A DNA stretch of 64,000 nt, taken from NCBI GenBank assembly GCA_964016985.1, contig OZ024827.1:57393507-57457506 (forward strand), given 5' to 3'. This DNA comes from Anodontia alba. Its lineage: Eukaryota > Mollusca > Bivalvia > Lucinida > Lucinidae. Made by a program: the position numbers and the translations under genes. Under the pieces are notes generated by a model that saw only the letters and a program-made list of their open reading frames with translations, searched no databases and had not been told where the DNA came from. The number at the start of each line of letters is the position of its first letter. Positions within the stretch are counted from its first letter, which is position 1. Of this stretch, positions 1 to 64,000 are shown one piece after another.

Positions 1-617
1 TATGGTGCTCATGTTGAAATGAAAAAAAAATGGGTTATTTCAATCAGAAGGATGTTATGTTTGTAAACAACGTGGTGAAACTGAATTTGATGTTATTATT
101 GAACAAAAAACAAAAATGTAATAGAGGGCAATACAAATCAATAAACCACATTAAAAACATGCTCAAATGCCTATGATCGTACAAGCTAAAGCATGGCGCG
201 ACGTACGGGATGAAATATTAAATATTGTAAAATATGATTTACGAGAAGTGTGTTCAATGCCAGTAATAAAGTTGATATTAAAAAAAAACACGGGCTCTCA
301 TCATATTATAACAATGTACAACAAATATATTGCAGAATAACGGGAGCCCCGCCAATTTATTTATCAAGAGAAATGGAAGAGCGGATTATTTATCTATTAC
401 AAAGATTTTGCGTTCATTTAAAAAACACTGCCCATCGAAAAGGAAGAACTCTCTCAGTTATTCATATGTTTTAAAACAATGATTTAAAATTTTAGATCTG
501 GAAGATTATGCTAATTACTTTAATCTTCCAAAAGGCAAACATAGTTTGAGAAAGTATGATAAACATTTGGAAACAATATGCAAAGAAATGAAATGGAAAT
601 TTCATTATTCTGTGTAG
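1..617 (+). pseudogene. VLTF3-like late transcription factor, Polinton-borne, partial and frameshifted
   Basis: Cut by the left edge. Seen in the sequence: a CYVC pair near 56-67 (possible zinc ribbon), then SINH near 139-150, then pieces in shifted frames including ILKK, GLSSYYNNVQQIYCRITG with APP following, YLSREMEERI, and after another shift LDLEDYANYFNLPKG and ETICKEMKWKFHYS ending with a stop at about 617. This order (Cys pair, INH, YY..I...ITG.PP, R..LS, final CxxxxW.F) fits the poxvirus/NCLDV VLTF3-like late transcription factor family as I know it. At least three frame changes, some at A-runs, and internal stops make it a pseudogene. It directly precedes the packaging ATPase on the same strand, so it is inferred to be part of the Polinton. 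The family call is by pattern recognition only. Confidence 0.55.
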
Positions 618-742
618 TTATATTATAGATGAATGTACCAAATTATGATTATAAAATAAAGAGGTCAAAAGAACAATTCAAACAGTTAGAAGATTATATG
701 CCCGACCAATGTTTTCGAATGCTTATATGAGGTGCATCAGGA

Positions 743-2344
743 CTAATAATAGTCAGTCTGTCATTACTGACAATGACCAATCTTAATCACATGCGAAAAA
801 TGCTGCTGTTTGTGCGTTCTAAGATGGCTGGCAGATTAGACCAATTCTAGCTCTAAACTGTCTGTTGCAGATAGAACAATAGAGGTCAGAGCAAGACAGT
901 GTTGGTGATGCCTGGGCTCTGGCTTTGCGCTGTGCACGTTTCTGCTCGGCTTCGCCGATTCTTTTTGCCTCATATTCACTAGCACCTCTTCTGATGAGGC
1001 CTCGCCACTTTGCTCGGTCCTGTGCAATTTGTTCCCACGACTCTGTTGGTATGTTGAAATCCTTGATGGAGGCTTTGAGGGTGTCTTTGTATCGCTTCTT
1101 CTGACCACCATGGGAGCGTTTGCCCATTTGTAGTTCTCCATAGAGGAATTTCTTTGGCAAACGTTCCTCAGGCATCCTGGTAACATGGCCTGTCCATCTT
1201 AACTGTGCCAATTTCAGAAGAGTATGTACACTCTGCATCCCTGCCCTTTTCAGGACTTCTGTGTCTGGAATCCTATCTTGCCACTTAATCTTTATAAGTT
1301 TTCTTAGGCAACTTAAATGGAAGGGGTTCAGTCTTTTGGCGTGCCGTTAGTAAACTATCTACGTTTCACATGCATACAATAGTGTTGGCAGCACCACAGC
1401 TTTGTAGACTTCCAGTTTTGTGACAAGCCTCATTCCACTTCGATCCCAAACACTACCACGTAGTCGGCCAAATGCTACACTAGCTTTGGCAATCCTGGCA
1501 TTGACTTCATCATCAATGTGCACGACTCTTGACAATGTGTTTCCAAGGTAGGTGAACTTGTCTACAACTTACTATCTTTGACCTTTCACTGTAACGGTGG
1601 GCTCCTTGTAAGACTTACCAGGTGCTGGTTGATAAACCACCTCGGTCTTTTTGATGCTGATTGTGAGGTCATAGCTGTCACAGGAGTCAGATACTTGATC
1701 TACACTTGTTTGCATCATCTCTTTTGTTAGAGCACCCTTTGCCACCAGCAAAGAGGAACTCGTCTAGCACCTCTGTCTGCACCTTGGATTTGGTATGCAA
1801 CCTTCTTAAGTTGAAAAGCTTCCCATCAAAGCGATACCTAGTAGGTATACCATTGTCACCATCCTGGAAAGCAGCTGTGAGCATGGAAGAGAACATCATG
1901 CTGAACAGAGTTTGGGCTAGTACACAGCCTTGCTTGACACCATTTCTCACAGGGAATGGATCAGAAAACTCACCATCATTTTGGATCCGTGCAAGCATAG
2001 CATCGTGGACCTGCCTCACAATTGCTATGAACTTGGTCGGACAGCCAAACTTCGCCATAATTTCCAAAGGCCCTCACGACTGACTGTATCAAATGCTTTG
2101 GTAAGGTCAAGAAAGGTCATGTAGAGGTCCATGTTCTGTTCCTGGCATTTCTCTTGAAGTTGCCTTGCTCTGAAGATCATGTCAATTGTTTCTCTGTCCT
2201 TTCTGTATCCACACTGGCTTTCTGGTAGAAGTCCTGACTGTTCAAGATGTTCACTCACTCAGTTAAGTAGAACTCTTGCAAGGATCTTCCCAGCAACTGA
2301 CAATAAAGAGATGCCACTATGATTATCACACAACTGAGAATTCT
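743..2344 (-). mobile_element. 5'-truncated non-LTR retrotransposon inserted in the ATPase gene
   Basis: A reverse-transcriptase-bearing segment in antisense to the Polinton. It is bounded by an imperfect direct repeat, GCATCAGGA at 734-742 and GCATTAGGA at 2345-2353 (8 of 9 match), read as a target-site duplication. The 5' end (right side) is truncated inside the finger region. The 3' end (left) lacks an obvious poly-A tail. Clade not assigned. Confidence 0.8.
819..2340 (-). pseudogene. Non-LTR reverse transcriptase, palm to C-terminus, degraded
   Basis: Read on the minus strand: ISLLSVAGKILARVLLN at the truncated start, then a stop, then ESQCGYRKDRETIDMIF, RT motif A in FLDLTKAFDTV, motif B in NGVKQGCVLAQTLFS, and the motif C position reading FLFAGGKG instead of the expected FADD. 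The two catalytic aspartates are therefore absent. After frame changes come a thumb/connection region (KKTEVVYQPAPGKSY) and a long C-terminal ORF (1238 to 819) with LRWTGHVTRMPEERLPKK and a terminal CSICNRQFRARIGL, which looks like a Cys-His finger. This architecture is typical of an APE-type LINE widespread in molluscs and fish. It cannot be active because of its truncation, stops and lost active site. Confidence 0.85.
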
Positions 2345-2888
2345 GCATTAGGAACGGGAAAAACGAATACATTGATTCATATGTTGTTAAAACCATTGAT
2401 AAATTACGACAAAAATTTATTTATATGCAAAGAATCTGGAACATGATAAATACAATCTATTGACAGAAAAATTAAATAAAATTGCAGACAAACATGGGGT
2501 TTCATTAGAAGACATACTATTGTTTTGAAACGACGAGATTATTCCAGTTGATGAAATGGACAGTTCTGGCCAAAAAGTAATAGTTTTTTATGATTATGTT
2601 TGCGAAAAGAATTAAAATGATATTATTAATTATTTTATTCAAGGGAGGCTAAAGAATTGCTGCGTAATTTATCATGTTATAAAACACCAAAGGATATAAG
2701 ATTAAATTGTTCACATTATATAATTTTTGAAGCACCAAGTAAGAAAGAAGCTATGTCTAAATGCAACGAACAAAATATACCATTAGATAAATATGATAAA
2801 GCATTTGATAAAAGATATAATTTTATTTATCTTGACAAAACAAATAAGAAAATAAAAAATGATTTTTATGGCAATATTTAATATAGAA

Positions 2889-3957
2889 GGGAATATTTAA
2901 TCATACTGATGAAAAAGGTAAAGAAGATTCCGCAGGCATTATAAATTTTGGTATTCTTGCCGCGGAGTATGTGAGACAAGAGCAAATGGCTAATTACCTT
3001 CACAAAGGGAAGAATCAAACGAATATTCTTAGTAGCCTAGACATGGGGAATAATAATATAACAAATCTAAAGGATCTGTCGGGCCCAAGGGATGGTATTC
3101 CAAAGAGATTTCTTTTTAGAAGATTACAAAGGTTTGCAGATAAATATAAACTTGAGGACCTTTCGGCAGTGGGATCAGAAAATAAAGATGCTATTAAAGC
3201 GATTCAGGAAAAATTAAAGGAAAATAGAATGGCATGCCAGGTAGACCTACATTTGTTACGGAATGAATTAAAAACAATGAGCGAGAGTCTAAAGACCGAC
3301 ATTGATAGTAATAAAAGTGAAATTATGAAAAAAAAAAAAAAAAAAAAAAAAAATAGAGGAGACATACGCCAAAGAGTTGAGTCATTGAGAGGAGCATTTG
3401 AGAAAAATTCGGTAAAAAAAGTAAGTAATGATGAACTGCAACAGAAACTGAATGAGTTGAATAATAAGTTTCAAGAAGACATTGAAAGAAGTAAAAGAAT
3501 GATTAATAGAAATAAAGATGAGGTGGGAGAGGAAATAATGAGAATTAATGAGCAAATGAGATTAACAGAGGAAAATATAGAAAGCACAGAACAGTAATGG
3601 AAGAAATCGACTTTGATACTAAAACGAATACTTCAGAAAGAAAAAAGTTAGAAACATCTCTACGAGTGGCAAGTAGGGACATAAGAACAAATGAAGAGGG
3701 TATAAAAGTTTTAAAGCTGAACTGAAAAGTCTTATTGAGGAAGAAGTAAATGGAAAAATAAAACCTATATAGAAAATAAAATAAGAAAAATGAATCGATC
3801 TATCGGTAAAATAGAAGATATACTTAGAGAAAAAACGTCAATGGCATCAAATCTTGATATAGGTAACAACGGGATATTGAATCTGCCTCCCACAAGAGAC
3901 CCGGAAGAAAGTACGGAAAGTCACAGTGATCCTGTTAGTATCAAACATTTATATTGA
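2889..3957 (+). pseudogene. Coiled-coil fibre-like protein of the Polinton, shaft part
   Basis: The open frame runs from about 2889 (INFGILAAEYVRQEQM) to 3597, then continues in other frames to a stop at about 3957. The main ORF (GTG at 2971, 208 aa) is highly charged and rich in heptad-like Lys/Glu/Leu repeats, consistent with a long coiled coil. A motif SLDMGNNNITNL (about residue 22) recurs near the end as NLDIGNNGILNL followed by DPVSIKHLY. Similar LDMGGN-ITNL units are known to me from phage-type fibres, so a trimeric capsid fibre is a plausible role. A 26-base A run codes for a poly-Lys stretch in the middle. It ends where the Helentron-like insertion begins; the piece at 5701-5961 may be its distal domain. 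Confidence 0.5.
3328..3353 (+). repeat. A26 homopolymer inside coding sequence
   Basis: A run of 26 A bases inside the coiled-coil ORF, kept in frame as poly-Lys. Its length may be an expansion or a sequencing/assembly artefact. Confidence 0.95.
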
Positions 3958-5700
3958 CTTCCAATGAACTTAAAGTCAATTGCCCTTTCGGTTCAGGAGA
4001 AAAAGTTCAAAACAGATTTTCAAGATGGCCACCATAGCCGCAATTTTAGATTTCCTATCGCAACGATTTCAGCTATTTTTGATCTACAAGTCACCCCGAT
4101 GCTTCCTACCAAGTTTCGAGTCAATTGGCCTTTCAGTTCAGAAGAAGAAAAGAAAAATAGATTTTCAAGATGGCCGCCATCTTGGATTTCCGATCGGAAT
4201 GATTTTAACTATTTTTATATCAACAAGTCACCCCGATGCTCCTACCAATTTTCAAATCAACTAGCCCTTTGGTTCAGGAAAATAAGTGAAAAAAAAAGAG
4301 TTTTAAGATGGCCGCCATGACAGCCATCTTGGATTTCCGATCAAAACAATTTAAGCTATTTTAGATCTACAAGTCACCCCAATGCTTCCTACCAAGTTTC
4401 GAGTCAAATGGCCTTTCAGTTCAGGAGAAGAAGCGAAAAATAGATTTTAAAGATGGCTGTCATGGCGGCCATCTTGGATTTCTGATAGGGATGATTTTAT
4501 CTATTTTTGATCTACAGGTCACCCTGATGCTTCCTACCTAGTTTAAAGCCAATAAGTCTTTCGGTTCAGGAGAAGAAGTGAAAAATAGATTTTCAAAATG
4601 GCTGCCATGGCGGCCATCTTGGACTTCCAATCAGAACGATTTTAGCCATTTTAAATCTATAAGCCACCCGATGCTTCCTACCAAGTTTCAAGTCAATTGG
4701 CTTTTGGGTTTAGGAGAAGAAGCGAAAAAAAAAAGATTTTCAAGATGGCCACCAGGGCGGCCATCTTGGATTTCCTATCAGCATGGTTTTAGCTATTTTT
4801 GATCTACAAGTCACCCTGATGCTTCCTACCAAGTTTGGAGTCAATTGGCCTTTTGGCTCAGGAAGGAAGTGAAAAATAGATTTTCAAGATGGCGGCCATG
4901 GCGGCCATCTTGGATTTCCGATTGGAATGATTTTAGCGACTTTTGATCTATAAGTCACCCCGATGCTTACTACCAGGTTTCGAGTCAGTTCGCATTTGGG
5001 GTTAGGAGAAGAAGCAAAATATAGATTTTCAAGATGGCCGCCATGGCGGCCATCTTGGATTTACGATCGGCATGATTTTAGCTATTTTTGATCTACAAGT
5101 CACCCCGATGCTTCCTACAATGTTTGGAGTCAATTGGCTTTTGGGTTCAGGAGAAGAAGTGAAAAATAGATTTTCAAGATGGCGACCATGGCGGCCATCT
5201 TGGATTTCCGATCGGCACAATTTTAGCTATTTTTGATCTACAAGTCACCCAGATCCTTCCTAGCAAGTTTGGAGTCAGTTGGCCTTTCGGTTCAAGAGAA
5301 GAAGCGAAAAAGAGATTTTCACGATGGCTGCCATGGCGGCCATCTTGGATTTCCGATCGGTACGATTTAAGCTATTTTTATCTACAAGTCACCCCAATGC
5401 TTCCTAGCAAGTTTGGAGTCACTTGGCCTTTCGGTTCAGGAGAAGAAGCAAAAAATAGATTTTCAAGATGGCTGCCATGGCGGCCATCTTGGATCTCCGA
5501 TCGAAACGATTTTAGCTATTTTTGATCTACAAGTCACCCCGATGATTCCTACCAAGTCAATTGGCCCAGAGGTGTAGGAGGAGTAGGCTTTTAAAGCAAT
5601 TGTTGCCGCCGCAAGACGGACGACGCACGACGCACGACGGACGGACATTGACTGACCACAATAGCTCACCATGAGCACTTCGTGCTCAAGTGAGCTAATA
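3958..5700 (-). mobile_element. Helentron-like tandem-repeat element, copy 1, antisense and 3'-truncated
   Basis: About twelve diverged units of roughly 145 bp, each with the text 'GATGGCCGCCAT ... AGCTATTTTTGATCTACAAGTCACCC'. The right end carries the element's 5' terminus in reverse orientation: complement of AGCTCAC(C/T)TGAGC, a GAA loop and its stem at about 5664-5697, next to a CGTCGTGCGTC-rich stretch at 5610-5650. The other terminus (GTGGCCCGTGGGCC-type hairpin) seen in copy 2 is missing at the left end. It sits between the fibre shaft and the putative fibre head. The small ORFs in it are chance frames across the units. Confidence 0.8.
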
Positions 5701-5961
5701 ACCAGGCCGATAACGGACGGTAATCTCTTTGGATTTATCCACGGGCTCCTCCCAGGTGCGCCGAAATATGCGCAATTAGAGTTACGACACAGTATTCGAG
5801 AGCATCATATTAAAAATGATTTTGACTTTGTGGAGGGCAATATATTTAATTTTTGGGGCAGGTTCGCTGAATACGCCGGTGAAAGCACCGAGTTGAGTCT
5901 TTTTCCTTACAACTCGGTTTTTTTAGATGGATCAACAGTATCTTTATATTATAATTCATAA
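5701..5961 (+). pseudogene. Possible distal (head) domain of the Polinton fibre-like protein
   Basis: An open frame entering from the repeat element and ending with TAA at about 5959-5961. Visible text: ITDGNLFGFIHGLLPGAPK, LRHSIREHHIKNDF, FPYNSVFLDGSTVSLYYN. It is not a family I can name. The composition (Gly, aromatic and short hydrophobic alternation) suggests a beta-rich globular domain. Since the shaft gene stops at the other side of the insertion, on the same strand, I infer this is its C-terminal head. It could instead be the end of a separate gene whose start was lost. Confidence 0.4.
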
Positions 5962-5988
5962 AATAATAATATAGATATATAATATATA

Positions 5989-6700
5989 ATGGAACAAACA
6001 ATCACGCTTTCATCTCAAGTAGCAAGAGTGAATAATTCTAATAACACACCGAGTGACTTTACAACATTATTTGATCGGCCAGTTACATTAGATAGAAATA
6101 AAAGCGCATTTATAGGCCTCAAGGAAATAAACACAATGACATATTCATGGTACAATGTTAGCAAAGAATATAATAATGATATAATTAGATATCAAAATGG
6201 AACAGAATATAAAATAATTGCTTTTACAAATGGGTGCTATTCTTATTCCGAACTCTGACTATATACGGGAGCTTCTTATTGAAAACGGTGATATGGAACC
6301 AAATGGAGATAGCCCAATTAAAATTGAATTTGATTTGACTAGTTTTAGATGCTTAATAACAATTGAGCTAAGAGATAATAATTTTAAGGAACTTATTGGT
6401 TTTGAAAGGGAAATAATCAGGGAATTAAGTTTTGGGACCAAGGTCCCGAACATAACGAATGGCATCGACACTCTTTACATTCACTGTGATGGAAGTTATA
6501 GTGACACAATTTATACAGTGAGTTCAGCAGCTTTTACAAGAAGTTACCCATTTTCAAAAGAACCAATAAGGATTTCGTATTGCGAAGTGAACAAGACAAT
6601 CATTAACAGTATTAGAATATATATTACAGATGTGTTTGGCAGAATAATAAACCTAAACGGTGTTGATACAAGTTTTAGTTTTATCATTAAAGGAGAATAA
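5989..6700 (+). pseudogene. Uncharacterised Polinton-associated structural-type protein, one frameshift
   Basis: ATG at 5989 starts MEQTITLSSQVARVNNSNN, with TYSWYNVSKEYNNDIIRYQNG further on. The frame stops at 6258, but the adjacent frame continues from about 6245 (NSDYIRELLIENGD) to the stop at 6700, so one indel near 6245-6255 splits a gene of about 235 codons. The N-terminal pattern (short strands, an SWYN motif, then YNND..RY) is like a family of unnamed proteins I associate with Polintons of cnidarians and arthropods, probably virion components. Function is not established. It lies 28 bp after the preceding stop and 20 bp before the next ATG, as in compact viral gene clusters. Confidence 0.55.
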
Positions 6701-6719
6701 AATATATATAGATAATATA

Positions 6720-7123
6720 ATGGGAGTACAAAGGAGACATAACCAAAATTTAGGCGAATATGAACATTATGATGCTTTGACAGAAACGCGGATAGAATAT
6801 AATCCATTGACTGAAGGATCAGGAATTTTTTATATTTTTTTTTTAAATATAGGGTCTCACTTAGCGACAGAGGGTGTAGAAAAAGCAGCATCAAAAGCAG
6901 CAGAGGCAGCATTAGAGTCGGGAATGAAAAAAGTTGGAGAAAAAGCCGGAGAAAATACATCAGATAAGATTTGTCCCAAACAACCAATGGGGAGATCATA
7001 ACTATCGTATACTCTATTTGCAACTGGTGCTCTTTCGGGATTGGCATCAACAGGATATGGGAAATTATTTGGATCAGGGATGATAACCATACCGGCTTCA
7101 CGGAAAATAAACATAATAAAAAG
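6720..7123 (+). pseudogene. Small Ala-rich helical protein of the Polinton, frameshifted and interrupted
   Basis: ATG at 6720 begins MGVQRRHNQNLGEYEHYD. A T-rich stretch at 6828-6843 encodes a hydrophobic patch that may include an indel. Then comes an Ala/Lys/Glu amphipathic helix (VEKAASKAAEAALESGMKK), and a further frame change gives GALSGLASTGYGKLFGSG up to about 7123, where the retroelement tail is inserted. The size, the membrane-like patch and the helix suggest a minor virion or membrane-active protein. I cannot name the family. Confidence 0.45.
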
Positions 7124-7706
7124 GGTTGGGGCTTGACGATATGTCTTTGGCTTGGCCCGCCGTGGTTCAACTATTGGTTTTCATTTACTCTGGTATACTG
7201 TAGAATTGGCCATGAGTGCTCGTCTTTGTTTGTCGTGGTGATTAATTTGATTTTTGTGTTTTCGCTTTGGTGCGTTGGCTGGGTTGGGGGCCTTTGTGCG
7301 GGCCGGGTTTTTGTGTGTTTCTGTATTGGGGGTTGCGTCGGGGCCCGGGGTGGGGTTGGCTAGCTGTGGAAGTGCTTTAAACCCCCCGGTGGTTTGCTCT
7401 GCTGACCGTTCTAAGGCGGTGGTCCCGGTGTTAGTCTTACTCTTTGTTGCTTTGTGGTTTATTCTACGAGGCGATTTGTTGTATGTCTTTCCGTGTGTCA
7501 TTTTGTTCTTGTGTTTTTCAGTCCTTTTAGTATTGTGATTACCTCGCTTGGGGAACAGAGAGCTAATCTTAGTGCTTTTCGTACGTTTGTTCGGTTTGTG
7601 CTTGTTTGGATTTGTCGGTTTCCTCTTCCTCTTGGGGTCTGGGAAGGGCTGCGGTTTGTGATTGTGGCACTCCCTGGACTTTTCTCTTATCTTTTTTGGG
7701 GTCACA
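7124..7706 (+). mobile_element. Retroelement 3' tail (family R), 5'-truncated, inserted in the Polinton
   Basis: Begins GGGTTGGGGCTTGACG and ends CTGGACTTTTCTCTTA followed by T-rich sequence. The same tail occurs at 13489-14045 (minus), 47643-47977, 50635-51032 (minus) and 52387-52638. The shared 3' end and variable 5' ends indicate 5'-truncated retrotransposition. It contains no convincing gene; the 189-residue minus-strand ORF is discussed among rejected items. Confidence 0.7.
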
Positions 7707-7777
7707 TTTAACAAAAGGATAGAAGAATAAGATTGAAAAAGGCAAACCAATTTCTCTCACCAAAAATCAAAATATGA

Positions 7778-8268
7778 ATGGACGATTTCACCCACTTTTG
7801 TACTTCACTAATTTCTTCTGTAATAAATGTTATAACAGGTAAAGGCGGGCTTCAAATTGGTAGCCGCCGAAGGGGAAAAGGAGACCTACAAATCGATAGT
7901 CGGTCAAGGACATACAGAAGAATACCCAGAATTAAAACAAAATCATTTGAATATAAACCAATTAATAATTTTGATATAAATCTTTGGGTTAATGAATCAG
8001 GAATAAAAAAAAAACTTTGATGGCGTTTTAAATAAAACAATGTAAAAATGAAAATTGCGGAATAATAAATATTGATGACCCTCATGGGCCCGGCACTAAC
8101 TGGACTTGTTATATAAACGATACGTATGTCGATCCATTTGGATTACTGCCACCTGAAAATCTGAGTTTTATTAAAATGTTTAACAATCTGCAATATCAAG
8201 ATCCTAAATCAGTACGTTGTGGCTACTATTGTCTGTTTTGTGTTTTATTTAGAAATATCAAGAGGTGA
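7778..8268 (+). pseudogene. Adenain-like maturation cysteine protease, catalytic His lost, frameshifted
   Basis: The frame starting at 7778 carries a Gly/Arg-rich segment, then YKPINNFDINLWV. It breaks at an A-run near 8006-8014. The next frame reads CGIINIDDPHGPGTNW at about 8055-8103, DTYVDPFGLLPP, NLQYQD and RCGYYCLF, with a stop at 8266-8268. In adenovirus-type proteases of Polintons the triad is His, Asp/Glu and Cys with an oxyanion Gln. Here Asp (in VDPFG), Gln (in LQYQ) and Cys (TGT 8218-8220) are present, but the position after GPGT is Asn (AAC 8098-8100) instead of His. The protease would cleave virion precursors during assembly. Frameshift and missing His indicate a dead gene. Confidence 0.8.
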
Positions 8269-8355
8269 ATTCATTTTATGCTATTTTGTATAAACTTTTG
8301 AACCCATTAAATCAAGAAATAAATGAAAAAATAATAAAAGCATAATATATAAACC

Positions 8356-10555
8356 ATGGGAATGTTTAATAATCTAGATTTTAAACCCGAAAAAAAAACA
8401 TTCAACCCCGCCCTCGCAATCCTTATTATTAGCTCACCTGAGCACGAAGTGCTCATGGTGAGCTATTGTGGTCAGTCAATGTCCGTCGTCCGTCGTGCGT
8501 CGTCCGTCGTCCGTCGTGCGTCGTGCGTCGTGCGGCGTCAACAATTGCTTTAAAAGCCTACTCCTCCTACATCCCTGGGCCAATTGACTTGATACTTGGT
8601 AGGAAGCATCGGGGTGACTTGTAGATCAAAAATAGTTAAAATTGTTATGATCGGAAATCCAAGATGGCCGCCATAGCGGCCATCTTGAAAATCTATTTTT
8701 CGCTTCTTCTCCTGAACCGAAAGGCCAATTGACACAAAATTGCTAGGAAGCATCAGGGTGACTTGTAGATCAAAAATAGCTAAAATCGTGCCGATCGGAA
8801 ATCCAAGATGGCCGCCATCTTGAAAATCTATTTTTCGCTTCTTCTCCTGAACCGAAAGGCCAGTTGACTCCAAACTTGCTAGGAAGCATCAGGGTGACTT
8901 GTAGATCAAAAATAGCTAAAATCGTGCCGATCGGAAATCCAAGATGGCCGCCAAGGCCGCCATCTTGAAAATCTACTTTTTTGCTTCTTCTCCTGAACCG
9001 AAAGGCCAAACTTGCTAGGAAGCATCAGGGTGACTTGTAGATGAAAAGGAGCTAAAATCGTGCCGATCGGAAATCCAAGATGGCCGCCATGGTGGCCATC
9101 TTGAAAATCTATTTTTTGCTTCTTCTCCTGAACCGAAAGGCCAATTGACTCCAAACTTGCTAGGAAGCATCAGGATGACTTGTAGATAAAAAATAGCTAA
9201 AATCGTGCCGATCGGAAATCCAAGATGGCCGCCATGGCCGCCATCTTGAAAATCTATTTTTTACTTCTACTCCTAAACCCAAAAGCCAAGTGACTCCAAA
9301 CTTGGTAGGAGGCATTGGGGTGACATAGATCAAAAATAGCTAAAATCGTGCCTATCGGAAATCCAAGATGGCCGCCATGGCAGCCATCTTGAATATATAT
9401 TTTTCGCTTCTTCTCCAGAACCGAAAGGCCAGTTGACTCCAAACTTGGTAGGAAGCATCTGGGTGACTTGTAGATCAAAAATAGCTAAAATCATGCCGAT
9501 CGTAAAACCAGGATTGGTGCCATGGCAGCCATCTTGAAAATCTATTTTTTGTTTCTTCCTCTGAACCGAAAGGCCAGTTGACTCGAAACTTGGTAGGAAG
9601 CATTTGGGTGACTTGTAGATCAAAAATAGCTAAAATCATGCCGATCGTAAATCCAAGATGGCCGCCATGGCGTCTATCTTGAAAATCTATTTTTCGCTTC
9701 TTCTCCTAAACCCAAAAGGCACTTGACTCGAAACTTAGTGGGAAGCATCAGGGTAACTTGTAGATCAAATATAGCTAAAATCGTTCTGATCAGAAATCCC
9801 AGATGGCCACCATGGCCGCCATCTTGAAAATCTATATTTAGCTTCTTCTGCACCGAAAGGCCAATTGACTCCAAACTTCGTAGGAGACATTAGGGTGACT
9901 TGTAGATCAAAAATAGCTAAAATCGTGCCAATCGGATATCCAAGATGGCCGCCATGGCAGCCATTTTGAAAATCTATTTTTCGCCTCTTCTCCTGAACTG
10001 AAAGGCCAGTTGACTCGAAACTTGGTAGGAAGCATTGGGGTGACTAGTAGATCAAAAATAGCTAAAATCGTGCCGATCGTAAATCCAAGCTGGCTGCCAT
10101 TTAGAGTGTTCAAATGATCACGCTCAATTGACTGGCATGCCATATATCTTCTTCTTCAAAATAAAGAACTGCTTAAATGATGATCTTTTCATTAGTTGCG
10201 ATGACAGGATTGGAAAAATGTTGCATAACATCTGCATATCTGCAGTGGCTATGTCACTCAGGTGAGCAACCCGTGGCCCGTGGGCCTCTTGTTTGAGTTA
10301 CTAAAGAAAGATCACTGCATCTGGTTTAGTTCGGTGGATTGGTGACAAAAAATCAACAAAGATGGCGGAGCTATTGATATTTACAAGGCAATGTTGCCCT
10401 TGTTGCCTAAAAAGAGATTGACTCTTCCTGGATATAAATGTTGCGGGTCCGGTAATCCCCAGAATTTAGGAAAATCAACTAATGAAGTTGATGAAATTTG
10501 CATGAAACTTGATTACTGTTATTCAAATGGCGTACCAAAAAGTGAATGTGATTAA
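8356..10555 (+). pseudogene. Phospholipase A2-like Polinton protein, split by a Helentron-like element
   Basis: ATG at 8356 starts MGMFNNLDFKPEKKTFNPAL and is cut at 8430 by the insertion. Coding signal resumes after 10293. Near 10350-10555 the frame reads KDGGAIDIYK, then LTLPGYKCCGSGNPQN, NEVDEICMKLDYCYSNG, and a TAA at 10553-10555. LPGY..CGxGNP and the C...xDYCY helix are the calcium-loop and catalytic-helix signatures of PLA2 domains, as in parvovirus capsid N-termini and some Polintons, where they help breach membranes. The catalytic His of the HD pair is Leu here (CTT 10508-10510), so the enzyme would be inactive. The second position Gly of MG could be a myristoylation site (inference). 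Confidence 0.65.
8431..10293 (+). mobile_element. Helentron-like tandem-repeat element, copy 2, complete
   Basis: The 5' end is a 34-base hairpin, 8431-8464: AGCTCACC TGAGCAC, loop GAA, complementary arm with one bulged T. After a CGTCGTGCG-rich stretch follow about eleven units of 136-146 bp containing GATCGGAAATCC and GATGGCCGCCAT. Near the 3' end, CTCAGGTGAGC at 10257-10267 is the exact inverse of GCTCACCTGAG at 8432-8442, followed by a short hairpin GGCCCGTGGGCC at 10275-10286 and the terminus CCTCTTGTT. Subterminal inverted repeats, terminal hairpins, tandem units and insertion between T bases fit non-autonomous Helentrons. No coding gene inside. Confidence 0.75.

Positions 10556-10563
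<8 letters not shown>

Positions 10564-10587
<24 letters not shown>
10564..10587 (+). repeat. A-run upstream of the integrase start
   Basis: 24 A bases between the PLA2 stop and the integrase ATG. Confidence 0.9.
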
Positions 10588-11626
10588 TGGGAAAAAGCAA
10601 GAGTAAAACATTCGGCGAAAAGGTACAAAGAATTTAATAGTGAAACCCGTTATCGGAACAAAATATAAACTTGATTTGGGGAAGAAGAAAAAACCACAAA
10701 TGACGCGTTAGCCGATGAATTGCATAAACCAATAAAAAGATAGTTTCAGAAAAGGCCAGTCATTGAGGTTGGGATTGATAATACATGGTCCGCTGATTTG
10801 GTTGATATGACCTCTTTTGCTAAATTTAATAAAGGAATGAACTATCTTTAAACAATCATTGATATTTTCAGTAAGTATGCATGGACAGTGCCAGTGAGAG
10901 ATAAAACTGGGTCTTCTGTCACTTAAGCATTTGAAAAGGTAATAGTTAGCAGTAAAAGAAAACCAGAAAATCTTTGGGTTGATGAAGGCAGAGAATTTTA
11001 CAATAGTTAGTTTAAGAAGCTCCTGGAGAAAAATGGAATTTTAATGTATCATACATTTAATGAGGGAAAAGCTGTTGTTGTAGAGCGGTTTAATAGAACA
11101 TTGAAAAATATAATGTGGAAGCGTTTTACCGCAAAAAATACAAACAAATATCTACATGTTCTTCCTTCAATCTTAGAAAAATATAACAATACATTTCACA
11201 GAACTATCAAAATGACCCCCAAAGAAGCAAGTCAAAAGACAAACAAGGGGCGGGTTTATTTCAGTTCATTAAAAGATATAAAGACAAGAATAGCTCCAAA
11301 GTTCAAACCAAATGATCAAGTTCGAATTAGTAAATATAAGAGTAAATGTGAAAAAGGGTTATACCCCAAACTGGACTAAGGAAATCTTTGTTGTAGATAA
11401 GGTTAACATGACAAATCCTGTGACATATAATTTGAAATATCTGAAAATGGAAAGATATTGGGTTCTTTTTACCAGCAAGAATTGGCTCGTGCTAAACAAA
11501 AAAAATATTTAGGATCGAAAAGGTGCTCAAATGTGACAATAAAAAGAAGAGGACTCTTGTAAAATGGTCAGAATATTCTGATGAATATAATTCATGGGTT
11601 CCTTTTGGAGATCTTATTAATTTATA
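10587..11626 (+). pseudogene. Polinton retroviral-type integrase with C-terminal chromodomain
   Basis: ATG at 10587 opens a short Lys-rich stretch. The core reads IEVGIDNTWSADLVDM (first catalytic Asp in SADL), FSKYAWTVPVRDK, LWVDEGREF (second Asp) and VVERFNRTLK (catalytic Glu), all three DDE residues being present. After NNTFHRTIKMTPKEA and an SH3-like segment (RIAPKFKPNDQVRISKY), a frame change leads to a chromodomain-like end VKWSEYSDEYNSWVPF, with a stop at 11624-11626. In-frame stops at 10741, 10849, 10924 and 11008 show decay. Polintons use this enzyme to insert their DNA with 6-bp duplications. The catalytic residues survive but the frame does not. Confidence 0.85.
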
Positions 11627-11650
11627 AAACAATATTAATATATAATATAA

Positions 11651-11986
11651 TGGAAAAATTGAAAGAACCAATTGTCTTTTGGCACAGCTAAATAAATATG
11701 CGGCGGCATATAGAAAGAGTTATAGACTTTGTGGAGGAGTTCCTTTTTCAATTCAAATTGCTTTTGGCTTATTGGTTGCAGGGCAGTCGCGGCTCTTATT
11801 CCTGCTGTTCCGATAGCAATCGCAATAGTTGGCGCAATTCCTGCTGGAATTACTGTTATTTTAAGATTCGCAAAACTCGAAGAAAGAAAGCTAGTTACAA
11901 AGCACACCCGAATTTTTAAACAACCCTTTACGGAAGCCCGTATTATGAGTGCAGGAAAAGATGTTGCTGAACAAGAAGTAATCAAA

Positions 11987-12023
<37 letters not shown>

Positions 12024-12176
12024 AAAAATTCTCCAGAATATTAAAAATTGAGAAAGAACCTAACTATGTTTCACCCCCCCCCCCCCTCGAGAGATATATG
12101 AAACATTACAAACTCAGTGGATACTATTCGGCAAATGACGAAGTAAATTACCCCTCACGAGAGATATATAATTAGG
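11651..12176 (+). pseudogene. Hydrophobic Polinton protein, frameshifted
   Basis: ATG at 11651 starts MEKLKEPIVFWHS followed by a stop. The signal continues in neighbouring frames: AAAYRKSYRLCGGVPFSIQIAFGL, then AVAALIPAVPIAIAIVGAIPAGITVIL (a strongly hydrophobic segment long enough to span or insert into a membrane), FAKLEERKLVTKHTRIF, and after an A33 run FSRILKIEKEPNYV and ERYMKHYKLSGYYS to the stop near 12175. The order (amphipathic start, hydrophobic core, basic tail) suggests a membrane-active or membrane-anchored virion protein. I recall unnamed homologues in Polintons but cannot name a function. At least two frame changes. Confidence 0.5.
11989..12021 (+). repeat. A33 homopolymer within a coding region
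   Basis: 33 A bases inside the hydrophobic protein gene; a C13 run follows at 12074-12086 in the same gene. Confidence 0.95.
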
Positions 12177-12207
12177 TTTAAAGAAATTACTATATATTAT
12201 TTTATAA

Positions 12208-12426
12208 ATGAAAGGAAAATCGGTTATTGCAAATGAAATTGATAATTACAAAAATGTAATCGATAGAAAAGAATATAAAAGTATATACGCAGCCGGCAAA
12301 GACCTTAATATTAATCCTGAGTTAATCAAATACTGTTGTGAAGGAAAAAATAACGTAAAAAGCGGATTCTCTAAAAATGATGGAAGGAGATATAGGTTTA
12401 TTTATTTTTTATATATATATATATAA
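12208..12426 (+). CDS. Small Polinton protein with NUMOD-like DNA-binding pattern
   Basis: A 72-codon ORF starting at ATG 12208. The text KSIYAAGKDLNINPELIKYC, then GKNNVKSGFSKNDGRRYRFIY resembles the NUMOD/IENR-type helix-turn-helix repeat found next to homing endonucleases (S-I-x-A-A-x-x-L-x-I-x-x-x-x-I followed by G..F/W). A DNA-binding or regulatory role is inferred. Its last codons run into a TATATA stretch, so the native end may differ. It is one of the few open frames left in this Polinton and lies directly before the DNA polymerase. Confidence 0.45.
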   Translation: MKGKSVIANEIDNYKNVIDRKEYKSIYAAGKDLNINPELIKYCCEGKNNVKSGFSKNDGRRYRFIYFLYIYI

Positions 12427-13488
12427 TATAATTTAAAGAAAAAACATGAAAACACTTAAAGATGCGAGTATATATAATAATATGGAAATAAATAAAAAAA
12501 AACATGAAAGGGCTTAACGACATGAGCATATATAATAATATGAAAATAAGACTGGGTGGAAAACCTTTAAATGCAAAAACGATGGGAGATTACTACTAAC
12601 TTTATCTAACGACTGATGTTCTAATACTCGCAGATGTCTTTGAAATGTTTAGATAGACGGGTATGCAATATTATAACTTAGATCCATCTCATTATTTTAG
12701 CAGCCCAGGATTCGCTTGGGATGCTATGTTAAAGGTGACAGGTGCCAGCTTGGAATTAATAACTGATATTGATATGTACCTAATGGTAAAAAAAGGTCTG
12801 CGTGAGGGTGTAAGCTATATTGCTAACAGATATTCAAAACCCAATAATAAGTACCTGAGTGATTATGATAAAGGTAAAGAGAGTTTTTATTTAATGTATT
12901 TAGATTCTAATAATCTTTTTGGTTGGGCAATGAGCCAGCCACTGCCAACAAGTAAAGTTAAATGGTTGAAAAGTAATAAATGGGACAACATATTTAAAAA
13001 GAAGCAAGATATTGGGTATTTCATTGAATGTGATTTAGTGTATCCCGACAATTTACATGATTTGCATAATGATTATCCCCTTGCTCCTGAAAAACTAATG
13101 GTTCAAGATGAATGGCTATCACCTTATTGCAAACATCTAAAAGAAAAGTTTGATCTACAAAGTGACAAAACATCAAAGTTGATTCCAACTCTCTTTAATA
13201 AAGAGAAGTATGCATTGCATATTAGAAATCTTGAATTGTTCTTAGAACTTGATATGAAACCTACTAAAATTCACAGAGTTCTTCAATTTAATGAATGGAC
13301 TTGGTTAGAAAAATATATTGCTTTTTTTACAACCATGAGATCAAAAGCAAAAAATAATTTCGAAAAAGATTATTTTAAGCTGATTAATAACTCTCTCTTT
13401 GGCAAAACTATGGAAAATTTGAGAAAGAGAATAAATATATAAAACATGCTGCAAAAGCCAATTTCCTATCTGGTAAAAAGTTTAATAA

Positions 13489-14474
13489 AAAAAAGGTAAG
13501 AGAAAAGTCCAGGGAGCGCCACAATCACAAACCGCAGCCCTTCCCAGACCCCAAGAGGAAGAGGAAACCGACAAATCTAAACAAGCACAAACCGAACAAA
13601 CGTACGAAAAGCACTAAGATTAGCTTAGCTCTCTCTTCCCCAAGCGAGGCAACCGCAACACCAAAAGGACTGAAAAACACAAGAACAAAATGACACAACA
13701 AACCGCCCCGCAGAACAAACCACAAAGCAACAAAGAGCAAGACCAACACCGGGACCACTGCCTTAGAACGGTCGGTAGAGCAAACCACCGGGGGGTTTAA
13801 AGCACCCTCACAGCCAGCCAACTCCACCCTGGGTCCCGATGCTACTCTTAATACAGAAATACATAAAAATTCGGTTCGCATAAAGGCTCCCAACTCAGTC
13901 AATGCATCAAAGCAAAAACATAAAAATCAAATTAATCACTATAATAAACAAAGACGAGTACTCATGGCTAATTCTATTGTATGCCAGAGTAAATGAAAAC
14001 CAATAGTTGAACCAAGCCAAAGACATATCATCAAGCCCCAACCCACTGGTTAAAGTTTTACGAAGAGGCCGTCATTGAGTCTGAGTCCCGAACCGCCGTC
14101 GTGCAATTAAAGAGTGAAGCATAGCCATCAACAATGATTGGGTTGACAACTAGGCATGCAGTCTGCCGCATAATATCCAGGCTATAGCCAATTCTTTTAT
14201 AACGGTTAATAAGTTTTCTGAATTGCTCCGAAAAGTTAGATTTACCAACAATTTTTCTAAATCTGTACACTAAGTCACCGTAAAATTCGGGTTCCGATAT
14301 ACCTTGTTGCAGAAGTGTTTTCAGACTGACGCTATATTTTTCTAACAAGGCACTGTGTCTGCGATAAAATTTCGAAAACGCCTTACGAAGTTTAAAATAA
14401 CGATAGTCCTGCCTAAGAAGTTTGGCAGTAAGGGCTTTATTACGGTAGTTAAAGTCATTAAGATTTATTTTCAT
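13489..14474 (-). mobile_element. Family R retroelement, 5'-truncated, inserted between polymerase motifs B and C
   Basis: Read on the minus strand: a 139-codon C-terminal coding piece (14474-14058), then the 3' tail shared with four other places in the window, ending CTGGACTTTTCTCTTACC before an A8 (T8) tract. This copy links tail and coding region and so shows what the other tails belong to. Possible flanking similarity CTGGTAAAAAGTTT (left) and CTGGTTAAAGTTTT (14046 region) is probably coincidental, as the right one is inside the element. Confidence 0.7.
14058..14474 (-). pseudogene. C-terminal fragment of a retroelement polyprotein (family R)
   Basis: Open frame of 139 codons: NDFNYRNKALTAKLLRQDYR, YFKLRKAFSKFYRRH, LLQQGISEPEFYGDLVYRF, YSLDIMRQTACLVVNPI and a terminal FNCTTAVRDSDSMTASS. 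I recognise this as the C-terminal part of a very common reverse-transcriptase-containing polyprotein in bivalve, coral and amphioxus genomes, though I cannot assign its clade with certainty. The RT core itself is missing because the copy is 5'-truncated near DFN. The frame is intact within the fragment, suggesting a relatively young insertion compared with the host Polinton. Confidence 0.6.
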
Positions 14475-15143
14475 TAAACTTATTTTCAGTTAATCGAATA
14501 AAAGAACAATTAGTTCTAAATAGACCTATTTATGTTGGAATGGCCATATTTGATTTGTCCAAACTATTAATGTATGATTTCCATTACAATTACATGTTAA
14601 ATAAGTACGAAGGAAAGAACATACGATTAATGTTTACAGACACTGACAGCTTGTTTTATGAAATTAAAACTGAAGATGCTTACAAAGATTTGTATGAGAA
14701 AAAGAAGATCAAAAATACTTCCTTGATACTTCCGATTATCCAAAAAATAGCAAATGTTATCCTGAAGAAAATAAAAAGGTAAATGGAAAAATGAAAGATG
14801 AGGCTGCTGGGACACCAACCAAATAGTTTGTCGACCTAAGAAGTAAAATGTATTCATATTATTTAGATGATAAATGTATTTAAAAATGTAAAGGTGTTGT
14901 TAAAGGGGTTGTCAAAAATAATGCCATTTGATGATTACCGAGATGTATTTTTTATTTCTACACAAAAGATGCATTCCATGAAATAATTTATTCGCATAAT
15001 CACAAAATAAAGAGCTATGAAATAACAAAAAGCACCCTTTCTTGCTATGACAATAAAAGGTACATTTTAGAAGACAGTAAGACATCATTAGCATATGGGC
15101 ATAAAATATTTTTGGGTGATTTGTAATCTTCTAAATTTTTATG

Positions 15144-15468
15144 GTGCTTTAAACAGCTATTAGACACGCTGTTTTGTCGGCGTTGGCGTAAGAGAATATA
15201 TAAAATCATTTTTGAAAAGGACTGGGGATCGGGTATTTACTAAAAAAATCTTAAATCGTTCCTGAAAGGGATCCCGCTACACTTCTTATAAAATCGTTTC
15301 AGATTTCATGCAAAATCCGACCTCCGTACCCACAAGCCATCTGCTCTGCGATGGCAAGGCCGGCCCTATTCGGTGCATCAAAGATGCACCTGCCCTCGGT
15401 CGGATTTTTTGCTTGATGAAATTTCAGATGATTTTTTCTAAAGTGCTTTAAACACCTAATAGACGCGA
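15144..15468. repeat. Foldback hairpin flanked by direct repeats
   Basis: Direct repeats GTGCTTTAAACA(G/C)CTA at 15144 and 15443 (299 bp apart) flank an imperfect inverted repeat, arms 15297-15322 and 15398-15429 (around GCAAAATCCGACC and its complement). Inside is a perfect 8-bp stem GGTGCATC-AAA-GATGCACC at 15372-15390. It lies just after the polymerase gene, so it could be part of the Polinton end or a separate small element. Confidence 0.6.
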
Positions 15469-15469
15469 A

Positions 15470-15880
15470 AAAACTTCCCTAATAATCTTTTAAAGTATTA
15501 TAAAAACTAAGAAGACAGGATGTGTTGTAGTAGAGGAAATGTTAGGGGTTCTAGGTAACTCAGGAAAGCTTGATTTTCCGAAATGGCCCATAACCAACAT
15601 TTCCTACACTACTAGGAGGTTATTAGATTGTTTTATTTTCTTTTCTCTGTCGAATAAAATGTCTAGGCACGATATTCGGGGATGTGGATAGGGGTAACAA
15701 AAATCGCTAATCATTAAAATTTTAGCCCTTTAATCAGTAATCGATAAAGCTATTTTCACAAAAATACGTATATTTAGGATTTTTTAGACTTAATTATTAA
15801 ATTTTAAGCCCCCCAAAATTGCTAATGACTAAAATATAAAGCCTTTAATCGCTAATCATAAAAAATAAGGCCATTAATCG
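15470..15880. other. AT-rich non-coding stretch with TAATCGCTAATC-like repeats
   Basis: No gene seen. Between 15700 and 15895 the words GCTAATCA, TTAATCGCTAATC and TTTAAT(C/T) recur irregularly, probably an old short tandem repeat. Confidence 0.5.
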
Positions 15881-16096
15881 CTAATCGCTTAACCCCATCC
15901 TGACCATATTTGGGTGTGTAGTGGAAATAAAACGGACTTCATTCAAGTGCATTACTGTGACGGCAGGCAGCGTTTGCTTTCTGATGTCTGTAAACGACAA
16001 AGCGGTAAACTGAAAGAAATAGTACTGTACATAAAACGTAATGGCACACAAAATTATGAAAACATATTTCTTTTGGGGAAAATTTCCTTCTTTCAA
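15881..16096 (-). pseudogene. DEG/ENaC (acid-sensing) sodium channel-like fragment
   Basis: A minus-strand open frame: YVFIILCAITFYVQYYFFQF is a hydrophobic segment like the first transmembrane helix, followed by LPAVTVMHLNEVRF. The latter resembles the post-TM1 signature of DEG/ENaC/ASIC channels, which reads FPAVT.CN.N..RF; here Cys-Asn is Met-His. About 30 codons of possible N-terminal cytoplasmic sequence (VAISYQTTYAMQSKLKYLLG) lie upstream in a shifted frame with a stop between. It could be one exon of a gene or, more likely, a decayed copy. No neighbouring exon was found. Confidence 0.4.
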
Positions 16097-16306
16097 ACTG
16101 ATTTGAAGAATCTACCCAATAAGTATTTTAATTTTGATTGCATGGCGTACGTCGTCTGGTATGAAATGGCTACGTCGCTTCTCATCAGAAGAGACATGAC
16201 TTCGAATCCCGTAGATGGCCTCATTTTTTACTATTGTTTAATAAACATTTTCTTAGTTTTGCTTTTCTTTCTATTTATTTTTTTGTTTATTTTGCATACA
16301 AGCTAA

Positions 16307-17380
16307 TGAAATAATGTATTTTGCATGCAAACTCAAACTAATGAAAATGCGAAGGAGCAGGATTTACATGTGTGCCCAGTGAAGACTTGTTTTAGCCTGG
16401 ACACTCATGCACTCTCATCAGAATCTTTACTGTGTATCCCAATGATAGCTAACAGCCGAAAGCTTAGTCATGGGGCCAGCAAAGACTGAACAGACTGCGT
16501 GGATGAGCGGGCTGATCTGCGTCTTCGCTGGGCTCACATATAATTGTGAAGAAATTGAAATGCTTCGGCCTAGTTATCAGTACTGTGAAGCTCATTGATG
16601 ACTTTAACGCCAAATGTTGTAGACGTTTATAGCTAGGGCTCCATAACTTTTGGTGACATTATACTTGGCAGTTTTAACTGTGTGCTCTAAAATATGACAA
16701 AAATATATGCGGTAATATTACCAATATGGCAAACCATCATCAATCGCTGATTATGATAAAAATTAATAAGATATTCTTATCGGATAAAGATATATATATT
16801 TTTGCCAGGGCAACACAAAACTAGGTAATTGGAATGCTGCTTGTCATGCACAATAAAATAATTGACAAGTAACAAATTAAAATCAATGGAATAATAAACA
16901 CTTTACCTTTCCTGGTTAAAATCACATACACCTTAGATTGTTTGGATGAAGAAATCAGTTTTGTTTCCATGGCAACACATTTTTTCTTTAGCTTCCTCTT
17001 CTTCAACGCGTCGTTTCTCAAACAAACTTTCAATGAAATTGTACATGCAGCGTACCTTTAGGTTACTGTATATTCTTTCCATTGTAATATTTATAGTTCA
17101 GGAAAACATCAATGCCACTCACTTTGTTGACCTATCTACATCTGTGGTCGGGACCATGGTTGCCCCACTCATGGCTTTCTTGAGCTCTGGTTGCAGATTG
17201 CCATAGAAATTTTGAAACTGCTTTGTTTCACCATAGTGTTTGTGATTAAATGTGGTTTTCTTTGCTCTTTCATTGATGGGGTAGAGGACCCTTACATAGA
17301 CCGAACGCTGCATCAGATCTACGGGCTAGGTTTCGTGAGTAAAACTAGTTTAAGCTCCTACACCTTCCCTAGTAGTTTTT
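16307..17380. other. Non-coding region without a recognised gene
   Basis: Short hydrophobic ORFs at 16946-17206 and 17191-17382 (plus strand) and 17119-17313 (minus strand) are unassigned. The text VVGTMVAPLMAFLSSG in the first is weakly transporter-like but has no supporting neighbours. Confidence 0.4.
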
Positions 17381-19915
<2,535 letters not shown>

Positions 19916-20060
19916 CTCTTATTTATCAATGTAATGACTGCAATACAATATAAACAATATAAAATGTGGCATATAGAAACAAAATAACTGACATAATATG
20001 ACAAACAACATTATTGTTAGCACTCTCGGCAGAAATACAGCAGACGATAAAATGGTGATA

Positions 20061-21452
20061 CAGTTATTTGGCCAGTTCCAGGCTTTAGCTCAAATACACG
20101 ACAGCGGTCAAATTTAAAAAAAAAGAAAAGAAAAATTGGTATGGTTCTGTTGTTTATTTATTCTTCTTTATATATCAGAAAACAAATATGGGAAATTTAA
20201 CATTATTGATCGACACGATCCGATTTCCCCTAGAAACCCTACGCTTAACATAAATTTTGTAAATGTATAAATAACATTCGCCTAGATATCCTTTAAGTAG
20301 ACTGTCAATTAAAACATTTTTTGTTGAACTATTGGGTGGAACATACTTTTCAACCTCTGCTTAGATGCTCCCTGCAAGGATTTTAAACAAACTGCTTGTT
20401 TTAAACCATTAATCGATCGCCAATTTGTGCATCCGATTTAATCAGTTCCAGGTTAGGTGTTAACACACTTTGTGTTTAAAGGTGTGTAAATATCGATGCA
20501 GTATATGTAAAAGAATCTGACACGTGGCAGACGATTGAAGCAAATCATGAGATAACCTACTTTATGCAATATGCGAACAACAAAGACACACATATACTTT
20601 GTGCTTCTGCAAAGTCTGATCAGCACCGTTGTTGTTCGCTGTCTAGATAGTGTACTACCTATCAAAACTTTCAAGACTAGCTAATCCGGCGCTGTGGCTG
20701 AGTTAGCCAGTCTATGGCTGAGTAGGCCAGTCTGTCTTATTTGGCTGAAAACCTCAAAGACAGTTTTCCTCGTGTCGTCGCTTATATTATTTGCATTTTG
20801 ACGGAGTACGTGGAGACTTTTAGGGGCATCACGCGGCGCTAAACAACAGCTACAATTGGATTAATTAACAATGGAAACACATAATTTCACTGCAAGCATT
20901 GTATTTTCGGGCTTCAGAAGGGGGCGCATACTCCTTGCAGCTTCTTAAACCTCACTGAAACATTTGACAATGGAAAGATTATTAAATCAAGAAAATAGGA
21001 GCTAAATCTTGCAGTACGGAGGGTGTACATGCCGAAAAATCGCTACGCCCTGAATTATGCGATTTTGGCTTAAAGGGCCGGTTTTAAGGTCTTTGTGAAC
21101 CTGTCTCTTTGTGACGAATGTCTTTATATTGAATTAATTTTCTCCGTAACACATAATACAAGTTAATAAAGTAATATATAGAGGCTGTTGCATTATCCGA
21201 CGGATTTGTTTACAGATCCCTCATTCATTATTCGGAACTAGCAAAATTATTCGGAACTAGCCAAGTCAGTGGTGTACTCAGTCATCGCAACGTCAGATAA
21301 CCAAAGGCGAATGACAAATTCTTTAGTTAGGTATTTCAAGAGAGGATAGTACTCTGTATTAGCCAAAGAATCAAGTTTTGTTCAGCCAGTTATTTGGAAA
21401 TCGTTATGGAGCATACCATAACTAGCCACACCCGGAACTAGCCAAATAACTG
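20061..21452. mobile_element. 1.39 kb TA-flanked inverted-repeat DNA element (pogo/Tc1-type MITE)
   Basis: The left end CAGTTATTTGGCCAGTTCC and the inverse of the right end, CAGTTATTTGGCTAGTTCC, match at 18 of 19 bases, and TA lies directly outside each end (20059-20060 and 21453-21454). Internal copies of TTCGGAACTAGCCAA occur near the right end (21231-21260) and AGCCAGTC-like words near 20700. No transposase frame is seen, so it is non-autonomous. TIRs beginning CAGT with TA duplication fit pogo/Tigger-type mobilisation (inference). Confidence 0.8.
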
Positions 21453-22904
21453 TATTTTTTTTTTTTTTTTTAAAAAGGCTATGTAGATTTGCATAAAAAG
21501 CCAAAGACTATTTGCAGGGAAAAAATAAGAAAATATTTCAAGCCTTTATAATAGGGTTCGTCACAGCACAGTTACGGATATAAGACAGTTCACAGATGGA
21601 CCAATAATGTTGTTTCCAAATGCAAATGTGTAGATCATATAGAAAAATGACCATAAAAGGTTATTGTCTATATAATCTATACATTGTTTTGTTTAGATAC
21701 AACACGGTTATTTTACCAAACGTGGTTTTAATTTACACAAACGGACAGAAAAGAAACAAGATTATTGAAACTGACCGAAATGAACTATATCTGAAGATGT
21801 CACTAGAATATCACTATTGTACCTCCTGTTGTTGCTTTTGAAACTACTGAGATGTTCAAATGCTTTAAGAAGGTGTCTCAAATTGCAAGTTCGCCATCTG
21901 TGTAGTTTTTCACCTTATACACTTTCGGGGAAAGAGGTTTCACTTCTTATATAATGTACGTTTTCGCTACAATATGATAAAAGTAGTTTAAAAATGTACT
22001 TCGATGAGTACTTTCAAATGTTTAATATATATACTATATACATTAGAAAAGCATATTATAATATATCTAAAAATAAATTTGCAGACGAAACGGCCCTAGA
22101 CCAAAATTGTCCCTACTAAAATTGCCCTAGGCCAAATAGGCCCCAAGTACTGTTACCAAAACAACCACATAAGTATGAAAAGTTTATGGTAAAACAAAAC
22201 AAAATTTACTGAATTGCACTATTTTACCAATATGATTGTGTATTATGGTATATTGCCATGCTTAATCATTTTAAAGACATGTTCATTCATAAACTTTATT
22301 TTAGCATATGAAGAAAAATTACCTGGGAATTTAATATCTATAGTTTGCATACCACCTGTTATAGCACTTAATTATCCGCAATAATCTGTATGGAAATTTG
22401 AGCTTAATTATCTCACTTCTACTGACACTGAAAGGCCTCAACATTCCAGTCAAAACAGAAATTAGTGGAACTAAAAGATGTATCACAGTTTGAGCATGGT
22501 ATTTGGAGAAATGTTATAAGGTGGGAATTGCAGATGATCAGGACATGTTTTGTTTATTAATTTACGGTAATTACAGTAGGCTTTGTGATTAGCTATTGCA
22601 TTTGTAATTAGCTATTGTTAAAGTTGACTTGGTGGAACAGCAACAGTTCAGACGTTGATCAGTGTGCTTCTAAAATGCTCTGAGTCTACAATGTTGGGCA
22701 CTGAATAAAAAGAAACAAAAGCAGTCTGGTCTGATATGGGTCTAAGTGTTTGCTTAGGCCTGTTTTCTCCGTGAAATATGCACGGTAATAACTGCTGCAC
22801 TCTTCATATGACTTAGAGTTATACTTAAATAAATAGCACAAAAACAAACAGTCTAATCTGGCTTAGATCTACATCTAGGTTTAAGTTTTTATTAGAATAG
22901 TTTT

Positions 22905-22905
<1 letters not shown>

Positions 22906-22938
<33 letters not shown>
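22906..22938. repeat. A33 homopolymer
   Basis: Uninterrupted A run within the diverged-repeat region. Confidence 0.95.
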
Positions 22939-22941
<3 letters not shown>

Positions 22942-23918
22942 CTTGGTTTATGTAAGCACTGCTCCTGATCTGACCTGAGTCGACAATAGTATATAAAGTA
23001 TGCGAAGAAAACGGTGTGGTCTGATCTGGGTACATACTCTTTACTCAGGCCTATTTCTACGATTATTTCCGGTAATTAGTGTTTAAATCTGATCTGGGCC
23101 CGACAGTGTTATCACAGTTTAAGAAGAATAAAAAAATTATGTTTTTATCTTGATCAGCGCAATTTGTTCAGATCTGTTTGTCCGATCAATAGCGGTAATT
23201 ACGGTATATATTTACACCACCCCGTTTCGCTCGGCACGCTTTATTTATAAACACTCAATGCCGAAAAATGCTCGTCGAGCCAAAAAGGTGCAAAACCTTC
23301 CGGTTGGCGAAATCTCCAGCACGAAAAAGATGCGAAAACAACGAAGTAGTGAAACATCTTCCGGAAAGGTGCGAAACCTCTAGCCGCGAAACTGTAAGGT
23401 AGACGCGAAACTGTAAGTTAGTAGAAGGTCTGAAAACCGTCCAAATCTCTCGGTTAACTTCCCCTATCAGAGGTGTGCATTTGTAGCTCATCAGTAATTG
23501 CTGATTGGAAAGTCTTTCGAAAAGCTTAAACTTGCGTGCTGAATATTACCAAAGCTAATTTTGATAGCTAATACTTAATGGATAGTAACTTGCGTTTGGG
23601 TTTATTTCAGCAAATTTCGGCTAACATACACACCGCAGTGATATCAGAGAATATTGAAATATCCCTTCCAATTTTGGACTGGTTTACGTTTATTTCCTCA
23701 AGCCAAGAATGAACGTTATTAGTAAATTATGTGAAGTAGTTCGCACTGGAGCGAAATGCTCTTTTTCAAAGTGAATCCTGTGAAAAGGTCCTGAGGGACC
23801 TTTCCAATAAAGGCTGCCCTTAAAACAATCGAACATATGGCACAACGAAAATTGGAGTCGTTTTCACTGAGACTCTTCATATGGCAGCAAATGGTTTTCA
23901 TAGCTGCAAAAGCTAGCT

Positions 23919-24000
23919 CCCCGCCCCGCCTCCCTGACCCCCCCACCCCCCACCCCCCCACCCCCCCCCACACACACACACTCCACAAACACACACAGCA
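23919..24000. repeat. C-rich / CA low-complexity tract
   Basis: CCCCACCCCCC blocks passing into CACACACA. Confidence 0.95.
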
Positions 24001-24552
24001 CTGGTTTAAGTGGAACTCGATTTTTTAATATATCAGAATGGGTTCAGTGATCCCGTGGAAAATGAAAATAAAAACGGCACTATGATGAAGTACGGGGAGA
24101 GAGTTTACGGCCGCCACACAGCAGTTAACACCAGCTGCTGTAAAGGCAAAGAAAATATATGAAGGCTACCCTTGGCAACACATGACGCAAATTCTAGGTT
24201 TCATCGACACTTTCATATAGCAGAAATATAGTTTGCGGTGTTTCATACACATCTGTGTTACTGACCGTTCCAAAGTGGTATTTCCGATGTAGTGTCTTCT
24301 CGCTTTGAGTGTTCGATGAAGTGATAATTTTATTTTGTCGTTTTATGCCATATGTCATTCAACCCTTATCCGGTGGCATGAAGGGCTGTATTTCGTGATT
24401 GTTACCTTTCCTTGGTATCTGCATGTTTGCTTTTTATGATTTTGTCAAAAAAGGAAACTAGTGGGTATACAGACCATTGCAATCAAAGGTAGAACCAAAT
24501 TTATCTGAACTATACAGATGTTGGACATGAAAAAGCAAAAACCGATTACAGT

Positions 24553-24561
24553 GAAAAGCCC
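24553..24561. repeat. 9-bp target-site duplication, left copy
   Basis: GAAAAGCCC immediately before ACGAGCGTAAAG; identical to the right copy at 45563-45571. Confidence 0.75.
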
Positions 24562-24599
24562 ACGAGCGTAAAGTTAGCATCTGGTTCACGGTTCATTAT

Positions 24600-27500
24600 T
24601 CATGGTTCAGGATTCAGCGTCTGGTTCAGTATTCAGGGTATTATTCAAAATACGACCTGCAGCGTCTGGTTCAGGATTCAGCATATTATTCAAAAATGTC
24701 AAGGATATTATTCAGCGTCTGGTTCACGATTCAGGATATTATTCAAAATACGACCTGCAGCGTCTGGTTCAGGATTCAGCGTATTATTAAAAAATGTCCA
24801 GGGTTTTATTCAACGTCTGGTTCAGTATTCAGGGTATTATTCAAAATACGACCTGCAGCGTCTGGTTCAGGATTCAGCGTATTATTAAAAAATGTCCAGG
24901 GTATTATTCAGCGTCTGGTTCAGTATTCAGAGTATTATTCAAACTACGACATGCAGCGTCTGATTCAGGATTCAGCGTATTATTAAAAAAATGTCCAGTG
25001 TATTATTCAGCGTCTGGTTTAGTATTTAGGGTATTATTCCAAATACGACCTGCAGCTACTGGTTTAGGATTCAGCGTATTATTAAAAAATGTCCAGGGTA
25101 TTATTCAACGTCTGGTTCAGTATTCAGGGTATTATTCAAAGCGTCTGGTTCAGGATTCAGCGTATTATTAAAAAATGTCCAGGATATTATTCAGCGTCTG
25201 GTTCAGTATTCAGGGTATTATTCAAAATACGACCTGCAGTGTCTGATTCAGGATTCAGCGTATTATTAAAAAATGTCCAGGGTATTATTCAGCGTCTGGT
25301 TCAGTATTCAGGGAATTATTCCAAATACGACCTATAGCTTCTGGTTCAGGATTCAGCGTATTATTAAAAAATGTCCAGGGTATTATTCAGCGTCTGGTTC
25401 AGTATTCAGCGTATTATTCAAAATACGACGTGCAGCGTCTGGTTCAGGATTCAGCGTATTATTAAAAAATGTCCAGGGTATTATTCAGCGTCTGATTCAG
25501 TATTCAGGGTATTATTCAAAATACGACCTGCAGCTTCTGGTTCAGGATTCAATGTATTATTAAAAAATGTCCAGGGTATTATTCAGCGTTTGGTTCAGTA
25601 TTCAGGGTATTATTCAAAATACGACATGCAGCGTCTGGTTCAGGATTCAGCGTATTATTAAAAAATGTCCAGGGTATTATTCAGCGTCTGATTCAGTATT
25701 CAGGGTATTATTCAAAATACGACTGCCGCCTCTGGTTAATGATTCAGTGTATTATTAAAAAATGTCCCTGGTATTATACAGCGTCTGGTTTAGTATTCAG
25801 GGTATTATTCAAAATACGACCTGCAGCTTCTGATTCAGGATTCAGCGTATTACTCAAAATGCACAGGGTATTATTAAGCGTCTGGTTCAGTATTCAGGGT
25901 ATTATTCAAAATACGATGTGCAGCTTCTGGTTCAGGATTCAGCGTATTATTACAAAATGTCCAGGGTATTATTCAGCGTCTGGTTCAGTATTCAGGGTAT
26001 TATTCAAAATACGACCTGCAGCGTCTGGTTCAGGATTCAGCGTATTACTGAAAAACGGCCAGGGTATTATTCAGCGTCTGGTTCAGTATTCAGGGTATTA
26101 TTCAAAATATGACCTGCAGCGTCTGGTTCAAGATTCAGCGTATTATTAAAAAAATGTCAAGGGTATTATACAGCGTCTGGTTCAGTATTCAGGGTATTAT
26201 TCAAAATACGACCTGCAGCGTTTGGTTCAGGATTCAGCGTATTATTAAAAATTGTCCAGGGTATTATTCAGCGTCTTCTTCACGATTCAGGGTATTATCT
26301 AAAATACGACCTGCAGCGTCTGGTTCAGGATTCAGCGTATTATTAAAAAATGTCTAGGGTATTATTCAGCGTCTTCTTCACGATTCAGGGTATTATTCAA
26401 AATACGACCTGCAGCGTCTTGTTCAGGATTCAGCGTATTATTAAAAAATGTCCAGGGTAATAATCAGCGTCTGGTTCAGTATTCAGGATGTTAATCAAAA
26501 TACGACCTGTAGCGTCTGGTTCAGGATTCAGCGTATTATTCAAACTGTCCAGGGTATTATTCAGCCTCTGGGTCAGTATTCAGGGTATTATTCAAAATAC
26601 GACCTCAGTGTCTGGTTCAGGATTCAGCGTATTATTCAAAAATGTCCAGGGTATTATTCAGCGTCTGGTTCAGTATTCAGGGTATTATTCAAAATATGAC
26701 CTGCAGCGTCTGGTTCAAGATTCAGCGTATTATTAAAAAAATGTCCAGGGTATTATTCAGCGTCTGGTTCCGTATGCAGGGTATTATTCAAAATACGATC
26801 GGCCGCGTCTGGTTCAGGATGCAGTTTATTATTAAAAAATGTCAAGGGTATTATACAGCGTCAGGTTCAGTATTCAGGGTATTATTCAAAATACGACCTG
26901 CAGCGTCTGGTTCAGGATTCAGCGTATTATTAAAAAATGTCCAGGGTATTATTCAGCGTCTGGTTCAGTATTCAGGGTATTATTCAAAATACGACCTGCA
27001 GCGTCTGGTTCAGGATTCAGCGTATTATTAAAAAATGTCCAGGGTATTATTCAGCGTCTGGTTCAGTATTCAGGGTATTATTCAAAATACGACTTGCAGC
27101 GTCTGTTTCAGGATTCAGCGTATTATTCGAAAATGTCCAGGGTATTATTCAGCGTCTGGTTCAGTATTCAGGGTATTATTTAAAATACGACCAGCAGCGT
27201 CTTGTTCAGGATTCAGCGTATTATTAGAAAATGTCTAAGGTATTATTCAGCGTCTGGTTGAGTATTCAGGGTATTATTCAAAATATGACCTGCAGCGTCT
27301 GGTTCAGGGTTCAGCGTATTATTCAAAATGTCCAGGGTATTCTTCAGCCTCTGGGTCTGTATTAAGGGTATTATTCAAAATACGACCTCAGTGTCTGGTT
27401 CAGGATTCAGCGTATTATTAAAAAATGTCCAGGGTATTATTCAGCGTCTGGTTCAGTATTCAGGGTATTATTCAAAATACGACCTGCAGCGTCTGGTTCA

Positions 27501-30411
27501 AGATTCAGCGTATTATTTAAAAAATATCCAGGGTATTTTTCAGCGTCTGGTTCAGTATTCAGGGAATTATTCCAAATACGACCTGCAGCTTCTGGTTTAG
27601 GATTCAGCGTATTATTTAAAAATGTCCAGCGTATTATTCAACGTCTGGTTCAGTATTCAGGGTATTATTCAAAATACGACCTGCAGCGTCTGGTTCAGAA
27701 TCCAGCGTATTATTCTAAAATGTCCAAGGTATTATTCAGCGTCTGCTTCAGTATTCAGAGTATTATTCAAAATACGACCTGCAGCCTCTGATTCAGGATT
27801 CGGCGTATTATTAAAAAAATGTCCAGTGTATTATTCAGCGTCTGGTTCAGTTTTCAGGGTATTATTCCAAATACGACCTGCAGCTTCTGGTTTAGGATTC
27901 AGCGTATTATTAAAAAATGTCCACCGTATTATTCAACGTCTGGTTCAGTATTCAGGGTATTATTCAAGCGTCTGGTTCAGGATTCAGCGTATTATTAAAA
28001 AATGTCCAGGGTATTATTCAGCGTCTGGTTCAGTATACAGGGTATTATTCAAAATACGACATGCAGCGTCTGATTTAGGATTCAGCGTATTATTAAAAAA
28101 ATGTCCAGGGTATTATTCAGCGTCTTGTTCAGTATTCATGCTATAATTCCAAATACGACCTGCAGCTTCTGGTTCAGGATTCAGCGTATTATTAAAAAAT
28201 GTCCAGGGTATTATTCAGCGTCTGGTTCAGTATTCAGCGTATTATTCAAAATACGACGTGCAGCGTCTGGTTCAGGATTCAGCGTATTATTCAAAAATGT
28301 CCAGGGTATTATTCAGCGTCTGATTCAGTATTCAGGGTATTATTCAAAATACGACCTGCTGCTTCTGGTTCAGGATTCAGCGTATTATTAAAAAATGTCC
28401 GGGGTATTATTCAGCGTCCGGTTCAGTATTCAGGGTATTATTCAAAATACGACCTGCAGCGTCTGGTTCAGGATTCAGCGTATTATTAAAAAATGTCCAG
28501 GGTATTATTCAGCGTCTGGTTCAGTATTCAGGGTATTATTTAAAATACGACCAGCCGCGTCTGGTTCAGGATTCAGCGTATTATTAAAAAATGTCTAAGG
28601 TATTATTCAGCGTCTGGTTGAGTATTCAGGGTATTATTTCAAATACGACCTGCAGCGTCTGGTTCAGGGTTCAGCGTATTATTCAAAATGTCCAGGGTAT
28701 TATTCAGCATCTGGGTCAGTATTCAGGGTATTATTAAAAATACGACCTCAGTGTCTGGTTCAGGATTCAGCGTATCATTAATAAATGTCCAGGGTATTAT
28801 TCAGCGTCTGGTTGAGTATTCAGGGTATTATTCAAAATACGACCTGCAGCGTCTGGTTCAGGATTCAGCGTATTATTAAAAAATGTCCTGGGTATTATTC
28901 AACCTCTGGTTCAGTATTCAGGGTATTATTCAAAATACGACCGGTCGCGTCTGGTTCAGGATTCAGCGTATTAATAAAAAATGTCAAGGGTTTTATACAG
29001 CGTCTGGTTCAGTATTCAGGGTATTATTCAAACTACGACCTGCAGCGTCTGGTTCAGGATTCAGCGTATTATTTAAAAATGTCCATGGTATTATTCAGCG
29101 TCTACGTCACGATTCAGGGTATTATTCAAAATACGACCTGCAGCGTCTGGTTCAGGAATCAGCATGTCATTAAAAAATGTCCAGGGTCTTATTCAGCGTC
29201 TACTTCACGATTCAGGATATTATTCAAAATACGACCTGCAGCGTCTTGTTCAGGATTCAGCGTATTATTAAAAAATGTCCAGGGTATTATTCAGCGTCTG
29301 GTTCAGTATTCAGGGTATTAATAAAAATACGACCTGCAGCGTCTGGTCCAGGATTCAGCGTATTATTAAAAAATGTCTAAGGTATTATTCAGCGTCTGGT
29401 TCAGTATTCAGGGTTTTATTCAAAAAACGACCTCCAGCGGCTGGTTCAGCATTCAGCGTTTTATTCAAAAAATGTCCAGGGTATTATTCAGCGTCTGGTT
29501 CAGTATTCAGGGTATTATTCAAAATACGACCAGCAGCGTCAGGTTCAGGATTCAGCGTATTATTAAAAAATGTCCAAGGTATTATTCAGCGTCTGGTTGC
29601 GTATTCAGGGTATTATTCAAAATACGACCTGCAGCGTCTGGTTCAGGGTTCAGCGTATTATTCAAAATGTCCAGGGTATTATTGAGCCTCTGGGTCAGTA
29701 TTCAGGGTATTATTCAAAATACGATCTCAGTGTCTGGTTCAGGATTCAGCGTATTATTCAAAAATGTCCAGGGTATTATTCAGCGTCTGGTTCAGTATTC
29801 AGGGTATTATTCAAAATATGACCTGCAGCGTCTGGTTCAGTATTCAGCGTATTATTAAAAAATGTCCAGGTATTATTCAGCGTCTTGTCCAGTATTAAGG
29901 GTATTATTCAAAATACAATCTGCAGCGTCTGGTTCAGAATCCAGCGTATTATTCAAAAATGCCCAGGGTATTATTCAGCGTCAGGTTTCCGATTCAAGGT
30001 ATTATTCAAAATACGATCTGCAGCATCTGGTGCAGGATTCAGCGTATTATTAAAAATGTCCAGGGTATTATGCAACGTCTGGTGCAGTATTCAGGGTATT
30101 ATTCAAAATGCGACCTGCTGCGTCTGGTTCAGGATTCAGCGTATTATTAAAAATATCCAGGATATTATTCAGCGTATGATTCAGTATTCAGTGTATTATT
30201 AGAAAATGTGCAGGGTATTATTCAGAGTCTTTTTCAGGATTCAGCGTATTTTTTAAAAATTTTCAGGGTATTTTTCAGCGTATGGTTCAGGATTCAGCTT
30301 ATTATTAAAAAATGTCCCGGGTATTATTCAGAGTCTTTTGCACAATTCAGCGTATTAGTCAAAGATGTCCAGGTATTATACAGCGTCTGGTTCAGGATTC
30401 AGCGTATTGTT
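24600..30411 (+). repeat. 98-bp satellite array, left terminal array
   Basis: About 59 copies of a 98-bp unit made of two related halves, each starting CAGCGTCTGGTTCAG; one half has AAAAAATGTCCAGG, the other CAAAATACGACCTG. Some units are shortened, for example near 25135, where the ATACGACCTG part is missing. Because 98 is not a multiple of 3 and only one frame position has a stop, chance ORFs of 96 codons recur every 98 bp; they are not genes. Confidence 0.97.
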
Positions 30412-32732
30412 GAACTAGACAAAGTGCCCAGTGGGGCACGTATACCCCCGACCAGTGCTACCGCCACTTTTTAAAGAGCACAAAGTATGTAGCTTTGACT
30501 CTGGAGATGGCAGTTGTATGCTATATGTTATAACAGTGAAAAATTCAATCACTCATAATATGAAGCCCTTGACCTCAAGGGTCAGGCACAGGTGCAGGGA
30601 TTGAGCTGAATAAAACTTTAGCCCTATAACTATCACCATATACCAGTGAAATCAATCAGTCTTTATAATATAAGCAAAAATGACATTTGTATGAAAAGTC
30701 TGTGACCTTGACTTAAAAGCCATGCCCCAGCTTGGGAATGATGCCGAGAAAACCTTTAGACCTATATATACAATCATGCTTAATATTAATGAAACCAACA
30801 AAAGGGTCTTCATAATGTAGCTATATAAATTTTAATGAAAATTTTAAGGTGACCTGCCTACTCAATGCCCTCTACATATCAGTAAAGTATCACAAAAATA
30901 TCTTAAAGAATTTTTAGAGTTATTGCCCGCACAAGATTTAAATAACCAAGGGAGAAAACTGCAGAATGGAGTCAGTTAGAGTGTCATTATTGAATGTGAT
31001 ATGCCTACTCAATGTCCTCTACATACTGGTGAAGTATCATGAAAATATCTTAACGTGTTTTAAAGTTATGGTTCGCACAAAATGTTAACAATTCTGGAGA
31101 CAAGGGGAAATAACTCATGGACCAAGTCAGTTACAGTTGTCTTTCTTGTACCTGACACCCCTACCAAATGTCCTTTACAACCTGACAGTTTCCTGAAAAT
31201 AGCTCAAAGGGTAGTTAGGAGTTATGGGGTGCACAATAATGTGTTTATGGACAGACAGATGGATGGATGGACGGATGGATTCCATGCTGATAGCTATATC
31301 TCCTAAACCTCTCAGCAGGAGGCCATACCTCGGGATGGTGATGATGCTGAGTAAAACTCTAGACCTATATCTACCAACCTGTATAATATAAATGAAATTC
31401 CTCAAAGGGTCTTGATGGTATAGCTATATATATAAACACAAAAATTTTGACTTATTTATGAAAATTCTAAGCGTGACCTTGACCCCAAGGTTATCCTCCG
31501 GGATAGGGGTCGTGCTGATAAAAACTTAAGCCCTATATCTACCATCAGGCCAAATATGAATGAAATCCATCCAAGGGTCTTCATAATATAAGGTCTTATA
31601 AACTTTAACGTAAAAACTTTGACCCTAAGACAAAAATAAAGTATGAACGAATAATGCTTCAACGGACGGACGGACAGAGGAACAGATTCCTTGCTGATAG
31701 CTATATCCGCTCAACCTTTCAGTTAGGGGATAATGAAATTTAACAAAAAGTCTTGATGATATGGCTATATAAACTTTAACGCAAAATTTTTTACTTTTAT
31801 ATGAAAATTCTAAGTTCGTGGCCTTGACCTCTGTCACACCCGGGGTGATGATCATGCTGAGTAAGACTGTAGGCCGATATCTGTCAAATATAAATGAAAT
31901 TCCTCAAGGGTCTTGATGATATAGCTACATAAACATAAACACAAAAAACTTTGACTTTTTATAAAAATTCTAAGTCTGTGACCTTGACCCCAAGGTCACC
32001 CCGGGGTGGGGATGGTGCTGATAAAAACTTTCGACCTATATCTACCATCATGCTTAATATAAATGAAATCCAGCAAAGGGTCTTCAAAATATGAGGTCTT
32101 ATAAACTTTAACGTAAAAACTTTGACCCTAAGACAAAAATAAAGTATGAACGAATAATGCTTCAACGGATGGACGGACAGACGAACAGATTCCTTGCTGA
32201 TAGCTATATCCGCTCAACCTTTCAGTTAGGGGATAATGAAATTTAAAAACAGGTCTTGATGATATGGCTATATAAACTTAAACGCAAAATGTTTTACATT
32301 TATATGAAAATTCTAAGTTCGTGACCTTGACCACGGTCACACCCGGGTTGGGGATCATGCTTAGTAAGACTCTAGGCCGATATTTACCAACAAGTCAAAT
32401 ATAAATAAAAATCCTCAAGGGTCTTGATAATATAGCTATATAAACTTAAACACAAAAAAACTTTGACTTTTTTATGAAAATTCTGAGTCCGTGACCTTGA
32501 CCCCAAGGTCACCCCGGGATGGGGATGGTGCTGATAAAAACTTAAATGAAATCCATCATGGTGCTGATAAAAACATAAATGAAATCCATCAAAGGGTCTT
32601 CAAAATATGAGGTCTTATAAACTTTAATGCAAACACTTTGACCCTGAGACGGAAAGACGAACGAACGAAAGAACGAACGAACGGAAAAGCGAAAACTATA
32701 TACCCCCACATACTTCGTATGTCGGAAGTATA
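30412..32732. mobile_element. Hairpin-ended element inserted in the satellite array
   Basis: Interrupts a satellite unit (GCGTATTGTTGAAC to the left, TAAAAATGTCCACGG to the right). Near its left end is a stem GTGCCC-AGTG-GGGCAC at 30424-30439. At its right end is TATACCCCCACATAC-TTC-GTATG..., a hairpin at about 32697-32731. The interior has diverged units of about 503 bp (near 31456, 31959 and 32463) with TGACCTTGACCCCAAGGTCA-like words and ACGAACGAACG runs. Terminal hairpins without TIRs suggest a Helitron/Helentron-like non-autonomous element (inference). No gene. Confidence 0.55.
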
Positions 32733-33362
32733 AAAATGTCCACGGTATTATTCAGCGTCTGGATCAGTATTCAGGGTAATATTCAAAATACGACCTGCTG
32801 CGTCTGCTTCAGTATTCAGCATATTATTAAAAAATGTCCAGGGTATTATTCAGCGTGTGGTTCAGGGTATTATTCAAAATACGAAGTGCAGCGTTTGGTT
32901 CAGGATTCAGCGTATTATTAAAAATGTCCAGGATTTTATTCAGTGTCTGGTTCGGTATTCAGGGTATTATTCAAAATACGTCATGCAGCGTCTGGTTCAG
33001 GATTCAGCGTGTTATTAAAAAATGTCCGGGGTATTATTCAGCGTCTGGTTCAGTATTCAGGGTATTATTCAAAATGCGACCTGCAGCGTCTGGTTCAGGA
33101 TTCAGCGTGTTATTAAAAAATGCCCAGGGTATTATTCAGCGTCTGGTTCAATATTCAGGTATTATTCAAAATACGACCTGCAGCGTCTGGTTCAGGTTTC
33201 AACGCATTAAAAAATGTCCAAAGTATTATTCAGCGTCTGGTTCAGGATTCAGCGTATTATTAAAAATTGTCCATGGTATTATTCAGAGTCTGGTTCAGTA
33301 TTCAGCATATTATTAAAAAATGCCCAGGGTATTATTCAGCGACTGGTTCAGGATTCAGCATA
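32733..33362 (+). repeat. 98-bp satellite, continuation after the insertion
   Basis: About six units of the same satellite, same orientation, more diverged than the left block. Confidence 0.95.
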
Positions 33363-34320
33363 TTCCCGGTCTCAACATCGCGCAAGAAGCTGTGAAGCCC
33401 CGAAAATGCCTCAGCCTGGCCTGTCCGGGCTCAATGTCGCTCAAGCAGCAGGGAAGTCCCGGGAGTCCAAAATCACCCAGAAGTAACCACACCAAAAAAC
33501 GACTACGTTTGCATTTATGCCAAAATAAAACAAGTCCATATTTGCTATGAATTAACCTCACATACCAAAATTGATTTAAAAAAATCCAGTGCGCCCGGTC
33601 TAAACATCGCTCAAGTAGCGTGTCGCCACCAGGCCTGGACGGGCTCAATAGCGCTAAAGCAGCGGGGAAGTCCAAAATCGCCCCGAAATTGGGTTGAAGA
33701 CCCAACGTACCCGGTCTCAACATCGCTCAAGAAACGGGGAAGCCCCGGGAGTGTCCCCCGCCTGGCATGTCAGGCTCAATGGCGCTGAAGCAGCTGGGAA
33801 GTCCCGGGAGTCCAAAACCGCCCAGAAGTAACCACACCAAAAACGACAAAGTTCGCATTTTATTCCAAAATAAACCAAATCCAAACTTGCTCTGAATTAA
33901 CCACACACAATTTAAAAAAAAAAAAAAATACCCAGTGCGCCTATCTCAACATCGCTCAAGTAGCGGGGAAGCCCCGAGCGTGTCGCCACCAGGCCTGTAC
34001 GGGCTCAATAGCGCTAAAGTAGCGGGGAAGTCCCCGGAGTCCAAAATCGCCCCGAATTAAGCACACAACCGAAAAACGACTAAGTTCGCATTTTCTTCAA
34101 AACTAAAGTGTCCGAAATTGGGTTGAAAAGACCCAGTGTGCCCGCTCTCAACAACGCTTAAGAAGCGGGGAAGCCTCAGGTGTGCCTACCATCCCCCCTC
34201 CCCCCCCGTCCCCCCCCGTCCCCCCCCCGTCCCCCCCCCCCCCCCCCCACGGCTTGTTCGGTCTGAATATCGCTGAAGCAGCGGGGAAGCCCCGGGAGTA
34301 ATTCATTTTTTTGAAAAACA
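33363..34320. repeat. GC-rich tandem repeat and poly-C tract
   Basis: Words CCGGTCTCAACATCGCTCAAG and GCGGGGAAG(C/T)CCCGGGAG recur at about 33365, 33599, 33709, 33945 and 34140, giving irregular units. A C-rich stretch with CCGTCCCCCC repeats lies at 34190-34250. No gene. Confidence 0.85.
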
Positions 34321-34394
34321 TGGGGGTCCCCATTACGCTTACTCTTAAGAGTGGTTTCGACCTCTGAATTGACGGATGTGTCTTAACTGCACGC

Positions 34395-36232
34395 GTAATA
34401 TTCAGGGTTAGGGTAACGGTGCTGTGTAATTGTCCAGTTAGTCTCATTATTACATATGAGTAGGTAAGGGATCTCTGAGTGTTAGAATTAGGTTTAGGGT
34501 TAAATATGGTTAGATTAGGTCAGGGTTAGGGAAAGAGTTTTGTGGCAGCAGCTAAGAGTTACGGTTAGGGTAAATCTCAATCGGGCAGTTGCGCCTAGCC
34601 TGGGGTGATGTTAGGTGTACGAGTTAGGGTTAGTAGTGTTAGGGGTTTGGGTAAGGGTTAGTAGGGGCTAGACAGGGTTAGGGTTAGGAGCTAGGGCTAG
34701 GGTTAGAGGCTGCGGCTGTGTTGCGTTTAGTTTAGGGGTTGCGGTTAGTTCTAATGTTTTGTAGCTAGGAGTAGGGTTAGGGTTAGTGATAGGTTAGGGT
34801 TAGGGGTTAGGGCTAGGGTTTGCAGGGGCTGGACAGGGTTAGTGTAGAGGCTGGGTCTAGGGTTAGAGTCTGCCGCTGAAGGTTGCGGTTAGTTTTGGGG
34901 TTGCGGTTAGTTTTGGGGTTGCGATTAATTGTAATGTTTTGTACCTAGGGTTAGGGCTAGTGATACGTTAGGGTTAGGGCTAGGCTAGAAGGGGCTTGAC
35001 AGGGCTAGTGCTAGGGGCTGGGGCTAGGGTTGGAGGCTGCCGCTAAATGTTGCGGTTAGTTTTGGGGTTGCGGTTAATTCTGATGCCTTGTAGCTAGGGT
35101 TGGTGTTAGGGTTAGGGTAAATAAACGTCAAAAAGATTGCCTTTGGAAACAAAAAACACTCTACAGATTAGAAAATAGGAGTTTCGGTTTTATTGAGTCT
35201 CTTTATAAGCAGTAATGAAGTTTGCAACACTGCTTACGCCCTCTAGCGTTTACGAGCAGAACTCCATTTTCAAATATGCCACAATGGTTCCAATAATCCC
35301 AAAGGAAATGAAATATAATCTGCACTATGGTAAAGTACGGGGAGACTCTAGGGTTAGGGTAGCCCCACCCCAGGGGCTATGCATGGTGAGTGTTTAGGAC
35401 TGAGGCTAGGGTGAGAATGTGTGTCTAAGACTTGCGGTTACTTTTTGGATTGCGGTTAATTCTAATGTTTCGTAGCTAGGGTTAGGGCTAGTGTAAGTGA
35501 TGGATTAGGATTAGGGTTAGGGTAAAGGTTAGGGTTTGAGGCTAGGGTAGTAAGGGTTTGACAGGGTTAGTGTTAGCGGCTGGGACTAGGGTTGGAGGCT
35601 GCCGCTAAAAGTTGCGGTTAGTTTTTGGGTTGCGGTTAATTCTGATGTCTTCTAGCTAGGGTTAGGTTAAGGGTTAGTGGAACTTTAGCGTTAGGGTAGC
35701 CCCAACACTGGGGCTAGGCAGGGAGAGTCTTTACGGCTGGGGCTAGGGTGAGAGGGTGTGTCTGAGACGCGGTTAGTTTTGGGATTGCGATTGATTGTAA
35801 TGTTTCGTACCTAGGGCTAGGGTTTAGGGTTAGTAATAGGTAGGTTATATTAGGGTTAGGGATTAGGGCTAGGGTAGTAGGGGCTTGACAGGGTTAATGT
35901 TAGGGGCTGGGGCTAAGGTTGGAGGCTGTAGCTAAAGGTTGTGGTAAGTTTTGGGGTTGCGGTTAATTTTGATCTCTTTCAACTAGGGTTAGGGTTAAGG
36001 TTAGGATAAACCTAGGGTTAGGGTAGCCCCAACCCAGAGGCAATGCAGGGTGAGTGTTTCGGCTGGGGCTAGCGTGAGATGGTGTGTCTAAGACTTGCGG
36101 TTAGTTTTGGGGTTGCCGTTACTTTTACTGTTTTGTACCTAGGGTTAGAGTTAGGGTTAGTGATAGGTTAGGGTTAGGGGTTAGGGCTAGGGTAGTAGGG
36201 GCTTGACAGGGTAAGTGTTAGGGGCTGGGACT
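34395..36232 (+). repeat. Telomere-like (TTAGGG-derived) complex repeat, left part
   Basis: Many GGTTAGGG words are mixed with a longer diverged unit, 'GGGGTTGCGGTTAATT(C)TAATG...TAGCTAGGGTTAGGG...GGGGCTTGACAGGGTTAGTG'. The TTGCGGTTAATT word appears at irregular 140-390 bp spacing (about 34915, 35057, 35449, 35630, 35778, 35954, 36109). All is in the same orientation (G-rich strand is +). No gene. Confidence 0.9.
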
Positions 36233-36702
36233 AGTCCCAAACAAAAATAATTCTTAGTAAATCATGAATGCACCATCAATGCAACATAAATACAACACAA
36301 AATAGTGATTTGTTAAAGTGTATGAGGTCTTAGGGCTAAACGTGATACTAATGCAACATAAATACATTACAATGTAGCATTACTGTATCATTTCACTTTA
36401 ACTTTTTGAAGGTGTTGCATTAATGTTGAATTTAACTTTGTTTTTGAATCAGTGCGTTATTTCAGATTCATTTAACTCAGAATTTTTTGTACAGTGTAGA
36501 ATTAATGTTTTATTGGTCTTAAACTTTTCTCACTGTGAGGCAAGACTGTTTCGTTGACTTACCAGCAAATTTGTAGGATTTTTCTAATGTTGGACTACTT
36601 GAAATTAAACTGAAACGTTTTTGTTTTAGTTTCTTATTAAAATCAGTCTTTATTTGCGAACTTAATTAATATTTAAAATCGACTAGACATAACAAATAAT
36701 GG

Positions 36703-36804
<102 letters not shown>

Positions 36805-38300
36805 CTTGGGGAAAAAGAAACGCAAGTTCAAAATTTTAAATACTGAAAGTTTGTTTGTGAACAAACTGATCTAGTTTTCTGTATTTGGTGACATTAGTGT
36901 ACTTCCCCGTGTATGGATCACACAAAATCACTGAAGCGTGAACACAGGCTGCACAATATCGTTGTTCCTAAATTTCGTTATATCCGTGCTGCACGGGTAG
37001 TGTAACACATTACCAAATCGAACTTTCGTTCCATTCGTATCGGTTGCACAAAACGTTTGTTGTTTGAGTTTGTTGAGAGAAATGGTACGCTTATCGCAAC
37101 TGGATAGGGTAGAGCTATTGCTCTAAGTTTGCAGGGTCGGTCGCAAGGTGACGTCGCGCAGCAATTTGGGGTGCACGAGTAGACGATATCGCGCTTAGTT
37201 CAGCGTCTTAGAGCTACCGGTAGGTGAACTGACCGTCCTAGGAGCGGACGTCCGCGCGTTACGACGCAACGTCAAGATAGACGTATACGTCTTGTACACC
37301 TTCGTAACAGGTTAAGGACGGCGACAGAGACCGCAAGAGGTTATCGGAACACATGGCCGTCGTGTGTGTCCAAGGACAGTCAGAAATCGCTTGCGAGAGT
37401 TCGATTTACGTCCACGCCGTCCTTACGTGGGCCCGAACCTTACGCCCAGGCGACGTCAACGCCGCATGCAATGGCTGCGTGCCCATGCACCAAATCGGTT
37501 TCGACTGGCTGACTGGCGGCGTGTAATGTTCAGCGATGAGTCGCGATTTTCGCTTCAGCGGTCAGATAGGCGACAACGAGTGTATCGACGTCTTGGTGAG
37601 CGATATTCTGACGCTTGCGTACGAGAAGTCGACAGATTTGGGGGAGGGGGGTCCGTAATGGTTTGGGGTGGGATTTCTCATGGGGTGAAAACGCCCCTAG
37701 TGGTTATTCAGGGTAATCTTACAGCCGTACGCTATCGGGATCAGGTGCTTATGCCTCACGTCCTCCCGATTGTCAATGCTCATAATCTCACGTTTCAGCA
37801 TGACAACGCGAGACCGCATGTTGCCAGGGTTTGTCGCGACTTCCTCAACCAGAATAATGTCCAAGTGCTCGATTTGCCCCCATACAGTCCAGATTTAAAC
37901 CCAATCGAGCACCTTTGGGATGCGTTGGACAGGAGGGTCAGGAAGCGCGTCAACGTACCGAACAACGTCGCACAGCTCCAGCTAGCTCTTATTCAAGAGT
38001 GGAATAATATCCCTCAAAGGACCATTGACAACTTAGTCGGGTCTATGGTTAGAAGAGTGAGAGCCGCGACAGCAGCCCGTGGTGGACACACGCGCTATTG
38101 ATACCCATTATTCAATAACGTTGGGTGTCTGTGTTTAACGCTATTTATTGCAAACGTCGTCTGCTATACGACACTAAACCAATAGCATTTAACAGAAAAT
38201 GAAATAAAGAATTAAAAAAATTAAACAATCAAATGAAATCCACAATTTTCTTTAAAAATACAACCCCAGAATTAATACTTGCGTTTCTTTTTTCCGCTAG
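36805..38300 (+). mobile_element. Tc1/mariner element inserted in a TA microsatellite
   Basis: 1496 bp. The left end is CTTGGGGAAAAAGAAACGCA and the inverse of the right end is CTAGCGGAAAAAAGAAACGC (then AAGT); both are flanked by TA (36803-36804 and 38301-38302) within TATATA sequence, as expected for TA target duplication. It encodes one broken transposase. Confidence 0.9.
37082..38101 (+). pseudogene. Tc1-type DD34E transposase, N-terminal half broken
   Basis: ATG 37082 starts MVRLSQLDRVELLL and stops. Helix-turn-helix text follows in another frame (GRSQGDVAQQFGVHE, stop, TISRLVQRLRATGR, stop, TDRPRSGRPR with the GRPR-like AT-hook). A further frame change near 37350 leads to an intact 245-codon C-terminal half to 38101: VMFSDESRF (first D), FQHDNARPHVAR (second D), PPYSPDLNPIEHLWD (E). 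There are 34 residues between second D and E, so this is a DD34E catalytic triad of the Tc1 family. The catalytic domain is complete; two stops and at least two indels inactivate the DNA-binding half. Confidence 0.92.
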
Positions 38301-38405
<105 letters not shown>

Positions 38406-39393
38406 AATCCAGTGAGTTTTTTTTTTATCTGAGTTTCAGAATTGTGTAATAAGTACTTGTTGCTTTGTGTATAAAATTCTAGAACTGGGCATCAACTTGA
38501 CCTGAAAAGGATTAAAATGGTTAGTTTCTTTCTCATTACTAGGTTTCCTGGCTTAAAAAGTATTCATACTTCAAGCTTATCCATTATAGAAAATCAAGAA
38601 CAGAAATCAAATGTGTTACAAGCATGCTTTGGCATTCACTTAATTTATTTCTTCCATGTTGCTGCATTTCAGTACATGTATATACTTATAATTGTGATTT
38701 CAACAGCATGGCTTTAATCTGTGTTGCATTAATGTTTTGTTAGAATCTGGTCACAAGTGATAACATATGTGATCCATTTCCTGAAAATTTAAATTTTAGT
38801 GTTGCATTACTGTATTATTAGCCTGCACATGCTCAGTGAACAAATGACTCACTTCCTGACCTTACAAATTTGGAGGGAAATAAATGAAAGCAATTGCAAG
38901 GAGTCATTGTTTATTTCTTTAAAATTTGTGATTTTTAGTTGTTCGAAGGATAATTTTTTTCTAATAACAGTTATATGTGTATGATATTTTAACATATTTG
39001 TCCTAGCCATATGACTTCACATGTGCCAAGATTTAATTGGAAAATTAATGTTATAAAGTTGTATACTATTCCCCACCCATCTTAAAAAAAACAATAGAGT
39101 CAAAACAGTTCCTTTCTAAATTACATCACTCATTTACAACTGATGTGCCCTGTTCAAGGGTTGTTTGGGACTAAAAGACACATCATGCTGTGTGAATTGA
39201 ATTAAGCTCCTTATGGATTTTATGTTTTATTTTCCATGTTGCATTACTGCTTTGTTACAGTGTTGCATTACTGCTGCATTTCTGATTTGTTAGCTCATTT
39301 GCATGTGAAATTTGTTGCAAATAAAACATTAATGAAACACATGTAGCATTACTGATTTGTTAAAGTGATGCATTCCCCTGATTGTTTTGTTTG

Positions 39394-40233
39394 GGGTGTT
39401 GGAGACTGTCGCTAAAGGTTGCGGTTAGTTTTGGGGTTGCGGGAAATGTGATGTCTTGTAGCTAGGGTTAGGGTTAGGGGTTAGGGCTGGGGTGAGTAGG
39501 GGCTGGACATTGGTAGTGTTAGAGGCTGGGGCTAGGGTTAGGTGCTTCTGTTGAGCCTTGTGGTTATTTCTGAGGTTGCGGTTAATTCCAGTGTTTTGTA
39601 GCTAGGGTTAGGGTTAGTCTGGGCACGGTGATGAGTTTGGGCTGGGGCCAGGGCGACTAAGCATTGCGGTTAGTTTAGGGGTTGCGGTTAATTCTAATGA
39701 TTTTTACCTAGGGTTAGGGCTAGTGATAGGTTAGGGTTAGGATTAGGGGTTAGGGCTGAGGTAAGTAGGGGCTGGACAGGGCTAGTGTTAGAGGCTGGGG
39801 CTAGGGTTAAGGTTAGGGTTAGGGTTAGAGGCGGTGGCTAAGAGTTGCGGTTAGTTTAGGGGTTGCGTGAATTATAATGATTTTCACCTAGGGTTAGGGT
39901 TAGCTTTAGGGGTTAGGGCTGGTGTGAGTAAGGCTGGACAGGGGTAGTGTTAGAGACTGGGGCTAGGGTTAGCGGCTTAGGCTGAACCTTGGGGTTAATT
40001 CTGGGGTTGCGGTTAATTGCAGTGTTTTGTTGCTAGGGTTAGGGTTTGGGCTCGGCAGGGTGAGGGTTTTGGGCTGGAGCCAGGGTTAGAGGCCGTGGCT
40101 AAGTATTGCGGTTAGTTTAGGGATTGCGGTTAATTCTAATGATTTTCAGCTAGGGTTAGGGTTAGTGATAGGTTAGGGTTAGGGGTGGGGTAAGTAGGGG
40201 CTGGACAGGGATTAGGGTTAGGGTTAGGGTTAG
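39394..40233 (+). repeat. Telomere-like complex repeat, right part
   Basis: Same units and orientation as 34395-36232, including a clean GGTTAGGGTTAGGGTTAGGG run near 40210. It continues the block interrupted at 36232. Confidence 0.9.
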
Positions 40234-43080
40234 GGCCTTTTTCTTGGCTGTTCGCAGTAAGGAATTATTCCCTATTGTGGATCTTGATGTCAGCGACCAG
40301 GTTCATTCAAGTTGATTGGATACATCTCCACGGGAGTCCACGTGAGCCCACTTTGGCGAGAAAGTAATTACCTCTCTTCTCACACAGGGCTACTCTAAAT
40401 GGAAGGAACATATTTTCTGATCAGAATAGCCCCCTTTTGAAGAGGGGTTTATAAACCAGGAAAGGATCTGTTCCGCTGGATTGGTCTTCCTTTGAAAAGG
40501 AGGAGAGTGTTGAGATGTATCTCTGTTTACCGTAACCTTTTCATCCCTGCAGATCAAAACAGATACTATGCAAACAGGGTAGATCCAGATGAGAAAATTA
40601 AAAGCATTTTTATTGCTGTTTAAGTGCAAAAAGGTATAAGGTTAAAATATCATTTTAACCTTTCTTTACCACTCTCTCTGGACTAATTTTAGCAGATGAT
40701 AAATTGAGGACATATTTCTGATTTTTCATAGAAACAAGATTTGGCATTTCATGCAAATTGTCTGGACACAATTTCCATGAAATGCCAAAGCTTATTTTCT
40801 GGTGAATATAAGAAAACTATTTTAAAACTTCATCTGAAAATTTTACTCAGCATGCTAAGCGTTGAAGTTACTCGACTGCAACTAATTTGGTAGACAGTGG
40901 CAGTTATTTATTGAAATTCATTCGAGTTCCAACTTCAGGACACTGACACAACCATGGAAACCAGGACAGAACAAGATCTATGAAATATGCAGCAGTGATA
41001 TTATCATAGATTATCTAATATTTGGACAGAAAAAAAACACACACAATTTGTTAACCCTTGAGGCACTATCGTTTTTACACTATTGTTCTTTATATTTCTT
41101 GATATTTCATGTAAATTGTCTGCTTAGTAGAGGATTTACATGTAGTATTGAGCCTTGTTTTCTCTGAAAAAAAAAAAAAAAAATTTCTTAGAATGTCATC
41201 TGCAGCCGTTGTGACAGGCTTTGCTAGTGTAAGGAAGTTACCAATATTGCCAAGGTAGGCAATTATTATAAATTGCCTATCTTCCGTTACAGTATTTGTA
41301 ACTTCCTGACATCAATAATTTTAAGTAAAGCTTGTGTCCTATACTTTTTTCAGTCTGAACTTATGTTATCTAGCCTTTACCACTCTACAGGCAAAATCAG
41401 CAGATGACAAATTGATGATATTTTTATTTTTTACATGAAAACAAAATTAAGAATAAATTAAGATGCCACACCCTTTTCAAATTTTCAGCCAATCAGATTA
41501 CTTCATCCAGATTGTTGATATAAATTCCGTCCGTCCGTCTGTTTTTACGTTTGCCTGTTATGTACACCACAATAGTTTGCGGTTTGTCAAAAGAAAGGTC
41601 TATAAACCATCAAAAGTTCTTGTTTTACTTTGATCCTTAATATTTCCATGGTTGGCAGACTCCTCTAGCTGTCAAACAAGAGCAATATAAGCGTAACTGA
41701 ACCAAATTTAGTGACACAGAGGCCCAAAAGTTTGTAACCGAAAATCAGGATTGGCAAGACCCGGCAAGCGAAGCACATCCCCCTCCGAGCACACATCAAT
41801 AATCATGAGAAAGTCCAACTGCAGACATCAGGTAAGAGACACCTACCGATCGATTAAAGAGCGTCCCCCACCGTGTCACCTCAGCCAGCATGGCCCACGC
41901 ACCACGGCAATCCCGGGCATCAGCAAGGAGAGTGTCCCAGGCAGCGAGACCTGCAACAGGTAAACTCAACCCAAAAAAAAGGCGAACAAATCCGCTAAGA
42001 TACCTGTCACTATGACAAATCAAGCTTTGTTTTAGAAGAATTTAGAATTTGTACTACTGCAAATGTTAAGGTATAATATAGTAATTTAATTCAGTACTTA
42101 CGTACTGACGTTAACACCGCAGTATCAACATCAGCACTTAGGAACTGATTCTGAGCAGATGATATCCTAGGGGACGACGGAAACATCCACCAGCAGAGAT
42201 ACCGACACAGTGGTTTGCAATATAAGCGCAGCTATACCAAGTTTAGTGACACTGAGTCTTTCTGTTATTAAAACGTCGTCAGTGTATCTAAACCTCAAAA
42301 GTGTGAAACCGAAACAGTTGATTGGCAAAACCCGGCAAGCGAAGCACATCTCCCCTCCGAGCACACATCAACCGACGTAGATCAAGAGACAGGGAGCAAA
42401 CAATTCGAGGAAATGAGGAACCTAGTCTACAATATGGTATCGTGAAAGGACGACTTGCATAAAACTATATTAACTGAATAATTATGTGATTACGTTTGCA
42501 GCTTAAAGTGAATGCTGAAACACTGACTGAATTTTGAACTTTATCCAAAACCGCGAACCGAATCTTGAACTGATTAATTCAGAATCCTGCCCCGTAGACT
42601 GAATCAAGAACTACACTAAATTTAGAATCTTGTAGTGTTTCTTTAATCATGGACTGAACTCTGATTTTGTTCAGTTTGAATCCTAATTTCATCCATGCAT
42701 CGTGAACTGAAACTTGAACTGGCATATATTGAAATCCGGAACTAAATTTTGAACCTTTGATTTAGTCCTGAGTCAATAAAAAATATCGGAAATCGTTACG
42801 TTTGATTTTTTTTTTCAAAGTTCATATATCGAGCACGGATTTTCAACACTATATCAAGCTACGCTTGTAAAAACATAAGCGTTGGCAAAAATAGCTTTTA
42901 CAGATGCACCAATTACGGATGCATTATCACTATAAATTTTTCAACAATACTTATCGCTGATGCCTACCTATAAATATATGAAGGAAATTCAAGAATTAAT
43001 GGCAATTGCCAAATAAAACAGAACATGTAGCATAAACATCAGTTTTAACTGCGTACGCTGAAACCTTAAACATGTTAACA
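40234..43080. other. Interior of the giant element: non-coding, with one direct duplication
   Basis: No gene recognised. The text 'GGCAA(G/A)ACCCGGCAAGCGAAGCACATC..CCCTCCGAGCACACATCAA' occurs at about 41753-41800 and again at about 42323-42371, each preceded by CCAA(A/G)TTTAGTGACAC. Between 42480 and 42780 the words GAATC(C/T)TGAACTG and CTGAATC recur irregularly and resemble decayed versions of the adjacent satellite. Confidence 0.5.
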
Positions 43081-45562
43081 TACTGAATACTGAACCAGAC
43101 GCTGAATAATACCCTAGCCATTTTTAATAATCCAGACGCTGAATAATACCCTGGAAATTTTTTAATAATACACTGAGTCCTGAACCAGGCGCTGAATAAT
43201 ACGCTGGTCGTATTTTGAATAATTCCCTGAATAATACGCAGAATACTGAACTAGACGCTGAATAATACCCTGGACATTTTTTAATCCGGGACCAGACGCC
43301 GATTAATACGCTGGTCGTATTTTGAATAATACCCCGAAAACTGAACTGGACGCTGAATAATACCTTGGACATTTTGTAATAATACGCTGAATCGTGAACC
43401 AGACGCTGCAGGTCGCATTTTGAATAATACCCTGAATCGTGAACCAGACGCTGAATAATACCCTGGACATTTTTTAATAATACGCTGAATCCTGAACCAG
43501 ACGTTGCAGGTCGTATTTTGATTAATACCCTGAATCGTGAACCAGAAGCTGAATAATACCCTGGACATTTTTTAATAATACGCTGAATCCTGAACCAGAC
43601 GCTGCAGGTCGTATTTTGAATAATACTCTGAATACTGAACCAGACGCTGAATAATACCCTGGACATTTTTTAATAATACGATGAATCCTGAACCAGACGC
43701 TGCAGGTCGTATTTTAAATAATACCCTGAATACTGAACCAGACGCTGAATAATACCCCGGACATTTTGAATAATACGCTGAATCCTGAACCAGATGCTGC
43801 AGGTCGTATTTTGAATATCCTGAATACTGAACCAGACGCTCAATAATACCCTGGACATTTTTTAATAATACGCTGATTCCTGAACCAGACGCTGCAAGTC
43901 GTATTTTGAATAATACCCTGAATCGTGAACCAGACGCTGAATAATACCCTGGACATTTTTTAATAATATGCTGAATCCTGAACCAGACGCTGCAGGTTGT
44001 ATTTTGAATAATACCCTGAATACTGAACCAGACGCTGACTAATACCCTGGACATATTTGAATAATATGCTGAATCCTGGACCAGACGCTGCAGGTCGTAT
44101 TTTGAATAATACCATGAATACTGAACCAGACGCTGACTATTACCCTGGACATTTTTTAATAATACGCTGAATCCTGAACCAGATGCTGCAGGTCATATTT
44201 TGAATAATACCCTGAATACTGAACTAGACGCTGAATAATACCCTGGACATTTTTGAATAATACGCTGAATCTTGAACCAGACTCAGCAGGTCGTATTTTG
44301 AATAATACCCTGAATACTGAACCAGACGCTGAATAATACCATAGACATTTTTTAATAATACGCTGAATCCTGAACCAGACTCTGCAAGTCGTATTTTGAA
44401 TAATACCCTGACTAATGAACCATTCGCTGAATAATACCTTCGACATTTTTAATAAAAATTCGCTGATTCCTGAACCAGACGCTGCAGGTCGTATTTTGAA
44501 TAATACCCTGAATCGTGAACCAGAAGCTGAATAATACCCTGAACATTTTTTAATAATACGCTGAATCCTGAACCAGACGCTGCAGGTTGTATTTTGAATA
44601 ATTCCCTGAATCGTGAACCAGACGCTGAATAATACCCTGGACATTTTTTTAATAATACGCAGAATCCTGAACCAGACGCTGCAGGTCGTATTTTGAATAA
44701 TACCCTGAATACTTAACCATTCGTTGTATAATACCCTGGACATTTTTTAATAATACGCTGAATCCTGAACCAGATGCTGCACGTCCTATTTTGAATAATA
44801 CCCCGAATACTGAACTAGACGCTGAATAATACCCTGGACATTTTTTATTAATACGTTGAATCCTGAAACAGACACTGCAGGTCGTATTTTGAATAATACC
44901 CTGAATCGTGAACCAGACGCTGAATAATATACTGGACATTTTTTAATAATACGCTGAATCCTGAACCAGACGCTGCAGGTCGTATTTTGAATAATACCCT
45001 GAATACTGAACCAGACGCTGAATAATACCCTGGACATTTTTTAATAATACGCTGAATTCTGAACCAGACGCTGCAGGTCGTATATTGAATAATACCCTGA
45101 ATACTGAACCAGACGCTGAATAATACCCTGGACATTTTTTAATAATATCCTGAATCCTGAACCAGACGCTGCTGGTCGTATTTTGAATAATACCCTGAAT
45201 ACTGAACCGGACGCTGAATAATACCCTGGACATTTTTAATAGTACGCTGAATCCTGAACCAGACGCTGCAGGCTGTATTCTGAATAATACCCTGAATACT
45301 GAACCATAAGCTGAATAATACCCTGGACATTTTTTAATAATGCGCTGAATCCTGAACCAGACGCTGCAGGTCGTATTTTGTATAATACCCTGAATCGTGA
45401 ACCAGACGCTGAATAATACCCTGGACACTTTTGAATAATACGCTGAATTCAGAACCAGACGCTGCAGGTCGTATTCTGAATAATACCTTGAATACTGAAC
45501 CAGACGCTGAATCCTGAACCGTGAATAATGAACTGTGAACCAGATACTAACTTTACGCTCGT
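43081..45562 (-). repeat. 98-bp satellite array, right terminal array, inverted
   Basis: About 25 copies in the opposite orientation to 24600-33362, with variants such as GAATCGTGAACC. It ends with the same lead-in as the left array. Confidence 0.97.
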
Positions 45563-45571
45563 GAAAAGCCC
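45563..45571. repeat. 9-bp target-site duplication, right copy
   Basis: GAAAAGCCC directly after CGCTCGT. Confidence 0.75.
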
Positions 45572-46430
45572 TAGTATTCGGCCTAATCTTATAATATTTC
45601 ACTAAATAAGCTCTACAATACGATAATTTATCGTTTTGACTTTGTATTTTCTGATATTGATGGCGATAACCTACGGGTACATATTTCATAATGTATTTGT
45701 TTGGCTAAAACATGCAATCATATTAATGATAATTCGAACACTTGAAGTTAATTCTAACAACTAAATATTTTAGATAGGGCTATTATTGTAACAAGCCAAG
45801 CATTTTAAACCTTTTATCGTCAACAGTCGGAATTATATAAAAATAACACCAGCTTTAACGCTCGAGAATTATGTTTAGATATCAAAAGATCTACGAAATA
45901 GCATATAACTTGAGCAATAGACTGCATACTTCTAGTTTTGTTCGAATGTGAGCCATGCCTACGTTTAAATAACGAATCGTTTACATCTGTATAATATCAT
46001 TGTTTCCTGAGCATTTAATTCATTTTACCATTGCGGTTCTGCTAGTAAATTCTTTTACTCTGACTACAGCTGAGACTGATAATGAAACCTCAACTTTGTT
46101 CCGACACTGCTGTTAAGTAATTGCATGTGTCTGAACTGTTTCACGACTCATGGATGAGTTAAAATGCCCTAGGAGGATCTAACGCAAACTTGTAATTTTA
46201 AACTGCATCAAGGATAAGTATGAGGTTGTGTACATGTAAAGAAGATATCCTGAACAAACCACTTCTCCACTTTAAGGGTTAACGTATCGCAAATGTTTTA
46301 CTTATACGTTCGCTGCCTCAGGTAGGCTATGGTTTGTAATGTTGGCCGTTCCTCAGAATTTCACTTCCAGGTTTGATAATGTAACGGATTAGGTATATAT
46401 ATATATATATATATATCACTTGTACAGCTC
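45572..46430. other. Intergenic sequence, nothing recognised
   Basis: AT-rich unique-looking sequence. A (TA)10-like stretch lies at about 46395-46415. Confidence 0.5.
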
Positions 46431-46431
46431 G

Positions 46432-46700
46432 CTGTGGAAGCCGGCTTTTATGGCGACACTGGTAGAGTGATTGGGTTTTTTTTTTTTTTTTTTTTTTTTT
46501 ACAAAGTTAAGCAACGTACATCTCGGTTAGTACCTGGATGGGTGACCGCGGTGCTTGACTTGGTAGAAGACTCGGTTTCACGCTACACGTACATTGGTGG
46601 TAGCGATGGGAAAAAAGACAGTGTCCTTAGTGTGTGTGTTGCATAGGCTCCGCCTCCGGATTTGCCTAGTGAGGCGTGACTTCGGGATGAAGTCAAGAGA
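46432..46700 (+). mobile_element. 5S rRNA-derived SINE, copy A
   Basis: TATGGCGACACTGGTAGAGTGATTGG, a T-run (46476-46500), then AAGTTAAGCAACGTACATCTCGGTTAGTACCTGGATGGGTGACCGCGGTGCT at 46504-46555 in pieces. This matches the internal control region of 5S rRNA genes (A-box AGTTAAGCAACG, C-box GGATGGGTGACCGC). A non-5S body follows (GACTTGGTAGAAGACTCGG). It is not a functional 5S gene: the 5' domain is replaced and the 3' domain diverges. Confidence 0.75.
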
Positions 46701-46709
46701 AAGGGGGAG

Positions 46710-46800
<91 letters not shown>
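46710..46800. repeat. (TA)n microsatellite
   Basis: About 90 bp of TA between the SINE body and the MITE. Confidence 0.97.
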
Positions 46801-46801
<1 letters not shown>

Positions 46802-47549
46802 TCAACAAAATAATTTAAGGGCCACATAGTGCAAATTTCCATATATACAAACTTTGGCCGGGTGCATGGGCAAAACCACAGAAGGTATCAAAATATCGTT
46901 GAATGTTTCTTTAAAAGGAAGCCCTAAAGGAGTATTTCCAACAAAAAATTTTTAAATCAAAATTTTCATTTTAAAATTCGCAAAAAACACTACTTTTTAC
47001 CCAAAAATTAAAAATTGACATGTTCGCGTCAAAAATGATGTCTGGGCTCCCAACTGTGAAAAAATCATAGAGAAAGCCTTGTTTGTTATCAAGAAACGCA
47101 CATTTTGCTAGAGGTACCCTCTACAGATTATTTATTGTCTATGGGGAACTTTCGTGGCATTTTTAGCCTCTCAAAGGGTTCGCCTCTTTTTCTGGCTATA
47201 TCCGTGTGCCTTTTACCCGAAGGAAGGTTGATTTTGCATGATTTTGTGTGTGACAGAGTATTGTTTTCATTAAACAAAGAATTCTTCCGGTATTGTGAAA
47301 AAAAACTTCATTTTGGGGTAAAAATCGTTATTTCGGAAATTCCCGTTTTTCTTAGAATCCTTTGGTCGGGCGTTCTTGGTGCCTTTGACACTGTTGTAGC
47401 TGAACACGTTGCGAACATGCTGAGCTGATTGAAACAGGGCTGAGACTTCCAGTTTTGCCCATGAAATAATTTTAAAACTTGAGGGTTGCAATTATAATGA
47501 TAATCAAAGGGAAAAAAAAAACTGGTGGCCCTTAAATTATTTTGTGGAG
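46801..47549. mobile_element. 749-bp MITE with 27-bp inverted ends and TA duplication
   Basis: The left end starts CTCAACAAAATAATTTAAGG (then GCCAC) and the inverse of the right end starts CTCCACAAAATAATTTAAGG (then GCCAC): one mismatch in 25. TA flanks both sides (46799-46800, 47550-47551). The 107-codon ORF at 47105-47428 begins with TTG and shows no recognisable domain. Tc1/mariner-type non-autonomous element. Confidence 0.88.
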
Positions 47550-47551
47550 TA

Positions 47552-48040
47552 TATATGGCGACACTGGTAGAGTGATTGGCTTTTTTACGAAGTTAAGCAA
47601 CGTACATCTCGGTTAGTACCTGGATGGGTGACCGCGGTGCTGTAAAAGTGCTTTAAACCCCCCGGTGGTATACTCTACTGACCGTTTTAAGGCGGTGGTC
47701 CCGGTGTTGGTCTTACTCTTTGTTGCTTTGTGGTTTATTCTACGAGGCGATTTGTTGTATGTCTTACCTTGTGTTATTTTTGTCTTGTGGATTCAGTCCC
47801 TTTAGCATTGCGATTACCTCGCTTGGGGAAGAGAGAGCTAATCTTAGTGCTTTTCGTACGTTTGTTCGATTTGTGCTTGTTTGGATTTGTCGGTTTCCTC
47901 TTCCTCTTGGTGTCTGGGAAGGGCTGCGGTTTGTGATTGTGGCACTCCCTGGACTTTTCTCTTACCCTTTTTTTTTGTAGAAGATCCGGTTTCATGTTAC
48001 AATAGTACTTGCAGCAGTGAATTATGCAAAGAATAAAAGA
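47552..48040 (+). mobile_element. 5S-derived SINE, copy B, interrupted by a family R retroelement tail
   Basis: The head TATGGCGACACTGGTAGAGTGATTGGC and 5S-like region at 47589-47640 stop at GGTGC. A family R tail occupies 47643-47977, after which the SINE body resumes as GTAGAAGATCCGGTTTCATG and ends GAATTATGCAAAGAATAAAAG. Comparison with copy A locates the insertion just before the body's GTAGAAGA. Confidence 0.7.
47643..47977 (+). mobile_element. Family R retroelement tail, strongly 5'-truncated
   Basis: Starts GTAAAAGTGCTTTAAACCCCC and ends CTGGACTTTTCTCTTACCC followed by T9. The same 3' end as at 7706. Confidence 0.75.
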
Positions 48041-48150
48041 AACGTACATCTCGATTAGTACCTGGATGGGTGACCGCGGTGCTTGACTTCGTAGACGACC
48101 CGGTTTCACGCTTCAATAGTACCTGCAGCAATGAATTATGCAAAGAATAA
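48041..48150 (+). mobile_element. 5S-derived SINE, copy C, truncated
   Basis: AACGTACATCTCGATTAGTA CCTGGATGGGTGACCGCGG, then the body GTAGACGACCCGGTTTCACG and the tail GAATTATGCAAAGAATAAA. It is joined head-to-tail with copy B. Confidence 0.7.
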
Positions 48151-49860
48151 ATTGATTGCATATTTGCAATAATATAATAAGCTACTATTATATAATAAGC
48201 TACTAATATTATTCTATTAATTTACTTCAGAACGCAGCATGACTTTAGCCGTTTGTGTTTATTTCCTACTTTTGTCGATACCAGCTTTGATGTGGGCAAA
48301 AACAGATAGAAATCTCATGGACAGAGGACGTTACAGCAAAGGTTAAATACAGTTTCTATTATGATATAATACATGCAGATATTATCAACAATTGTTTTTC
48401 CCATACACAGTAATCAGTGCTGTTTTCTTAAATCCAAAATACCTTTAGATATTGCAAACAAAAGTTATTACATGCGTTTAAAATTGAGCTGTCATAATTG
48501 TATGTCCTTTATGACCCAAGGGTTAATTTCAGCGAAGTAAAATGGACTTAGGACATCTTAATGAAAAGTTGCGTGATATCTAGAGTGTCTAATCTTTCAG
48601 TCAAATTAATTCACTTGCCATGAGCTGCTTTATAATTTCTTTCTGGTGTTTTAAGTTTTAAGTCAAATTAATTCTCTTGCCTTGAGCTGCTTTATAATTA
48701 CTTTCTGGTGTTTTAAATTTTAAGTTTGTATCAATAAACAACTTAAAATTGGAATGTGACATATAAACCAAATAAAAAGGAACGCTTAAAAAGAATTTCA
48801 GAATTTTGAAATAGCATGCTACTTGCATATCGGCAGTCTTTAGCAATTTTAAACCTAAAATTAAAAGTCAATATACCCAGGAAATGCCACAATTACGAGC
48901 ACAACCCTCCCGAGGCACCAAAAGAAGGAGAGACGAGGAACAAATCAGGTCAAAACAAATATCACATTTTTAACCAAGACGCACAAACAAAAAAAGAATT
49001 ATTCTAATTTTAGTTGGAAGTTCATGTTGTGGTAAAACGGCCACTTTACTCCGTCAACTCTCCCTTAAATAGGTCATTTCTATTAAATCTGAGCCAAAAT
49101 TGCTACAAGAATGCCGATCAGCTAAACCATTTCACTATGAAGAATGCTGATCAGTCAAACCATTTCACTGTGATAGGTTTCATAGTCTCTTGTACATAAA
49201 GCTTTTAAAAGACATTTCAAGTTGATTTTAAACCAGTGTCAGGATATTTCTATTGCAACCTATGACTCTCTACAAGCAAATGATGTGTTTTTCACCTAAG
49301 TTTATTGCAATGTGAGAATTAAATGATTCCTCTGCTAGTAGTCACTATTTTGTTTCATTTGTGTCTGAAATCAGCCTCAGTGTATTACAGTCTAACGCTG
49401 AAGACACAAATCACGGTTCTTCTTCAAATGAACTGTCACAGTCACCTATCCACCAGTCTCAGAATAGCTAGCCAAAACTCCAAAAACTTCAAAAGTATAA
49501 ATGCAAGTTTCAATCTGTTAAAATAAGATACCAAAATTACACAGACGTTTAGACACCGAAATGCTAGACTTTCTCATCGATAACCGAGTCATGTTTAACC
49601 CCTGACATTCAAAACAGTGAGATTCTTCTCATTGACTGAGGATATTCCACATTTCGAGAGAATAGTACATCAAGTGTAGGGTGGAGTATTTATTTTAGTA
49701 AAACATGCGATCATCCTGTCCGAAATGCAGCAATTTAAAACTGATTGTGAAATGCTTTGGACTTAATTAGATATTGTTGGGAGAAAACCATTGTTCACAA
49801 CAGCTGATTACCGTCCTTAGTAAGGTGATGTAGATAGCACTGAACAGTTTAGGAAATCTT
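48151..49860. other. Intergenic, with two small tandem duplications
   Basis: A 62-bp unit (TCAAATTAATTC...TTCTGGTGTTTTAA) is duplicated at 48601-48722, and a 33-bp unit (AATGC(C/T)GATCAG...CCATTTCACT) at about 49110-49175. No gene. Confidence 0.6.
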
Positions 49861-50221
49861 TAGGTATGACAAGCCAGCAAAAGGGAGACATATGCGTTCT
49901 CGGTAATATGAATTATCCAGTCACCTATGAATTATCCAAATCTTAACTGGGATGAGGATGATGTGCCTATCATAAAGCTCGATTGCTTTCATACAAAGAT
50001 GTGTGATAGTTTCATTGAAACTACGCATGATCATAACTTATCTCAGATGGTAAGAGAGTCCACTAGATCTGGCAGTATCCAAGACCTATTCCTCAGCACA
50101 AATCCCACTTTTGTAAATGCTCTGAGTGTAACTCCAGGCCCGTCTGATCATAATATTGTCAATGACATTTTTGTCCCAGTTTGAAGGTGTCCTTTGAGTA
50201 ACTATTATGCGAATTCAAGGA

Positions 50222-50252
<31 letters not shown>

Positions 50253-50634
50253 AGGGGGGATCAACAAATTTATTTCATCAAGAGTTGTTAGTAGTAAGAA
50301 ACATTTACCTTGGATTACCAAAGCCATTAAGAGAGAAAAATCTAAAAGGGCCATTCTTATCAGAAATTCAAGACCTCTATAGATCTTAAAGATGAGAGCA
50401 TTCTGGATGAGCCTACATGGCGTAAAACATAAGATCGGGGCAGCTCATAACAGGTACTTGGAGGACATTCTTGGTTTAAACTGTCAATCAGAAGAGGATA
50501 TTAATAAATCAGATTTCTCCCGGAAAAAGATATTCAGCCTTTTAAAAAACTCTCGGACAAATATAAAAAGTGTATCTAAATAAAGGTGAGCCAACCTACA
50601 CACACAGCGCTGAGCTTTACTTTAATAAAAAAAA

Positions 50635-51032
50635 AGTGAGAAAAGTCCAGGGAGTGTCACAATCTACAATAAACGTCACAAGCCGCAGCCCTTCCCAGAC
50701 TCCAAGAGGAAGAGGAAACAGACAAAACCAATCAAGCGCAAATCAAACAAACGTACAAAAAGCGCTGAGATTAGCTCGCTCTTTCCTTAGCGAGGTAATC
50801 GCAATGCTCAAAGAACTCAAAAACACAAGAAAAAAATGGCACAAGGCAAGACTCAAAATAAATCGCCTCGTAGAATAAACCACAAAGCAGCAAAGAGTAA
50901 CACTAACACCGGGATCACCGACTTAGAACGGTCAGTAGAAAAAAACACCGTGGGGTTTAAAACATTTTTACAGTCGGCGGACTTCACTCAGGATCCCGAT
51001 GCTACTCTAAATACAGAAATACATAAAAATTC
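50635..51032 (-). mobile_element. Family R retroelement tail, antisense, inserted in the LINE
   Basis: Begins GTGAGAAAAGTCCAGGGAGTG after an A9 run and ends near ATACATAAAAATTCG, where homology to 13860-13880 stops. Confidence 0.7.
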
Positions 51033-52386
51033 GTTTCAGTCTGTATTTCTGTCAGATCACCTCTTGATTTTTACAAATTGCGCTATTTTAAATGGCACTC
51101 ATTCTTGATAAATTTACTGCCTGTTTACTTTAAAAGCAAATTTCCAGTAATGACTGAAATAGAGATCTCTGTTAGTGGAGCTGCTCAACTCTTATCCAAT
51201 TTGAATTTTGCAAAGGCGGCTGGTTCAATGTTATTTGGTCTTTAGCCTTTAACGAGCTCAGTCAGGTCATAGCACCTGTAGTTACTGCTTTTTTCAGATA
51301 CAGGTATGATCCCTTCAGACTAGATGAGAGCCCAAGATTGTCCTCTTTTTAAAAAGGTAGCAAACAGGATTACGCAAACTACTATCCGATTTCTCTTACT
51401 TGTATTTTGTGCAAGACTGTGGAGCTAATTATTGCTCTAAAGAACATCAGTAAGAATAATATATGACCTTCAGTATGGCTTTCGTGATCGGTGGTCTAGT
51501 GAAACACAGCTTCTGCAACTAATCGTAGACCTTGCACGCAACATGACAGAAGGTAAGCAAACAAACCTCTTATTACCGGAATTTAGCCAGGTCTTTGATA
51601 AAGTCAACCATCTGAAACTCTTATGCAAGTTGCAAAACAATGGGTGCAAGGCTGAACTAAAGCATTTCTAGTAGGCAGAAGCCAGTCAGTTGTCCTTGGC
51701 GGGGAATGCTCTCTGATGAACTGTCTGTTCTTACAGGAATCTCTCAGAGATCAGTTCTTTCTTGCGGCATGTAAACGACCTCGTTCGATTATCTGCATAT
51801 GACGCTGCAGTATATTTGACAGTGCAAAGTCCAGATGACACAGAAAAAAAAAAACTTCGAATGATTTGAATATGCTGAAAGAATGGGAGGTAAAATGGAA
51901 TATAGAGTTTCATTACGAAAACACGCCTTTTCAAATATATTGAAAATTTTACCACCAAAATATGAAAATTTTCAGAAGAAAAATTCTGATATTTTTCATA
52001 TTTCTGCTCAAAACATAGATTGTGGGTATTCGTTAGAACCGCCTTGAGCAGAAATAAGAAGAATAATGTATACCCCTGTAAACCCCAGTTTTACCATATA
52101 AAGGTGGGGTTTAAGGGGGTCAAAATTATATAGGCATGTTTTCGTGATGAATCCATCTAAGTGCTAAGTCTTGCACATAACTCGATCTCGTAAACCTATC
52201 AGGAATAATTATACCATGCACGGGTAGACCCTTGACTCTGTTGAGAATGTTTGGTATCTAAATGTCGACTTATCCTCGGACCTTAATGGTAGTTACCATG
52301 TCACTAGAATTACTTCAAATGCACAGAAACGTCTCGGCTTCTTCAGGAGGAATATAAAAACTAATTATTTTAGCATCTTACTTTTT

Positions 52387-52638
52387 GTAGCTTTGTGGTT
52401 TATTCTACGAGGCGATTTGTTTTAATTCTTACCTGGTGTTATTTTGTTCTTGTGTTTTTCAGTCCTTTGAGCATTGCGATTACCTCGCTTGGGGGAGAGA
52501 GAACTAATCTTAGTGCTTTTCGCACGTTTGTTCGATTTGTGCTTGTTTGGTTTTGTCAGTTTTCTCTTCCTCTTGGTGTCTGGGAAGGGCTGCGGTTTGT
52601 GATTGTGGCACTCCCTGGACTTTTCTTTAACCTTTTTC
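52387..52638 (+). mobile_element. Family R retroelement tail, inserted in the LINE
   Basis: Shortest copy. It starts GTAGCTTTGTGGTTTATTCT and ends CTGGACTTTTCTTTAACC. It splits the LINE between RNIKTNYFS and the VRPQLEYAS block. Confidence 0.72.
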
Positions 52639-52719
52639 TTTTCTACAACATCCGTTCGGCCCCAGCTCGAATACGCCTCCACCACCTGGAATCATCATAA
52701 CAAACAAAAAGCAAAAAAG

Positions 52720-53597
52720 AAGATAAGCGACGAGGAATAGCAAATAATGTTTGGCAGTTTTCCAATAGTATAACAGAGTTTCTTAAAACAAAGTTCACTT
52801 ACCAGTCAGCAAACCTATATCTAACCATCATCGGACACATATCTTTTGTATATCGGCTAGATAGCGTAAATGATATTGGACCGATATCATTTTGCCCATC
52901 GGCATTAAGTCGGACGGATATCTTGTCGAATACACATCGGTCCGAAATCTGACAGATATCGCTTTAGTCAGCTATACGATATCAGACCGTTATCACTAAG
53001 GGTGTTATCCAACATTTTCCCAATTTGCCTGATATCGTGTAGTTATCACTTAAGTTTTCTATCCGTCATTGGTGCAAAACGTTTTCCATATCCATGCACT
53101 ACCACCTGGCAAGCAGTTGAGATTAGAAGAGTAGGGAGTAAGAAAGCAACTATTTACGTCAGAAAACTAGTGACACTTACACATTTTAGTGTACTATGAT
53201 GAACTCACTTAAAAACAGTTATTTGTTGGTAACCGTTACTTGAGAATTTTATTGTACGATTGCTCTATACTATTATAAAACACAATGTTTTTTTATTTCA
53301 ACTATGTCTTTAAGCTGTTTAACTTACTAAATGTTCCCCACGTTTAACAAAATGGTGGCGCGTTATTTTTCAAGTAAATGACGAGTCCACGTTTAACAAA
53401 ATGGCGGCGCGTTATTTTTCAAGTAAACGACGAGTCCGCACTGAATATTATATAAATTTATTAACTAGTTTGGTTAAAAATTTGTTTTCAATAAATCTTT
53501 TACTTTCTAGATCACAAATATTTTATGCTATATTTCTTTTTCATTTAAGTACATGTTTGTAATAGTGAAGATTTTTTTATTCACTGCATTTTCAACA
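52720..53597. other. Non-coding, with GATATC/TATCGG words and a 50-bp duplication
   Basis: ATCGG(A/T)CCGATATC-like words cluster at 52830-53050 and again at 53820-53900, perhaps the ends of one inverted-repeat element around the TA tract. A 50-bp unit (CACGTTTAACAAAATGG(T/C)GG...GACGAGTC) is duplicated at 53339-53438. Confidence 0.5.
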
Positions 53598-53719
<122 letters not shown>

Positions 53720-54119
53720 TTACAAACTGATATAAAGTGACCAAGTAGAAACCATGCACACTCAAAAGCATATGCATTTGAAACGTCATACTCATTTTCG
53801 AAGTACATATATATGTGGTTCATGTTTTATATCGGACATACATCAGGCCGTTATCGGACCGATATCACGACCAGATCATTACCGATATCTATCCGATATA
53901 GGCATGCTCACAGGGTTTACACTCGAAAACTGTGACAGAGTCCTTGTCGAAGCCATATGCCACTCTCTATAACGTTGGATACGGAGTTGGTATCTAATTT
54001 TACCGCCGTGCACACCTTTCTTCATACAATAGCTTATTTTCCTCAATTAGTCACACTGCAACATAAATCAATGGAATGACTGTCGCAGTCTTTTCTTTTG
54101 GAACGAGTCTTTCTATCTA

Positions 54120-54880
54120 TGTTACATGGCTTTGAGTACGTCGACCACATATTTCTTGGTGTATATAAAAAGGCCTTGTCACTAGGCACATAAGTTGCAA
54201 CTTTCAAAATTTCCTTTTGTCTAAATTAGGGTCCTAAACATGTTAAAAACAAAATAAACAAATTTCAATTTATCTTCTGACGTTAAGAACTTTTACTTAA
54301 AGTCCGTCATATGCTCTATGGCTTAGGTACGTCGACCACATATTTCTTGGTGTATACAAAAAGGCCTTGTAACTTGGCACATAAGTTGCAACTTTCAAAA
54401 TTTCCTTTTGTCTAAATTAGGGTCCTAAACATGTTAAAAACAAAATAAACAATTTTCAATTTATCTTCTGACGTTGAGAACTTTTACTTAAAGTCCGTCA
54501 TATGCTCTATGGCTTAGGTACGTCGACCACATATTTCTTGGTGTACACAAAAAAGTCTTGTCACTTGGCACATAAGTTGCAAGTTTCAAAATTTCCTTTT
54601 GTCTAAATTAGGGTCCTAAACATGTTAAAAACAAAATAAACAAATTTCAATTTATCTTCTGACGTTGAGAACTTTTATTTAAAGTCCGTCATATGCTCTA
54701 TGGCTTAGGTACGTCGACCACATATTTCTTGGTGTATACAAAAAGGCCTTGTAACTTGGCACATTAGTTGCAAGTTTCAAAATTTGCTTTTGTCTGAATT
54801 TGGGTCCTAAACATGTTAAAAACAAAGCAAACAAAATTTCAATTTATCTTCTGGCGTTGAGAACTTTTACTAATAGTCCG
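54120..54880 (+). repeat. 191-bp tandem repeat, four copies
   Basis: GTACGTCGACCACATATTTC occurs at 54136, 54327, 54518 and 54709, exactly 191 bp apart. Units are about 95 percent alike. No gene. Confidence 0.95.
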
Positions 54881-54889
54881 TCATAATGT

Positions 54890-56400
54890 TGTCGGATTTG
54901 ATTTTCCGCTCGGCCCCATCCAATAGACGTATTATTTATCCTTTCAGGGACTGTGGAAACACCCAAATACTCCAAAGTACCTCTGAACGCATCAAAACAC
55001 TGTAAATCAAAACCATACCCAAAACACTTATTGAGTAACAAATCAAACGGCTAAAAAATTAAATATTGATAAATATTATATATTGAATCATCTTCATTAG
55101 TTATACAAAACATTAACAATGTACATGTATTTCTACAAAGCTTCTGATGATTAAAGGCACCTTAACAAATGATTGTCATGTTTGTTCAATAATATGCAAG
55201 ATGTTAATTTCAATAATGGGCTGGCCTCTGGGGGTGTAAAATTACAGGGCAAAACTTTAATTCATCCTTTTTTTTTCTCATATATTTGTTTGTTTCTTCG
55301 TTCGCTAAAGCGACCGTTCGTGTATACCGAGTGCGTGTGTTTAAGGCCTCGCTGACATTCACTGTCTTTGAAATTTGTGGGTGGGCTATGGAAGTGAGAA
55401 CTTCAGTTCAGCAGCACGCCCTTATATAAAACCTGTATGAAAGAAATGCTCACCATTTGCGATAAATTTTGGCTCAGCTACTTTTGACTGCAAATGCCGA
55501 AAGCAAGTACTATGGGAGGAAAATATACCAGAATACGGCGTACCGTCGTTTAGTTATTTCTTCAGATTTTAGGATACAAATTTATGCATCATGGTTTCTT
55601 TATATATATGTAGTTGTGCCGTTGAAGAACAGTTTTTGGTTTTTTTCTTTGGTTTGTTAGGACGGCCTGTCAATATGTTTGGCATGCCACCAATTAGACA
55701 GTCGCCATGATAGGTTTCAAGCTGAAATATGTCATCAGTAAACTCGTGTCACAGACCTGCCATTGAATTCAAGATTTGTCCAAAAATAGCATCATCTTTT
55801 ATTTTGGTGTAATTAGAGGTGTTTCATATGATTCGATCGATTACAGGCAGTAGTGAAAATAAAAACTTGTGTTGAACTTTTTTGTTCACTTTCCTCACAC
55901 TTCAGTTTTTTCTAAGAGCCTTATCACTAAATGTTTTGCTGTATTCCTACCCAAGTCTCCTTCCGGCCGACGGAAGATCGTAACTTTTTTTCTAACTATG
56001 AGGCAAATTTCCACGCTTATACTATTATATAACTAAAATCAAATATAATAAATCTGATTCCGATTATTTTTATTGTCAAATATTAAATTTTCAACAAAAT
56101 CGCTGAACTTCTTTGTTTCACCGTAAACATGTCCTACAGGTAGTTGTCAGACTCTCACGGTAAACTTATGTAAATGTGAAAGAAAAAAAAAGCCCTGAAA
56201 TTACTAACTGGTTTAAACAATATTTATTGATTTCCGATACAGTACATACATAACACATGATACACACAAAGATATGTAGGATTTGACGGTAAGCGATACG
56301 CTTATATGAAAGTCATCTCCTATGGTCACAAGATGTTCTACCAAGATGTGAATGGCAAAATTAGTTCAGAGAAAATATCCATGGCTACCAAAATAGCATG
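54890..56400. other. Intergenic; one unassigned minus-strand ORF
   Basis: A 65-codon minus-strand ORF at 55041-54844 (LLNKCFGYGFDLQCFDAFRG, ERINNTSIGWGRAENQ) has protein-like composition but no family I recognise. It may be an exon. Otherwise nothing is seen. Confidence 0.3.
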
Positions 56401-56402
56401 AT

Positions 56403-56452
<50 letters not shown>
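56403..56452. repeat. (GA)n microsatellite
   Basis: About 50 bp of GA repeats with one AAAG interruption. Confidence 0.97.
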
Positions 56453-56453
<1 letters not shown>

Positions 56454-56523
56454 GTGGGAGAGATGACGACCGACCTCCCCTTATTTCAACGATGGAAATG
56501 TATAATTGAGAGCTTAAGTGGGG

Positions 56524-59500
56524 TTAAAACGTCCAGATTTGATATATATTCCTGTACTTGTAGAAAGAGAGATTCGTTATCATGTTCTGAAAGATTCTCT
56601 TTGCCGTACAAAAGGTCGTTTGTTGAGTAATTATGAAGATTGTGTGGTAGATATCTGTTTCTGTATTTTGCGTATTTAGGGCAAGTAAAAAGGTAGTGGT
56701 AGTTGCTCTCGAATCCTCCGCAGGAACAGGATGGACTTTCAGTTGTCTTTTCCTATATAAATGTGAGTTCAGCGAACTACATTCAAGTTTAAGACATGCA
56801 TGTAATACTTGTCCCATACGCGTACCGCAGCTGAAGTATCTCGGTGGCTTTCTTAGGTTCTCGTTCAGGCAGTATTTGAAAGCTGCCACGTTCGGGACAG
56901 CTTTAATCTCATCAGAAAGAGAATTCCAGGCCCTGATAGTGAATGAGAAAAAAAAGTTATAATAACGGTTTGAATTGGCTTGAATTGTTTGAATATGATC
57001 AGCATTTCTCAAAGTATAATTGGAAGCCTCTTGGACTAATGGGCGAACAAGCTCACGTAAGTATTCAGAAGTTAGTCCATTTATTGTTTTATAAAAAAGA
57101 ATACTAGTTTATGTTTGTCTCATTTGCTTTGTAAAGACTCCCATCCTAAGTCTGCAAGGGGTTTGTCTATACTGCATAACTTTGTAGCGCCTGTAATTGT
57201 TCTTGTAGCCTTAATATGAATGGCGTCTAACTTTTTTTTTTCATTTCACTTGATGAGTTATCCCAGACGGAGTCACAATACTCTAGTAATGATCGGATAA
57301 AGGAGATGTACATATGTTCAAAGGAGTCTCTGCTTACTTTGAATTTGAGAGCTCGCATTAGATTTAGTCTTATCCATGCTCTTATGCAAATGGTACCAAT
57401 ATGATCAGCCCAAAGACAGGAACTGGAGAAAGTTATTCCTAAGTGTTTGTGGGTTTGATTTTCATTGATTTGTGTGTTGTTCATAAACAGTGGCGGATGA
57501 ATAAATTTGTTAACTTTCCTGGATATGACCATAGACAAAGTCTCCACTGCATTAAAGTTTACGAGCCAGAAGTCACTTATGTTATGCAAGTCGCCGTTAA
57601 GTATTGTAGCCGCTGTGTTTGGTGTTTCGACGATAATGATCAAACTTGAATCGTCAGCAAAGAGGCGGATTGATGCACCAATATTTTTAACTATATCGTT
57701 AATGAATATAAGAAATAGGAATGGTCCAAGAGTAGAACCTTGAGGGACTCCTGCAAAGATAAATTCCCATTCTGAAGTTTGACCGAACCATTCCGTTAAT
57801 TTTGCTGAACAACTGATGGCTCTTAGTTTATGAAGAAGACCTCTGTGCCAGACCCTGTCGAAGGCTTTCCTTATATCGCAAAATACTACTCTGATTTCTT
57901 TGCCATTGTCATTTGCTTTGATATGTGTGAAGTAACTGGTACGTAGTTGAGTCGCCTTGGATGAAACCGGATTGTAGTGGCGTTAGTATGCGATGCTCTA
58001 TAACGTAATTGTAAAGACGCTTGTGAACACATCTTTCCATCGTCTTACCAACAGAACTTAAAAGTGTTATAGGACGATAATTAGAAGGAGCAGATTTGTC
58101 ATCTTTTTTATATATGTGTGTTGTTACCATCCTTCCGTGGCGAAGGAAAGTAGCATTTGTCAATAGAACAATTAAAGACAATTGAAAGTGGTTTATCAAG
58201 TATGTCAGCCCCTTCTCTAAGAAGTCGAGGACTGATTAGGTCTGGACCACAAGATTTAGATACGTTTAGGTTTCTTAGGACATCTCTGACGTCTTGACAA
58301 GTGATTTGAATAACGTTGAGAGAGTGTTGAGTAGGTTCGAGTTCGGGTAATGATTTATTGTCATCGATAACGTTCGATTGAGAAATAAAGTATGTGTTTA
58401 ATAAATTTGCTTTTTGGAGATCATCTCCTGCATAAAAATCATTAAGTTTAAGTGTTGGTATCAAACTTGACGATTTCCCCAAGTCTAAGAATTGTTTAGC
58501 AGTTTTCTAAAATATTTTCGAGTCTGTTGTACTAGTAGAAAGTAATTCATCAAGTTGACCAAAGTAATATTTCTTAAAGTTTCTAAGTTCTGTAACTGCT
58601 AAACTGCGGATGTTTTTGTCACTTTCTCAATATACAAGATCGTTGGTTCGTTTAAAGCCTTTGTAGAGACGTTTGCATTTTTGTATAAGCTTTTTAATTT
58701 TGGAAGTTATCCAAGGTGATTGTCTAATTGTAAGTTCTTTATTCGGAATGGACATTTCTGCAGCATATATTAAAGCATCGGTAATTTGTTGAGCATTTAT
58801 ATCAAGGTCAATGGTTTCCTCGACCTTGACAATAAGGTTGTATTCGGTTAAAGATGATCTGAATTTATCAAAGTCTGCAAGTTTGTAGTTCCAGATTCGC
58901 CTGGTATAGGTCTTCGACACAGGTCGTAAAAATTTCAATATGACGATAGTCGGACAATGATATCGTGTTTGATTTGGAATGAAGGTATCAATGACACCAC
59001 TCGTCAAGACGTGTGTTTTGTTGCGAGCAAGGATTAGATCTATCAATGACGATGAATTTTCTGTGTAATGTGTATCCTCAGGTATTAGTTGTGTAAGCCT
59101 GTATTCCTGTATTGGTTCAGTCATTTTGTTAACATTATTATTCTGAAGGTTGTAATTGAAGTCTCCGAGAATAAAGATATCAATAATATATATGTGTTGT
59201 AAGCTTTGACAATGCTTTCGCTGAGAAGATCAAAGTACGCTGCATTGCTGTTTAGAGGTTTGTAAAACCCACCTATAAGAACTTTCTTTGACTTAATGTT
59301 AAGTTCCATCCAAATTGCCTCTAGGACTTGCAGTTCAAGGTCACTTCGACGTTTACAGTAGATATTCGGACGTATATGACTACTCCCCAACCTGATCGAT
59401 CGCACCGGTCTTCTAAAAGGGGAATGAAAATTCGTTAATCCTATGCTATCGCTCTTGATTTCCGGTTTCAACCAGCTTTCAAAAAAGATAAGTAGATCAT

Positions 59501-59580
59501 ATGCTTCAGATTCCGCGGCGATAAGGTCAAGTTTCGGTAACAAACTTTGAATGTTGAGATGGAGTATACTAAGGTGATTC
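56524..59580 (-). pseudogene. Nearly full-length APE-type LINE (jockey/CR1-like), frameshifted
   Basis: Minus strand, 5' to 3'. Endonuclease piece 59543-59121: LLIFFESWLKPEIKSD, VLEAIWMELNIKSKKVLIGG. Linker 59124-58627: SSLIDLILARNKTH and SPWITSKIKKLIQKCKR. RT fingers 58482-57909: VLRNLNVSKSCGPDLISPRL, APSNYRPITLLSSVGKTMER, PLQSGFIQGDST. Motif B GVPQGSTLGPFLF at about 57720-57757 and intact motif C RLFADDSSL at about 57640-57670. Thumb and connection to 57227: HKHLGITFSSSCLWADH, SLLEYCDSVWD. C-terminal piece 57012-56524: RAWNSLSDEIKAVP and a Cys-rich remnant. Unlike the other LINEs here, its catalytic FADD is kept and all domains are present, so it is a comparatively young copy with several indels. 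Confidence 0.88.
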
Positions 59581-61290
59581 GTATGTCACAGGGATGAAAT
59601 ATTGTAGGAAATAAAAGCAAAGCACTTGACTTTGTTTTGCTTCACTTCGTTTTGTTTCCCTATAGTTCCTTCACTGGTTGCACATGGATGCACAGTGTGT
59701 TATTTTTTCCTTCCCCGATCAGTCCTTTTAAATAACGGTACCTGATTAGTAAAGTCATCCAATATTTGCATGCATGTCTTAAGGGCATGTCACTACACTA
59801 ATATGCATGATTATTTGCATGGCTCACTGCATTCATGATCTAGCTATTAGTTGGTTAAGTTCTACACTTATCTCTGTCATGTAGCCACTGCTAATATATA
59901 TTTTATATATATTTTCCAGGTATGTAAGTCATAATGTATTTTTCATTAGCTGATATTTAGCTTTTGTGATATTTTGATATTTTGCTATTTTAGAAATACT
60001 GAAATTATAAATTGTACATGAAACTGCAAGAACGTCGGGTGTTTTAGCATTCATTCATAAATCCGTACCATCTTCATTAATATTTCTTGTTAGTACTGTT
60101 TTATGTGTAATATGTTGCATAAAGATAGCATGGCTCACTGCATTCATGATCTAGCTATTAGTTGGTTAAGTTCTACACTTATCTCTGTCATGTAGCCACT
60201 GCTAAAATATATTTTATATATATTTTCCAGATGTAATGTTCCAGAATCAGAGTATTAAAGTTACCATGTTTCCTATCGTCTTGTGTTAATATGTTGTCCG
60301 GGTGAAAACCTACGTCGGTGATATTTGGTGGCCAGTGTGACACTCGGACATTCAACATCAGTTGATGAGCTGTTTTCAACATGTACACAAGAATATGTGT
60401 AACGGATAATTAGGATTTTCCAGTTCATATTTTTGGATTAACTGGATATTTATAAACTGGTGACGTCACAGTGCGCGAACCAATGGAATTTTAAGATGGC
60501 TATTTCCGGAATTGTTTGTTAATTTCATGCATGTGTATATATGGGACCCCTTCTTACTGTCAATGGATTGTCGCGTTACTCCAAAGATTTGAGGATGTAC
60601 GAGGATAATTCCGACAGCGGACATTAATACACTGTTGAGGAACTAAATAAACAGAATGTTTATTTTGTATGAACATTCGGTCGGTGTTTATAACTGACAG
60701 ACTCTTCATACCTCTATTTTTTGTTCTATAGTATGGTCTTATCATTCATAGGATGTCATGGATATATTTTTGTACGGTAAGAAAATTTTATTCCGACTGT
60801 ATCTTGCAGTTTCATAATTTTTTTCTTATGCTCAATGTCAATATAATGTTTCAATTGTTTTTCGAAAATACCTGTTCACTGCATTAGGTTATTAATAGGC
60901 TTATACCAATAGTTGGATACACACACAAAATACATGCAACCTGTAAATATAACTCATTGGGATACAATTTACTGGCTTTTCTTAGTGTCACGTCTGCACG
61001 TTGATGCTATATTTTGTTACTGACAATTGACTGAGATCGCCTATTGTGGCAGCATAGAATAAGGCCAGCATTGTTGTGATCATGTGCATAGCATGATCTT
61101 AGTTGTGTACAACCTATAGACAGTAAGTAATATGTCAGTTTAGTTTTTGTAGATTATTTGCATGATATTTTTCACCTGCACAGTAATAATGTCACTCTTT
61201 CAAACGTTAGGTTATTTCCCCTTAACTGTTTACTTCAGTTTATAAGAGTGGAGAAAGTGAAAGCCAATATTTCCACCTAAGAAAAAGCAA
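59580..61290. other. Intergenic with a 103-bp direct duplication and a promoter-like stretch
   Basis: GCATGGCTCACTGCATTCATG... to ...TATATTTTCCAG is present at 59817-59920 and 60128-60231, 311 bp apart. At 60400-60720 the sequence TGTAACGGATAATTAGG, TGACGTCAC (60462 region), GTGTATATATGGG and AATAAACAG are arranged as in a promoter or LTR. No gene. Confidence 0.5.
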
Positions 61291-61330
61291 ATGCCCGAGT
61301 GGCTCAGTTGGTAAAGGCGAAGACTTGCAA
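61291..61330 (+). other. tRNA-like 5' half
   Basis: GCCCGAGTGGCTCAGTTGGTAAAGGC resembles a tRNA acceptor, D-arm and A box. The rest does not fold as a tRNA and no B box follows. Confidence 0.35.
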
Positions 61331-61831
61331 CCAGTTAACACTAGTGGTTAAGGAACGTTTTGTTTTGTGCTTTGAAGGCTGATCGCATTAATTTTGAATT
61401 AATTATTGCTTAGACCTGTTTTCTACCTACCCATCATTGTCTTGGCACTCGTTCTGTTGAGTCTACGTGTACGCATGTATGGAGGGGAATTCTAGATATA
61501 CCCTTTCTGCGTGCATTTTCAAGTACCCATCATAGGCAGTAAGTGATGGCTCTCACCTGTTTATGTCTGAATTAGAATGTGCACATACATGTAGAACTTT
61601 GCAGACGGTCGTGATAGTTTGTGGTTATGGTTAGACGGTTATAGATAGAAACACTTAAGTGTGGTCTTAATTATTCTGCAATTAAAATAAGACTGTCCAT
61701 TTCCGGTAGGTAGATTGGTAAAATTGTCCTTTTCTCCAGGTAAATTGTCAGTGAAACGGGAATCACTCCGCCGCTCGCTGTCGATATTAATCTACATAAA
61801 TAACATAGCAAATCGATATAGGTATAAAATA

Positions 61832-61916
61832 CTGGCCGAGAGGTAAGTATACTTGTTTACCAAAAGTGTTTCTGGCTAGCTGACTGTTAGGTCGGAGGTT
61901 CGAAACCAGGGTAGAT
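61832..61916 (+). other. tRNA-derived (Leu/Ser-type) pseudogene or SINE head
   Basis: TGGCCGAGAGGTAAG (A-box-like) and, some 60 bp on, GGAGGTTCGAAACC (B-box-like). The spacing would suit a tRNA with a long variable arm. The acceptor stem is not clean, so it is not called as a functional tRNA. Confidence 0.45.
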
Positions 61917-61930
61917 GTATAATATTTTTT

Positions 61931-63430
61931 AGCTCACCTGAGCTCTGCTCAGGATGAGCTATTGTGATCACTTTTCGTCCGTCGTCCGTCCGTGCGTCCG
62001 TCCGTCCGTTAACATTTTCAAACGACTTCTCCTCTGAAGCCGCTGAGCCAATTTTGCTCAAATTTCATATGGAGCCTCCTTAGGGTGGGGGAACGAAAGA
62101 TTGCTAAAATGGTCGCGGTCCGTCAACCAAGATGGCCGCCATGCCCATATATGGTAAAAACCTTTAAAAATCTTCTTCTCCATAACCGAGGATGCCTTGG
62201 GGCTGAATCTTTGCACGAATCATCGGGGACGGGAGGTCAACCAAAGTTGCTAAAAGAATTGTCGTACGTTGACGTTTGACCTTTTTACGGCAAGGTCAAG
62301 TTCGCTTCCCTATGCATTTGTATGAGCTCTATACATTTGAATGGGAAAATTGTTAAGTTTCAAACGACTTCTCCTCTGAAGCCTCTGAGCTAATTTTGTT
62401 CGAATTTCATATGGAGCCACCTTAGGGTGGGGAAACAAAAGATTGCTAAAATTGTCGCGGTCCGTTGACCAAGATGGCCGCCATGCCCATATATGGTAAA
62501 AACCTTTAAAAATCTTCTTCTCCATAACCGAGGATGCCTTGGGGCTGAATCTTTGCACGAATCATCGGGGACAAGAGGTCAACCAAAGTTGCTAAAAGAA
62601 TTGTCGAACGTTGACGTTTGACCTTTTTACTGCAAGGTCAAGTTCGCTTCCCTATGCATTTGTATGAGCTCTATACATTTGAATAGGAAAATTGTTAAGA
62701 GTTTCAAACGACTTCTCCTCTGAAGCCTCTGAGCTAATTTTGTTCAAATTTCATATGGAGCCACCTTAGTGTGGGGAAACAAAAGATTGCTAAAATTGTC
62801 GCGGTCTGTGACCAAGATGGCCGCCATGCCCATATATGGTAAAAACCTTTAAAAATCTTCTTCTCCAGAACCGAGAATGCCTTGGGGCTGAATCTTTGCA
62901 CAAATCATCGGGAACGAGAGGTCTACCAAAGTTGCTAAAAGAATTGTCGTACATTTGACATTTGACCTTTTTACGGCAGGGTCAAGTTTGCTTCCCTATG
63001 CATTTGCATGAGCCCCATACATTTGAATAGGAAAATTGTTGAGAATTTTAAATTTCTTCTTCTCTGAAGCCACTGAGCCAAATTTGCTCAAATTTCATAT
63101 TGTGCCTTCTTAAGTCAAGGGAACGAAAGATTGCTAAAATGGTCGCGGTAGGTCGACCAAGATGGCCACCATGCCCATATATGGTAAGACCCTTTAAAAA
63201 TCTTCTTCTTCAGAACTGAGGATGCCTTGGGGCTAAATCTGTGCACAAATCATCAGGTACAGGAGATCTACCAAAATTGCTAAAAAGATTATCGTACGTT
63301 GACATTTGACCTTTTTACGGCAAGGTCAAGTTTGCTTCCCTATGCATTTGTATGAGCCCCATAACATTTATATGGGAAAATTGTTGAGAATTTGACGACT
63401 TCTCTGAAGCCACTGAGCCAAATTTGCTCA
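61931..63430 (+). mobile_element. AGCTCACC-type element, subfamily 2, with ~342-bp tandem units
   Basis: Starts AGCTCACCTGAGCTCTGCTCAGGATGAGCTA and CCGTCCGTGCGTCCGTCC. It then has four units beginning CTTCTCCTCTGAAGCC at about 62027, 62368, 62711 and 63050, each with GATGGCC(G/A)CCATGCCCATATATGG, CTTCTTCTCCA(T/G)AACC and TTTGACCTTTTTACGGCAAGG. It is interrupted at 63434 by another element. No gene. Confidence 0.8.
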
Positions 63431-63433
63431 GAT

Positions 63434-64000
63434 GTTTAGCTCACCTGAGCATGAAGTGCGCATGGTGAGCTATTGTGGTCAGTCAATGTCCGTCGTCCAT
63501 CATGGGTCATGCGGCGTGCGTCATGCGGCGTGAACAATTGCTTTAAAAGCCTACTCTTCCTACACCCCAGGGCCAATTGACTCGATACTTGGTAGGAAGC
63601 ATCAGGGTGAAATGTTGATAAAAAAATAGCTAAAATCGTTCCGATCGGAAATCCAAGATGGCCGCCATGGCCGCCATCTCGAAAATCTTTTTCGCTTCTT
63701 CTCCTGAACCGAAAGGCCAATTGACTCCAAACTTTCTAGGAAGCATCAGGGTGACTTGTAGATCAAATATAGCTAAAATCGTGTCGGTCCAAATTCCAAG
63801 ATGGCCGCCATGGCAGCCATCTTGAAAATCTATTTTTCGCTTCTACTCCTAAACCCAAAAGCCAATTGACTCCAAACTGGTTAGGAAGCATTGGGGTGAC
63901 TTATAAATCAAAAATAACTAAAATTGTGCTGATTAGAAATCCAAGATGGCCACCATGGCAGCCATCTTGAAAAGCTATTTTTTGCTTCTTCTGAACCGAA
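63434..64000 (+). mobile_element. Helentron-like tandem-repeat element, copy 3, running off the window
   Basis: Starts TAGCTCACCTGAGCATGAAGTGCGCATGGTGAGCT, the same 5' hairpin as copy 2 with changes in the loop arm, then GTCGTCC words and units of the GATGGCCGCCAT type. It lies directly after a unit of the preceding element, so is nested or joined to it. Confidence 0.85.

Follow-up and report, generated by a model that had tools for sequence, protein, structure and literature searches.

How did two oppositely oriented arrays of a 98-bp satellite come to enclose a block of telomere-like repeats in the bivalve Anodontia alba? The window, by which we mean the whole 64,000-nucleotide stretch of contig OZ024827.1 that was analysed, holds both arrays and the block within about 21 kb, and the initial annotation proposed that they form a single foldback-type element, placed there by one transposition event. 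In our view the stretch is very likely a single member of a foldback DNA transposon family that is non-autonomous and present in many copies, has terminal inverted repeats made of a tip, a lead-in and an array of 98-bp monomers, and inserts with a 9-bp stagger using an enzyme supplied in trans. The mobile unit of the window copy is 24562-45562, and its parts are as follows.

24553..24561, + strand: left 9-bp target-site duplication, GAAAAGCCC
24562..24577, + strand: left terminal 16 bp, ACGAGCGTAAAGTTAG, an exact match
24578..24614, + strand: lead-in, from alignment of the end consensus to the monomer against shuffles
24612..30408, + strand: left satellite array of 98-bp monomers (Tandem Repeats Finder; 58 full monomers counted)
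Between the left array and its second piece: other repeats, about 2.3 kb
32731..33364, + strand: second piece of the array, in the same orientation as the left array (Tandem Repeats Finder, 32732-33358)
33360..34400, + strand: preblock, preceding the telomere-like repeats, with matches in other copies and at the right end of contig C8
34400..36236, + strand: telomere-like TAGGGT block, part 1 (Tandem Repeats Finder)
36236..39396, no strand: putative later insertion dividing the TAGGGT block; ends CCCAAACAAAA and TTTTGTTTGGG, read directly
37364..38101, + strand: Tc1/mariner-type transposase ORF inside that insertion (Pfam)
39396..40240, + strand: telomere-like TAGGGT block, part 2
40241..43060, + strand: non-coding core, beside one array, common to both subfamilies
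43083..45512, - strand: right satellite array, inverted (Tandem Repeats Finder, from 43228)
45547..45562, - strand: right terminal 16 bp, an exact match
45563..45571, + strand: right 9-bp target-site duplication, GAAAAGCCC

The outer edges of the arrays had been described as inverted copies of each other with the same 9-bp word in direct orientation at both ends, and both statements are correct. The 16-mer ACGAGCGTAAAGTTAG occurs exactly at 24562-24577 (+) and 45547-45562 (-); when up to three mismatches were allowed, the mean over 100 shuffles was 0.26 matches, and two of the shuffles reached two. GAAAAGCCC abuts each end externally, at 24553-24561 and 45563-45571. The claim that a non-satellite lead-in precedes the arrays stands for the 16-bp tip but probably not for the inner lead-in. 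Alignment of the outer 16 bases of the end consensus to the monomer was equalled in score by 629 of 2000 single-base shuffles, whereas that of the inner 37 bases was equalled by only 2 of 2000, and the lead-in at 24578-24614 is thus probably a diverged portion of the satellite monomer. A single 9-bp match could have arisen by chance, and other copies were therefore needed; these decide in favour of a duplication.

Across the 1.86 Gb genome, ACGAGCGTAAAGTTAG has 82 exact occurrences and its reversed control none, while a 27-base end with at most three mismatches occurs 279 times, again with none for the control. The predicted common boundary at ACGAGCG is therefore a property of many copies. 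Among 119 ends listed, 34 neighbouring couples lie no more than 62 kb apart, and 29 of these face inward and 5 do not. The 29 inward spans range from about 0.15 to 58 kb with a median of 17.4 kb, and 19 of them fall between 10.7 and 21 kb. Three miniature copies whose sequence was read, of 146, 1,510 and 1,918 bp, contain hardly more than the ends and inverted monomers; for another, of 295 bp, only the end coordinates are known. Copies also have interiors in common. The core diverges (K2P) by 2.4-7.4% in subfamily A and by 2.6-3.3% in subfamily B, and the inner branches of its tree are short except for one that splits off subfamily B. Ten of 40 core loci scored lie inside a listed end, a count to be read with most ends being outside the list.

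At other insertions the 9-bp duplication is reproduced. It is exact in 7 of 16 end pairs, matches at 8/9 or better in 9 and at 7/9 or better in 11, and none of 182 mismatched flank combinations, made from 14 of those pairs, reached even 7/9. One of the seven exact duplications is uninformative, since it lies within a TA microsatellite; with that microsatellite set aside, none of 15 pairs matched exactly at a length of 7, 8, 10 or 11. Five of the 16 pairs match at fewer than 7/9: those of C15 and C1 are duplication-like with a small indel, and those of C3:67.8, C9:69.8 and C12 are not. In a set of 43 flanks, which includes both sides of some insertions and so is not independent, the outer 9-mer positions are weakly biased to G or C (61% and 58%), with mostly A or T between.

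The expectation of an empty site is borne out by a clean paralogous one for the C10 copy, though not for the window copy. The repeat into which the C10 copy inserted is also present in the window, and the joined flanks match five of the copies there across the junction, the best of them at 94% over 232 bp and gap-free; the empty repeat copies read GGTTTATTC, and the flanks read GGTTCATTC and AGTTTATTC. The C8:82.9 copy is located in a 145-bp satellite that is also found in the window, and the empty-site matches of C8:82.9 (72-82%) and C8:38.05 (75%) lie only in tandem-repeat targets. For 12 of 15 joined flanks, including those of the window copy, no empty site was found among the sequences compared. 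The pre-insertion allele expected at the window site, if an insertion took place there, is ACAGTGAAAAGCCCTAG.

A satellite array was present at the end in 17 of 19 fetched end-bearing loci; in the other two it was absent or only about 30 bp long, and its length differs among copies. Monomer identity is 90% alike in the left arm, in the right arm and between the two, and best monomer matches are 91-98% both inside one element and between elements. Recent inverted copying of one arm into the other was considered and dropped, because monomers of one array are no closer to each other than to those of the opposite arm, and the best six-monomer runs reach only 91-96%.

What enzyme could move such a unit? 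The suggestion that a longer copy with a MULE transposase might exist found no match: among the 150 matches to PF10551 that were scored, of 324 candidates, the nearest lies 114 kb from any of 112 listed ends, most ends being outside that list. Nor did the ORF lists of the copies examined contain a transposase of the element's own. In three complete copies, the stop-to-stop frames of at least 110 amino acids are a Tc1/mariner frame, a 161-aa frame in the satellite, and further frames no longer than 130 aa; in other copies the long frames, judged by eye, look like translated satellite or elements nested inside. The window ORF at 37364-38101 has two Pfam domains, DDE_3 at E 1.5e-17 and HTH_Tnp_Tc3_2 at E 1.7e-07; it is nested in the putative insertion at 36236-39396 and was rejected as the element's own enzyme.

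Common ends, inward pairs, 9-bp duplications and the C10 empty site bear out the proposal of a foldback-type element derived from one transposition. The element has the long inverted termini made of tandem repeats that are typical of foldbacks (17 of 19 fetched ends), the same termini recur throughout the genome and are flanked by short duplications, exact in 7 of 16 pairs, and the C10 empty site is clean and gap-free. At each inverted terminus a unique tip of 16 bp is followed by a short lead-in and then by an array of 98-bp monomers whose length varies; the arrays most likely grew as the subterminal portion was amplified in tandem. The transposase could be supplied in trans by a different element, probably one belonging to the Mutator/Rehavkus kind; it would recognise the tip, and perhaps the monomers too, and we infer that it excises the unit, rather than copying it, and reinserts it with a 9-bp staggered cut. 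The superfamily is itself probably of Mutator/Rehavkus type: a 9-bp duplication together with satellite or minisatellite DNA at the termini is as in Rehavkus, and 9 bp lies in the 8-11 bp range that the cited text gives for Mutator duplications (PMC6446971).

Other origins fit the same observations less well. That no mobile unit exists, and that duplication, inversion or recombination between satellites set the blocks in opposite orientations, draws on the variable array lengths and on the readiness with which satellites recombine; we regard it as extremely improbable given the fixed non-satellite tips, the inward pairing, the 9-bp duplications and the empty site. Much the same applies to the spread of the arrays by Helitron-like elements, as in oyster. 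We know of no rolling-circle element with a 9-bp duplication or long inverted termini, both of which are present here, and the gap-free C10 site is also contrary to this very remote alternative, although Helentrons do carry satellite-like arrays in Crassostrea gigas, according to the excerpt of PMC7492417. P-type elements make target duplications of 7-8 bp. A P-superfamily foldback resembling Galileo of Drosophila, in which a P-type enzyme acts on long inverted termini that contain tandem repeats, is very unlikely: the duplications are of 9 bp, and of the 15 pairs none outside the TA microsatellite matched exactly over 7 or 8 bp. In its favour, Galileo termini contain tandem repeats with extra transposase sites, as described in part of PMC4079207.

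The telomere-like block had been thought part of the same unit, and its distribution agrees: of 32 block or preblock loci, a set that excludes chromosome-end and unplaced copies, 21 are found no more than 35 kb inward of a listed end, in regions that together make up about 0.2% of the genome. The block is degenerate: its TTAGGG-type words recur in units that one Tandem Repeats Finder reading puts at about 156-167 bp, and its longest perfect TTAGGG run is 24 bp. The preblock matches other copies at 82-89% at best, and contig C8 at 72%; the latter match lies at the right end of the contig, where TAGGGT repeats and preblock both occur in telomere orientation. One reading, tentative and less likely than not, is that the element took up part of a chromosome end, with subtelomere and degenerate telomere repeats together, and pasted it into chromosome arms, and that many interstitial telomere-like blocks are its cargo. 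To the contrary reading, that the C8 block is an old, incompletely assembled copy or derivative of the element and the cargo is no captured chromosome end, we give a credence just short of even. The preblock match is found at C8 right only, among 20 sampled chromosome ends of 2 kb each (three of which have N at both printed edges), and the final 4 kb of C14 are almost entirely TTAGGG. The C8 sequence also stops abruptly, identical unplaced contigs may be one locus duplicated, and a tree of the shared piece leaves the placement of the C8 copy unsettled (support 0.144). Against this, the C8 block has its G-rich strand outward, as required of a telomere, no match to the window satellite arrays occurs in the final 2 kb of C8 or in the roughly 500 bases that can be read ahead of a stretch of N, and the block is 86-89% identical over about 290 bp to four element copies that are mutually 90-95% identical.

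Drosophila FB and sea urchin TU elements have the same foldback architecture, and the element described here is larger and has longer tandem units. Satellite-like inverted termini have a precedent in Tetris (PMC4079207) and in Rehavkus-1_TC (PMC10218199). The latter, a 9.5-kb element of Tribolium castaneum, carries TCsat23 in its inverted termini, the 164-bp monomers forming arrays that mostly count five and eight units; it resembles our element in having satellite inside the inverted termini, and its group does so in the 9-bp duplications, whereas the window arm has up to 58 monomers and spans are mostly 10.7-21 kb. The Rehavkus group is allied to Mutator. It is described with 9-bp duplications, a PHD-finger transposase, terminal repeats of 26-400 bp, and arthropod and annelid hosts (PMC6446971); here no transposase was found among the scored PF10551 matches near listed ends or in the ORF lists. 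Tetris, a foldback of Drosophila virilis, is given termini of up to 1,735 bp, an outer domain of up to 866 bp and three structurally complete copies, in contrast to an arm of up to 5.8 kb, a 16-bp tip and a telomere-like block in many copies here. Tm1, a Mutator/Foldback family of root-knot nematodes, is portrayed in extracts of PMC3169594 as having composite tandem-repeat termini, non-coding and miniature members, and duplications of 8-10 bp, mostly 9 bp, without a clear target consensus. Our element shares the tandem-repeat termini, 9-bp duplications, and non-coding and miniature copies, but has 98-bp monomers in place of repeats of about 14 bp, and larger spans than the described Tm1 members of about 1.1 and 2.6 kb; a Tm1 member with a Phantom-like transposase is also known. 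The units also exceed the first reported Pack-MULEs, whose upper size is 7 kb in the consulted part of one review (PMC6431247). Relative to known satellite termini, the size and the telomere-like cargo with its preblock are unusual. In the partial literature available, which may still hold one, we found no precedent for a DNA transposon with subtelomeric cargo, and none in the work on interstitial telomeric repeats in bivalves.

One family, from 146 bp to about 20 kb, thus ties satellite DNA to transposition in a testable way, and its monomer can be traced from the element tip into long arrays. The family also suggests mobility of non-coding units of 10.7-21 kb. Interstitial telomere-like DNA is normally attributed to repair or chromosome fusion; the element offers a concrete route by which such DNA could scatter into chromosome interiors.

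A foldback-type element occupies 24562-45562 of the window. ACGAGCGTAAAGTTAG is found at both of its termini, the two copies being inverted relative to each other, and GAAAAGCCC lies immediately outside each terminus, in direct orientation on both sides; the inverted outer edges and the direct 9-bp word described in the initial annotation are thus both present. Its arms are satellite arrays, and its telomere-like TAGGGT block is split.

Features of the element in the window
24612-30408, left satellite array, 98-bp monomer
around 32731-33364, further piece of the left array
36236-39396, later insertion splitting the telomere-like block, with CCCAAACAAAA ends
about 43083-45512, right satellite array, 98-bp monomer

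The later insertion holds a Tc1/mariner-type transposase frame that lies between AC/AT and TA microsatellites. This frame is not the element's own enzyme.

A search for further copies with the same end, proposed in the initial annotation, covered the genome of 1.86 Gb and 317 contigs that contains the window, at C7:57393507-57457506. The 16-mer end has 82 exact copies (42 forward, 40 reverse) and its reversed control none; the 27-base end, with up to three mismatches, occurs 279 times (control 0), its first places being those listed, and for an end variant with ACGAGCGTTAAG 20 exact matches were counted. The 119 listed ends form 34 neighbouring couples no more than 62 kb apart, of which 29 face inward, three outward and two in the same direction. 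The inward couples span 146 bp to about 58 kb, with a median of 17.4 kb and 19 of the 29 between 10.7 and 21 kb, spans being 11 bp too short where the right end came from the 27-mer list. Among copies longer than 26.7 kb, sequence was read for the 40.8-kb copy on contig C3 alone; it has an exact flanking duplication and, judged by eye, seems to contain nested elements. Within this copy, in loci oriented from the end, one long open frame (L019, 7260-9130) looks by eye like an integrase belonging to a large nested DNA element, another (L018, 6102-9620) like a retrotransposon gag.

The flanking 9-mers are identical in seven of 16 pairs (the window, C2, C3:65.6, C6, C7:111, C17 and one copy within a TA microsatellite), match at eight of nine bases in two and at seven of nine in two more. 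Of the remaining five, C3:67.8, C9:69.8 and C12 have 9-mers that do not match, and the C15 and C1 flanks look like duplications carrying a small indel. None of 182 unmatched left-right combinations from 14 pairs attains seven of nine; the duplication that the initial annotation proposed to look for at other insertions is reproduced. The C10 copy went into a dispersed repeat that occurs five times, element-free, in the window.

Empty copies of the C10 target repeat in the window
7384-7615
13571-13793
47660-47890
50722-50953
52376-52556

The best of these aligns to the joined C10 flanks at 94% over 232 bp, gap-free through the junction. Because the empty copy reads GGTTTATTC and the flanks GGTTCATTC and AGTTTATTC, this comparison shows that the C10 unit inserted with a 9-bp duplication and that one base has been altered since in each flank. 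Of 15 joined flanks checked against the sequences collected, 12 had no junction-spanning match; besides C10, C8:82.9 matched a 145-bp satellite (72-82%) and C8:38.05 its own repetitive flank (75%). The window also carries a second inverted satellite-array pair, at 4046-5701 and 8426-10088, with a 145-bp unit containing AAGATGGCGGCCAT; the two arrays, separated by about 2.7 kb, have a similarity of 84% and share a non-satellite stretch on the inner, not the outer, side.

Nineteen end-bearing loci were fetched, 18 with 9.2-9.7 kb of interior and one a complete 1.9-kb copy. An array of up to 5.6 kb begins 17 of them, the exceptions being L015, without an array, and L022, with about 30 bp of one. 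Miniature copies of 146, 1,510 and 1,918 bp are hardly more than ends plus inverted monomers; for a fourth, 295 bp long, the end coordinates alone are known. Within the lead-in, the inner 37 bases score against the monomer at a level that two of 2000 shuffles reach, whereas the outer 16 show no alignment beyond chance (629 of 2000), a difference suggesting that the array probably grew out of the subterminal part. The same origin has been proposed for Tetris (PMC4079207).

There are two subfamilies, and in both of them one array adjoins a core that is about 2.8 kb long and lacks coding frames (40241-43060 in the window). Subfamily A comprises the window element and L009, L011, L016, L017, L019, L023, L025, L026, L027 and L051; within the fetched pieces, most members have the telomere-like block past the core and several the preblock (33360-34400 in the window) past that block. 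Subfamily B has two complete copies, on C2 and C3; they share about 9 kb, in which there is no ORF longer than 117 aa, and no TTAGGG block was seen in them. Core K2P distances range from 2.4-7.4% among members of A and 2.6-3.3% among those of B to 8.0-13.6% between the subfamilies. A genome search with the core gave 11,483 candidates, of which 40 were scored: the window itself and 39 more loci at 91-93%. Ten of the 40 are situated inward of a listed end and none outward of one; of the remaining 30, one (C17:36.5 Mb) has flanks that keep the order block, core, array.

The last 2 kb of C8 hold preblock and then TAGGGT block, in the same order as in the element and with the G-rich strand outward. 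A 500-bp piece taken across this junction recurs, exactly or to within about one base, on C8 and on the unplaced contigs C267, C149 and C24, with part of it on C221; C24 has it at two near-identical places 13.7 kb apart. C24 (15,000 bp) and C267 (7,500 bp) are both of round length. With 40 of 84 candidates scored, 32 further loci carry the piece at a similarity of 74-89% (best row). Of these, 21 lie inward of a listed end at a distance of no more than 35 kb, and two of the 21 are also outside another end.

This pattern fits capture of a chromosome end by the element, followed by spread, but the C8 end may instead represent an old element copy. Against capture, the preblock has no match at any of 19 other sampled chromosome ends, three of which have N at both printed edges, and C14 finishes in 4 kb of almost pure TTAGGG. 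In favour of capture, no satellite match was found in the last 2 kb of C8 or in the roughly 500 bases that can be read ahead of a stretch of N. Over about 290 bp C8 shows 86-89% similarity to four element copies, themselves mutually 90-95% alike, and in a tree of these five sequences its position has a low support of 0.144. The terminal repeats at the right end of C3 (L058) have a 22-bp unit, TTAGGGTTAGGGGACTAAGTCG, rather than plain TTAGGG.

The 9-bp staggered cut, insertion flanks without a strong target motif and the long inverted termini together suggest a Mutator-group enzyme working by cut and paste. The closest named type is Rehavkus, since the accounts cited give it 9-bp duplications (PMC6446971) and place satellite in the termini of Rehavkus-1_TC (PMC10218199), both as in the window element. 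The enzyme is presumably supplied in trans; with 150 of 324 candidates for the Pfam MULE profile scored, the closest scored hit lies 114 kb from the nearest of 112 listed ends. By analogy with Galileo (PMC4079207), the monomers would be candidate transposase binding sites. The initial annotation named Drosophila foldback and sea urchin TU elements as the nearest analogues; satellite-bearing inverted termini are already known from Tetris and Rehavkus-1_TC. The element here stands out for its long arms, for its size as a non-coding unit and for its telomere-like cargo.
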